Shown: positions 1-64,000 of the stretch, piece after piece
How the letters are laid out: each line of letters begins with the position of its first letter
How positions within the stretch are numbered: position 1 is the first letter of the stretch
From: Moringa oleifera
Lineage: Eukaryota; Streptophyta; Magnoliopsida; Brassicales; Moringaceae
Length of the DNA: 64,000 nucleotides
Direction: 5' to 3'
Assembly (NCBI GenBank): GCA_021397835.1
Contig: JAJFZO010000165.1
Span: forward strand, 1,674,001-1,738,000
Notes under the pieces: model-generated
Told to the model about the DNA's origin: nothing
Database searches by the model: none
Seen by the model: only the letters and a program-made list of their open reading frames with translations
Translations under genes and position numbers: made by a program

Positions 1-82
1 ACGACATAAACAAAGATGATAGTTATAGAACTATATTAAAAGTCATCTTTAACTGCCATTAAAAGGCTTATTGATAGTAGTG
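1..82 (-). mobile_element. CACTA transposon terminus, cut by window start
   Basis: The first 82 bases end in ..TTGATAGTAGTG, the complement of a CACTACTAT terminus. Read on the minus strand, the sequence closely follows the left end of the complete CACTA element at 37517: both have a TTTAATG(A/G)CAGTTAAA motif and then, at a similar distance, TCATCTTTGTT(C/T)ATGTC. This is therefore an inverted family member whose body lies outside the window. The three bases after it are ACA; a target-site duplication cannot be tested because the other end is not present. Confidence 0.6.
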
Positions 83-549
83 ACACCACGTCCGTCGGTA
101 TATATACATAGTTTTCTACTGATGGACATTTTATCCTTTAGTATATGTCCCCTATAGATTTTTTTTTTATAAATTATATTTAATTTTATTTTAAATTATA
201 CTTATTATATTGCATACACCGTAGACTTACTGTTGAATCCTTTATGATATGAATTCATTTTTTTCGTAAAGGCAATGTGATTCCAATGATGATTTTATAC
301 TGCGTTTCCCATTCCAAAGTGAACCATTTGCTTTTATCTAGATGATCCAAGGCCCAAATTATAGTTAACAAACATAAAATGACAAATGGTAAGAAAAAGC
401 CGAGAAGAACTTAACTATAGGGTAACGATGACAGTTTACAAACCCTAAGAAAACACAGGTAAATAGAAGACAAAGATTGTTATCAAGCTTCAACATAATG
501 ATGGAGATCTAAAAAGATACAAATCTTAAATAAAATTGCAAAATAAGAA
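83..549. other. AT-rich intergenic, nothing recognised
   Basis: No coding signal or RNA gene was recognised. A CCGTCGGTATATATAC motif just after the CACTA end resembles subterminal motifs of other plant CACTA families, but it occurs once and is not interpretable alone. Confidence 0.5.
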
Positions 550-805
550 TCAAAAGGTAAAAAAGTTGGTATTGAATAAGATCCTGTCCAAGCTTCCATT
601 AAGAAGGTATTCATAAACTAATAGCTTTTCTTTTTCTTCTATATATGCAAAAACCTAACAATTTTACCAAGTTTTGATGTGGCAATTTAATAACTAACAT
701 TACTTCAGTTTTCAACTCTCATAGACCTTGCCTTGAGGTACTTGGCAAACTCTTTACAACTACTTTTTGCCCATCAAACAATGTTCCATGGATGGGTGCA
801 TCAAT
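550..805 (-). pseudogene. Receptor-like kinase catalytic-domain fragment (CRK/LRR-RLK type)
   Basis: The minus strand reads GTLFDGQKVVVKSLPSTSRQ, then after a TGA stop ELKTEVMLVIKLPHQNLVKL, and after a -1/+2 frameshift EEKEKLLVYEYLLNGSLDRI. These are in order: the glycine-rich loop end, the VAVK lysine segment (subdomain II), helix C, the HxNLV(K/R)LLG(F/Y)C block and the LLVYEY(M/L)xNGSL hinge of plant receptor-like kinases of the cysteine-rich or related classes. One in-frame stop and one frameshift show decay. The catalytic loop and activation segment are absent on the downstream side, so only the N-lobe survives. In an intact protein this domain would phosphorylate Ser/Thr on the cytoplasmic side of the plasma membrane. 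No extracellular domain is visible nearby. The family call is confident; the subfamily is not. Confidence 0.75.
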
Positions 806-2204
806 AGTAATATGTAATTCACTAGAATAAAAATAAACATGTGGGCATGTAAATATGTATTTTGAACATAGCATTATCTTATAAACTAGATCGAAACTAC
901 CTTCCATGAGCTTACTAGAATTAGAAAAAATGTGGATTACCTTATAAACAAGATAAGACCGGAATACAACACTAATTAAGTCAATCCAATGGAAAAACAA
1001 AAACTGCAAGAAGCACATTTACTAAAGAATAACTAATAGATAAAACTAAAATAGTTATGAGCAAAAGTAGTATCAATATTAGGTTAGTAAAATTAATCGG
1101 TAAAACGTAATCAATGCAAAACTTGAGGCTTAGTTCTCCAAATGTAGAAAAAATCAAACAGGAAGCATGTACATAATTAGTAATAAGTAAAGTCCATTAA
1201 TAGCAGTAGTAATGCAAAAAATGGTATGTTCCATGAACATGAAACAAACAATAAGCAAAAGAGCCTCGTAGAGATACGTATTTGTGTTTTTCTGTGAGTA
1301 AAAAGTGATGAGGAAAGGAAGAAAGGGAAGAAAGAGACCTTTAGATCTATATCAATAAAAATAAAATAATTTCGTATACATCTTAAGATCTTGTTGTTAG
1401 ACTTCTAGAAGCAAAAGGTGAAAGGAAATCTCATGATAGCAATGACATTTCACCTTTTATCAAATAGATTCCCATTAAATTCAAACCATTGCTCCTTTCC
1501 CAATACATCAAAGCAATTCATATCTAAAATTAACCCTAGTCCAGCTCTTTTTAGAATAACATTTTATCTTGAGCACTCATCTTTCTAAAACCTAAAAGCA
1601 TGGATAACATTGTTATGACTAATCTTCTATTTCAGTTCAAAAGTAACCTCAATAACAGAGGAAAAAAGCATAGTCGCCAGTCATGTCATCAATATAATTT
1701 GAGCATCCCTACTTATTTTCTAGAAGCATGCTTCACCTACTATACTTCTAGCATTAGCCAATATAAACCAAAAGAATCATTAAAGGAAAAGGATATGGTC
1801 ATTACAATAATTTACTTGATCAAGCTAACAATAAAATACTATTACAAGTGAATAATAATAATCGTTATCATCATCTACATCCATAGAAAAATGAACATAG
1901 AATCATAAAGGCATCAAATATAACTCATTTTGGGCTACCCAAGCAACATCACTCATCAACATTTGATTCAGCACCTTCCAGTTTAAAGATATTCATACCA
2001 CAATCTAATGCAAGACTTCTTATAGTTGTAAAGTGTTGCTATGGAATACTACTATCATCTTGAACCCATTAATGACAATAAAAATAATACAATAATTAAT
2101 TATATTATTTTTAAACTTAAAATGTAAAAGATATCATACCTCCACATCATTTAATGCCTTTCCCACAATTGAAAGTCTAATGAAATCAATATTTTGATAT
2201 TACT
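806..2204. other. AT-rich stretch without recognised genes
   Basis: Open frames here (for example 1600-1851, plus strand, 83 codons) have biased AT-driven composition and match no family I know. There is no LTR, TIR or tandem repeat that I can support. Confidence 0.45.
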
Positions 2205-2338
2205 TGAACAAGTCAAACATAACTCCAAACTTTCCCTGGAGTTCTCTAACATCTCCCTCTAACTCTTCAATATAATTCTTCAATTTCATATTTTCTTTCA
2301 TGATTTGTATGTTCAAACGTTCATATCCTTTTGATAAA
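2205..2338 (-). pseudogene. Coiled-coil fragment, possibly the tail of a CACTA accessory ORF
   Basis: The minus strand encodes a Lys/Glu-rich heptad-like stretch (RLNIQIMKENMKLKNYIEEL, then EGDVRELQGKFGVMFDLFK and a stop). Plant Ptta/En/Spm (Transposase_24) proteins commonly end in such a coiled coil, and the tandem units at 54-58 kb end in a similar KMMKENKKHLEVEL segment. No upstream Transposase_24 core was found here, so the assignment is an inference from form only. Confidence 0.3.
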
Positions 2339-3149
2339 CTACAAATCTTACCAAGGCAAGCTAAGTGCTGTGAATAGCACTAGTATTCTTGAATGAATTA
2401 AAACCAACAAAAACTAATCCAAGACACACATTACAAGAATCCAAGGCAAATCTAGGATAATGAGAACCAAGTTCCTTCTAAGCTTATGAATCTGCTGGAT
2501 GTTATAAGAAATCTAGCGACCGATACTAATCTGTCGCTAAAGTAATTATCGATATGAATCTGTCGCTAAGCTAGAAACTTGATTAGCGACTAATAAATTT
2601 GTCGCTAATATAATTAACTATTTTTAAAAAGATTATTTTTAAGTTATAACTTAATAAATAAAATAAAATACAATTAGATAAAATTCATAAAACAAGATAA
2701 TAAATATAAAATTATATTCTATTTTCGTCAAATACAATATTCATGCAAGAAATAACATCTAATTATTAAAAGGTACTAGGGGTTTGCTTCTCGAGAAATC
2801 ATCTTCCACGTGTACCTGCATGGATTAACTTTCTCTTAAAAAAATTTTATAAATCTTCGTAGAGCATTGATGTGAAGGCTCAATCCTATCAAATGTGATA
2901 ATAAATAAATATTTACAGAATTTATAAAGATAATGATACAAAGTACTAAAAACAGTAACTATAAATACTTACGTGTTATTGTCTACATAAATTTGCTGTC
3001 TACCTGAACTCTGCATACTTTTAAGCTAGACATCCTAGTACTAACAAAGCGAGAAGAGGCTAAAACATGTGGAGATGGTGTAGCTATGTCCTCTTCTTCA
3101 TCCTAATAAGATACAAATTATGGATTTTGCCCTCTGATATACTTAACTC

Positions 3150-3225
3150 TCCTTCTAGAGTCACCTCTCCGTTTGAGATATTCACCTCTCCCTCTAGAGT
3201 CACCTCTCCCTCTGAAGTCGCGTTG
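3150..3225 (+). repeat. Short direct repeat TCTAGAGTCACCTCTCC
   Basis: CCTTCTAGAGTCACCTCTCC and CCCTCTAGAGTCACCTCTCC occur about 50 bases apart, with a degenerate third copy (CTCCCTCTGAAGTCGC). The plus-strand frame reads SPSRVTSP repeated. It lies inside the CACTA-like element and may be a remnant of a repeat-containing captured or accessory ORF; no family was recognised. Confidence 0.4.
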
Positions 3226-3589
3226 TCTGCTTCAACCTTTCATCTAATCATCTTAACGAACTTGATAAGATTAAGTTAGTTTTAATAAAAAAATTTGATG
3301 GAATCTCCCTTGAAAATCAAACTAAAACTCTGTGAAATACATGATGAAAAGACATTGACATTATAATTACATCTACATTAATAATTATAAATTAAAAACA
3401 AAATTTAACTAATTAACATATAATTGCATTTACATTAACAATTAACATCTAATTAATTTAATCTTCATAAAAATTTAATTAAATTATTTATCGTACGTAA
3501 ATTATAATATCTAATTAAACTATTATCTAAATCTAACGTAAACTAAAATTTAGTAACAAAAAAAATTAACAATTCTAAAATTTAATCAA

Positions 3590-4690
3590 CATGCATGGCC
3601 ACCTTCGAGGCCATAGTTGCCACCTTCGAAGGGGACAGCTGTGCCTTTATGGCCACGGTGGGCTTCGCGGGTGGCCAGGCAAGGAGGCTTCGTGACTATG
3701 GCTGCCGCTTTGAAGCCCATGGCTGCCATCGTGCACAGCCATTGTTGCCTATGTGACCACGCATGGAAACTTTCGCGGCAACCATCCATGGATGCCTCTA
3801 TGGCCATTGCTGCCTCCTTCGAAGGCCATGGCTGCATTCGCTGCCATGCATGGAGGCTTTTGCGACAACCATCCATTAAGGCTTTCATAGCAACTATGCA
3901 TGGCTGCCTTCGCATATGGCCATGCATAGAGGCTTTGGCGGCAACCATGCATGAAGCCTTTGGCAGCAACTATGCGTGGTTGCCTTCGCATATGGCCATG
4001 CATAAAGGCTTTCATTGCATTCATGCATGGCCACCTTCTTGGTGACGGTTGCCTTCGTGGCCATGGCTACTGCCTTCGATAGCCATGGCTGCCTTCGTGG
4101 CCATGGCTACCACCTTTGAAGGCCATGGCTACATCTACAGCCTTGCATGGAGGCATTTATGGTAGCCATGCATGGCTACCTTCGTGGCCAAACTGACGAC
4201 CCACAAGGATGACCATGCATGGCTACGTTTGAAGGTAGTAAGCTGGTTGGCTTGATGATTGCCTATGGTCATCATTATGGCTGCCTTCGAAGGCAATAAG
4301 CTAATGGCCATGTATGGCCACCTTCGAATGCCGCCAGCTTGCTGCCTTAATGGTCATGCATGGCTACCTTTAAAGGCGGCTAGTTTGCTACCTTGGTGGC
4401 CATGCACGGCTGCTTTCGAAGGCAGTGAGCTAGTGACCATATATGACTGCCTCCAAAGGGAACAACTAGTGGCCTACCATGCATGGCTGCCTTCGATGGC
4501 AGCCAGCTTGCTGCCTCAACAGCCATGCATGCATGGTTGCCTTCAAAGGCGGTCAGCTTGCTGCATTGGCAGCTATGCATGGCTGCCTTTGAGTGCAGCT
4601 AGCTTGCTTTCTGAGTGGTCATGCATGGCTGCCTTTGAAGGCAGCCAGCTTGCTTCCTTAGTGACCATGCTTGGCTGCCTTTGAAGGTAA
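3590..4690. repeat. GC-rich array of alternating palindromes (GCCATGCATGGC / GCCTTCGAAGGC)
   Basis: About 1.1 kb of degenerate repeats stands out as GC-rich in an AT-rich window. Two perfect or near-perfect 12-base palindromes recur: GCCATGCATGGC and GCCTTCGAAGGC, joined by variants of GGCTGCCTTCGAAGGCAGC and AGCTTGCTGCC. Spacing is irregular, mostly about 35-70 bases. Open frames on both strands (for example 3617-4045 and 4259-4684 plus, 3586-3969 minus) exist only because the repeat lacks stops; their translations are low-complexity and strand-symmetric, so they are not called genes. It sits inside the CACTA-like element 2500-4846. Confidence 0.8.
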
Positions 4691-4846
4691 ATTACATCTC
4701 TAAAGTATATCACTAATTTTTCATTATTTCATCACTATATTAAAATTTTTATTTTGTAATAAATTTGTCGCTATTTTGTTACTATTTGCTGATTAATTAT
4801 GTTTGTCGCTATATTTTGTTGTTATTTTTGAATTTTTTTTATAGTG

Positions 4847-6538
4847 ATCATGATAGTCCATAAGTTTTAGTGCATAGTTAAAGGATTTAATTATTCAATA
4901 GAATAGGCACTTGTGACATCAATTAGTGAGGTCTGGAATATAGTACAATAGTGGCTTGTTTTTGTTCTTAGTAGAAGTTATAGTTTGGATAAACATTGAT
5001 AGTCCTTTAATAAGATTATCCTTTGTCTGGTTTATTATTAAAGCAGTGTGCAATTTAGACAAGAAAGGTTGTTTTAACAAAAAAAAAAATTTCTACAATA
5101 TTTCTCACCTTAAAGCAAATTATGTTCAGTAGTCATTGAAAACTCAATCTTTTATTGCAAAGAATTGGGAAGTGATCAATTAGCTAAAAATGTAGAGCTA
5201 CAATATCTACAGATTAAATGGCACCGATTTGACCTTCAGCTTTACGTCCATGCTACCTCCTTGAGAATTTACCCAAGATAAGATTCCCAAAGTAAACTTC
5301 CAATAGAGAAGAACATATAACATAACCACTTCAACCAAAGAAGAACATACAACAGAATCAAATCATCAATTTGAAAAGCATAATATTCTCCTTAAGGTTT
5401 TGAAGAGTAAAGCAATATCAAATTGTTAAAACCTTGAATGTGATTCAAGGCCATCATCAGTGGTAAAGATTGTGAAGAACTGAGTTTGACAAGAATGTGA
5501 TTCCACATAAGTTCAAGGAAATCATTCCACATAAGATAAATTACAATTACGAGAAAATAAATTCCTTATTATGATGTTAGAATAAGAAATATTTGTCAAA
5601 CGATACCATCTAATCACTTGCCGAGTTACATGTGGCACATAATAGAGCAAGATAATTTAAAGTGATGAATAAATACTTAATTACACTATTTAACAGCATA
5701 GCTAAGTGAAATCAAGTACTAAACCAATATCCTTTATCATTAAAAGAAGTGTTGAAGAACTAAACTGATACGAATTGATAAGAACTCCCACTCTCACTAA
5801 TCTAAAAAATTGAGTATTTTAATGAGTTTCCATTAGTGAATAGTGAATTAATACAATTTTTGTATAAAATAATAAACTTAATAAACTTAAAAGCATTTAC
5901 GAACCCAAAATATAACTTAAAAAATGCATCAATATTCGAAATCATCAGTAGCTACCTTAACTTTTAAGGAAATAAAATTCACGTAAATAATCAAAATAAA
6001 TCACTTTTAAAGATTATAAAGTTCCTAATTGTTGTGCTTGGTAGATGATCCTAACAAGTAAAACATAAAATTTGATAAACAATCATATGCAAGTGTTTGC
6101 TATGAAATGTGGATGCCCCTTTGGAGGGAAATAAGAATATTGAAAGGCATTATCCTTTTATACCAATACATTTTTTCAAAATTTTCTTATGACTAATATA
6201 ACTTATCTTTTCAAAAAGAATTAAAATGAATTGGAGAGAGAATTCAAATTATAATTACAAGAAAAATACGCTTATTGACCCACTTGAAAGTTTAGGATTT
6301 AAAATGAAACAAAATAAAAATATCAAGTTCTTTTTTCAAATCTATATTAAAATTTTCTATTTAAAGTAGTGGAAAATAAGTAAGTCTGTCGCAACGACCA
6401 ACTTGTTCATGTTATTAATGAACTAAATAAAAGTAAATTAATTTCTAATGGTCAATGATGAAACAAAATGATAAAATAAAGATTAAAAAAACACAAGCGA
6501 GTTAGAAGAAAATAAAAAAGTTAAGAAAATAAAAAGAG
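4847..6538 (+). repeat. Copy 1 of a 1.7-kb diverged direct duplication
   Basis: Begins ATCATGATAGTCCATAAG and is collinear, with many substitutions and small indels, with 10542-12205 (for example the shared TTGTGCTTGGTA, TATGCAAGTG and GCTATGAAATGTGGATG blocks). The copy ends exactly where a CACTA terminus starts at 6539. No protein domain was recognised in it. Confidence 0.75.
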
Positions 6539-6720
6539 CACTACTATAAAAATTGTAATAAGTGATAATAATTTAATGACAGTTATTCAAACAACTATCA
6601 TTAAAAAGTTTTTTAATACTTTTAATGACAATTCTTCCAAAACTATCATTAAAAATGGGATCTTTAACGTCAATTATGATAAACTGACGTTAAATATTAT
6701 CCTTTACAACATGCATGGGG
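6539..6720 (+). mobile_element. CACTA terminus with subterminal hairpins; far end not found
   Basis: Starts CACTACTATAAAAATTG and continues with inverted TTTAATGACAGTT / AACTATCATTAAA and TTTAACGTCAATT / AACTGACGTTAAA pairs. It resembles the complement of the right end of the element at 37517-43478 (both have an AATTTAATGACAGTT block about 33 bases in). Copy 2 of the flanking duplication lacks it: copy 1 reads AAAAAGAG then CACTA, copy 2 reads GAAAGAG then ATTCAAAAATAATG, which fixes this boundary. The opposite TIR is not visible before 10541, so the element is truncated or rearranged. Confidence 0.65.
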
Positions 6721-7199
6721 GGCACAAAACTGTAAATAATAGTCAAGAATTTCCTCAATCACTGCTTTGCAGCAACTTGATCTGTAATATAATCGTAGGG
6801 AAAATGTCACCATTAAAGGTCACTCCTCCCCATACTCGAAAGGAAGCACCTCCTCTGAGGCATGCAACAACTCCATAAAATTTGAAATCAAAAAGTTTGA
6901 CAGTAAAAGAAATTTCAATATGTGGAGGATAAAGATGTGTGTTATGCTTGTTCAACAAAAGTGTGTAAAGGCATTGAATGAGAAGGAAATTCCTTCTTCA
7001 TTATGAGAAGAAGATAAACAAGAAATGATCAAAATGGCCCATAGTTCCTTAATTTTGAATCTACTAGAAATAATACTGAGATTGATCAATGAAAAAAAGA
7101 CTGCAGTTGCTTGAATATTTGTTCATGATAAAGTTTATATCAAACAAAATTTTTCTAAAAGAGTAGCTATTTGGATTCAAGATGGATTCTTCAAGAATT

Positions 7200-8917
7200 C
7201 TTGATGAGAATTTGGATGAGTTCAAATAATTTATTGTGAGCTTGGCTAATGTTAATGAAAAATTGGTGATGAAAATCAAGCCATCATCTTGTTGTATTGT
7301 CTTCTTGATTTTCATAATGATGTTAAATGTGCTACTAAATATAAGAGAGATAGTGTTAATACAGATGAGGTCATTGGGGCTTTAAAATCAAAAGAATTAA
7401 AGTTAAAAATATTCAAAAATTTTGGATATTCAAGGGAAGATCTTACTGTCAAGGGAAGGTTGGAAAAGAGAGATCAATCAAAATAAAGAGGAAAATCTAA
7501 GTCAAAATCTAGAACTAAAAGAACTTGCTACTATTGTCATAAGTCTATATATTAGAAAAATTTGTCTTGAAAGGCAAAAAAAAGGAGGATGGATGACATT
7601 CAGAGTGCAGCCACTACATCTGAGGAATTTGGCATTACAGAACTCTTGATAGTATCAAAATAAGATTCAAATTATGACTTGATTCTTGATTCAAGTTGTA
7701 CCTATCATATGACCCTAAGCCATGGCTAGTTTTAGGAGCCATGGTAGTAATAAGAGGATTACTTAAGAATGGCTTATGCATCCTTCAAAGAGAAGCCATA
7801 GTGTCTAAGATAGCTTGCACCGTTGTAAATAAAGACAAGACTACTCTTTGGCATAATAAGTTTGGACGCGTGAGCTTGAAATGAATGCATGAACCATGTA
7901 ACAGGGATTTCTTGATGAGAAGAAGATACTTGATTTAGACTTTTATGAAACTTGTGTACTAGGTAAACTACATAGTTTAAGTTTTTCACCATTAGAAGTT
8001 AAAGGAAAAACTAAGTTCAGAATTTGACATGAAAGGTTATGGGTGAACTAAGAAAACATTGGGCATGCACATCCAAAAAGAAAAGAAACAGGCACATTAT
8101 CAATCTCACAAGAAGATTACATCAAAAAAGTGGTTGAAACATCTTGTATAGAAGATGCAGTAAAACTCCTATTAGGTTTCAATTCAAGCTAAAAGATTTT
8201 AAAATCCTCTTACCAAGAAAAAAAAAAGCTTTATGAATCATCATATGTCTTATGCAAATGCAGTGAAAGTATAATGTATGTTATGCTTCAATCTAGGCTA
8301 GATATTGCATATGATATTGGTTTAGTTAGTAGATTTATAACTAAACTAGGAAAAGATCATTGGATGGCTACAAATAGTTTTTGTGATATTTAAAAGAAAT
8401 AACAATTATTAAATTATATATGTTGTAAAAGAGAAGAGTCATAACCATTTTGAATGAAAGGATAATATTATTCTGATTATGCTGAAAAGTTAGATAAAAG
8501 AAGATCCTTAATTTGCTATTCTAAAAAATTGGGGGCAACGTTACAAGATAGAAATATACCTTTTAACATACCGTGGCATCGACAATAGAGGCCAAATAAG
8601 TTACATTGAAAGATGCAACTAAGAAAGCACTTCAGCTCAAAGGTTTTATAAAAGAGTAGGGTTTTAATTTTACAAGACGTTAGTGGACATCTATTCAAAT
8701 TCTTAAATGTCATCTACCTTAGCAAGAACGTAGGTTTTCATAAAAGATTAAAGCATACAAATGTGAAGTTGTACTTTGTGAGAGACATGATTGAAGATGG
8801 GTTGATAGTTATGAAGAAGATTTCAATATTAGAGAACCTTGTAGACATGTTAACAAAGATTATACGACTTAGGAAGCTTAGTAAATGGGTAACTATGCAT
8901 CTTGATTATAAATAGGT
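7200..8917 (+). pseudogene. Ty1/copia gag-pol, decayed and internally deleted
   Basis: Reading the plus strand across frames gives a copia order: gag end (DVKCATKYKRDSVNTDEVIG at about 7318-7378), a zinc-knuckle start (RTCYYCHK, 7519) with the rest lost to stops, a protease site LILDSSCTYHM (7681-7713; DSG changed to DSS), the gag-pre-integrase LWHNKFGRVSLK (7849-7884), then a jump to the C-terminal RT/RNase H region (SYANAV..IMYVMLQSRLDIAYD, about 8250-8310) and the tail LVDMLTKIIRLRKL (about 8839-8880). The integrase core and the RT palm with its YVDD motif are missing, so there is an internal deletion near 8030. At least ten stops or frameshifts are present. The product would have been the polyprotein of a cytoplasmic virus-like particle; this copy cannot make it. 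Confidence 0.8.
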
Positions 8918-9173
8918 TGTTAATTACTTATTTATACATGTGAGAGGCTTTTTCTTCTTTTCTTTTGGATATTATGGTTTCTATTTATGAGGGTTCTTTT
9001 GTATTTATAAGGATTCCTTTTGTACAAATGATTGTAAGGAGAAATATTTGTAATTTCTTTGAGATTAAGAGTTGTAATCTTCAATTTGCTGGTCGATTGA
9101 ATAAGGTGATGATTCTTTCGGTCTTGGATGCGGATTAGCTTTGTCTAATTAAACAAATTTGTCTTTTCTAGCA
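8918..9173 (+). repeat. Candidate 3' LTR of the decayed copia element
   Basis: Directly after the pol tail, sequence starts TGTTAATTACTT and ends ..TTTTCTAGCA, with a T-rich, polyadenylation-like middle and TTGTAATC-type downstream motifs usual in copia LTRs. No matching 5' LTR was found upstream of 7200, so length and borders are inferred. Confidence 0.35.
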
Positions 9174-10541
9174 TATTTCTTTATTAAATCTTTTTTTTTG
9201 TTCCTTTTTGAAGCAATTACATAAAGATTCAAGAAGATAGGTGTAAATTCCTATCAAGTACATCATGAAAATTAATATAATCATAACACTTAAAAATAAG
9301 CACAAGCACTTTTTAACTTCATCCCACTCCCTCACTTCAGACATAGATATGTGGGAATAGAGAGGATCTCCCTTGTTGATGAATTTACTAATACACAATA
9401 ACTTTGCTTTTAGTGAATCAACATCACTTGATATCTATTATGCTAGAGATGCGGTATAGTATCTTAAAAAAACCTCCACAACAAAAACAATACTAGACTT
9501 CATAATTAATTCCCTAAATCATTAAAAACAAAATTTGTTTCTAAAGCCATCAACTGATCTAATTGCAAGAATCTAAGATTTTAAAATTTAGAATGGATAA
9601 ATAAAGAAAAATTTCAAAAATAAGTGAAATAAAAAAAAAGAAAAAAATATGTATGTATAAACTCACCGATGAAACTTCGAAGAGAGGACATATAAACCTA
9701 TCTTTTTTCTCCATTTAAACTTTTAAGACAAAGTCTTGTTAAGCTGCAAATTGGAAGTGAAGTGAAGAAAGGGACACAGATATTGTGTCATTGTAAGAGG
9801 TGAAAGTGAAATGAAAGTGTTTTTCATTGGGTTAACTTTTTTGTGTGAGTGGTCTTCATAATTTGGGCAATTGTAAATAGAACCCATCATGCATATTGTA
9901 TCTCCATAAAACATGTTCTCCTAGAAAGACCCTCTATTAAAGAAAACTAAAGACCCATCATCTAAAAAATAATTAGGGTTTATTTGTACGAAAAAAATTA
10001 GGCTTATTATTATTATTTTTTAATTCTATAAAGAATGTTATATTAATAATTTCAGTGAAAATGGAGCACATTCTATTTTTTTCACTCGTCCACTTAGCCA
10101 CGAATGTAATTAATGATTCTCTTTCCACAATCAAGTTTATTAAAGACCAATCAAATATAGTGAAGTCCATTAGCATTAACCCCATAGTTACATAACTCTT
10201 TCTTTTTGTTTCTCCTACACATGGATAAAAGTAACAACTTGTGTCTTTGTACAGTGCAGATTCAAATTTTTGTGCACGTAAGTATAATTGGAATTTCAGG
10301 CCAAGAATACAGTCAACAAAAGTATCCAAATACCTATTTGTTAAATGACTCTCATTTGTAAATTAAAACGAAAATTTAAATTATGTGGATTAACAACATA
10401 TATGCAGGCATTCATTTTGCCACTTTCATGCTATTACATAATAAAACTGGTTTCTGTTGGGGATCTCTAAAAATCCCAGTAAGTGTATTAATTTGCAAAC
10501 TCATTTTAAAATAGTTAAAAAAAATAAAATTAGATGGCGTT
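9174..10541. other. No recognised feature; one 118-codon minus-strand frame
   Basis: An ATG-initiated frame at 9973-10329 (minus) has no motif I recognise and ends in an Asn/Lys-rich low-complexity tail. A second frame at 9723-9914 is likewise featureless. Both may be chance frames in AT-rich DNA. Confidence 0.4.
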
Positions 10542-12205
10542 ATCATGATAGTCCATAATTTTTACTGCATAATTAAATGATTTAATGATTCCATAGAACA
10601 AGCCCTTGTAACATCAATAAGTAAGGTCTTGAGTAGAGTTCAAATAGTAGCTTGTTTTAGGTCCTCATAGAAGTTATAATTTGGACAAACATTAGAAGTC
10701 CTTTAACAATTTTCCTTTATCTTCTTAATTGTTCAAAGACTATGCAATTTAGACAAAAAAGGTTGTTTTAACAGGAAAAATGCCTACAATATTTCGTAGC
10801 TTAAAGTTATGTGTAGTACTTATCAAAAACTCCATCTTTTATTATAAAGAATTAAAAAGTTATTAATCAAAAGTATTATATTGCAATGTCTACAGATTAA
10901 ATGCCACCAATTTGGCCTTTAACTCTACATCCATGCTATTTCCTTAAGAATTTATCCAAGAAAAGGTTCCTAAAGTAAACTTCCAACAGGGAAGAATATA
11001 CAACAAAGCCACTTCTACAAGAAAAGAACATATAACAGAACCATAATCATCTGAAGAGCATAATATTCTCCTTAAGGTGTTAAGTAGTAAAGCAACATCA
11101 AATCATTGAGACCTTTAAAGTGCTTCAAAGCCATCATTAGAGTGGAAGAGATAGTAAGAACTTAGTTTGACAAGATTGTGATCCCAGGTAAGTTCAAGAA
11201 AATCATTCCACATAAGACAAATTACAATTTCTAGATAGTTCAAATTCCTCATTTTGATATTAGAATATGAAATGTTCGCTAAAATATACCATTTAGAGAC
11301 TTGTCAAGGTACATGTGGCACATAATAGAGGAATATAATTTGAAGTGAAGAATAAATATCTAATTACACTATTCAACAACATAGTTAATTGAAATCAAGT
11401 ATTAAACTAAGAACTGATGAAGAACCAAATTGATATGAATCGATAAGAACTCCCACTCTCACGAACCTAAAAAATTGGGTATTTTAATGACTTTGCACAA
11501 ATCAATAGTTAATTACTATAATTTTTGTATAAAAGAAGAAAATTAAAAAAACGAAAATCATTCATGAACATAAAACACAACTTCAAAAATGAATCAATAT
11601 TCAAAATCATCACTAGCTTCTTAACTTCTAAGGAAACAAAATTCATGTAAATAATTAAAACAAACTACTTTTAAAGATTATAAAGTTCCTCATTGTTGTG
11701 CTTGGTAAATGATCCCAACAACTAAGACTTCAAATTTGATAAATAGTCATATGCAAGTGCCTGCTATGAAATGTGGATGCTCCATTACAGGAGAAACAAG
11801 AATATTAAAAGGCCTTATCCCTTTATACTAATATATTTTTTAAAATTTTCTTATGATTAATATAACTTATCTTTTAAAAAAGAATTAAAATTAGTTGGAT
11901 AAGAAGTTTGAATCACAATTACATGAAAAATACACTTACAAAATCGACCTAATTGAAAGTTTAGGATTCAAAATAAGAGAAAACAAAAACATCAAGTTCT
12001 TTGTTTCTTTTAATCTTTCTTAAATTTTTCTATTTATAGGAGTGCAAAATAAGTAAGTTTATGGCAACAACCAACTTGTTCACGTCGTTGATGAAGTACA
12101 TAAAAGTAAACTAATTTCTAATTGTCTATGAAACAAAATGATAAAATAAAGATTAAAAGAACTAGTGAAAGAGAAGAAAAGAAAAGGTTAAGAAAATAGA
12201 AAGAG
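10542..12205 (+). repeat. Copy 2 of the 1.7-kb diverged direct duplication
   Basis: Collinear with 4847-6538. It continues past the point where copy 1 is interrupted (after AAGAG at 12205) into ATTCAAAAATAATGAGTACTAGG, so it preserves the unoccupied form of the insertion site seen at 6539. Confidence 0.75.
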
Positions 12206-13870
12206 ATTCAAAAATAATGAGTACTAGGATTTCTTGGTTACTTCTCTTTATCCATTATTGCAATTTGAAAGTTAAATCCTTTACCTTATAATGTAGAAGT
12301 TTTTTTGAAAGTAACATTTCTTTATTAACCCACTTTGAGATGGATCATTTTAAGGACGCATGGAAACTTCTAAATGGTAAGCAAAAGCCTAAAAATAGCA
12401 TTTGCTATTGAGCATATGGAAAAGCAGACTGCAAAGTCTTATGCAGCCACAACCAGTAAAACTCCTATCATTATGATCTTGAAAATAAAAATCATGATTA
12501 ATTGACCAATGCTTATAACATATGCATGCAGAGAATAAAGACTCAAATAAATAACAAGTTCAACTTTAATCCACATGGATTTCTATAATATGCCCAGCAA
12601 AATACAAAAGAAAAATGTAATAAAACTGGCTACATTGAGAAATTTTCATTTTTAATTACGCATCGTAAAATAATAGGTTGCACTTAAGTACCAACCAAGT
12701 TATAGGCAACTATGAAATAGGCTCTCATGTTGAAGCTACAAATGCATTCAAGCACAATGGGTTCTTGTTAAATACAAAAAATCCAATTAATTTTACAAGA
12801 ACATTATAGAAAATTTGAAGATGTTTAGTTGAAGTGAACTAGCTCACCATAGATGTACATAAAGAAATAACTATTGAGAGAAAGAAGAAAGAGAGAGAAT
12901 GAGAGTGCCTTCTTTCTTAAACCAAAATACTCCTTGAGGTTTAAATTCCATTAGCAAAACTCAAAAACTTTAGGCACAAACTTTAGAAATTTCTTTCTTT
13001 AACTAAATTGGCAATTGGAATAGGCTGAAACTAAGTCAATTACTCTTCAAAATATTCTAAGTGAACGAATTGTCATTTGCCATACAAAAAAGAAATAAGA
13101 AACTCTAATAAAATTTATTTTCAATTAAAAAATATATTATCAAAGAAAAAATTATTTTGAAATTAAATTTAGTGTTTTTCTTTAAAAAATTATGAAAAAA
13201 ATTTGAAAAGATAATCTTATTTTTATATTTTATATCTTAATAGTAAATTTTTAAAAAAAATTTAATAATTTTTAACTTTATTTTACATTTTTAATTTTTA
13301 TAAATTTATTTTTAATATATGTTTAATTTTAAGTATAATTTAATAAATATCATTTTATTGTATTTAAATTAATATTAATTAATTTTATTTAAATTTTTAA
13401 AATATATTTTGTAAAAAATTATAAACTTACATTAAAGTTAATTGTAAAGAATAACCTCTAAAAATATATATTTTAATGATTAATGCTTACAATTACTAAC
13501 TTATATTTATTAACAGTGACTATTTGATAAATATTGTTAAAAGTACAATGAAAAAATTTCTACTAATTTATATATAGTGACAATTGTAATAATTATTACT
13601 AAATAATTTCTGCTAAAAATCTATTTTATTGTAATGAACAACCATTAATCTCACTCTAACCTTATTTTTTTCAACATTGGTGAGATAAGATGTACAGTAA
13701 TTTTTGATTCATTTATACACAAGTAGTTCTATTGTTTTCAAATTTTATTTTTCAATTAAGGACCATCCAATGTAATTTGGCTACTCCCTGCCTCAATTTA
13801 CTATATATACTAGTTTTTTTTCTTTTTGGATAAGTTCCATTTATTAAACTTGTATCCAGAGAAAGGAACA
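12206..13870. other. AT-rich, nothing recognised
   Basis: No coding domain was recognised. The part 13090-13650 is extremely AT-rich. Around 13480-13640 there are TTAATGAT / TTGTTAA-like motifs reminiscent of degenerate CACTA subterminal repeats, but no CACTA terminus accompanies them. Confidence 0.4.
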
Positions 13871-14585
13871 TCAACTAACATTAACTAAACCAGAATCACG
13901 AATGTTACTTGCATTCAGCAAATGGTTATTGATTAAAAAAGGTGGAGTGCCATCCATATAGGTGCTTCTTGTAGCAATGCCTTTGCTTTCAGAATAGATG
14001 CCTAAACATGTCGTAGCATATTTCTCAAACTTTTCTAATAAGAAGAATGAGTAGTGCCTGGCTCCTTCCAGCAATTGAGTTACCTCCTTTCCAACTCCAG
14101 CCTATTGCTCATGCAACTCTTCTACTCTTTTCATTGCCATTTGTAATTCATATTCAAGAAACTTCAACTCTACATGTCTCAAATGAACCAAATACGTTAA
14201 TGGTTTTGGTAGAATCTAGAAGGTTTTCTTTTACATTTTCTAGTTTCATTTTGACTAAATTTTGACCTTTTGCTATATTTACAGCAATCAGCTTTTAAGG
14301 CTTCATATATTTCCATATCAGAAAAGGCGACAACATCAATCTAAATTTTTTCAACTACTTCATCATCCCCTTGGTAGTGGTCCAAACAACCATTTACATT
14401 TGTGTAAGGAGAAATAATTTCTGTAGTAGACATATTTGCATCATCAGGTACACTAGACTCTATTAACTCCATTCTGTTTTCCAAAATTATATCTTCAATA
14501 CTAACCTGATTTTCCTCATTTACTCCATTATTATCGAGGCATAGATTTGACCTGTCAAGTTTGATATGTTGTCTGCTATTTTTAA
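13871..14585 (-). pseudogene. Coding-like traces of an unidentified gene
   Basis: Three consecutive minus-strand stretches read like real protein rather than AT-biased noise: about 14280-14580 (acidic, for example NQVSIEDIILENRMELIESS, with one stop), about 14185-14255 (MKLENVKENLLDSTKTINVF) and 13871-14165 (VEELHEQ, stop, AGVGKEVTQLLEGARHYSFF). Heptad-like Leu/Glu/Lys spacing suggests a coiled-coil protein. I do not recognise the family. Stops and shifts between the parts suggest either introns or decay. Nothing nearby supports a function. Confidence 0.4.
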
Positions 14586-17321
14586 AAGGATAAACATGTG
14601 GGACAGACTATTAAATAAGTTTTTTCTATTACAATTAGTTAAAATAGCTACACAGAGAGATTAAAGATTTGAAAACTTATTTCTCTAATTTTTGTTTCTC
14701 TTTATGGTAGAATCTGCGTGTTTTCTAGAATGTGTCCAATTCTACCTGTTTTTGACAAGCCTGCTAGAGAAAAGAGAAATCAACAAGAAATATGAAACAA
14801 ATTAGAACTGGATGAAAAAAAATAAACCAAAAGAGTTCATTTGGGAAGTATGCATTAACCTGCATGCAGAAGAATTCATTCTCATTGTTGATTGAAAGAG
14901 GCCATGGTGCTACCATCAATCGTAACTATTTTTTATATAAATAAAAGAAATGAAGTGTTGAAGAAAATATAAAAATGAACCATGGCACATTCAATGCAAG
15001 GGAAAAAGGGAAACACTAACTACTAATGGAATCTCCAAGAGAGTTTTAGCTTTGAAGATTTCGAGCAAGGATGCCCTTTACCACAGAGGAATCTTATTCA
15101 TGCATAAGGAACAAGTTTGCAAACTTGGCTCACATTTAAAGGAGTTAATGAAAAAGTATGAGAAGTGTTGTGAATCTGCTTTTATGCATATAAACAATCT
15201 ACTATATAAAGAACATGTTACAAATGTGCACCGAGGTTTAGAATTAGCTTTTGTCACTTTTCAAAGCCCTTAAAAACCTTTTCTTGTAAGGAAATTTTTA
15301 AGTTTTGGTTAACAATGAGTTATGGTTCATGCATAAGTTTCCAGTTTGGTGTCTCTAGCAACTGCATATTTGATCAAAACTCACGTTTAAAGTTCAAGAT
15401 GAGTACCCTTTCGATGATCTATGAAAGTTAAATTATCTTTAGATTTTAAAATTTTCTAACTTATTCTATAACACTTTGATTTGTTCATTCATCATCTCCT
15501 TCTTACCTTCCTCACAAAATGTCTTTAACCTGTGGATTAGAGCAAATGTTAGCAATAAGAGAGAAAAATTTCAAATGCTTTCTATTATTAAGAGAAAAAA
15601 TGGTGAAGCTATAATATAACAAATATCCATTTATTAGAAAATATTAGAGTATCAAGATTAAAACAACTAAAAGCAGTAGGGAGCTAAAGATGGAAGACGT
15701 AAAATAGCTATGGTGCAAGTATTCTACATGGTTGGGCTCTTCCCCATGGAAGAGCTTAACACTGCAATTAACATATTATTGTAAGAGACAATGGTATATA
15801 CATGGAATTTATTTCTATTGAATTATTTTGGTATTAGATGAATCAAGTGCTATATTACATTGAAAAAATAACTGAAGTAACATTAAACTAATTGAGTTGA
15901 GTACTAAACTAAAAAAGAAAAAGACTAAAAATAATCCTTATATTGTCCTTAAAAATGAAAACAAAATCAAATCCTTGAAGCGTGATGGCAAGTATCAAGA
16001 GGTGCACTGAAATATCTTAACTAGGTTGGCACAAACGATCTTGAAGTACTAAAAAGTACCGATGAATATCAACTAAAGGAAAACATGTAATAAAAAATAG
16101 CATCACAAAAGTATGCATTTGTGCAGCTTCTAGCATCATTTTATAGTTATCATTCTTCTCAGTTTCGACATTGCATGTCTAGACATTAAAATTAATAAAG
16201 GAAAAGGAATTACTCCTCAAGTGTTCTCTAAAAGATTCAGGAAACCACTTGAAGCTTGCTAAGAATACTAATTGGTTATTGAGTACATGACATATAATCA
16301 TCAATATGCTATTTGATTAGTTTTTGTCCTAAAGTAAAATGGTTAACAGCTGCAAAATGGGCAATCTTTATATTTCTAAGATTATTTTCCCTACAAAACA
16401 TGATTTATGGGTGGTAAGAAAGCTACAAATTTCAATATCAATAGATGAATATGAGAAATTTGTTTCTTTAAGAGTTAAAGAAAAAAAAAAGATTTAAATG
16501 AAAAGAACAAATTTCATGAAATCACTAACATAAAGAATTACCCAAGGTCTTTGAAATGTAAACAACTTAGGTATTTTTTTTTTTTTATGATCATTTAACG
16601 CTGGTAAAGCCTTGTACTTCAATAAAAACCCTTATTCACACTCTGTATTCATTGTATAAATTATGTGATGAATCATAACTTTTATGTCAACAGTAACCAA
16701 ACATGAGTTATTCATTTATGTGTTTGATATTTTATGCTAAAAAATGATTATAATAATTATAACAACATGCAATATAACTTATTCGGTTATATTATAAGAT
16801 TGTAACAACCGATTAGATTCACTGCTGTAATTTCTTTAGCCAGTTTCTTCAATCCTTATATTTCTTTGACAAAGTTGACAAACCATGCCAGAAAGTGACA
16901 TCTGATCCTACTTGGATGACTTGTTATGAAGTTACAATTTTTAATTTGGTCATTGTCAATATGCAATCTTCAAGTGGATTAGGGTGCCAATGGCCAACCG
17001 CATTTAGACTGAAGCATTATAGTGCGTACATGAAGAAATAGTACAAATTAGTGTTTTTAATTTTAATTAGTTATGTAAATTGGATGAACTAGACAGATTG
17101 ATTATAAAGTTACAACTAAAAAATGAATTGAAATGAAAAGAATAAGAAAATGAGATAATAACCACTCAACTTGTAGATGGTATTTGAAAAATTATAGTGC
17201 TTATAACTCATACCAATTTGAGCTCTAGTTTTGTGAGTCATGAAGAGGAGAGAATGATGGATTAGAAAAGTTTAAATGAGCAAAATAATTAAAGCAAAGG
17301 AGTTAAGTGTAGCAACAAACC
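14586..17321. other. AT-rich stretch without recognised genes
   Basis: The 73-codon frame at 15052-15273 (plus) matches no family I know. No repeats or TIRs were noticed. The part next to 17321 would be the 3' flank of the resistance pseudogene. Confidence 0.4.
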
Positions 17322-18236
17322 TTAATAACCATTGAATCTTTCTTCACTCAACCATGATACAAGGTATGTGAGAATCTTTGGCTAATTAGTGCTAGTGTTT
17401 TCTTGGTATGTTTTAGACAAGTAGGGACAATTGTAAACATTCAAATATTGTAAAGAGATGAGGCGATCCATCCCAATTGGCAATGATTTCAAATTGGAAC
17501 AATGACTAATTTCAAGCTTCTCTAATATAACAACATCTTAAAGGGGCTCCAGTAAAGACACCAACTTTACAAGGTTCCAAATTATAATCGTTGAAAGACT
17601 TTGAAGGCCTCCAAGTTATAAGTTATCTAAGTCTGAGAGATCTGTGTCTTTGTGGTCATATATCACTAACTTCTCAAAGGCAATGAGATGTCGAAGCACT
17701 CCACTAAAGAATTTAGACTTTTACAATTCACAATATAGAAAGGGCGGAGATAAGTTAAACCTCTAAAGCCCTCCCTGGGCAAAGTAATTAAGTGAACAAA
17801 TACTCAAAAGAAATGAGGTCTCTCAGGCAGACATTCTATATCCTCAGTCTTCCTTAATTCAAGATACTTAAATCTAGAAAGAGGAAAAGGAAGTGAAGAA
17901 GATGTTGAATAGCCTTTCTTTATCTTTATTGTCTATTATAGTGGCTTTTAATTGTTTTTTTCCCAATGCAATTTTCGTTCAATAGATGAAAAAGATGGCA
18001 TGATAGTTAGCATAGGGCATTTATGGATGTTTAATTTGGAAAGACAAGGGAATGAAGGCATTTACAAGTGTGAATCATTACTGTCCTTCCTCCACCATTC
18101 CTTGAGATTAGGGCAATCATCAAGCACGAGAGTTTCCAAGGAAAGGAAGAATGTGTTTCCATGGAAGGGAAGAATGAGTTGTTAGCTACTCCATTTCTTC
18201 CTATACCACTTGCCCCATTAATATCGTTGTCCTTAA
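17322..18236 (-). pseudogene. CC-NB-LRR resistance gene, piece 3 (C-terminal LRR)
   Basis: Minus-strand translation across frames gives leucine-rich repeats typical of RGA-type CNL proteins: LETLVLDDCPNLKEWW (about 18090-18140), FPCLSKLNIHKCPML (about 18015-18065), FKYLELRKTEDIECL, then LEKLEISHCSNLKSLPIGMD and LISLQYLNVYNCPYLSK near 17420-17520, finishing with a WPKI-type C-terminus (17330-17370). The LxxLxLxxC(x)NLKxLP spacing is diagnostic. Numerous stops and shifts are present. An intact product would be a cytoplasmic immune receptor with the LRR contributing to effector recognition. The piece ends at the LTR of the copia element at 18237; the preceding LRR part resumes at 25181. Confidence 0.85.
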
Positions 18237-18433
18237 TGTATAATATTTTTCTAATTTGAGTTTACATGTAATATATATAACACGTGATTTTGTTAATAAA
18301 TTTTAAATTTGATAAACATGATTTAATACATATTAATTAATAAGTTACAAAAATATTAATAATTTAAATAACATAAATGATGAATTCATAAAAATTCATC
18401 TCATATATATTATTAATGATGAATTAATAACAT

Positions 18434-18475
<42 letters not shown>

Positions 18476-18825
18476 GAAGATAAGACTGTGGTCTTTGCTC
18501 TTAGAGAAGCTATAAAAGTTATGAAGAAGTTACACAATAGTTAACAAAAGTTACATACAAAAATGGTAACTTGTTGTTTTCCTCTTCATCCCATCAAGAA
18601 AATATGGTATGTAGTATTTTCTCCCTGAACTTTTGGAAGATCAATCAACCATAGTGATAATGGCTACTAGTATTGATTTAGGTAAGTTTTTTGTAATCTC
18701 TATGTCCATCCTTCATCATTTTTATAATCTAAATATATGAATATGATATTTGAAAATCCATTTTTTGATTTTCTTACAGTGAAGATCAACATGTTTATGA
18801 AAAATCAACCCTAAGATTTCTTTCA
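18237..18825 (+). repeat. 5' LTR of copia element 1
   Basis: Starts TGTATAATATTTTTC and ends ATTTCTTTCA. Pairs with 24601-25180 over its length (shared blocks ATAACACGTG, TTTTCATCCCATCAAGAAA-like and ATCAATCAACCATAGT). It contains a (TA)n expansion at about 18441-18470 that the 3' LTR lacks. Confidence 0.85.
18441..18470. repeat. (TA)n microsatellite
   Basis: About 15 uninterrupted TA units inside the 5' LTR; the matching place in the 3' LTR has only a few TA units, so the expansion followed insertion. Confidence 0.9.
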
Positions 18826-18827
18826 TT

Positions 18828-18839
18828 TGGTATTAGAGC
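18828..18839 (+). promoter_or_regulatory. Primer binding site (initiator tRNA-Met type)
   Basis: TGGTATTAGAGC, two bases after the LTR end, differs by one base (C to T) from the TGGTATCAGAGC site used by most plant copia elements to prime minus-strand DNA from initiator tRNA-Met. Confidence 0.85.
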
Positions 18840-20099
18840 TTTGATACATGAATCAAGATGGATGCATATTGATATTAAACACATGAAATTTAAATCTTAT
18901 TTTATAGTTTATTCTATGAATATATCTTATAAATTAAATGTGTTTTAGGTGAACAATTATTAATAATTAAAGATCATTCACCTTTAGAAAAGTCAAACGA
19001 TTTCCAATTTAAGAATGAGATCTATCGGATACTAATGTCTAATGTTGGGAATTCTCTTAATTGTAGAAGAGTGCTTAGCATCTTGCCTAGCACTAATATG
19101 CAATCCAGTACTGGAAAAGATGCCAAACGACGTATGACATTAGTGGGAGGAGTGCCTTATCCAATCCTTCAACACTTTTCCCCAATTCAATCCTCGTAAA
19201 TTCAATAATTAGACTAATTACATCCTTAATTACTAGGAAAGATACCAAGCAATGATGCAAAGGATAAACAGGCCTATGGTGAGTTTAGAGTGGGATCCAA
19301 TAAAATTCACATAATTAAATTCCACTAGGACTCAATTGGATCCCAAAAGAATGCATCATTTAGATATGATGGAGGTATGATATAGGCATGAAGCATGGTA
19401 TGAGATCCAGTGTGGAGCCCACGCTCCCCATTATTGGCTCACATTAAGGAAACCTAATGCAATTAGAAAACTTCCAATTTTATCAAAGGCTAGGCATGTT
19501 ACCCAGTACTAATGCGAGACACAAGGCTAGGTAAGATGCCCAGTAATGTTGAAAAGTGTACTAGGCATTTGCTCAATAATAAGACGGGGTCCAATGGAAT
19601 TTATTAAAATAATAATAAATAAATAAATATTTTAATTGATTCTTTTCATTTTGCCAATGTAATTATTATTTTTATTTATTTACATAAATTGCATTAAAAT
19701 GACTTAGTATAATAATCAAAGTGATAATTTAGTGCATTTTATGTAAATAATGTTATATATATGTGCTAAAAATAATCGACCCAAAGGAAGATCATTTTTT
19801 AACTATATATATATATGATAGCTCATTTAAGGTAAAATTTTTTGCGTATCATTCGTATAATATGTCGATCCAAAGAAAGGCATATTATGTGATTGATTAA
19901 AATGATTTTTGAGCTGTATTATGAAATGTATCTCTCATAAGTTGTATTAGTCCAAAGATTATATGCAATATTGTATTTGGCATCTTGTTATAGATCCACA
20001 TATATGTGTATATTTGCGCTTATTTGGAATTACTTGCTTAAATATATGCATATTTAATGATTTTTTTTTGTTCTTTATGCTATATAGAAACCTCTATAT
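18840..20099 (+). other. Long untranslated leader of copia element 1
   Basis: About 1.25 kb separates the PBS from the first gag-like coding. It contains repeated words such as AAGATGCC, TAGGCAT and CAGTACT (19070-19580) and no recognised protein. It may be a true leader or a later insertion. Confidence 0.45.
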
Positions 20100-23000
20100 T
20101 TGCCAATATTAACAGTATTCTGGTGCTCAATGGTATTAACTTCAAGTAATGGAAAGGACACATAGTGATCGTGTTAGGCTGTATAGACCTTAACAATGCA
20201 TTTAAGGAGGATCATGGAGGATCATCCTAGACCTCTAACCAGCGAAAGCGCTACTGAGCAGAAGGATGCATTTAAGAAGTGAGAACGATCTAATCGTATA
20301 TGTCTTAGGATCATGAAGTTGTCCACTCCAAAATCCATCACATGCTCAAACTCTGAGGAGGAAGATGCCAAATCTTTCCTCATGTAGATTGCAAACCGAT
20401 GCATTACTAATGAAAAGGTCAAGATAACTATTATTCTGACCAAGCTTGTCTCTATATGGTATAGAGGAAAAGGAAACATTAGAGAATACATTATGGAGAT
20501 CTGCAATCTGTTGACAGATTTAAGGCATTAAAGTTAGATATGTTGAAAAGCATCTTTATCCACATGGTCTTGATATGTTTCCCTACACAGTTCACTCCAT
20601 TTAAGATAATCTATAATACTCAAAAGGAAAAGCGAATTCTTAATGAGCTTATTACTCAATATGTGCAAAAAGAGGAGAGATAAAGGAATAAGACATTTGA
20701 GAATGCTTATTTAGCATCCACCTTGTTAGAGTTAAGAAAAAAGAGAAAAGGACTAAAGGTAAAAGTAACAAAACTGCAAACGGAGCTTTAAGCCATAACA
20801 ATTAAAAGAAATAAGATAAGGAATTTGCTTGTTTTTTCTACAAGAAAAATGACACATGAAGAAAAAGTGCCCTAAGTATGCCAAATGGTGTGTTAAGAAA
20901 GGTATACTCTTCAACTTTGTTACTACACAAGTTAATTTAACTCTTGTGCTTATTGACATTTAGTGGATAGATGCTGGTGCTACTACTCAAATAAGTTTTA
21001 TTATGTAAGGTTGTCTCAAGAGTTGACAGCTAATTGATGTTGAAAGATACATCTATACAAGAAATGGAAAAAAGGCTAAAATGAAAGTCATTGGTGTATT
21101 TAGGCTTTATTTAGGAATACATATATGTTGAGATTCGGAGAATACTTTTCTATATCGTTGCTTTGACAATATTTTGTTTTTATTTCATGTTCGAACGAAT
21201 CTGGTTATTATTGTTCTATTAGAAATGAAAATTTTTGTATTTTTTCAAAATTGGTTTTGATTGGCGCTGGTTCCTTAATTGATAAGTTATATAAATTAAA
21301 CATCATAACTTCCAATGACAATGAAATAATGCATGCAAGTTACATTTGTGCAAAGTAAAAATTTAAGTATGAGAGTTCCTTCATGTTGTGGCATTGGCAC
21401 TTAAGACATACTCTAAAAATCGCCTAAATTCTTGAATCTTTGATATGTAAGATTTTGACATATACATCAAATGTATTAAAGGGAAAACCATTGAAAAAAG
21501 GAATAAAGGTGTTAATAGGTGTAATGATGTTTTGGAACTAATACATATAGATATTTGTGGTCCATTCCCTAAGGCTTCTTGCAATGGTTAAACATACTTT
21601 ACTAGTTTCATTCATGTTATGGTTATTTGTACCTTATTCATGAGAAGTCATAATCCTTAGACATGTTAAAACTCTTCAAAGCCAAAGTTTAAAATGAATT
21701 AGGCAAAAAAGATTAAGGCCATGAAATCTGACCATGGTGGTGAGTACTATGGTAAATATAATGGATTAGGAGCATAACATCTTGGGCCTTTTGCTAAATA
21801 CATTGCTAAATGCAGATAATACCTCAATATACCATGCCTAGTAAGCTATATTAGAATATTGTAGTTGAGTGATAAAACTAAACCCTGGAAGATATGGTAA
21901 GAAGTATGATGAGTTTTACTTTCTTACTAGAGTCATTACGGAGTGAAGTAATAAAGATCGTAATTTACTTACTAAATAGAGCACCCAGCAAAGTAGTGAC
22001 AAAGACCTTTTATAAATTATGGATAGTAAAAGATCAAGCATCAACCATTTACACATTTAGGGATGTCAAACTGAAGCTAGGCCATATAGGCCTAATGAAA
22101 GGAAGTTGGACTTAAGAACTATCAGTTGCTACTTTATGAGTTATTATAAACAATCTAGATGTTTTAAGTTTTATGATCCCTCGAATAAGTCTTTTTTTAA
22201 GATAGACAATGCCATGTTCGTTGAGGATTATGGAAACAATAAAGTGAGGAATGTAATTTTTGAGGAGGAAAGCATTAGCAATCCTACCATGGTTACTATT
22301 ATTGAAAATGATATAAAGAGGTGTTTATTCCTAATATTGTCAGAGTTACAAATCTAGGAAATGTAGTGATCTAAGACATTACCGTGCTACCTCTAAAACA
22401 AACGAAGGGAGCATCCACTCAGGTTAAGGTATCCCTTATTGTAATAAAGGATGTATCTTAACCATTTTAAACAAAAATGCCAATAAGTAGATCCATTAGA
22501 GAGAGGAGATTTGAAATTTTGGATAATTTTGTTGTTTATCTTTTGAAGCATGAGTTTGAGACAAGATTGGAAATTGATCCTTCATTTTTCTATCAAGTCA
22601 AATAATTCTTAATTTAAAAAAGTATGTCGAAGCCATAAAGGAACATATGAAGTCTATAGAAGATAATGACGTGTGGGACCTTGCTAATTTGCTTAGAGGA
22701 AAGAAACAAATTTGGTATAAATGGTTTTTCAAAACCAATAGAGATTCAAAAGATAATGTTGAAAGTTATAAGGCTTACCTAGTTGCCAAAGGCTTCACTC
22801 AAAACGAAGACATTGATTACAAGGAGACTTTGTCACCTATTTCAATGAAAGACTGTTTCAGAGTAACCATGGTACTTGTAACTCTTTATAATTTAGAGCT
22901 ACACTAAATGGATATCAAGATTGCATTTCTCAATGAAGAAATAAATGAGATAATATACATGGTACAATCGAAGAATTTTGAGTCTAAGGAGTCAAAGCAC

Positions 23001-24115
23001 CGAATATACAAGTTGAAGAAGTCTATTTATGGTCTCAAGCAGACGTCTTATTAGTAATACCAAAAATTTGGTCGAATAATTACTTCATTTAGTTTTAAAG
23101 AGAACGTCATTGATCAATGTACATATCTCAAGTTCAATGACAGCAAGTTCATTATTCTTATGCTTTATGTAAATGACATATTGCTAGCAAGTAGTAGTAA
23201 GGCATTATTGCATAACACTAAAAAGTTTTTCTCTAGTTATTTTAAAATGAAAGATCTTGGTGATGCATCTTTTATTCTGGGTATACAAATCCATCATGAT
23301 CATTCAAGAGGTATACTTAGGCTACTAGAAAAGGTCTATATTAAAAAGGTGCTTAATTGATATGGCATGCACCATTGTTCACTTAGGGACACACCCATAG
23401 TAAAAGGTGATAAATTCAACTTGCGACAATATCCTAAAGTTTAACTTAAGATGAAAAAGATGTAAAAATTACTTTATGTTTCTAGTGTAGGGAGTCTCAT
23501 GTGCGCTAAAGTTTGTATGCATCCAGATATAGCGTTCTTAGTGGGGATGTTAAGTAGATATTTGAGTAACCTTGGATTAGGTCATTGAAAAGCAACAAAA
23601 TGGGTTATGCGATATTTACAAAAACAAAAGATTTGATGCTCACATATCAAAGATTGGATCACTTGGAAATTATTGAATACTCAAGCTTCGACTTCACTGG
23701 TGCTTGAATACTCATGCTGGCTTGAGGAGTTGTTTCTTGAAAAAGTATTAAACTTTCACTTATAACTACCTCCACCATGAAAGCTAAGTTTATGGCCTAC
23801 GATAAAACATCTAATCATGGGATATGGCTGCAAACTTAATTACTAGGCTATAAATTATTGATGGTATTGAGGGATCACTAAGAATTAATTGTGAGAACAA
23901 AGCTATTGAATTATATATTCCAAGAACAACAATAGCTCATTAAAGTCTAAATATATTGACATCAAGTTCTTAGTGGTGAAGGAAAAAGTTAGAGTGATCT
24001 AGTGTTAATTGAACATGTCACCATCAATTTCCTAATAGCCGATCCATTCCTTAAAGGCATGCCACCTAAGGTGTTTCATGAGCGCATTAGTCACATGGGG
24101 TCCTTTTAGATGATG
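20100..24115 (+). pseudogene. Copia gag-pol polyprotein, multiple stops
   Basis: The plus strand gives in order: gag (about 20100-20760), a zinc-knuckle remnant (KKCPKYAKW, about 20862), protease WIDAGATTQIS (20963-20995), gag-pre-integrase (WHWHLRHTLKIA, about 21392), integrase core (VLELIHIDICGPF-like at 21530-21570 and the KSDHGGEYYG-like segment at 21725-21755), the integrase C-terminal ISCYF..SRCFKFYDPS (22117-22180), reverse transcriptase from VWDLANLLRGKKQI (22671) through IYGLKQT (23024) to MLYVNDILLASSS (23160) and RNase H ending near 24100. The RT catalytic YVDD box reads YVND here, a change of one metal-binding aspartate. Together with many stops this copy is inactive. It resembles the Tnt1/Tork class. 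Confidence 0.85.
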
Positions 24116-24600
24116 TACCCATTTAGTAAGAGCTTGTATTTACTTAATCGATTGACATATATAAGATTAGATATTATCTATTTTTGTTATAATGCATACT
24201 AAGGTTTAAATTTTTTATATATGCTTGATTTAACAACTCTGAAATATATAGATCATGATTTACTCTGGCTTTTTAGCATATGGTGCTTGTGAATATGACT
24301 ACTGAGACTCTTATGGGGCTTAAAATGGATTAGTTGGAAAATGACATGTGTAGATCACATTTGTAATTTCTATGTTATGCACTCATATTTGATCTATGTC
24401 GTTGATTATATTGGTATTGTGATCGTTGATTGGTATTATTACAAATATAGTAATATTGACAACTTTAATCCTATACTAATGAGATTAATGGACCAAATTG
24501 TGGTTATGGTATTTCTATCATAAAGTGGCATTATTGAGCTCAACTGAGGATATTCACCCGTACGTTACGTGTGGTAGAACATATAGCTCAAATGGGAGAT

Positions 24601-25180
24601 TGTTGGTATTTCTCAAATTTGGGCTTACATGTACATGTAATATGCATAACACGTGGCTTTGCCAATAAATTTTAAGCCCAATAACATGATCTAATACATG
24701 TTGAATAATGAGTTACAAAAAAATCAATAATCTAAGTAATATGGACCAAGGGCATAGAAATACATAACTCATATATGTTGTTAATGATGGGCTGGTAACA
24801 TAATTGAGTATATATATGTAAAAATAAAATAAAAGACAGGATTATAGTCCTTAAAGGGCTGGTAGTTCTAGAAGTTATGAGGAAACTACATAGTAGTTAT
24901 CCAAAGTTACATACAAAAAATGGTAGCTTGTTGTTTTTCTTTTCATCCCATCAAGAAATTACAATATATAGTATTCTCTTCTTGTACCTTTAGTAGATCA
25001 ATCAACCATAGTTATAATGGCTACGAGCATTGATTTAGGTAAGGTTCTTGTAATTTTACATCTATCCTTCATGATCTGTATGATCCAAATATATAAACAC
25101 GATATTTGAAATCTATTTTTGATTTTCTTGTAGTAGATATCAACATATTTATGATAAATTAAACTCTAATATTTCTTTCA
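24601..25180 (+). repeat. 3' LTR of copia element 1
   Basis: Starts TGTTGGTATTTCTC directly after the polypurine run and ends ATTTCTTTCA. Better preserved at its start than the 5' LTR. Confidence 0.87.
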
Positions 25181-27148
25181 CACACCAATTGGATGTTCAA
25201 GGATGAAGTACTTGAGACAAAAGGACTTATATAAGGGGTGGAAGATGCTCGTAATTGCTGCATTTATCTAAAATAAGATATAAAAGATTGAGTGAAGAAA
25301 GCCAACTTGAAACCTTGCACCTTTGTAATTAGAGAAACCTAACTGTTTTAGATCATGGGAAGGCTCCAACCCTTCCATTGACATTTCCTCATTAACAACG
25401 TCAAAGTGATCATCTTCATTTCTGTTCCATTGTAAAAGCAAGAACTGAATATGTTGCTTTGCTTTAAGTTGGCCACCTTGCATTGTCTTGCACCATCCTT
25501 TAAGTATCCAAGATTCTTCATTTTTAGTTCTCTTCTTAGGTTATTGAGTCTATTCAATTCACTAAGACTAGTGCATGTCTTTTATCCACTGATTCCTTAT
25601 GACATATAACTCAACTGGTCACACCTCTAAATCTTTTTAAGGTTCACCATTTTTTTTTTTTGGTTTGTTTTGAGAGGTAAGCTCTTGAGTTTTGAACAAT
25701 CCAAGAATTTGAGCATTTGTAGGTTTTGTAGCTTTTTAATAGAGTAAAAAAAAGTCTGTGACTTTTTAATTCTAGAAAGCTTCGGATACCTCAAGCCTTT
25801 TGACTTATCAACTGAGTTAGGAATACCCAGGAGATTTAAATCACCAACGTCTAATGTTCATAAGCTTCTTGAATTTAAAATTATTGAATAAGAAATTCTT
25901 TATCACTCTTCCTAACTCCTTGAAGAAGCATAAAAAACATTTGAATCTTATTTTTCTTAATTTAGAGGGATGGAATTTGCCATGATGAATCTATTTCAAA
26001 GTCAAATGAGACACAGTGAGTTTTTTTATTAGGAAGAAATTCATTATTTGTCTTCACCATGATGCTTTCTTTCCCCCTAACTAATACTATAAGATCATGC
26101 ATTAAGTCATGCATCTCATAATATGCTATATTGCCCAATTCATCTTTTTTCCATGCCTCGAAGTAAATACCTTTAAGCTCACTTTTTAAAATACTGCATC
26201 CATACTTTATGATGTTGTTTTTTCTGTTAGATCATTCTATAAAACCTTGTGTTATCCAATGACAGATCAAATTTGGCACACCAATTTAATAATATTTTCA
26301 AAAAAAAATATACAATAAATAATGAAAATTTTCAAGTATGATGGGAGGTAATCATAACTCAACTTAAATGTTGGCATAATGTCATTATTTTGTTACTTTA
26401 TTATTGGGAATTCTTCACTTTCAAATGAAGACCGCTCAGTTTTTGAATTTTTTAAATAAAGTAGGAGTCTAGTTGTTCTTATGGCAAGAGCAATGCATGC
26501 ATACTTTCTTATGATCTTCTTTCCTATTTCATTGATTTGTTATTTGGAGTTTCACTTCCTTTAAGTGCAATTCGCTCAACGAGCTCACAAGCTCCTATTT
26601 CTTTTTAAGATTAAAATATATTTTAGTGATGCACTTGTTGCTTTGGCTACCTTTTCATTATGGATAGTTATTAATATCCTTCTTCCTCTTATACCACCCT
26701 TTTAAAATTCTTTCTAAGTCATCCCATGTCTTAGGATCCTCATTCCACACATCATTTAAAATAGGTAAATATCTCTTTCGATCAATTTCTTCTTTAAGGA
26801 ACTTTTGCAACTAGTCCATTCAAGGTTTCCAAGATCTCTATTTGTTGTAAATTTTATTATATTTTCTATAATTCACTTGACTTTAAAAGGATCAAAGACA
26901 CATACCACATTCTAAGCTCAAGGCTCATTTTGACTTTCTCATGTTATAAACAAGTTAAGCAAGTATTATATTTCCCAATCCCTCAATCCTCATAAATGAT
27001 TGAAAAAGGCTCATCAGCATTAGAATCCAATAAAAGCTCGATAATTTCCATTTTATTACCATCCCTCCCAATGACATTGCTGCATAGATATAAGAGTGTG
27101 TTTGCTCCCATTTTTGACTAAAAGCACAGTATTCTATCAAGCCCTATT
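25181..27148 (-). pseudogene. CC-NB-LRR resistance gene, piece 2 (NB-ARC and first LRRs)
   Basis: Minus-strand reading from the high end gives a degenerate P-loop (RIEGLGNIILA in place of GxGGLGKTTLA, about 26960-26995) with LVYN following, kinase-2 LPILNDVWNEDPKTWDDL (about 26720-26775, normally LLVLDDVWN), an RNBS/GLPL region with stops, the MHD-linker segment YEMHDLMHDLIVLV (about 26085-26130), then LRRs including LNNLRRELKMKNLGYLKD (25490-25545) and MEGLEPSHDLKQLGFSNYKG (about 25325-25385). This is the nucleotide-binding switch of an RGA-type CNL. The Lys-Thr-Thr of the P-loop is lost, so it could not bind nucleotide even if translated. Bounded by retrotransposons on both sides. Confidence 0.9.
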
Positions 27149-27395
27149 TATTAGAGTTAGTTAGTTAGTTAAGATAATTAAGCTTACATGTCATGTTAGT
27201 TAGCTTAGTTTAGCTTACAAATCAGTGTATCATTGGATCAAATTGTATATAAATAGCGTAAGCACTAAGCAATAATAGTGTGTATTCAACTTTTTAGTTT
27301 TATAGCTTACTTAATCTCCTTTTGCCCCTATTTTCTGTGTCAATCCTCTGTTTTTCTCTACAATTTATCATTTGTTACTCAACCAAATCTCAGCA
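27149..27395 (+). repeat. 5' LTR of copia element 2
   Basis: 247 bases, aligning to 31439-31702. Contains GTATATAAATAG, a good TATA box for the element, at about 27246. Confidence 0.85.
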
Positions 27396-27407
27396 TGGTA
27401 TCAGAGC
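27396..27407 (+). promoter_or_regulatory. Primer binding site, perfect TGGTATCAGAGC
   Basis: Follows the LTR with no gap; it matches the canonical plant copia initiator tRNA-Met site exactly. Confidence 0.92.
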
Positions 27408-27469
27408 AAATATAACTCATCCGCTCTGATATGTCACTATTGACCTTTTTTCGAACATCTTCTTTCTCT

Positions 27470-30400
27470 TAAATGAAGACTGATCATAACTCTTTTATTT
27501 TTGCATTGTTGTAATTACAACACCAAATTCTACACAATCTGTCAACTCATGTTCCATTCGAAGCTAGCTGACAGTTGATGATCTTTTAAGTCCTTATATC
27601 CTTTATCACTCTAGTAATCCTAAAATTGTTCTTATCATATAGTCTCTCAATAAAGGCAACTATGCATCTTAGAGTAAAGCCAGCATTGTCCCTCTCTCTG
27701 TCAAAAATAAGCTGGGCTTTATCAATTGATCTATTCAAAAACTAGAAGGTACTAATCTTGATGCACTTCACTCTTGGACTTAAAACAACAATATTGTAAT
27801 CTTATGGATTTTGAACTTCATTTCTAAAGAAATCTCTACTAGTCTTATATTTGCTGAGACTGCGCATGAATATGGATAGAACTCCAAGATCGCTTCTAAC
27901 AATGAAATGATCAATGCATTTTTTAACGACAAGATTTGGTACATTTAACATAACAATAAGATTACATTAGTTCTTATTACACTAAATTGAAAATTATCCA
28001 AGAAGAATTGAATAATTATAGGCCTATATGTACATGTGGGAAATGCAGTTATGGTGGAGTAAAAGATATCACTTCTTACCTTCAAACGGAATATGTGATG
28101 TCATTTCTTATGGGGTTACATGACTCATATACTTATGTATGTAGCCAATTGCTACTAATGGATCCTATACCCCTTATAAATATGGTTTTTACACTAATCA
28201 TTCAAGAAAAGCAACAAAAAAAGATCGATGTCAATGTTTCTAATGTTATTGACCAATCCAACATGATGATCTTTACTGCTAGAACTAATAATAGGTAAAA
28301 GCAGTCATATAGTTCAAACACTCAATCTAGCAATTTTAAAGGACAAAAGAAAGGTCAGTCATACGTTGCTCACTGTAAGATTCATGGTCATATAGTTAAT
28401 AGATATTGTAAAATCCATGGATATCCACTTGGATACAAGTTAAAAGGTGCAGATAGCAATTGCTCTCATAATGCAATAGTAGTCCCTCCAGCAATCAAGG
28501 AAAATCAATTGCCCATATCTACATCAAATGACCAGGGCATATTAAACAATTTCTTCCAATTTCTTAATGGTAATTAATGTCAATAACTCTTGAACAGGCT
28601 TTGACAACATATAAATTCAGCATTACAGCCTCCATTTGAACAGAAAACTATAGCCACTGCTCATACTGCAGGTATTTATTTTTCTATCTCCCGTAACTAA
28701 AATTTTTCTCTAATGTGTCACTGGATTTTTGACTCGGGGGCTAGTAGACACATTTACTCTTTAGTAGCAAATTGATAAATTCAAAACCATTAGTGAATGT
28801 CATGGTCGTCTTATCTAATCATAATAGCATTCTAATTCATTATCTTGATACTATTGAGCTCAATCCTCCTTTGATAGTTGAAGATGTCTTGTTTGTACCT
28901 TAATTTCAATTCAATTTACTCTCAATCGACGCACCTACTACTAGATCTACAATTACAATTAGTTTTTTACCTAATTATTTTGTTACTTAGGATGTCGACA
29001 GTAACAAGATGATTGGCAAGCGTAAAAGAATTCAAGGCTTTATGTATTAGTTGTTGAGAACCACATTATCACAAGTTATATGAATAAAGTGTCAGTGCAT
29101 ACTTGGAATAATAGGCTTGGATATCCATCCACCAGAAGACAATAACTCTTACCAAAGAACTTGATTTTTTGGTACTATTGATTTTGGCTACGATGGACCT
29201 TGTTATATTTATTCATTGACCAAATAAAGACATCTATTTTTTGAGTCTCATAATCATGTGTCTAAGTCTCTATTTATCTTGTTATCTTGTGATATTTGGG
29301 GCCCTTATAATAACATTTCTCACATTGGTTTTTGACATTTTCTCACTCTAGTTGATCATACTCGGTTTATATGGATATACCTTCTTGAGCAGAAGTTAGA
29401 TGTCCAGCAAATTATTCCCAGATTCTTCAAAATGATTAAAACCTAATTTAACACAAAAATTAAAGGTTTAAGGTCTGATAATGCCATGGTGTTCTACACC
29501 AATTTTATTGTGTGGAGAGGCCTTAACAAAATTCAGTTGTTGAATGAAAACATTAACATCTTTTGAGTGTGGCACAAGCATTTTATTTTTAGTCTAGGAT
29601 TCCTTTGAAAATTTAGACAGAATGTGTTTTGACAACAACATATATCATTAACCGCACTCTTGCTCTTTTGCTTAGGGATAGAACTCCTTTTAAACTTCTG
29701 TACAATGCCAATGTGGATTATTCTCATTTAGGGTATTTAGTTGCCTAGCATTTGCTACAAAACTCGCTGAGTGATGAACCAACATTGCTCTACGTTGTCA
29801 CTTTTATGTGTTTCTTGGTTATCACCCAAGAGTGAAGGGCTGTAGACTTTATGACTTTCAAATCTAGTAGTTATTCATCTCTAGAGTTGTTTGTCATAAA
29901 GAGATGTCTCCCTTCCATGATGTTGTCAATGCTAAAGACTTGACTGATCCTTTTTTGGATCTTGTGCTGCCATTTTCTTCTCATTCTGATCTACTTTGGG
30001 ATAATCAATATGGTAGCCAATTACAAAAAAATTATCCAACCTTAATGCTCTGAGTTTTGATCTTATTATTTAGCAACTAGTTGAGCCTCTAGTAGATTCT
30101 AATCATTATCTGCTAGCCATACCTCCTAGGTGGACAAAGTGAGTCTTTTAACCTCCTTCTCATCTTTGGGACTATAATCGTGTACTATTGAATCAAGTTT
30201 CAGGGAATGTTTCCTCTACATTATATCCCTTACAATAAGTACCCTCTTATGACTCTTTATCTACATAGTACAAGAACTTTATTCTTTTTATACGTGCCAA
30301 TTATGAGCCATAATTTTATCACCAGACAGTTCGTTATCTAGAATAGTAAGTAGCTACACAAACAGAACTTGAGGCTTTGGAACAAAACAACACCTAGATA

Positions 30401-31438
30401 TGACTTCCCTTCCTCTAAGTGCATATACTATTTGATGGAAGTGAGTTTTCAAAACAAAATATAATTCAAATAGCTCAATGGATTGACATAAAGCACGTCT
30501 TATTGCCAAAGGATATACACAGCGGGAAGGATTAAACCTTCTTGAAACATTTTCTTTAGTTGCCAAATTTTTCACAATAAAGGTGCTATTGGCATTAGCT
30601 AGCAAAAAGCACTGGGATTTGGTTTAACTAGACATCAACAATGCTTTTCTTAATAGTGATCTCTTTGATAAAGTATATATGGATTTACCTCCAGGATACT
30701 CTATAAAATTATCTCCAAGCCTTTGATGGTATTCCTTTCTCTGATCCATCTGCCTATCATGGATTGATTGGACATATTTTATACCTTACTCTTACAGGAT
30801 CAGATATTACTTTTGCGGTTCATGCTCTCGTTCAGTTCATGACTCAGTCTTATCATTCTTATCTTAAAATAGCACACCATATACTTTGAAACTCTAAGAA
30901 ATCTTTAGGGTTCACCCTCTATTTTTTGTTCAACTTCTCTTCATTCTAGTTGAAAGCCTCTTTTTACTTTAATTTGGGTTGCTTGTGTTAATACATGTAG
31001 ATCTACCATAGATTCTATGTTTTTCTTAGTGATTCTTTGATTTCTTAGTAAACAAAAAAGCAATCCACTGTGTCCCAAAGCTCTACTAAAGTGGAATATT
31101 GAGCCATGGAAGTCATCACCATTGAAATGGATTGGCTTCATCAACTACTCAAAGATCTTTAAGTTCTTGTCCCTCTTTTGGCAATACTAGTTTGTGATAA
31201 TCAGGTTGTGATACATATAGCTTCTAATCTTTTTTTTTTCACAAATGCACTAAAAATATAGAAATTAATTGTCACGCTTTTTAGTATCTTGTTCTTGCGG
31301 GTAACATCAAGGTTATGCCGATTCATTCATCTCATCAACTTATAGATGTGTTTACTAAGCCTCTACGTTTTGCTCTCATTTTCTAAATTTTTTCCAAGAT
31401 GGCTATGAAAAATATTCACTATCCATCTTGAAAGGGAC
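27470..31438 (+). pseudogene. Copia gag-pol of element 2, internally deleted
   Basis: Recognisable parts: gag (UBN2-like) with EELNNYRPICTCGKCSYGG and the TEYVMSFLMGLHDSYT block (27997-28135), a knuckle-like YCKIHGYPLGYK (28406-28440), protease HWIFDSGASRHI (about 28720-28755, catalytic DSG intact), integrase remnants (LVDHTRFIWIYLLEQK, about 29350-29400), RT entry LDINNAFLNSDLFDKVYMDL (30632-30690), a deletion removing the YVDD palm, then RNase H (SSTKVEY..AMEV, about 31083) and the tail VFTKPLRFAL (31349-31378). Stops are frequent. The gag block 27987-28298 remains open for 103 codons. Confidence 0.82.
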
Positions 31439-31702
31439 TATTAGAGTTAGTTAATTAAGATAGTTATGCTTACAAGTCATGTTAGTTCAGTTACAGGCTT
31501 ACATGTTTGTGTATCATTGGATCAGATTGCATATAAATAGTGTACGCATAAAGCTATGACAATGGGTATGAAACTCTTTAGTCTTGTAGTTTATTCAACT
31601 TTTTAGATTTATAGTTTACTTACTCTCTATTTTCCCCTGTTTTCAATGCCAATCCTCTCTCTTTAACATTTATCATTTTTGGTACTCAACCAAATCTCAA
31701 CA
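31439..31702 (+). repeat. 3' LTR of copia element 2
   Basis: 264 bases; the pair differs by small indels and substitutions throughout, indicating an old insertion. Confidence 0.85.
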
Positions 31703-32115
31703 CTTCTGTAAATGGAATCCAACTCTATCTTTGTAATGGCATCTAGTCTTGTCCTAAGGGCCCTAATTTTGTTATCCATCTTAATGCCATAAGCAAACTA
31801 GTTAGAGCTAGAGAAAAGGAGGGATACTTGTTTTGCCTTCTCATTTCACTCATCAATCATCGTTGTAAGGCTTTAGTGGAGAAATCATCCAATAAGTCAT
31901 CTGCATCATACATAGCATCTTTTAGCCTCCCAAGTCAAACTCCAACTTGCTTAATTTGCTCATGCTGCTTCTCTACATCCAAAAGCATCGCTTTAATAAT
32001 GCAAATGGTGTTATTCAGTTCTTCAAGCTTATCTTTAGCACTCCATCACAATTCATTCTCTTAAACGACATGGGCTAACTTCTTGATGAGCTCTGCAACA
32101 ATTTTGCATACACCA
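31703..32115 (-). pseudogene. CC-NB-LRR resistance gene, piece 1 (N-terminal coiled coil, Rx_N)
   Basis: Minus strand reads CKIVAELIKKLAHVV, stop, ENEL, stop, WSAKDKLEELNNTICIIKAM, LLDVEKQHEQIKQVGV, stop, LGRLKDAMYDADDLLDDFST, an order typical of the Rx N-terminal four-helix domain, including the ..YDADDLLDDF.. (EDVID-like) motif. Three or four stops are present and no clear ATG precedes it, so the start is lost or lies just beyond 32115. It joins piece 2 across the 27149-31702 insertion. The intact domain would mediate CNL oligomerisation. Confidence 0.88.
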
Positions 32116-32126
32116 TTATCAATTAT

Positions 32127-32420
32127 CTAATAACAGCTTATAAATAAACTCAAAGTGTTTAAGATTTGTGAAAGGAAGCCTAGGTTGCAGCAACGTACAT
32201 CTTGTTTAGCTTTAAATTGTTTGTGGTCATCAAGTGCTGCTCTTCCATCTTTTATTGCTTTCAAAAATTCATCCACCGACTTTTCATCCTTATTTATTGC
32301 TAGTGGTGTGACAAACAAGTTTGCTTGCAAAGTCTTTGATAAGGCAGACACCTATGAGATCATTTTGTCTAAAAGTAACTTTTTATCCCCCAACACCTTC
32401 TATGACTATATTGTAATAAA
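32127..32420 (-). other. Unidentified coding-like stretch upstream of the CNL pseudogene
   Basis: The minus strand has a 74-codon frame beginning MSALSKTLQANLFVTPLAIN and containing KSVDEFLKAIKDGRAALDDH; the same frame extends upstream (GDKKLLLDKM) past one TAG. Composition looks protein-like and better than the overlapping plus-strand frame (32155-32499). I do not recognise it. It could be a separate small gene remnant or an exon of another gene. Confidence 0.35.
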
Positions 32421-32499
32421 GGCTTTACCTATCGCCTTATTTGTTGCAAAAGGAAAACTCAATTATGGCACACTAATCTATATATTAGAGACTTCTTAA

Positions 32500-33560
32500 T
32501 TCAATGTGGATGTCAAATGCTAGTTACCATAGGAAGTAAATAAAAATGTTAGTGTTAATAAATTCTTGATTTTAGATATCTACTTAGGTTTGACACCAAG
32601 AACAAGCTAATGTGATACACAGGCAGAATCAATTAGTCTTAAAGAGTGATTTAATCAAAAACCAATGTTAGCATTTGACATATACAGATGGATTTATGTT
32701 TTTTATATCCTAATTGATTGAATACTAAAGTTGAATCGAAATATATTAAAATTTATCCATATTATCATGAAATGATAAAATCTTTAGACTAATCAAAATT
32801 TTGGTATGCAAATCTTTCAAATCTTAATACTTTTACTATGTGAACAATGCTTTTAACTCTTCATTAGTATCTATGACTCAAAGTAGTTAGTAGTGGAAAG
32901 CCATAACTATTTACACAGAAGTTAAGCTTTGGATGAGTAAAACAATCCAAATTGATCAGCTTTCACTACATTGTGATGTTACTTGAAAATTGCTTGGATT
33001 GTGCTTGGTAAAAACGGAGAGAAATCTTTTTAATGTTATTTGAATGAATTAAATTTGCAAGAAAAATGATGGTCAAGCGATATCATTAAGTGATCATGAT
33101 ATCTTTTGATGTTCAAGTCAATGGATATTTTACAGAGCTTAACTTGAAAAAGAGAGCTTGAGAAGGGCTTACTTCGGTTGCTTTTTTTATATATTGGTCA
33201 AATAATATATTCATAATTTTATCTTGCTAAACTTGGTTTAACCTAGGTAAGAGTGATGTTGACTCATCCTAATCATGGACAAAGTCGTTACTCTATATGG
33301 TTTCTACCACCATCTTATTTACACGATATCTTTATCATGATATCTCATTATTTGTTGTGCTTATATGTAGCTACCACACAAAGATCTGGTAGCTCTTCTT
33401 GTTGACATTAGGTAACTTGCTATGTTGATACCTTTTAGCCTTTCAAGGGTTATTGACTTTTTGCCATGCGGTCAGCTCCCTTAGGGAACGTGTTCATCTT
33501 AGGTTTGTCAATGATAGTAAGCACGTCTTATAACATTCTAGAGCCATATATGACTATGTC
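32500..33560. other. No recognised feature
   Basis: AT-rich with no domain or repeat seen. It may include the 5' LTR and leader of the gypsy element that follows, but no LTR pair was established. Confidence 0.35.
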
Positions 33561-36060
33561 TATGGTAGAAAAGGAAGCGCAGAAGGAAGAAGGGCTACTA
33601 AGCCCATCTTGGTGCTAGATCTGGATAATCCATTTGAGACAGAGAAATTAAGGATTTGAAATGTTATTAACCAAGAGCTTCTAGCAAAGGTTCAACATTT
33701 GACAGAGAAAATCCAAACATTCATACAAGAGAGGGAGGTTGTTAGGATTGATATGCTAAACTTAGCTTTTATAGGGACTCATATTACCACCAAAGTTCAA
33801 AGCACCTAAATTTGAAAAAAATAATGGAACTAAGTTCTCGTACCTATTTAAAAATGTATATACACAAAATGCATAAGTATGGGTTGAGCCAAAAATTACT
33901 TATCCATTGCTTTATGGATAGCTTGAAAGATGAGCCACTGGAGTGACACACGAGCTTGATGTCCTCTAAGATCCAATGTTAGAAGGACCTAAGTAATGCA
34001 TTCCTCATTCATTACCAACAATGGAGTTGTTAGGTCCTAATTGAGTTACAATCCAAACATGTTCAAAAGGAACGATGAACACTTCCAAGAGTTAGCTACT
34101 TAAAGGTGCGGAATAATACCGTAAGTGCACTAGCTTTGACAGAATCAGTATTCTCTCAATTATTTTTTGTAGACACTAAAAGTCGCATTTTACACTCATA
34201 TATCTCTATTGCTAGTGAAAAGTTCACAAGGATTATCCACATGGTCGAGGCCAGTGAAAATTCTCTTCAAACCAAACAATTAGATGATCCTACTATTAAA
34301 AGACCATAACTAGTGAAAAAGCAATAGGGCAAGACAAACTATATAGCACAAAAAAGCCTTCAAACAACATAACAACACTAAATTAAAAAGAGGGAATAAC
34401 ATTCCTTAACTAATATTAGTCACCTACAAGAGTCTCATAGACCTCTAGTCTTAATATCATGGAAATTCCATAACTCATAGTGGCCAAACCACAACAAAAT
34501 CAAAATCCTGTTGATGATGATAGGCAATAAAAAGAGAGGAAAAAAGTCCTAATCAAGTTGATCCTAATACCTTGTGAGGAGTTATACTCATAGCTACTTG
34601 AGCAAAAACTCGTGGCACGGAGATATTTCAAACCTTAATAAGCGTCATACCTGCGATGGTACAACCATATAGTAACATACTGATATCAATTTATTCTTGT
34701 GTGACATAATATCAAAAATTGCCTTGCATTTAAATATAAAGTTAAGACATTAATAGATGTAAGGCTGCTAAGCTTCAAATAAGATAACAATCCTAATGTA
34801 GCCAATAATCCTTTGTCAGCCCATAACCAATATCAAGTCAACATGTTAAAGTTATATAGGGAAGTAATGATTGTAAAATGAGCACAAACCCTTTGTTGTT
34901 AAGATCATGGTCCAGCCAAAATATCACAAAGGATTTATCCAAGGGTAATGCAAAAGAAAAACCTATAGCGCTAGTGACTAAAACACCCAACCCATTCCCT
35001 TAAAAAAAGTCGCATGTATTTCCTTCGGAAATATCAATTTAAGAATACTCCAATAAACACTAAAGAAGTCAGCAACATAATTAGAGCAGGTCATATGACC
35101 TCTAAGGGTAGATACTTTGATCTTACCAAACCAAAGAGCGTGATATTCAAGGTAAGGGTAATAAAGAAGAATAAAACAACTCTTGAAAAGGCTGAAAAGA
35201 TAAGGAAAGAAAAGAAAAAAAAATGGAGAAATGGGATGGTGTTAACGTAGTAATAAAACAAAAAGCTACAGAGTTCTTAAAGTTCATAAAGAATGGTGAC
35301 TACAACATTATTGACCAATTATCTAGCAAAGATATCAATGTTGTCACTAATATTTAGTTTGAAACTCCATAGAGAAATCTTAATGAATGTCCTTAAAAAT
35401 GTTTATGTCCCTTACCAGATTTCAACAGAGAAGATAAAAGGTATATCCAATTACATCATCACACATAATTTTATCACTTTTTTGGATGATGATTTATTGT
35501 TTGTCAGGCGATGTTCAATGAAAGCTTTGTACATCAACACTACGTATAAGGGACATACAATTTTTTGAGTATTAATTGATAATGGATCTTCTCTAAACAT
35601 GATGCCAAGATGCACCCTAAATAGGCTTCTAGTTGAACTAAGTCATATTAGATATAATCCTATGTGGTCAAAGCCTTTGATGGGGGAAAGACAAAGATGC
35701 AAGATTCAACCAATCTAGAAATGAAGATTGGCCCATGAGTTAACAACATTAAATTTTAAGCAATGAACATCAGACCATTGTTCAATATTCATTTTGGGAG
35801 ATCTTGGATTAATGCTACAGAGGTAGTATCATCAACCCTGCAGCAGAAGGTTAATCTTATTGTGGAAGTCAATTTAGTGATAATTAATAGGGAGGAAGAT
35901 ATGATTACTTTCACATCATTGTCGATACCTAAATTTTGCCTTCATTACAAATCTAAAGCAAAAGAGCCACTTTCATTCTGTAGCCTAAAGAGTAACATGT
36001 TTTTTACGTGACTTTTAGTATACTATAGAAAAAAATGCTTGAAAAGGGTATGATGATGGA
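33560..36060 (+). pseudogene. Ty3/gypsy gag and protease remnants
   Basis: Plus-strand gag signature LPPKFKAPKFEKNNGTK (about 33788-33838), followed by a decayed LLIHCF..SLK..W.. capsid segment and a MFKRNDEHFQELAT block (about 34056-34100). Downstream a Lys/Glu-rich linker (35014-35250), ISMLSLIFSLKLHREILMNV (about 35330-35390), YVPYQISTEKIKGISNYI (35405-35458) and LIDNGSSLNMMPRCTLNRL (35572-35628) mark the pepsin-like protease region, and SIFILGDLGLMLQ (about 35788) the loop that normally reads LLGRPWI. RT, RNase H and integrase are not found after 36060. Frequent stops make it inactive. Confidence 0.75.
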
Positions 36061-36265
36061 AAAACTAGATTTTTAGAGAAACTCAACGAACATGACTAAG
36101 TTATGTAGATTCTCATTTAAGGTATTGCCAAAATACCATTGGAAGACTTTACCTTCAAAAGCACCCAAATAAAGTTTCTCTAGATTGAAATGGTTACTTT
36201 TGAACTAGGTTTTGTATAAATCTGGCAAAGGTTGAAAGATGCAAATATGATTTAATTGCCATTAG
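36061..36265 (+). other. Gypsy-derived tail without recognised coding
   Basis: Continues from the protease region but no RT motif could be read. Confidence 0.3.
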
Positions 36266-36560
36266 GCTAAACTCAATATTTTCATCTTAAGATTAGGATT
36301 AACCTAAGGTGAAGAGTTTTCTTAAATTGAGATTAAGCTAAGGTTGGAAGTCTTTCAAGATCGAGATTAAACTAAGGTTAGGAGTCTTCTCAAATTAAGA
36401 ATTTTCTTAAATGTGGGTTTGAAGAAGAATACCTAAATCAAGATTTCCTTTAAACTAAGATTGAGAGTTTTTGCTATATTGTTGTTTAAAGTTAGGAATT
36501 AAGAGCGAGATCAAAAATTTTCTTACATCATGACTTAAAAAATCAAAATCAAAATTAGAA
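36266..36560 (+). repeat. Degenerate tandem repeat (about 50 bp)
   Basis: Variants of GAGATTAAACTAAGGTTAGGAGTCTT(C/T)TCAAAT recur about five times. Such short arrays are common in noncoding parts of plant gypsy elements. Confidence 0.6.
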
Positions 36561-36869
36561 AACTTTTAGGGTGTCTTATCTTCGGAATCAAGTTTGAGAG
36601 TTACTTTATTATCAGTTTTTGAAGATCAATACCATCTCTAATGGAATTTTCCATCTTTGAGGAATTCATTGCAGCACAATCCAAGATTGGGTTTCTTCAT
36701 ATCATTAAGGCTTAATAATTCAAAATTGAGATAAAATTTTTTTCCATTAAGTCCAGGATTGGGGTTCTCCCATCATTGAAATTTAAATTTCAAAGTTTAA
36801 ATCAAGAATCATAGTTGCAATAAGAGAGCACTCTTCTAGAAAGGGTCAACATGTCAATAGATCTACACA

Positions 36870-37180
36870 ATTAACAATAGAGCTAATGATAAGGCATGTC
36901 CTTACTAGAAGCGTTGCTGTTAATGTAGCACGTCATCATTAGAAGCATTGCTGCTAATGTGGTAGTACTTTGCTTTTGAAAATAGGAAGAATGCTAACAA
37001 GGTAAGGTGAGCAGATGTGGCAAAATGAACTGATGTGGCATACTATTATTGATGTGGTGGTATTTTGCTTTTGAAGAGATGAAAATTGTTAATGTGGTAG
37101 GGCGAGATGACATGGTATGGCACTAATAGCAGTGCCAACAACATGGCACGTTATCATTAGAGGCAATCCTACTGATGAAC
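36870..37180 (+). repeat. Degenerate repeat of CATTAGAAGCATTGCTGCTAATG type
   Basis: Three to four units of GCACGT(C/T)ATCATTAGA(A/G)GCA..GCT(G/A)CTAATG and AATG(T)GGTAGTATTTTGCTTTTGAA are interspersed. They lie just upstream of the CACTA insertion at 37517 and continue the gypsy-like flank. Confidence 0.5.
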
Positions 37181-37513
37181 CTGAGAAAAAAAAAAAGACC
37201 AATGATGTGGCAGGATGTTTGAAGGCAGTGCATTTAATAGAGCCCTTCATAACCCAATATCGCCAAATTCTCCACCAAATTGACAAAAATTTGAGGTAAA
37301 AATTGCACAAAGGATGGCAAAATGATGAAGTAAACTATAAGCTCCCTAAAATTTGAAAGGTTGAGCAAAAAGTTGGAAGAATTGGATGATGCAATAGTGA
37401 CCAACTTGGCGGACCTGTTCTTAGGTAGTTCAAAGGGTGATTGAAGAAAATAACAACCTTAATGCTTAAAAGCAATTGGAGAATATCAAAACAAAGTCAA
37501 AATTGATAGGAAC

Positions 37514-37516
37514 AGA
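37514..37516. repeat. Target-site duplication AGA (left)
   Basis: Directly abuts CACTACTAC; matches AGA at 43479-43481. Three bases is the length expected for CACTA. Confidence 0.85.
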
Positions 37517-37830
37517 CACTACTACAAATAAAAGCTTTAATGACAGTTAAAAATGGTTTTTAATGACAGTTGTAAAAGTGTCATCTTTGTTCATGTCATT
37601 AAAGGGGAGAGTTTTTAATGACAGTTCTTGAACTGTCATTAAAGGGGGTGTCTTTGATGACAGTTCAAACAGAACTGTCGTTAAAGGGGGGGTACCCTTC
37701 AACGACAGTTCCAAACAAAACTGTCATTAAAGGGGGATACTCTTTAATGACAGTTCCAAAGAAACTGTCATTAAAAATGGTACCCTTTAACGACAGTTCT
37801 GTTGGAACTGTCGTTAAAAGGGGATACCCA
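37517..37830. repeat. Left TIR and subterminal hairpin array
   Basis: Six or so inverted pairs such as TTTAATGACAGTTC..GAACTGTCATTAAAG and TTTAACGACAGTTC..GGAACTGTCGTTAAA follow the TIR. In characterised CACTA elements subterminal repeats bind the accessory transposase protein; that role is assumed here. The open frames at 37618-37863 (plus) and 37665-37883 (minus) are products of this array. Confidence 0.85.
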
Positions 37831-38189
37831 TTAAAGGTATTTTTTGTATTTAATTCAAAATAAATAAAATTCAAATTATCCAAAACCTATTTTCACATCA
37901 TCCATATACATCAATACAATTCTTCACAATATATATGCAACCAAAATTTTTATGTTATACGCTTCAATACCATTCTAACAGAGATCGTCATTACTTCTTT
38001 CATATCTGAAAACACTCAAAATAATCTAATGCAAAAAAGTAATAAGAGACAAACAAAACAAAAGATCACTAATATTTGATGTTATAATTAAACTATATAT
38101 GTACAATACAAAAGTTAAAATATTACACAATTATAAAAATTCAACTATATAAATTCAATAATGGTCATGTGTACAAAAATCTTCAAGAT

Positions 38190-38600
38190 TCAACTTTCAA
38201 TATGGCACTCCAAAGAAATTGTCCAACCTCCTTTCTAACTTCATCAATATCCGATTGAGTGTAAGTATCTATGTCCATTAATTATATTTCAAAAAAAAAA
38301 AAGCGGTTAGTCCAATTAAAATTTTTAATACACACATCAATTAATTACTTAAGTATTTACATAAGCAAATGATTAAAAACTTACCATTTTTGCATATGGG
38401 ATATTTCTATTACGTCTATCAATGATGTCCCTTAAAAATTTCATAATATAATATCCACATTCAGTATTTGAAGGCTGATGTGGACACTGCATTAAAAATT
38501 TATCATTATTACATTTTCCAAAATAAATAAAACTAACATCATATACAGGTTTAAATATACATATCTTAGCAGGAATACTCCTAGGAATGCGCCTATTGCT
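38190..38600 (-). pseudogene. CACTA-encoded Ulp1-like cysteine protease, last two exons
   Basis: Minus strand: the exon at about 38385-38600 contains FLMQCPHQPSNTECGYYIMK, with the catalytic Gln and Cys of C48 (Ulp1/SENP) proteases in the usual Q..(x)10..ECGYY spacing, then FLRDIIDRRNRNIPYAKM. A donor (GTAAGT) follows and an acceptor ending ATGGACATAG leads to DTYTQSDIDEVRKEVGQFL and a stop near 38193. This C-terminal layout is standard for the second ORF of plant CACTA elements. The catalytic His/Asp part is missing, so it is a fragment. The residual protease would have acted on SUMO-like conjugates. Confidence 0.8.
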
Positions 38601-38639
38601 TGATTCTTTGAAAACTAGAAACAATTTAAAAGAAGTGCA

Positions 38640-39310
38640 AATAGAAAATAATTAATATTATTAAGAGTAAAAAAAAATATATACTAACATAAATGAAAAA
38701 AGGAAAACAGAGGAAGGAAAAAGAAATAATAAACTGAATGCCAGATATTGACCCTCCACAAGCTCAATCTATATTCATAGTAGAAGAACATAATAGTATG
38801 CATCTGACTTCAACCCAATTTACAGATTCAAATGACAGACTTGTTTAGAGAGACATACAGCCACACATGCATACATATATATCATACTGCCAAGCTCAGG
38901 TGGTTGAAATTTAAAGTTAATAAAGCTGGCTTCTACTAAACAGGTTACATAAGGAAGTTACTAATCCAAGAGGTTTCATAGTTTTCTAACACTGTTAAAA
39001 CACACATTCTAAAGTCATATCTGTTAAGTATTTCAATTTTAATCAAATCTAAGAATTTCAGAATTATCTATTACCACAAGCATAATCGAAAACTGAAATT
39101 TCACTTAAACGAATCTGTTTTTATGGTTATATTGCAATATGTGCCAGAACACAAAAGATATCAGCTTGTGAGGTTAATCAGAACAGAAGGCTCCAGGGTA
39201 ATTCAGCAATGAAAATGATATTCAAGCAATAACAAGTAATTCAGCAATGAAAATGATATTCATGATTACAGCAACAAGGGTCTTTGGAAATCCAGGGGAA
39301 TAAAAAATAC
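38640..39310. other. Junction region between Ulp1 and CTP synthase pieces
   Basis: No coding was recognised. It contains a direct repeat GTAATTCAGCAATGAAAATG at 39198 and 39236 (period 38 bases). It is probably downstream intron or flank of the captured CTP synthase gene. Confidence 0.45.
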
Positions 39311-40769
39311 CTAAGAAAAGTGCAGAAGGTTTCCCTGGCCTGGATTTGAATTCAGGATGGAATTGAGCACCAACAAAGTAAGGATGACTAGGCAGCTCAA
39401 CAATCTGCAGTCAATGAACCAGTAAAATGTTCATAACCACCAGATAATAAACATGATATGAACCTGGAGAATCTTGCAAATTTTCAATCTATGACCTGCT
39501 CTGTCTTGACAAATACCTACCTCCATGCGCCAACCAGTTTCATCTCTGCCAACAAAAGATAAACCAGCACTTTCGAATTTTGATATCATATCAGGGTTGA
39601 CCTGCACAATATTAATTCTTTCTTAATAAACATCAAACAAAAGAGAGTAAATTGAATTTTCCCATTACTTTTCTTCTATGGGCTATATACCTTTCCATTC
39701 AGAAGTTGACTATGGAAAGAAAATTACCTCGTATCTATGCCGATGCCGCTCATCAACAAAGCTTGCATTACCATACCTAAACATGGTTATGAATCATGGA
39801 GAGAGGTTAAACAGACTTAAAGACTTGAGGGGATGATGCAATGACTCAACTATTTCTTTTCAAAGGGATATGCATAAATTCATAACTGAAAAAGGGATGA
39901 TCATCAAGAACAAAGTATATAGTGTATGAACACAAATGAAATCTTGTGATCATGCGAATACAACAATTAAGAAGTTAAAAAGCTTAAGGAACTTATGTCT
40001 TACAACTTTGCAGATTTGCAGTCAGTAACCTTGAAGTAAGTCCTCCTTTAACCCAGACGCATGGTTCCTCCCATGTGAGTTTTTGAACCCTAAAAAGTAG
40101 GGGAAAAAAGATTCAACAAATAAAGCAACTAAAAATAAAAAAGATAAGGTTCAATATGGCAAGATTCATGCAGGATTGCATACCTCGGGCATAAATATAA
40201 CACATGGATTTGAAGTTTCTATGTCAAACTCTGTGCTGTTTGCATCACTCAAACCAAGAACAGATCGAGCAAACTCTATAACTGCAATTTGCATCCCCAG
40301 GCAAATCCCCAGAAACAGAATTTTATTCTCGCGGGCATACTTTGTTGCCAGAATTTTCCCTTGCACTCCTCTATCACCAAATCCTCCTGGCACTAAAATG
40401 CCATCAGCACCCTACATTGGGAGATTGTTCAGACAACTAATGACAAATATCAGACAAATTATGTGAAAATAAAACCAGCAAAATATTGACAGAAATATTA
40501 ATTCAATACAAAGAATCTTTGGGTTAATATCACCTTCAAAAGATCCCATGCAGCTTTATGAACACCCGGCTCCTGCAAGGAGTAAATGATAGCCAATCTG
40601 TAAATTCATAGTAAATGAAAAACTATACAAGTTCATTTTTCTTTTCCTTCAAGTATGGAAATTTTACAATAAAAACTCACCTCTTTTGCAGTAACATGTT
40701 CGAGATCACCTGCTGCAACCCACTCTACAGTAAGCTTCCGACGGCAAGCAACAGAAGCATGCAATAGAG
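39311..40769 (-). pseudogene. Captured CTP synthase fragment (glutaminase domain), seven exons
   Basis: Seven minus-strand exons with GT..AG borders rebuild the CTP synthase linker and glutamine amidotransferase domain: 40681-40769 (ASVACRRKLTVEWVAAGDLE), 40534-40572 (EPGVHKAAWDLLK), 40184-40411 ([19 protein letters not shown], and [20 protein letters not shown] with the nucleophile Cys), 40004-40089 (GSKTHMGGTMRLG, stop, RRTYF), 39728-39776 (YGNASFVDERHRHRYE), 39521-39601 (VNPDMISKFESAGLSFVGRD) and 39311-39404 ([20 protein letters not shown] with the catalytic His and Glu). The enzyme makes CTP from UTP, ATP and glutamine in the cytosol. The N-terminal synthetase half and the extreme C-terminus are absent and exon four has a TAA. 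Introns are retained, so this is a genomic DNA capture. Confidence 0.93.
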
Positions 40770-41065
40770 CTTGTCAAAACAATTAAAAGTAATTAGATTT
40801 GATAAACCAGGTAACATATCAGAGTTCACGCAAAACATAACTAAAGCCAACTTTGACAAATAACTAGATTTAAACAGATAAGGAGAATCGCCGGAGAATG
40901 GAAGGACTGCAGACAAGAAGAATCGCCGGAGAATGGAAGGCTGGCGGTGCAGCTGCTTCTGGACAGTCTGTGAAGAGGAGAATTCTGACCTTAGAGAGAA
41001 AAAATGTAGCGGGAGGTTATGGCAGGCTCTAGAGGGCTCTGAAAAAAATTTGGAACCCACTCTGT
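40770..41065. other. CTP synthase intron remainder and CACTA-type spacer
   Basis: 40770 to about 40870 is presumably the next upstream CTP synthase intron. GAATCGCCGGAGAATGGAAG occurs twice (40884 and 40920, period 36). From 40950 the sequence GCTGCTTCTGGACAGTCTGTGAAGAGGAGAATTCTGACCTTAGAGAG.. parallels the 70-bp repeat and its 3' flank at 52300-52440 in the neighbouring transposase-bearing CACTA. Confidence 0.5.
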
Positions 41066-41157
41066 CCTTCAACGCCAGTTCTTACAGAACTGACGTTGAA
41101 GGTCAGTTCACTGGCCTTCACTGTCCTTCAACGCTGTTGTATCAGTAGTGCTGAAGG
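41066..41157. repeat. Internal hairpin spacer with a TIR-like motif
   Basis: CCTTCAACGCCAGTTCT and AGAACTGACGTTGAAGG form a hairpin (41066-41102), and the same words recur to 41157. GTATCAGTAGTG at 41139-41150 resembles a degenerate CACTA right terminus (complement CACTACTGATAC). It divides the CTP synthase cassette from the heat-shock cassette. Confidence 0.65.
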
Positions 41158-41626
41158 ACATAAGGAAGTGTTAAAAGGTTTCCTAGTTGTGGTTTTAAGT
41201 TAGTGGTAATTGGATCTGTGTAAGCTGCTTGTTCTGTTCTCATGGAGATGCATGTTTAGGACCAGTGAGAGTAAACATGTTTTTGAGAGCATGTGGCCTA
41301 ATATTGTCTTGTTAGATGCAGCTGGTGTTGCTAACCTCTGTTTCTACCGTTTATTGAATGTACTACAGGTTACAATCGAGGATCAGAACACACTAGTGAT
41401 CAAGAGTGGTGGAAAAAGGAAGCGCGAGGAAGGTGAGGAGGAAGGCTGCAAGTACATCAGGCTGGAGATGAGGGCAGTCCAGAAGATGATGAGGAAGTTC
41501 AGATTGCCTAAAAATGCTAATGCTTCTGCAGTGACGGCCAAATGTGAGAATGGGGTCTTAACTGTGGTTGTGGAGAAGCTTCCTCCACCACCAAAGCCTA
41601 AGACTGTTGAAATTACTGTTTCTTGA
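41158..41626 (+). pseudogene. Captured class III small heat-shock protein, intron end plus exon 2
   Basis: An acceptor TACTACAG at 41361-41368 opens an 85-codon exon (41369-41626) ending in [23 protein letters not shown], then [53 protein letters not shown] and TVEITVS. This is the C-terminal half of the alpha-crystallin domain of plant Hsp17.4 class III, including the basic KRKRE motif of this nuclear class and the GVLTV beta-9 strand. The family has one intron at this place, and its 3' part is kept here. Exon 1 is missing, so no full chaperone can be made. The upstream 138-codon open frame starting at 41210 runs through the intron and is not a natural start. Confidence 0.9.
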
Positions 41627-41634
41627 AGGAAAAC

Positions 41635-42577
41635 CATGGGAGAAATTTTGCAGAGAGCAGCCTCATCCTCTGTTAACTTCTTCTTTTTCTTCTTTTTTGA
41701 TTTCTTCGATGAATTCATTTTATTCACATAGAACTTATGGAAGACAAGATCCTCTGGAGGCACGTCTGCTTCAGCCAAGGAGAGAATCGCTTGCCCAATC
41801 AATTGGTTGGACATGTCAAGCTGAGGACATAGAAAAGCAATTTAGCAAGATATTTGAGGAATTTGTTAATCCAGAACAGCTAACAATGAAGGTGTGAGAG
41901 AAATAAGGGCAACAGAAATGGAAAACTAACCTTTTTAGCAGGCTCGATTTGGGAGCCACCATGCCATGTGCTTGCCTTTGGTTTCTTTTCCATGAACTTG
42001 TCTAGGAAAGCAGTGAGTGACAGATCATTTAATGGGTTACCATTGTAAATGATATTGGTCCCTGAAAGAAGAGTTCCAGCCATGGTGGCAACTGATGGGT
42101 GCACATGTGAAGCAAGTACCATCAACTCCCACCAGCTTGCACGGTCTGCATTGCTGTTAATTCATTCAAACACAGAAGGACAAGACAACAAATAACTATC
42201 ACATTAAATTAAGGAAAATGTTAAGAAAAAACAGGCAGTGCAGTTTTATCATCGTGATACTTTTCATTAATCTTATAGCCAACTACTTGAGATGCCTAAA
42301 GCTAACATTACTGATAGGATGATTACCAGTAAGAAGGTTCCCTGTGCCGTGGGTCGTATCCACCTGGCAGGAAAGTCTTTGCAGAGGACACTTGTGGATT
42401 GTGCCCATTATGATCAGATACTTGTTTAAGTTGCTGAAGATCTTCTGAGTTATCTTTCATAAGAAGTTCCTCTCCATCATCTGAAGTACCATCTTCATCA
42501 TCAAAATCAGAGGCAGGCAAGTTTTCTTTATCTTCTGAAGAATCAGTGTCTGAGTCAGCAAAATTAGAGGCCAGCAA
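41635..42577 (-). pseudogene. Captured CEBPZ/NOC1-type CCAAT-binding protein fragment, three exons
   Basis: Minus strand, high to low: exon 42327 to about 42577 (acidic SDTDSSEDKENLPASDFDDE, later FLPGGYDPRHREPSY), exon 41931-42153 (NADRASWWELMVLASHVHPS, LLSGTNIIYNGNPLNDLSLT, WHGGSQIEPAKK) and exon from about 41640 to 41820 (LDMSNQLIGQAILSLAEADV, PPEDLVFHKFYVNKMNSSKK and a poly-Lys run). Splice signals are intact (TACTG|GTAATC, TTAACAG|C, AAG|GTTAGT, CCTCAG|C). These match the conserved C-terminal part of CCAAT/enhancer-binding protein zeta, a nucleolar factor of 60S ribosome biogenesis. The fragment meets the heat-shock exon tail to tail near 41635, and the open frame continues antisense into it as a chimera. 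Confidence 0.88.
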
Positions 42578-42825
42578 CCTTCAACGTCAGTTCTGTAGAA
42601 CTGGCGTTGAAGGTTACTGGCCTTCAGTGCCAGTTCTGTAAGAACTGGTGTTGAAGGCCAGTGTACTGACCTTCAACGTCAGTTCTGTAGAACTGGCGTT
42701 GAAGGTTACTGGCCTTCAGTGCCAGTTCTGTAAGAACTGGTGTTGAAGGCCAGTGTACTGACCTTCAACGTCAGTTCTGTAGAACTGGCGTTGAAGATTA
42801 CTGGCCTTCAGTGCCAGTTCTGCCA
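42578..42825. repeat. 92-bp tandem repeat made of two hairpins (about 2.7 copies)
   Basis: Copies start at 42578, 42670 and 42762 and are almost identical. Each contains CCTTCAACGTCAGTTCTGTA / GAACTGGCGTTGAAGG and GCCTTCAGTGCCAGTTCTG / AGAACTGGTGTTGAAGGC inverted pairs. It divides the CEBPZ cassette from the next captured fragment. Confidence 0.9.
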
Positions 42826-43200
42826 ATTCATCGAAGAGAGCCTCCCCTGGATCAGGTGCTCTGCACTCATTGACATTGGACCGTAATCAAGTTTCTTCAT
42901 CAGCACTGGCTGTTCAACAGGAGCTATGGCATTTGGTGTAGAGGAGGATTTCCCTTTCCTTGTAGACATGAAAGCTATAGCCGCAAATGGACTCAGCACA
43001 AGCAACGAAATCCCCAGTACATTCTTCATGAACAACTTGTTTTCTGACTCCTCCCCTGCAGACTCCACCATTTCCAAAAGCTGTAAATTCTCAGGAGAAA
43101 TAGCAAATCCGGACCTTGGTGCTGCCTCTTGCAGCAACAGCAGCAGCCATTGCTGCAGCAAGGAAAGCAGCAGCAACCCATACTGTGGCAATATGGCCTT
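42826..43200 (-). pseudogene. Captured fragment of an unidentified membrane-type protein
   Basis: A minus-strand frame open for about 125 codons reads ..SGFAISPENLQLLEMVESAG, EESENKLFMKNVLGISLLVL, SPFAAIAFMSTRKGKSSSTP, then PVEQPVLMKKLDYGPMSMSA and EHLIQGRLSSMNWQ. One hydrophobic span (NVLGISLLVLSPFAAIAFM) followed by a basic patch looks like a single transmembrane helix. The Leu/Gln-rich upstream part is an out-of-phase Ala-rich (GCT/GCA) run. Composition is plainly host-like and GC-richer than the surroundings. I do not recognise the family; a chloroplast-targeted protein is a guess from the Ala-rich lead. Confidence 0.55.
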
Positions 43201-43478
43201 TGACGCCAGTTCTTTCAGAACTGGCGTCAAAGTTTTAACATTTAACGTCAGTTATAATGGAACTGACGTTAAATGTATCTTTTAACGTCAGTTCCATTAT
43301 AACTGACGTTAAATGTTATGTTTTAACGTCAGTTCTTAAGGAAGTGACGTTAAAAGTATTGCTTTTGATGATAGTTTTGAAATAACTGTCATCAAAAATG
43401 TTGATGAATCTTTTAATGACAGTTCTTTGAATAACTGTCATTAAATTGATGTCAATTATTGTAATTTTTGTAGTAGTG
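43201..43478. repeat. Right subterminal hairpin array and TIR
   Basis: Successive inverted pairs grade from GACGCCAGTTCTTTCAGAACTGGCGTC-like, through TTTAACGTCAGTT.AACTGACGTTAAA, to TTTAATGACAGTT.AACTGTCATTAAA, then the terminal TTTTTGTAGTAGTG. Confidence 0.88.
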
Positions 43479-43481
43479 AGA
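43479..43481. repeat. Target-site duplication AGA (right)
   Basis: Matches 37514-37516. Confidence 0.85.
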
Positions 43482-44800
43482 CAAAAGAGTCTCATTTAGG
43501 TTGACAGACCTTACAAAAGAGGTAGAGTCTACTAGGTGTGCTAGAGATTTTGGGCGCATTACAGTTGCCCACCATTTGATGCTAACATGAACCAAGGACT
43601 CCCTACAAATAGAGGTAGGTCTTCATAAACATAGAAAAAAGAAAAGAAGGGGGACATAGATTTCATTTCTTTTACAGAAATCTTCTTTTCTTCTAAGAGA
43701 ATTTCTTTTGTAATTCTTCATTTGTTCATATCTTCTTATAGAAAAGAAGGAATACGACAAAAAATATAGGGAACTTGAAGAGGTATTTATCGAATTCTTA
43801 TATTTTTTTATACTAATGTACTTATTTTTCTTGAATAAAGTTACTTGAGTTGATTTATATACTATTAAAATCTCAGTTTAACTATATGTTTTGATCTATT
43901 TAAAATTTTACCATATGGTAAAATCATGTTATAGAAAAAGAGAGTACTTTTTATGATTTTTACTAGTTAGCCTTAATGTAATACTTCTCCAAGCGTAACA
44001 AACTCGTGGATCTAAAATCTCAACTTCTTTTTACTAATTAGCCTTACTCTAAGATGGTGGTCATTCACACCTAAAAAGATTGATGGTCACTCCGAACATA
44101 TTCTTACACTATGGGTTTCCTTAGTTGAAACTCCAATTGTGACAACTAGTTACTCTATAAGGGATCAAACTCAAAATCTCTAGCTCTGGAAATAAAAATG
44201 GTTAGGCTAATTTATTTGATTTCTTCTATTGCTTTATTATATTAATTTCTTGCTTGCAATGCTTTATTTTACCTAATAATTATTAATAACATAGCACACA
44301 CCATGAAAGCAAAACATAAACTCTAAACCTAAGCTTCACCCATAAGGAAAAATATGATTAGCCATACTTCCAAGAGAAAACCTCTCTTCCGTAAAGTAGT
44401 GAAGTGTTTCACTCAAATTTAACATGTGATATGTTGTTAATCCTGAACCGCTATTCACCACTGCGATGATAACAATATTTTATTGAGCCTTCATTAATCT
44501 GATGAAGGGGATCTAAGAACCTTTAAAAGCCGATCTTCCCTTGCATAACCAATGCATCTATTTAACCCAAGGTAGAGCCATGTCTTGGGTTAGAGATTGT
44601 TAACCCAATAAGAACATGCTTCAAATATACTAGATGTACTGATATGTTGCATATCATATAACATAAATAAATTAAAGCATATATTTCAAAAATTACAATA
44701 GGAAAAATGAAGGGACTTGGTCATAAAAAATTATAACACTTGATTGAGAGCCCAATCACAAGAAAATACAATAGATAAAAAAAAAGAATAAAAAGAGAGG
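43482..44800. other. Flank with possible gypsy LTR; no gene
   Basis: The first 300 bases resume the interrupted flank (ACAAAAGAGTCTC..). CTACAAATAGAGGTAGG followed by pyrimidine-rich, TTCTT-rich sequence looks like an LTR promoter and leader, fitting the gypsy remains upstream of 37517. The rest is AT-rich without recognised coding. The left end of the CACTA element that follows is not identifiable here. Confidence 0.35.
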
Positions 44801-44804
44801 AAGA

Positions 44805-47456
44805 AACGGATCCAATTGACCTTGGTCAACTCTTCATCACATCTTTTAGTCTATTAGGTTATATGATATGAATTAATCTTTGATGATAGATTCCAATATA
44901 AAGGATCAAAAATACTGTACACAAAATTACGAGGCTTGGCAACCACCAATAGTTAGTGCTGCCTACATTATGAAAAATGAATGCTAAAAATATTGTGAAC
45001 AAAACTATTAATAATTATGACTAGTATTATAACTTACCTCAAGCTATAAGGAAATATCACTACTCCTCCATCACATAGATCTATCATTCTATTAACTAGG
45101 TGACGGGCTTGGGTGTCTATACTTATAGACATTCCATAAAACAATGTTAACGTATCAGCAAATACAAAATACTTCCCCAAGCCAAGTGCAGCTAAATCTA
45201 TATAAAGTTTACTGAAATAACAAAGAGTAAAAAAATATAAATATGATGTAGCCAAACAATAATAACAAAATAAAAATTGAAAAGATATATGTACATAATG
45301 TAAGCCTAAATAATGGTGACACTTAGCTCCTTCATGTGACAAAAATTGCATGATATCTTCTCGAGCCATAAATACATGTCCATCAGAAGCAAAGACTTTA
45401 GTAAAAGGTATGTGTATTGCTTCATTAAGTGCCATCACCTTATTCATATAATTATACATATTCTGCAATCTTGGTGGTAGCCCAATGGAAGATACTTGTT
45501 GCAATGATTGTGGTTTTGTCAATGTTGGTGCTCTCTTAACTGGCAACTTACCTTGTTGCTTTATAGTCAGTAAATGAAAAAATTTGCAAACTTAATTGAC
45601 ATTAATAGGATGACTTTATAAAATAAATTTACGAAAAACATTACCTCATGTGTACTAACAATGACCCAATATGGAGACCAAGCAACAACTGAACTGAGTG
45701 CAAAAAAAAAAAAAATTTGTTAATCCACGTGTGGGTTTGGGTGAGGCAATTGTGCATCACCATGAATAGCTATGTCCACTATCACCCGAACATCACAAAA
45801 AAATAATTGATGCCTATGGATCATCTGATTAGAAGTATGATCCATGAAGATAACCCCATTTGCCACTATGTAGTCTGGTGATTGGATGAACACATGGCAT
45901 GGCTCACACTACAATGATCCAAAAAAAGGAAGCTATGTTTGTAATATTATTAATATCATATATATTATGATTAACATGTAACATACTTTGTTGTTGTAAG
46001 GTGCCAGTGCAGGTATAGGTGCTGGTGGTGTGATTGGTACAGGTGATTAAGGTATTGGATATTTTTCTTCCTCTAATAATCTAGTAATATTATTGCTAGC
46101 TTTACTCGAACGAAATTGCATTGCAGATTTTTTTTACTAGACATCAGTTTCGTTCGCCACAATGTTTGTCAAAACTTCTTTATACTTTATGAATTGCCTC
46201 ATCATCTCTGCCAATTGCTATTGATCTAATTGCATACCTTGAACGACAGTCAACTTTTTGGGCTTCCTAAAATAAGATGTGATAGTTACCTCAAATCCTT
46301 GACCTCTAATGCGTCCGGGGTGCTCAAGTGTACCACAAGCTTTCGTTGGCACATCTTTTAGATCGAAGGTTGTAAATTTACCCTTGTGCTCTGTGTCATC
46401 AACTTATCCTACAATGTTATAATAAAATTAATCAATGAACATGAAATTTATTACTACAAATGCTATAAAAAAGCTGAATTACACTTATAATTCTTTTTCC
46501 ACATAATTGGCTTGCATCATTCATGTATTCTCCATTTTTATTTTATCATGAAGCCTTTCACAATAAGGCATATAATCAATTTGAGCATCGCTACCCAGTG
46601 TTTTTTTTTTTCACATAAAGAATGAACATGTTAGATTTTTAGAACATACCATCAAATGAATATATTATCAATTATAAATCTAATAAATGAAAAATAACTT
46701 ACAATTTCATTCTTCAGCCCTACAAATCCCTTTCTAAATAGACGATGGTTGTACACATTCTTCTTTCTTTTCTCTTTTGCTATTTGTCTCTTTTGCTATA
46801 AGATTAATACACGTCAACATTTGAAGAAAATTGTATAAACAAAAACTTTACTAACTATAAATGTATACCTGAAACTCTTCTGTCATACAAGAGTTCACAA
46901 AGTCGTGCCACACCCCAACATCTATGACATTGCTATATTTTTCAAGTGGAAATGATAGAAATTTCAAGTCATCAATGTGAGGGAATATGTGCATTAATGT
47001 AAGATTGGCCTTGAAGTTCCTCCATTAATTTGGAACATATTAAAGTACGTACCTCGTCATGCTTGCATTAATTAGTATCAGATGTCTCTTACAACGTATT
47101 ATAAAAAATTGGATTAGTACAAATCAAATTAATTAGCGATAAACAAATTAAAAAGCAATAGCGCATTGTATTTCATTTAACTTACCAATATTGTCTCCCA
47201 AATCTTATTTTTCATTTCATAGCTTACTGAGTGCCAATTTAGGATATTTATGGGCATGTATTATGTACCACCACCTCAATGTAGCTATTGAACTGGGTGC
47301 CATTCCTCCCAATTGGTTGACCTTTATCATTTACCTCGATCATGAGCGTAACGTTGGAAGCACTACTCTTAATTATCTTAGGCATACTAGTGATACATCT
47401 TTTTTTCAACCCTTGAGAGTCTTCACTTGAGTGTTCAAAAGGATCGATCAAATCCA
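44805..47456 (-). pseudogene. CACTA second ORF: Transposase_24 domain plus Ulp1-like protease
   Basis: From a likely ATG at 47456 (MDLIDPFEHSSED) the minus strand gives RCITSMPKIIKSSASNVTLM and EVNDKGQPIGRNGTQF (47250-47400), the core of the Ptta/En/Spm Transposase_24 domain, then IFPHIDDLKFLSFPLEKYS and WHDFVNS (about 46870-46990), HPGRIRGQGFEVTITSYF and the coiled-coil tail QLAEMMRQFIKYKEVL (46135-46330), and after introns LPPRLQNMYNYMNKVMALNE (45400-45500) and NRMIDLCDGGVVIFPYSLR (45040-45095) entering the Ulp1 fold, with DPLYWN at about 44885. The catalytic Cys exon is absent. Several stops and shifts are present. It likely acted as the DNA-binding/accessory protein of the element. Confidence 0.72.
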
Positions 47457-47598
47457 TAAAAAAAAAAAAAAAGGTTAGCATCATATATGCAAAACATGAT
47501 ATAACATGATAAAACCAAAAAAATAAAATAAAATTATAAAAGACACGATAACTTTGACACATGAGGCAATTGATCACTACCTTAAAAAATACTCAAAC

Positions 47599-50500
47599 CT
47601 ATAATCCTTCACCGTTGTCTCAAGCATATGCAAGATAATAGTCATCCATTTGGTTAAATAAATCAACAGGTGGCAAATTATTACAAAAAAATAGGTGCTC
47701 TACACTAATATTGTACAAATCATCATCTTCATCATAGTCTTTTGGAAGTGTTGACAATACTATAGACCATTTGGCATCAATTGGATCTTCAATGTAAAAT
47801 ACTTGTCTTGCTTATGAAGCTAATATAAATTGATCATTTCTATGTCCAATCCGATTGAGATCAACTAGCACAACCCTTAGATCATTAACTTTAACACCAC
47901 TATTATTCTCAAACCAATCACATATGAAAACTAAAACTCTAAAAGTTGTATAATCTAGTTCCCATATTTCTGGTATAACTCTATAGAATGACAAATCACT
48001 ATATATTGGATTTTTATCTTAGCACTAGAGATTTGCATGGTGTTGGCAACTAGAGTGACACCACTATTTTGATAGATCCTTGAGTTATCTCATTACTTTA
48101 TATAAAAGCGACAATTGTTGATGATATATCTAGGATACTTTATTACTGTGGATCGAGGAACATGGGCAATCCGTCGTAGTGTTAATGAGACACTATGATT
48201 GGATAATAAAAGTTCATTCTCAATCTGTATCATAATATATATTAGATGAACCATATTAGAAATAAATTTAATGTCTAGACAAGAATAAGTATTCTTACTC
48301 GTTTGCGTACCCAATTACTTGAGGTTCGATTTTGTTCATCATGTAACCATTTAAGTTGTTTTGACTTAATACAATTGTCGACCCTAATTGATTTAAATGC
48401 TTATTTCATATTAACAATAAATCATCAAACAATAATTCAAATATTATTTGATATCACAATGAACTATGAGTTGTAAAATTTAATTACCTTATATATGGTT
48501 GAAATTCGCTTATATTCATTAAAACATACAAGTGCGCTTGATGAAGGAAGACATTATCAGCTTTCTCAACAGTTCCACTAGTTAGAGCTTTTCCATTATA
48601 AGTTGAGTGACCAAATACATTCTTTCATGGAGGAATCCTAATAATATCCATACCAGATGAATAATCAACACAGAATTCTAATGCCTTTTCTACAATGTAA
48701 GACTCAGCGATACTACTTCAGGTCTATTACGATTTCGAACATAACCCTTTAACACTTTCATATATCTTTCAAATAGGTACATCCATCATAAATACACAAG
48801 ACTTCATAATTTTACTTCTTTGATAAGATGAACAATGAGGTTAACCATAATATCAAAGAAGCAGGGAGGAAAGTACTTCTCAAGCAAACAAAGTGTTGTC
48901 ATAAGTTTGTTTTGGATTCCATCTAACTTTGACACATCCACCACCTTTTGGCATAACAAATTGAAGAATATACAAAGTCTAATAAGAGCATATCTAACAT
49001 GTTTGGGTAACACACCTCGTAAAGCAATAGGTAAAAGTTGTTGCATTAGGATGTGACAATCATGCGACTTCAACCCATATAGTTTCAAGTTGTCCATGTA
49101 TACAAGAATTCTGATGTTTGAAGAATACCCATTTGGGGCCTTAATCTCACTGAGAACTTCATAAAATATATATATTTTTTTGTTCCTTAGATAAAGTATA
49201 ACATGTAGGCAGTGGAAATATACGATTACCACGAGCTTGTGGTTCTAATTCAAACCTTAACCCCATGTCTTTCAAATCCATTCTAGAAGCTAATCTATCT
49301 TTATATTTTTTAGGAATATCAAACAATGTTCCAAGAAGGCTGTCACGAACGTTCTTTTCAATGTGCATGACATCTAGAATATGTCTGATATGCATGGACT
49401 TCCAATATGGTAAGTCAAAGAAAATCGATATCTTTTTCCAACATTGTGCAACAACATCTTCTTTACCCATTGTACTCTGTTTCTTCGACTTTCCCCATGA
49501 ATTTACTAAGCATTGAACTTTGTGAAAGACTTCTTTATTGCTAAATGGTTGGGAAGCAGTTCTGACTTCTTGTTCACCATTGAAGGCCTTTTTCTGTCTA
49601 CGGTAAGAATGATGTCGTGGTAAGAATCTTTTACGTCTAACATATGACATCTTTTTACTATGTTTTAAGTGACTAGCCTGGGTATTCTCGGCACAAATAG
49701 GACAAGCATAATATCCTTTAATAGTACAACCAGACAAATTACCATATGCAAGAAAATCATTGATTGTCCATAACAAAACAACTTTCAAGTTAAATGACAG
49801 ATTGTGGTATGCATCATATACTTTTACACCTGTGTCCCATAATATTTTCAAGTCTTTTATAAATGGAGCCAAGTAGACATCGATATCATCACTAGGTTGT
49901 TTAGGACCTGATATTAATAACGTCAACATCATGAACTTTCTCTTCATTATTAACCATGGTGGTAAATTATAATTCACCATAATCACCGGCCAACAATTAT
50001 ATCGATTACTCAATGTACTGTGTGGATTGATCCCATCTGCTGATATAGAAAGCCTTAAGTTTCTTGGCTCTTAAGTAAACTCCAACCACATGTAGTCAAC
50101 CAATAATTTCTATGATGGTGTATCCGATGGGTGCCTCAACTGACCACCAATTTCCCTTTTATTCAAATGCCGTGTAAGGTTGTTTTGATATTTTAGAACT
50201 TTTAAACATTCTTCTAAATCTTGATATTGGTGGAAAATACCACAACACCTTAGTAGGCACACCAATCTTTATGTTGTTACCATTTTTCATTGCTTTCCAT
50301 CTTGAAAGTCCACAAGTTGGACATTGGATGTCATCTTGGAACTCCTTCTAATATAATATGCAATCAATTGGACAGGCATGAATCTTTTGATACTCCATGC
50401 CTAATGTATTCAATGTTTTCTTGGCATCATACATGGATGTAGGCATTTCATTATTATCAAGCAATATTTTGGCAATCGAATTTAAAAGATCACTAAAGCT

Positions 50501-50976
50501 TTAATTGGACCAACCATATTTCGCCTTTAAATTGTACAATTTAACTAAAGCACATAATTTAGTAAACTTTGTTGATCCAGAATACAGATGTTTCTCAGCA
50601 TCACAAAGTAATATGTCAAAGTAGTTAAGATTACTATCATACTCTGCAAATGCCTCTTGTACCATTTCTACAGTGTTATCAAGTTCTTCGATGTGTTCCA
50701 CCTCCCTAACAACTTTAGCATTCTCACTAGTAGAAGACCCAACAATACTAATTTCTCCATGCCATATCCAATTTTGATAGCTACTAGCAACTCCATATAC
50801 ATATAAATGATTCCATATCTCACATGGAGTATGACACTTCATATTACCATATTTAATTCATGGACACCGAACTAATTCAGGGTTATCGCTATTCTGAATA
50901 ATGTAATCCAAAAAGTTATTCACCCCTACATCATATGGCTCTGATCTTCTACCAGCAAACATCTCAGTTTTATCCA
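47599..50976 (-). pseudogene. TNP2-type CACTA transposase
   Basis: ATG at 50976 (MDKTEMFAGRRSEPY) begins a Transpos_assoc domain (FLDYIIQNSDNPELV, EIWNHLYVYGVASSYQNWIW). YDAKKTLNTLGMEYQKIHAC with ..CPTCG..R follows at 50280-50460. Transposase_21 (about 49150-50040) has LPPWLIMKRKFMMLTLLISG, PSDDIDVYLAPFIKDL and HILDVMHIEKNVRDSLLGTL, carrying the second Asp and the final Glu of the predicted DDE triad, and the zinc-like CxxC of CPICAEN. DUF4218 (SEIKAPNGYSSNIR, HDCHILMQQLLPIALRGVL) lies at 48810-49160 and DUF4216 (WELDYTTFRVLVFICDW, VLVDLNRIGHRNDQFILAS) at 47812-47990. Stops and shifts (for example CP*IKYG near 50860) make it a pseudogene. The intact enzyme cuts and pastes CACTA ends in the nucleus. 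Confidence 0.9.
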
Positions 50977-52081
50977 TTCTGAAATTTAAATAACATTTAA
51001 TTATTTAATTTTCAAGCATCTAATATATTAAGTAAAATTTAAATAAATGATTAATAATTAATTAATTAATTAATATTAAAAGTTAATATTTACTTAACAG
51101 CTAATTTATTACTATAAAAGCATCTAATTAACTAGCTAGTAAATTTATTAAATTTTAAATAACATTTAATTATTTACTTTACAAGTATCGAATTCATTAA
51201 GTAAAATATAAATACATAATTAATAACTATTTAATTAATTAAGATATAGTCAATATTTAATTAACATCTAATTAATTACTATATAAGCAATTAACTAGCT
51301 AGTAACCTAATTAATATTTAAATAACATGTAATAACATGTAATTTTTTATTTCACAAGCATCTAATTTATTAATATTAGCTAAATAAATAATTAATAGTT
51401 AATTAGTTAATTAATACATAGTAAATTAATTATCATCTAATTAGTTACTACATAAACATCTAACTAGCTAGTAACTTAATGATTAAAATTTAAATAACAT
51501 TTAATGATTTATTTTACAAACATCTAATTAATTAATTATCTATTTAAAATTAAACTAATTATATGAATTAAGTTAACTACAAAATCGATATAATTAAATT
51601 TGACAAAATATACTAATTAATCTTACTTAAAAAAATTAATTCAAACATAAATTCATCTACACTTAATATATAATTAATTTATCAAAATATAAATTTATCT
51701 AATTAACATCTAATAAATTTATCAATTAATCTAAAAATATTAATAATTTTCAAATAATAAATGCATCAATGTATACCCATTCATGTCAAATATATTCATC
51801 GAAATATACATACAAAAATAAAACCCAAATTTTATCAATTAATAGAAATTCACCAAACACACTTGACAAAGAATTTCTCAAAATAATATACATTCTCAAT
51901 ACATTTTTTAAAGAAAAATTAACCAAATTGAATCAAAATTATGAAACATAAATTTCATAAAAAAATTTTGAATCTATACCGAAATACTTACATATGTTTG
52001 AATGCCAAAGATGAACGAATGGAGGGAGAGGGTGTGGTTGCCCTTGTAAAGATTGAGACAAGTGAGAGAGAAAGGAGCAAG
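50977..52081. other. Very AT-rich upstream region of TNP2
   Basis: Dominated by ATTTAATTATTTAATT and CATCTAATTAATTA words with degenerate internal repetition; no coding. It probably contains the promoter and first intron of the transposase gene, which cannot be delimited. Confidence 0.5.
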
Positions 52082-52360
52082 GAGAGAGGTAGTGCTGCTG
52101 CCAGTAGTTGGCCTAGCTACTTCTAGACGTAGAGTAAAGAGGAAAAGGTTAGAAGAGAGGCAGTACCACTGTCATGCCAACAGCTGGTCTAGCTGCTTTT
52201 GGACAGAGACCAAAGAGAGGGCCGTAGAGAAGTAGTACGACTGCCAGTAGCTAGCCTAACTGCTTTTGGACAAAAAGCAAAGAGGAGAAGGGCCGGAGAG
52301 AGGCAGTGCGACTGTCAACAGCTGGTTTAGCCGCTTTTGGACAGAGAGTAAAGAGGAGAA
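52082..52360 (+). repeat. About 70-bp tandem repeat, four copies
   Basis: Unit GAGAGGCAGTRCGACTGYCA..CAGCTGGTYTAGCTGCTTTT GGACAGAGAGYAAAGAGGAGAAGG, degenerate, GC-richer than the flanks. A single related unit lies at about 40935-40990 in the 37517 element, tying the two elements together. Confidence 0.75.
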
Positions 52361-52445
52361 TGATAACTTAGAGAGTAAAAATTGCACGTGAGGCTCCTGA
52401 CAAGCTCTAGAGATGAACTTAGGATCCGTAGCTTAAAGTAAGATG

Positions 52446-52590
52446 GGATAGCCTTTAATATTAGTTTTGAAAGAACTGGCATTAAAAGCCATAGACTTTA
52501 ATGCCAATTTTGGCATAAGTGACGTTGAAGGGTAGAGACTTTAACGGTAATTCTTCCAAAACTAGCGTTGAAAGCCATAGCTATTGGGAA
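52446..52590. repeat. Internal hairpin spacer
   Basis: Words of the form CTTTAATRYYARTTYTGAAAGAACTGGCATTAAAAGCC and TTTAACGGTAATTCT..ACTAGCGTTGAAAGCC are inverted repeats of the same type as those at 41066 and 42578. Confidence 0.65.
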
Positions 52591-52599
52591 AATAATGGT

Positions 52600-53300
52600 T
52601 CATTATCTATATCACAGGAGTGGATGCACTTGGAAGGGTCCTTTATCTGAGTGCACAATGCATTGTTCTGGGTGTACTTTTAGAAATTCAAGTGTACGTG
52701 CAGCCACTTGATGCACTTTGTCGAAGCTTAAGTGTACATGTAGCCACTAGCTCCGTAACCTTAATTGTCAGTGCAGCCTCAATGACCGGTGCAACCTTAA
52801 GTTTTACCCTAATCCAAATTGCAACCCTTTGGATAGCCTTAGTAACATCCTCTCATCCCAGCACCTGTGGTTTCTCAATCTCAAAATCAGGTACAAGTAA
52901 ACCCACACCCTGAGGCTTAACATACAGTGCTACCACATTCTCAAGTTCTTTTGCAGACTCATGCACCATCCCAAGGTCCTCCTCACCTTCAAACTTATCG
53001 AATCAACCTTTTCCCCAACACATGCAGATGCCTCAGTATCAATATACTAATGCTCAGATGAAACATCTACAGACTCACTTTCAATAGTTGGCTTTTTCTC
53101 AGCTTCACCCTCAGCATCATCCCACTTCTCAAACTCAAGCTCTACTGCTACCGCATGTTTAACTTCATTCTCAACCTAATCCTTTGCACCCTAACCAGCC
53201 GCTGAATCCTAATGTACAATATCAGACATAGTAATCATCAAGGCATGCACGCAGTGACAGGCCATCTAAGTTATCCATTTCATCTTCATACTTAACAACG
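52600..53300 (-). pseudogene. Captured acidic protein fragment, unidentified
   Basis: Minus strand between about 53200 and 53000 reads VENEVKHAVAVELEFEKWDD, AEGEAEKKPTIESESVDVSS and DTEASACVGEKVDSIS, an acidic Glu/Val/Ser-rich sequence with two stops. From 52600 to 52980 the strand carries GGTT(A/G)C-type Leu/Gly repeats (AAGGTTGCACCGGT, AAGGTTACGGAGCTAG) without a clear frame. It could be part of a low-complexity acidic domain; no family was recognised. Codon use is host-like. Confidence 0.4.
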
Positions 53301-53329
53301 ACTTGGCAAGAGGCTAGTAATGCCTCTGT

Positions 53330-53668
53330 CATGCTAAGATCCCATAAGAGCAATGCTTTTAGCTTTGGTTGTAGCAGTTGCTACCGTGGTTGCTGCTGTA
53401 GCAGATGCAGCAGAATTAAGAGTTGATGGAGGAACTAGATAGGACTTTAAGCTACTCTATGGTGCAACTATCTATTGATGATGCTGCTGTTGTTATTATT
53501 GAGAATTGACTTGTCCAAGTAGAGCCTTCATTTGAGTAACTGTGAGTGTCTCATGTTCAAGCAAAGCACTAGCAAGTGCATGGAGTTCCTCATTATGAAG
53601 GGTGATAATATATAGTTTTTGCATTGTTATAAGTCTTTGTAAAAAATGCTTTACTTCTTTCTCAACAT
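53330..53668 (-). pseudogene. Captured FtsH (AAA metalloprotease) C-terminal fragment
   Basis: Minus strand encodes VEKEVKHFLQRLITMQKLYI, HNEELHALASALLEHETLTV, TQMKALLGQVNSQ, stop, then a Gln/His run and VPPSTLNSAASATAATTVAT leading into TKAKSIALMGS. This is the end of the peptidase M41 domain and the Gln- and Ala-rich tail of plant mitochondrial FTSH4-type i-AAA proteases (typical HNKELHALANALLE-type helix followed by a poly-Gln, Pro-Ser and poly-Ala tail). The ATPase and HExxH sites are not present. In the organelle the protein degrades unassembled membrane proteins. The fragment lies between two hairpin spacers of the CACTA element, as in the 37517 element. Confidence 0.82.
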
Positions 53669-53754
53669 GGATGGCTATAAGGGCATGCCCACCCCTGTGG
53701 AAAGTTGTAAGCCTGTGTGGCTCATCACATATGGCAGCTGTAATCCCAGTCCTA

Positions 53755-53935
53755 TTTTGACCTTCAACGTCAATTCTTTAAGAACTGGCATTAAAGGCTC
53801 CAGTAATGGGTCTTTTAATGCAAGTTCTTACTTAACTGACGTGAAAGACTAATTTTTAACATCACTTTATTATTAAATGATGTTAAAGACCTCATTTTTT
53901 AATGATAGTTTTGGAAGAACTGGTGTTGAAATAAC
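53755..53935. repeat. Right hairpin array of the transposase-bearing CACTA
   Basis: CCTTCAACGTCAATTCTTTAAGAACTGGCATTAAAGG, TTTTAATGCAAGTTCTTACTTAACTGACGTGAAAG, TTTTTAACATCA..TGATGTTAAAGA and TTTTTAATGATAGTTTTGGAAGAACTGGTGTTGAAA follow one another. The expected CACTACTA terminus is not found after the last hairpin. Confidence 0.7.
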
Positions 53936-54130
53936 ATTCTATACATCTAAAAAAAACATAAATAATGTTCTATATTACTAACAAATAAGAACATCTATTT
54001 TGTAGAGTTATGGGGAATCATTATTAATTATATTTGATTGCTTTTTATTTGTGGCTATATTAGGATCTAGTGGAGAAATGAAAATGTTTACATAGAGTCT
54101 CTTTTCATGAGGAAACCATACGTCATTCTA

Positions 54131-55648
54131 GTATGGAACCTTCTTTGGAGCAACAAAGACAACCACAATCTAATGTTGAACCTTCTATTGAAGAACATTG
54201 CAGCACATTCGTAGCTAAAGAGTGATGCAATACATCAAATAAAAATTAATTAGTATTAAGTGATCAAATAATTTTCTATTACATACGTCATTTCCGTTAA
54301 AAAATCAATTATGTTTTCATTTTCGTATTCTTCAAAGAAAAGGAAAAAAAAAAGGGCTTACATTACTAGCACACATTTGGAATCAACCTAAAGAAAAAGG
54401 TAATTATGTAGTTTGATGATAAAGGATAAGCAATCAAAGATAAAGGACGTGTACTTGCTAGTTTCTTAGGCAATTTGGCAAGAAATCCAAATAGAATTCT
54501 TTTTCATATTGACAATTGGAAAATGTTCCCAAAGAAAGATAAAGAGAACTTGTTGACATTAGTGAAGGAAAACAGGCATTAAAATCTAAATATTATTTGT
54601 TGTCTTGGAATTTAATTAAATAGGTAAAATATGTTGTGCATTTGTTGATTTATTTTGTATACTTTAATGTAGTGAAAAATTTTAATATTCCAAAGAGGTG
54701 AAAAATGGGTGTTGCATCACTTGGAAAGAAGTGGAAGGATTACAAGGGTGAGAAGAAAACTAAATTTTTTTAAGAACTCTTAAACCCTAGACTTGCATAA
54801 GTGGACCATCCTAGTTTCATTTTTGCATTTAGAGAAAAATAAGGTGATTGATTGAATTAAAAAAATAAAATAATATTCATGTGACAATATGATAATAATG
54901 ATTATCATAATATTGGAAATATCGCACAACGAGAAAAAAATTGAACGAATTTAAAGATGGCACATATCAGGGGATCTAAAAGCATTGCATGCTTGATGAG
55001 TAAAAAAGTAAGATATGTTTTTTTATAAGTTGGTCTAATAACAAATCATTTGAAATGTATTTGATAATAATTGCAACATTATATGTATTGATTTAACAAG
55101 CAAAAGATAGACAAGAGCCATCATGACAACATATATTCAGAGACACTTACAACGAACACAAAAATAAAAGACCACTCAATGAGGTATCTACTCGTGTAAT
55201 GGTAAATTTATATAAACCCTCAAAATGCATTGCTATACCAAGTTCTTGGTTTTTCAACATAATTTTCTTTAAATATTAAAAAAAGTATATATTAACAATA
55301 TTTTTTATATATTATATTGGGCATAAGATTTAATGAAAGATAAGTTAAGTCAATGTGGATGTTCAAATGAGCAATTAAAAGAACCAATAGCTTGGAAAAA
55401 TGGTATATATTCACAAGTAACGGGACCAATTTAAAAGAAATGGTCATATGCATGAATTATTAGAATTGGTCCAATGTTGACTATATTATTCTCTTGCACG
55501 AGAAAAAGTGTCATGAGATAGTTCATAAGTTGAAAAATGACTTGAAGATGATGAAGGAAAATAAAAAACATTTGGAAGTTGAGCTTGCTATGATAGGATC
55601 ATTGTTAATAGGAAGGTTTTCTCAAACAATAAATATTAAACCTAATAG
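54131..55648 (+). pseudogene. Tandem unit 1: Transposase_24-type accessory gene remnant
   Basis: Unit starts at GGAACCTTCTTTGGAGCAAC. The plus strand reads LTLLAHIWNQPKEKG, GRVLASFLGNLARNPNRI and HIDNWKMFPKKDKENLLTLV (54360-54570), then LGKKWKDYKGEKKTK (about 54720), a RWHISGDLKAL/RGSK segment (about 54955) and a coiled coil with KMMKENKKHLEVELAMI (about 55540-55600). This matches the W..P.G..I.V..ND.GQP.G....LLGSFLGTLARN..H..I...W....K..LL..V layout of plant Ptta/En/Spm proteins. Stops and possible introns interrupt it. It is a different lineage from the domain at 47.3 kb. Confidence 0.65.
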
Positions 55649-57136
55649 TACGGAACCTTCTTTGGAGCAATAAAGTTAACTGCAATCTAATGCTAAACCT
55701 TCTATTCAAGAACATTACAGAACAATCATAGCTGGAGAGTCATGCTAGACATCTAGTAAAAATTATTTAGTATTGATTGATCAAACCATTTTCTATTACA
55801 TAACTCATTTCCTTTAAAAAATCAATTATGTTTTCATTTTTCATATTCTTCGAATGAAAGGAAAAAAAGAGGGCTTACATTACTAGCACACATTTGGAAT
55901 CAACCTAAAGAAAAAAGGTGATTGTGTAGTTTGATGATAAAGGATAAGCTATCAAAGATGAAGGACGTGTAGTTGCTAGTTTCTTAGGCAATTTGGCAAG
56001 AAATCCAAATATAACTCTTTCTCATATTGATGATTGGATCAAAGAAAGACAAAGAGAAGTTGTTAATATTGGTGAAGGTAAACAGGCGTTAAAATCTAAA
56101 TATTATTTTTTGTCCTAGAATTTATTTAAATAGGCAAGATATGTTGTGCATTTGTTGATTTTCTTGTATACTTCAATGTAGTCAAAATTTTTAATATTCC
56201 AAAGAGGTGAAAAGTGGGTGTTGGATCACTTGGAAAGAAGTGGAAGGATTACAAGTGTGAGAAGAAAAAAAAATCTTTTAAGAGATTCAAAAATAAGAAC
56301 TCTTAAACAATAGACTTGCACAAGTGGACCATCCTAGTTTCATTTTTGTATTTAGAGAAAACTAAGATGGTAGTTGAATTAAAAAAATAAAATTATTTTA
56401 ATGTCATAATATGATATTAATGATTGTTATAATATTAAAAATATTGCACAACGAGAAAAAAATTGGATGAATTTAAAGATGGTACATATCGGGGGATTCG
56501 AAAGCATTGCATGCTGGATGACTGAAAAGGTAACATATGCTTTTTTGTAAGTTAGTCTAATAATAAATCATTTAAAATGTATTCGATAATAATTGCAACA
56601 TTATATGTATCGATTTAAAAGCAAAAGACCAAAGAGAGCCATCATGGGCAAATATATTCAGAGATACTCATAAGGAACGCAAAAATAAAAGACCACTCAA
56701 TGAGGTGTCTGCTCCTAAAAATGCATTTTTATACCAAGTTCTTAATGTTTAAATATAATTTTCTTTAAATATTAAAAGATATATATATCAACAATTTTTT
56801 TATATATTATATTGAGCATAAGATTTAATGAAAGATAAGATAAGTCAATGTGAATGTTCAATAAGCAATTGAAAGAACCAATAGCTTGGAAAAATGGTAT
56901 ATATTCACAAGTGATAGGACCAAATTAAAAGAAATGGTCTTATGCATGAATTATTAGAATTAGTCCAATATTGACTACATCATTCTCTTTCAAGAGAAAA
57001 AGTGTCATGAGACAGTTTATCAGTTGGAAAATGACTTAAAGATGATGAAAGAAAATAAAAAACATTTGGAAGTTAAGCTTGCGTGATAAAATCATTATTA
57101 ACCGAAAGGTTTTCTGAAACAATAAATATTAAAGCT
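55649..57136 (+). pseudogene. Tandem unit 2 of the Transposase_24-type remnant
   Basis: Same order as unit 1: GRVVASFLGNLARNPNITL and HIDDW (about 55960-56035), LGKKWKDYKCEKKK, GGFESIACWM-like (about 56500), and coiled coil ENDLKMMKENKKHLEVKL (about 57025-57080). About 1,488 bases long. Differences from units 1 and 3 are scattered substitutions and small indels. Confidence 0.65.
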
Positions 57137-58605
57137 TATGGAACCCTATTTGGAGCAACAAAGTCAACCGCAATCTAATGCTGAACCTTCTATTCAAGAA
57201 CATTGTAGAACATTCATAGCTGGAGAGTGATGCAATACATCTAGTAAAAATTACTTGGTAATGAATGATCAAATCATTTTTTATTACATAAGTCATTTCT
57301 TATAAAATTATGTTTTCATTTTCATATTCTTCAAATAAAAGGGAAAAGAACTGGCTTACATTACTAGGACACATTTGGAATCAACTTAAAGGAAAAAGGT
57401 AATTATGTAGTTTGATGATAAAGTATAAGCTATCAAAGACAAAGGACGTGTACTTGCTAGTTTCGTAGGCAATTTGGCAAGAGATCCAAATATAACTCTT
57501 TTTATATTGACAATTGGAAAATGTTCCTAAAGAAAGATAAAGAGAACTTGTTAATATTGGTTAAGGTAAATAGGCATTAAAATCTAAATATTATTTTTTT
57601 TGTCCTAGGATTTAATTAAATAGGTAAGATATGTTATGCATTTGTTGATTTTTTTGTATACTTCAATGTAGTCAAAAATTTTAATATTCCAAAGAGGTGA
57701 AAAATGGGTGTTCGATCAGTTGGAAAGAAGTGTAAGGATTACAAGTGTGAGGAGAAAACTAAATCTTTTAAAAGATTCAAAAATAAGAACTCTTAAACAA
57801 TAGACTTGCACTAGTGGACCATCCTAGTTTCATTTTTGTATTTAGAGAAAACTAAGATGAGTGGTTGAATTAAAATAATGAAATTATTTTTATGCAATAA
57901 TATGATATTAATGATTGTTATGCTATTGGAAATATCGCACAACGAAAAAAATCGGAAGAATTTAAAGATGGCACATATCAGGGGATCTAAAAGCATTGCT
58001 TGCTTGATGGGTGAAAAGGTAAGATCTGTTTTTTTATCAGTTAGTCTAATAACAAATCATTGAAAATGTATTTGATAATAATTGCAACATTATATGCATC
58101 GATTTAACAAGCAAAAGACCAAGCAGAGCCATCATGGGCACATATATTCAAAAATACTCACAAGGAACGAAAAAACAAAAGACCACTCAATGAGGTGTCT
58201 GCTCATATAGTGGTAAATTTATATAAACCTTAAAATTGCATTGACATACAAAGTTGTAGTTTTTAAATATAATTTTCTTTAAATATTAAAAAATTATATA
58301 TTAACAATATTTTTTTATATATTATATTGAGTATAAGATTTACTGAAAGATAAGTTAAGTCAATATGGATGTTCAAATGAGCAATTAAAAGAAGTAATAG
58401 CTTGGAAAAATGGTATAATGGGACCAAATTAAAAGAAACAGTCACTACATCATTCTCTTGCATGAGGAAAACTGTCGTGAAATAGTTCATAAGTTGGAAA
58501 ATGACTTGAAGATGATGAAAGAAGAGAAAACATCTGAAAGTTGAGCTTGCAATGATAAAATCATTGTTAATAGGGAGGTCTTCTAAAACAATAAATATTG
58601 AACCC
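57137..58605 (+). pseudogene. Tandem unit 3 of the Transposase_24-type remnant
   Basis: Starts GGAACCCTATTTGGAGCAAC. Keeps RNPNI..FLGNLAR-like coding near 57440-57500, the ERKIGRI/NRKNLKMAHIRGSKSIACL stretch (57935-58005) and the coiled coil near 58490-58560, with a 55-60 base deletion relative to the others around 58410-58450. Ends where the next copy would begin. Confidence 0.63.
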
Positions 58606-60060
58606 AATATATCATTTAACAATCAAGTATAATCTACTTTATATCTTTTATTGTGTGTGGTTGTTAATTGGTGTTGATTCTAACTTCATTGAAATTACAT
58701 TTCTAGATACATGAATTATTATAATTTATTGAAGACTCATGATCTTTTCTCTTGTTTTAGTTTTCATAATTAGACATCTTTTTAGGTCACATGTGATATG
58801 TAATGTTTGAAGTTGTTTTGGTGCAAGGAAATAAGACTAAGTGACAATAATCATGCATGTTCTTCTACAGAGAGTTTAAGTGATTTCAATTTACTTAGTA
58901 AAGTATTGTAACATTTTGTAAAATGAAAACTATATATTCTTCTCTTATGCAAGATTTGCACTTGTTTAGTTGCAGTAAAGAAATTATTTCAAAATTTTGT
59001 ATTTCAAAATAAAGGAAATTCATTTAAGTTTTACATTTTAAGCAAGTTGACAACTACTATCACAAATTTTTCTATATTTGATGTATCCATAGCATTTTAA
59101 TTTGTAGTGGCGATATTAGAAAAGCCTTTTAGATTATTTTAGGTAGTATATCAATAGCCTTTCTATTTGACTGAAAGATTTCAACAACCATTAATTATTT
59201 TTACGTAAAGTTTGATAACATATCTTTGCACTAAGAGACCACCAAGCATCAATTTAGCAGGTCTGTTAGTCTGAATATGGTTGTTTAAACTCTTAGTGAA
59301 ACACGAAATGATATCTAAACCAATGAACTACTTCATTGAATTATGCCAAATAGTTTAAGATAATGGTATGCATGTGTTCAGTATTTGCTTTGCCTTCTTC
59401 CTTGGCTTTCTTATTTTACATTATTACTTGTTATGGTTTGTTGCAATTAGATAGCCCTATTTATTGCATATTGTTTTTGATGCCTATGTAATTCAACCAT
59501 GGATAAAAAGAATCTAGCCGAAAAGTGGCATTGATTTTGGATCTTTACTAGTAGCTAATAAGTTTTGTATCATGATTTAATCATGATTGAATTTGTTTAA
59601 ACCATTATGTAGGCTCGCTTGGATAATAATATCGTTTAAAGTCATGTCATACTGAAATGTTTTAATCATTGAGATGCATGTTCTAATTATTTTTTTTTTA
59701 TATTTGATATATTCCTGATTGTTGAGTACTCATAAAGGTTTTTAAGAAATGGTTAAAGTCCTATGTCTAAACCTTGTTTATATATATTTTTCATTTTTAG
59801 GTTATACATTGTGAGCTAACCATCATTAATTAGATATTAACAAAATGATATTTTATGGAGTTAGTGTATTAATTTTTGTTGACTCTTTAAATTTAAAAGC
59901 ATCGGTGAACTTATTACTTGGAATTGTATTTTCATTAAAAGATTATTTAACATTTCGAATATTTTGTTATGTATGAAGGTACGGTGTAAATAATATTTTA
60001 GTTATGAATGAATGTATTCATTTAATTACATGGTCAGTTAAAAATGTTTAATTATTGTAC
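58606..60060. other. AT-rich, no recognised feature
   Basis: No coding domain, LTR or TIR was recognised. Confidence 0.4.
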
Positions 60061-60079
60061 TTTAATTTGTAACTTTTAG

Positions 60080-60560
60080 GAATAAATAGTGATAATTTAT
60101 TAATGATAGTTAAATGACTTTTTTAATGATACATATTTAATAATTAGTAAACAATTAATAATTTATAATCATTTTAGCTCGTTAATGATCGGTATACAAA
60201 TATTTGTAATCATTTTACCAACAATTGTTGATTATCTTAATAAATTTATAGTTTGGTCTATATCAATAAATTTTATTGATATTTAATAACAAAAAATTCA
60301 ATTGTTAATTATCATAAAAAAATAAAATTTAACTTGTCTTTAATGACAATTATTAATTCTTTAATAATTACTATTGAATAGATAAATGTTTAGCAATAAT
60401 TGTTACTTATTGCAAATAAAATAAAATTAATCTGTTCTTAATGACAATTGTTATTTACCTAACAACTACCATTAAATACCTGCAGCAATTGTTAATTATT
60501 GCCAACTAAACAAAGGTCAATTTAATTTTAACGATAATTATTAATTATCATAAATAAAAT
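60080..60560. repeat. Degenerate TTAATGACAATTGTTAAT repeat array
   Basis: Words such as TTAATGATAGTTAAATGA, CTTTAATGACAATTATTAA, CTTAATGACAATTGTTA and AGCAATTGTTAATTATTGC recur in both orientations. The form resembles a decayed CACTA subterminal region of the TTTAATGACAGTT family, but no CACTA terminus is visible. Confidence 0.45.
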
Positions 60561-62125
60561 AAAGAAGTAAAAGTTAACCCCTAATGTTTATCCCGTATTA
60601 TCAATTAAATCTTTATATTTAAAAAGTAAAAGATTAAGTCTTAATCTATTAATGTGGTCCAAATTGGACCTTAACTCAAATGACTACGAAAAATTAAGAT
60701 TATGTTCGTTTTTGAAATGTCTAAAAAATGACTCTAACAAATTATTCACTCCATTTCAGTTCCATTCCTCAAATTCTAATAATTTTGGATTTAAGATCTA
60801 TTTTTGTGAATATTTAAAATTTTTGATGGTATAATTTTTTTTAAAAAAATTAGTACTAAAAAAATTTTAAAATTTTTTGTGAAGGTAGTTTGAATGTTTC
60901 TTCAGCTAATTGCCAAAAATGGACCCAATTTTTTTTTCTTTCCACATAAATGTCTCAAATTAATAACTTGATTTTTTATAGCCTATATTTGACGTGTGAG
61001 CATGATTTTACCCTTCCTTGCTGAAAAAGAAAACCCTCCACTTTTTTATTTCTTTCTCTAGCACACGCACAATGGCTTTAGTACCCAAACCAACCTTTTC
61101 TCTTCTCCCTTACCTTTTCTCTATCTTCATTAGCATCAAACAACATAAAAGTTACCTTTGATAGATAACTTTCTCTCTTTTTATACCTAACAAAAGCACC
61201 CATAGTTGTGTACAACTCTTTCTTTCTCTTTATACCACGCAAGCTTCTCCTTAAAACCATTCATTTTTTAACCTGAATCTGCATCGTCAAACATAGTGGA
61301 CATGTAGAGAATTAATTTGGGTAGCCTTTCAAGCATCCCATAGGCTTTTCTCTCTTCATGTGATTCTTTCTTTTCACTTCACTCTCTCTCTTTGAATGCA
61401 ACAAAGTAAGGATACAGTCTAGCTCTTGGATGCATCAAAGTAGAGATTTTGAAGGGTATGTGTGCATTTTCTATGGAGAATGTTAACTCCAAATCATGAT
61501 TGCATTCATTTCTTTTGTTTTTTTTTTTTTTTGATCGAGTACTAGTTCCGTTTGAGCCTATAATTGAGGAGAGAGTGAATCTTGTGGTTGTGTGCATAAG
61601 TTTTGCATTTCATGTATTTTCATCAAAACTTAGACTATGCACACAACTAAGAATAAGACCTAAAAATTTTCTTTGGTTTTTTGTAATTGTGTGAGGTTCA
61701 AGTTTCACATCAAACACATATTGGACAAGTCGCTTTAGGGAGGCTTTAGTGCAACTTGATGATGTAGATTCATTTATAAATGTATTAAGTAGGTGCATAT
61801 TAGTAATGTGCATGTTACATTTGCTGTCTAAGACATGTAATGAGTAATAATTCACTAATAATACATTATTCGATATGATAATGATGTCCCATGGATAAGT
61901 ATAGTTTAATAATCTTATGTTAGTATTAGCTTGTAAATGCTGATATTTTTTAATGATAGTGAATTGCTACATGGCCATATCATCAAGGCTAAATAAAAGC
62001 GGATAATGACTTATTACACATGACACTAACGTAAAAAAGTATTAGATTGACATGTATGCTACCATAATGAGTGATCACAGAAAATCATGCATTTAGTAAA
62101 GCTAATTGCCACCATATTAACAAGG
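60561..62125. other. Spacer, possible 5' region of the MULE
   Basis: Pyrimidine-rich stretches at 61015-61110 and 61370-61400 and a T-run at 61519-61532. No coding was recognised. If the Mutator element has a long TIR it would be expected in this stretch, but its partner lies outside the window. Confidence 0.35.
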
Positions 62126-64000
62126 ACAATATTAGTTATGATGCAAAATGGATGATGAAATTTGAGTAATGGTGTCCTCCAATGGAGAGTGGGTTGATGA
62201 AGACTCAAATTATAATTATGTTGGTGATACTATACAAAACATAAAAGTGGTGGTCTGAAAGGACTACTTGTACAATGAATTGGTTAAGCATTTGAAAATA
62301 GTTTTGGATGAAGAACACTCCAAATATGACATTGAGTTGCACACCTTGGTTAGAGTTAATGACCATAAGCTACGAACAAAGCTGTGATCGATAACGATAT
62401 TGCATTCTTATTGCTTGACCATAGTCTTTCAAGGGTCATTTGCATATTCGTATCAAAGATCATAGAGGAAGATGCACATGATGGCAAAAAGTGCACTAAT
62501 AAGAAACATGTAGTGCTAATGAGAGTTGATAATTCTATATCTTAAGCTGGCAATGGTGAGCAAGCCTAATTTCTCAATATGAATTCAACATGAACAAAAT
62601 GAATGTTCATGATTTTGAAATTAATAAACTATAGATGAGGTGAATGTAACTCATACTAATAACCATGACGAGGAACCACTGTGAAATACTAGTGCAAATT
62701 CGAAAATAAGTTGATTTACGTTTCAAACTCTAATTTTGACCATGCTAGGCCATTGCATCGTTTTGATAACATTATTGGCAACATTGACATTGTGAGTGAT
62801 TCAGATGAAATTCCAATATGTCATTCTATTTTAGGTAAAAAAATTATTTCGTTAATGGGAAATGTCCAATTGGCAAATGTAAATTCTTCTCTAGCAAGAA
62901 AGATTTGAAATGTGCACTTAGGTTATATGCGTTGTTGAAAAAATTGAGTTTAAGGTATTGAAATCTAGAGAATCGGTGTTTGTAGTTACTTGTAAAAATT
63001 TGTTATGATTGAAAAGTCAGTGCAGTTAAAACAAAGTAGGAACTGTACCTTTCAATAAAAATGTGTGATTTTAAACACATGTGCACATTAAAAGAAGTTC
63101 ATAGAAGACACCGTCAAACTAATGTAATGATTACTAGGGAAGTGGTTGGGCAAAGGCTATGTATCAATATTCACATTATGAAACCAAAAGATATAGTCGA
63201 TAACATGGAGACTTATGAATCCCAGATACTATATAGCAAGGCATGGAAGGTAAAAGAACATGCCTAGAAATTGACATATAGGGACTCAATTGAGTTATGC
63301 TAGTAGTTACCACTTTTTTGCTATAGGTTTGAATAGAATAATTGAGGGGTCATTATTCAAATCAAAACTGATGATAATGGACTTTACAGTTATAGTGACT
63401 TATTGAATGCCCAAAGTGACTTTAGCGTGTAACATAGTTAATTTCTGAAATAACATGATGACTTTTTCATAATGACTTTTGATTTATATTTCAAGTACTT
63501 CTTCATGGCATTCAGTCAATCATTCAAGAAATTTCATTATGTAATTCAAATAGTTATTATCACCGATGGTACTCACTAGTAGGAGAGGTTTAACGGTGTT
63601 ATGTTTGTGGCTGCTTATAAAGATGGTAATGAGTAAATTTACCCTTTAGCATTCATGTACGAAGAATTTGGGAATGTAAATTCTTGAGAGTAGTTTTTGA
63701 ATCAATTGAAGAATACCATTGGTATAGTTGAGGGACTAGTTTTTATACTATATCAAACTCCTAACATAGCCAATTTTAGCGATAATGTTTCTTCCTACTA
63801 CAGATGAACTACCAATTTTAGCGATAATGTTTCTTCCTACTACAGATGAACTATGTACGTGGCATTTGGCATAAAAAAAATTAAAAATCGGTTTAAAAAG
63901 GACGATGTGCCTAAACTCTTTTACAAAGCTACAAGAGCTTAATTATCGATTGAGTAAGTTAGAGTAATTAACATTTGTGTTGGCAGAAAAACATCCAATG
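62126..64000 (+). pseudogene. Mutator-like (MURA/MULE) transposase, runs off window
   Basis: Plus-strand traces: an N-terminal PB1-like part (GEWVDEDSNYNYVGD at about 62190, YNELVKHLKIVLDEEHSKYD at about 62270-62330), an acidic linker, then after 63061 the FLYWCH/WRKY-GCM1-like zone HMCTLKEVHRRHRQTNVMIT, and the MULE catalytic domain: YFKYFFMAFSQSFKKFHYVI (63490-63545), IITDGTH..RFNGVMFVAAY (63557-63620; the DGTH aspartate is the first of the DDE triad), DGNE.IYPLAFMYEEFGN (63625-63670), a LVFI-type second-Asp block (about 63740) and W(H)LA..KNRFK (63860-63900). Stops occur throughout. The protein would excise and insert Mutator-type elements. The last acidic residue lies beyond or near the window end. 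Confidence 0.8.
63770..63853 (+). repeat. 42-bp perfect tandem duplication in the MULE frame
   Basis: CCAATTTTAGCGATAATGTT TCTTCCTACTACAGATGAACTA occurs at 63770-63811 and again at 63812-63853. 42 bases keep the reading frame (14 codons) and the identity implies a recent slip. Confidence 0.9.

Follow-up and report, generated by a model that had tools for sequence, protein, structure and literature searches.

In soybean, the CACTA element Tgm-Express1 packs intronic and exonic sequence from five unrelated host genes into 5.7 kb; its published description demonstrates chimeric transcripts and treats the acquisition of the pieces as little understood (PMC1947982). Pack-TYPE elements of maize often carry several loci, those of the Pack-CACTA type most of all, and the copy numbers of CACTA Pack-TYPE elements, as given for the two species compared in that account, are mostly low (PMC8903248). 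The CACTA elements described from Chenopodium have captured gene fragments in their 5' region, e.g. 80 bp of AP2 (PMC8978399). Animal Pack-TIR elements display microhomology at their joints (median 2 bp) and de novo insertions, and have been discussed in terms of gap filling by template switching and FoSTeST models (PMC8277862). For Pack-CACTA elements, the proposed mechanism is fusion of neighbouring insertions (PMC8903248, PMC13317346).

Whether CACTA elements pick up genes through the fusion of neighbouring insertions or through faulty repair is still debated. The former model, put forward for Arabidopsis Pack-CACTA, is reportedly that of Catoni et al. 2019. Here we analyze a locus of Moringa oleifera that very probably represents a non-autonomous, gene-carrying (Pack-type) CACTA element with its cargo built in layers. 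This degree of confidence applies to the identity of the element and to the layered cargo, and the copying mechanism is graded separately below.

Structure and insertion of the element

The window, a 64,000-nucleotide stretch of M. oleifera DNA, contains the ~6 kb element, complete and non-autonomous, at positions 37517-43478. Its features are as follows:

37514-37516, left target-site duplication AGA, recognised from the sequence and from the single AGA at a related empty site
37517-37528, + strand, left terminal inverted repeat CACTACTACAAA, 12 bp
37529-37840, left subterminal hairpin repeats of the GACAGTT...AACTGTC type (repeats at ~37536-37822), also present in family copies
37841-38699, - strand, left body of the family with C-terminal Ulp1-like exons, from the family match and a weak PF02902 signal
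38688-40883, - strand, captured CTP synthase segment, GATase exons and introns; donor gene at C563:5803-5808k
39198-39262, scar within the captured CTP synthase sequence: 27 bp directly duplicated, at a point where 179 bases of the donor are missing
40884-40905, + strand, 22 bp of filler where the CTP synthase segment ends on the right, identical to 40919-40940
40899-41110, hairpin-ended family module (hairpin at ~41058-41110), left neighbour of the HSP/NOC1 piece
41133-41659, + strand, captured class III sHSP: 3' part of the intron, exon 2 (41369-41626) and 3' flank; donor at C522:1209139-1214728
41656-41659, AGCA, 4-bp microhomology at an internal deletion, with 1172 bp of donor sequence lost
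41656-42561, - strand, captured NOC1/CEBPZ (MAK21) exons, 99% to C522, captured in one segment together with the sHSP
42562-42577, filler at the right edge of NOC1, with an imperfect likeness to NOC1 sequence ~60 bp upstream
42577-42822, internal array of subterminal-type hairpins in 92-bp units
42819-43108, - strand, captured piece of a plant gene for an uncharacterised membrane protein, with 98% identity to a long open frame at C549:4271.8k
43106-43108, AAT, 3-bp microhomology at a second internal deletion
43194-43445, right subterminal hairpin repeats
43467-43478, - strand, right terminal inverted repeat CACTACTACAAA
43479-43481, right target-site duplication AGA

The original prediction for this locus described perfect termini, a matching AGA duplication and subterminal hairpins, and each of these was recovered. 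The two ends of the element are identical at 12/12 positions, and CACTACTACAAA has exactly two exact copies in the window, at these ends only. With up to one mismatch allowed, 3 matches are found in the window against 0.42 expected, a count reached by 1 of 100 shuffles. The features of the CACTA superfamily are all present: terminal inverted repeats beginning with the consensus CACT(A/G) (PMC4423477), a 3-bp target duplication, and complex subterminal repeats at both ends. Pack-MULE identity was ruled out by the CACTA ends and the 3-bp duplication, as opposed to Mutator-type ends and a 9-bp duplication. Only one AGA occurs at C519:2232581-2232900, a related empty site, and the joined flanks of the element align with it at 75% across the insertion point, indicating that the window element is a real insertion into repeated sequence. 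Within the one assembly examined, we found neither this succession of exons in a setting without CACTA ends nor AGA flanks derived from two different insertions, the two findings that the prediction had named as counting against it.

Relatives in the genome

As the prediction had proposed, the genome (279.5 Mb, 669 contigs) was searched for further copies, which proved to be numerous. The left end matches at 40/40 scored places from 686 candidates, the left body 37841-38699 at 40/40 (window included) from 718 candidates, with 89-97% identity excluding the window, and the module 40899-41110 at 40/40 from 265 candidates. The prediction had assigned the left body to the transposon's own Ulp1 exons. 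Its assignment to the transposon stands, as this is the left body that family members have in common, but the Ulp1 signal itself is weak: a partial PF02902 match (E 0.0023) scores 18.2 bits, below the cut-off of 20.7. Target-site duplications were compared in five copies including the window: three have matching 3-bp duplications, the other two of these being TTA (C572:2326k) and ATA (C516:1793k), and two are off by one base, CAG/TAG in C627 and GTA/ATA in C532:3019-3027k. In C516:1793k and C532, the left-end and right-end loci were treated as one element each, by coordinates. The right end of the C2 copy was not found with the exact pattern.

In the nearest relatives of the window element, C519:575k and C612:634k, the left body is separated from the 40899 module by ~7.0 and 7.2 kb, respectively; these figures come from the coordinates of the left-body and module matches, over a stretch partly read and taken as one element. 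The sibling at C519:575k encodes Transposase_21 (tnp2-type) and DUF4218 in frames separated by in-frame stops; in C612, the part of this body covered by the analysis is its end. The transposase-bearing body of C519:575k is absent from the window element, which has 2.2 kb of CTP synthase sequence in its place. This difference suggests that the last capture most likely replaced the transposase body. The movement of the window element would have used transposase supplied by relatives.

Captured gene fragments

The prediction had named fragments of CTP synthase, a class III small heat-shock protein and a CEBPZ/NOC1-type protein, and domain and homology searches agree with all three. The CTP synthase piece contains a GATase domain (PF00117), and 25/25 of its PDB matches are CTP synthases. 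It aligns to the C563 donor at 98.0% (44 mismatches over 2196 aligned bases, with gaps of 179, 3, 1 and 1 bases), and the donor extends beyond the captured piece, with more CTP synthase exons identified visually to either side of it. A genome search with this piece returned the window element, the C563 donor and pieces of a distant C532 paralogue only (3/3 candidates scored). The CTP synthase-bearing version of the element is thus single-copy, at its own target duplication. The window piece displays a premature stop where the donor has the Ser of GSRRTY.

The sHSP piece is recognised by PF00011, and the protein of the donor gene, once spliced, aligns along its length with proteins named '17.4 kDa class III'; the best homologues show 77-80% identity, and those named are from flowering plants. 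The NOC1 exons are recognised by PF03914, and the C522 donor gene best matches MAK21 (E 8.8e-28). At the donor locus, the class III sHSP and NOC1 are adjacent convergent genes, arranged tail to tail, and both exceed the captured ends: exon 1 of the sHSP lies upstream, and NOC1 has additional exons beyond the opposite end. A foreign origin of these pieces was considered when early searches seemed to leave them without a donor, and was dropped once C522, with these additional exons of both genes, proved to be the gene pair itself. As an aside, the sHSPs on C563, next nearest to the captured one, look class II-like by eye. The window keeps C522 donor positions 1489-2012 and 3185-4090, and other copies hold more of the donor: C572:3033k reaches position 4486, and C572:2326k spans 1485-4467. 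The extents of these two copies show that one contiguous piece of ~3.0 kb was captured from sHSP and NOC1, and the two fragments in the window are a single captured segment later trimmed inside the element.

The remaining fragment, for which the prediction offered no identity, is now placed as part of a long open frame in C549 (810 aa in the genome search, 678 aa within the stretch examined) belonging to an uncharacterised plant membrane-protein gene. Its plant homologues are named 'transmembrane protein' in several species, and the best named match has 44% identity (Carica). C549 donor positions 882-1790, or 909 bp, are kept in C627, C516:2072k and two C572 copies, and 290 bp in the window. 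The piece is found in at least 24 element places besides the window and the donor, at E 1e-18 or better (45/45 candidates scored, among the 40 matches listed).

Alignment to the intact donors in C563, C522 and C549, another of the proposed checks, gives 98-99% identity for every piece, and the source genes extend past the captured stretches. Source genes located elsewhere at such identity to each piece of cargo make capture by copying, which the prediction had inferred, well supported. Its description of several unrelated host genes holds in that pieces of four genes are present; they come from three source loci, however, with sHSP and NOC1 taken as one segment. Adjacent genes taken as one block can pass for 'unrelated' exons after internal deletion, which is relevant to the annotation of gene-carrying transposons.

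Probable order of the captures

The cargo displays a nested distribution: with the window counted in each case, the C549 piece is present at 25 places, the sHSP piece in 9 elements (as well as the donor) and the CTP synthase piece in 1. The HSP/NOC1 and C549 cargo is accordingly shared by several element copies, and 8/9 of the sHSP elements also match C549. The exception, C518, has HSP/NOC1 without a C549 match, but 19 bases in it match the C549 joint in inverted orientation. The 40899 module adjoins the C549-bearing block at a distance of 0 bases in C25 and 4 bases in C516:1587k, and the C549 joint of both is the same as that of the window to within one base. This is the arrangement expected before the HSP/NOC1 capture, although later loss would give the same picture.

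A tree built from the sHSP block has a star-like shape in which the donor branch is short and none of the forks is well supported. The copies are therefore ordered by the scars they share and the cargo they carry, and not by the tree. The filler to the right of NOC1 is common to the window, C519:575k, C612:634k and C518, and the AGCA deletion joint to the window, C519:575k and C612:634k only. The nesting of the cargo suggests that the most likely order of capture was the C549 gene, then HSP/NOC1, then CTP synthase.

Joints and proposed mechanism of capture

The joints were checked by script against donors and relatives. Microhomology is present at three capture joints: AAAA (4 bp) on the left of CTP synthase, GC (2 bp) on the left of sHSP and TCTG (4 bp) on the left of the C549 piece. 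The other two of the five microhomology joints, AGCA (4 bp) and AAT (3 bp), belong to later deletions. Random joints between the same templates have a mean of ~0.7 bp and reach 4 bp in ~2%, 3 bp in 6% and 2 bp in 18% of cases; chance would thus fairly often yield joints such as the 2-bp sHSP joint (0.18) and the 3-bp AAT joint (0.06). The right edge of NOC1, at donor position 4090, likewise arose later, as other copies extend to 4467-4486. A clustering of joints in hairpins was considered and dropped, the joints being too few.

These observations can be arranged in a putative sequence of events. The CACTA lineage would first have copied ~0.9 kb of the C549 gene, and then the 3.0-kb C522 piece with the 3' halves of the convergent class III sHSP and NOC1 genes. 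The lineage would have multiplied, its copies shedding internal parts through microhomology deletions. Finally, in the window copy only, the ~7 kb body, with transposase in at least one near relative, would have been swapped for 2.2 kb from the C563 CTP synthase gene, and the element would have inserted at its present site after this capture. The copying step is best pictured as error-prone gap repair or replication, in which template switching would be guided by 2-4 bp of microhomology and would leave templated fillers. The 22-bp filler, the 27-base duplication at the 179-base loss and the NOC1-like filler suggest a copying enzyme that releases and re-anneals. We regard template-switching repair or replication as the somewhat favoured origin of the captures.

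Fusion of neighbouring insertions, in which two family copies insert on either side of host DNA, are stripped of their inner ends and move as one element, agrees with the outline of the element: a left-end half to 38699, host DNA, and a right-end half from 40899. However, no family sequence was found beside the captured pieces at the three donor loci, within the 3.3-5.6 kb examined at each, a range that excised or more distant insertions would escape. When the donor stretches were compared with other loci and the window, 4/190 matches fell outside the captured pieces, all of them to the CTP synthase paralogue. Fusion does not predict the exact 22-bp filler or the scar within the CTP synthase piece either, and we consider it unlikely.

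Somewhat less probable still is the end joining of a broken or extrachromosomal host fragment into a break within the element, with no template switch. Short joint microhomology and fillers of the end-joining type are consistent with such an event, and end-joining repair of the deletions can likewise leave both. It requires, however, free genomic fragments of 2-3 kb, and as the donors still contain the captured stretches, the joined fragments would have to be copied first.

Pooled over 9 copies, the HSP/NOC1 exons differ from the donor by 18 synonymous changes per 1302 sites and 59 nonsynonymous changes per 4701 sites, counts that are non-independent since the copies share history; the C549 exons (16 copies used of 25 places) have 39 per 991 and 46 per 3446, respectively. 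Functional co-option, whereby the element is kept for a beneficial product of its captured exons, be it a chimeric protein or a regulatory RNA, is highly improbable: the exons of sHSP and NOC1 that remain in the window have open frames, the deletion created a fused 152-aa frame of a NOC1 exon and antisense sHSP, and the pooled dN/dS of C549 is 0.34, but that ratio counts donor-branch changes in each copy, the pooled HSP/NOC1 value against the donor is ~0.9, stops occur in 2/9 HSP/NOC1 and 4/16 C549 copies, and the CTP synthase piece carries its premature stop. No clear selection is apparent in these comparisons, and passenger DNA is the most fitting description of the cargo.

Template switching remains our preferred reading of the individual captures. 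We give roughly even credence to a broader proposition, that gene capture in this CACTA lineage is a repeatable replication error, in which switching out of the element and back, perhaps aided by the subterminal hairpins, layers the cargo, and in which the final switch cost a cargo-bearing element its transposase body and left it to parasitise its own relatives. Since three donors, the joints and the stepwise intermediates occur in one genome, neighbouring-insertion fusion and faulty repair make different predictions that can be checked at named loci.

Comparison with known systems

The multi-gene cargo within a CACTA insertion of under 6 kb has a direct precedent in Tgm-Express1, as described in the cited account. 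The combination of fragments that the prediction called notable is present, and is less so beside the five fragments in 5.7 kb of the soybean element (PMC1947982). The Moringa element differs from it in the genes involved and in having donors, intermediates and joints within one assembly. With Pack-CACTA as portrayed in the cited reports it shares host exons between CACTA ends and source genes still present elsewhere in the genome; the published mechanism there is neighbouring-insertion fusion, whereas the joints here favour template switching. Its cargo is common to up to 25 places, in contrast to the mostly low copy numbers in the cited comparison (PMC8903248). Joint microhomology and gap filling by template switching are likewise described for Pack-TIR elements, although these are metazoan, and here the captures appear successive within one plant CACTA lineage. 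The Chenopodium CACTA elements, in the description cited, have single fragments, as opposed to layered cargo with donors (PMC8978399). Elements of this kind are already known, and what stands out in this one is its resolved history: three donors, a two-gene block, ordered scars and, most likely, a transposase body replaced by a piece of a host gene.

A fused open frame and relatives of the captured fragments

The AGCA deletion, a 4-bp microhomology joint, placed the NOC1 exon in frame with antisense small heat-shock sequence, and thereby produced a minus-strand open frame of 152 aa that passes through 41656-41823 of the window. The corresponding fused frame in the sibling element L053 is 165 aa. 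Once the donor contig C522 and the element copies are set aside, the closest small heat-shock relatives in the genome lie at C563:11937-11942k (L030, L077 and L078). These genes form a row and, judged from their sequences by eye, appear class II-like.

Another sibling element, L018 (C518:4833083-4836997), carries a 19-base match to the joint between the hairpin and the C549 membrane-protein fragment. The match is inverted, which suggests an additional rearrangement of L018.

Family sequences and duplications around the element

Right of the CACTA element, 44900-51889 is a relative of the family's internal body, with most pieces at 81-90% identity. DUF4218 is also matched there, together with a sub-threshold Transpos_assoc match; no terminal repeat, exact or with one mismatch, bounds this body in the window. 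Two more family ends, both in reverse orientation, are present.

Family features in the window
1-82, reverse: left-end match, running from 82 and continuing out of the window
6539-6694, reverse: right end, terminal repeat at 6539 with one mismatch
49159-50070, minus: Transposase_21 domain match (E 5.5e-79) in the 44900-51889 body

The window also contains a 1.7-kb direct duplication (4844-6538 and 10539-12205, 81% identity), the first copy of which abuts the CACTA end at 6539 exactly. Within 54129-58609 the sequence matches itself at 84% over stretches of roughly 1.5 kb and 3 kb, as expected if three units, each some 1.5 kb long, stand head to tail.
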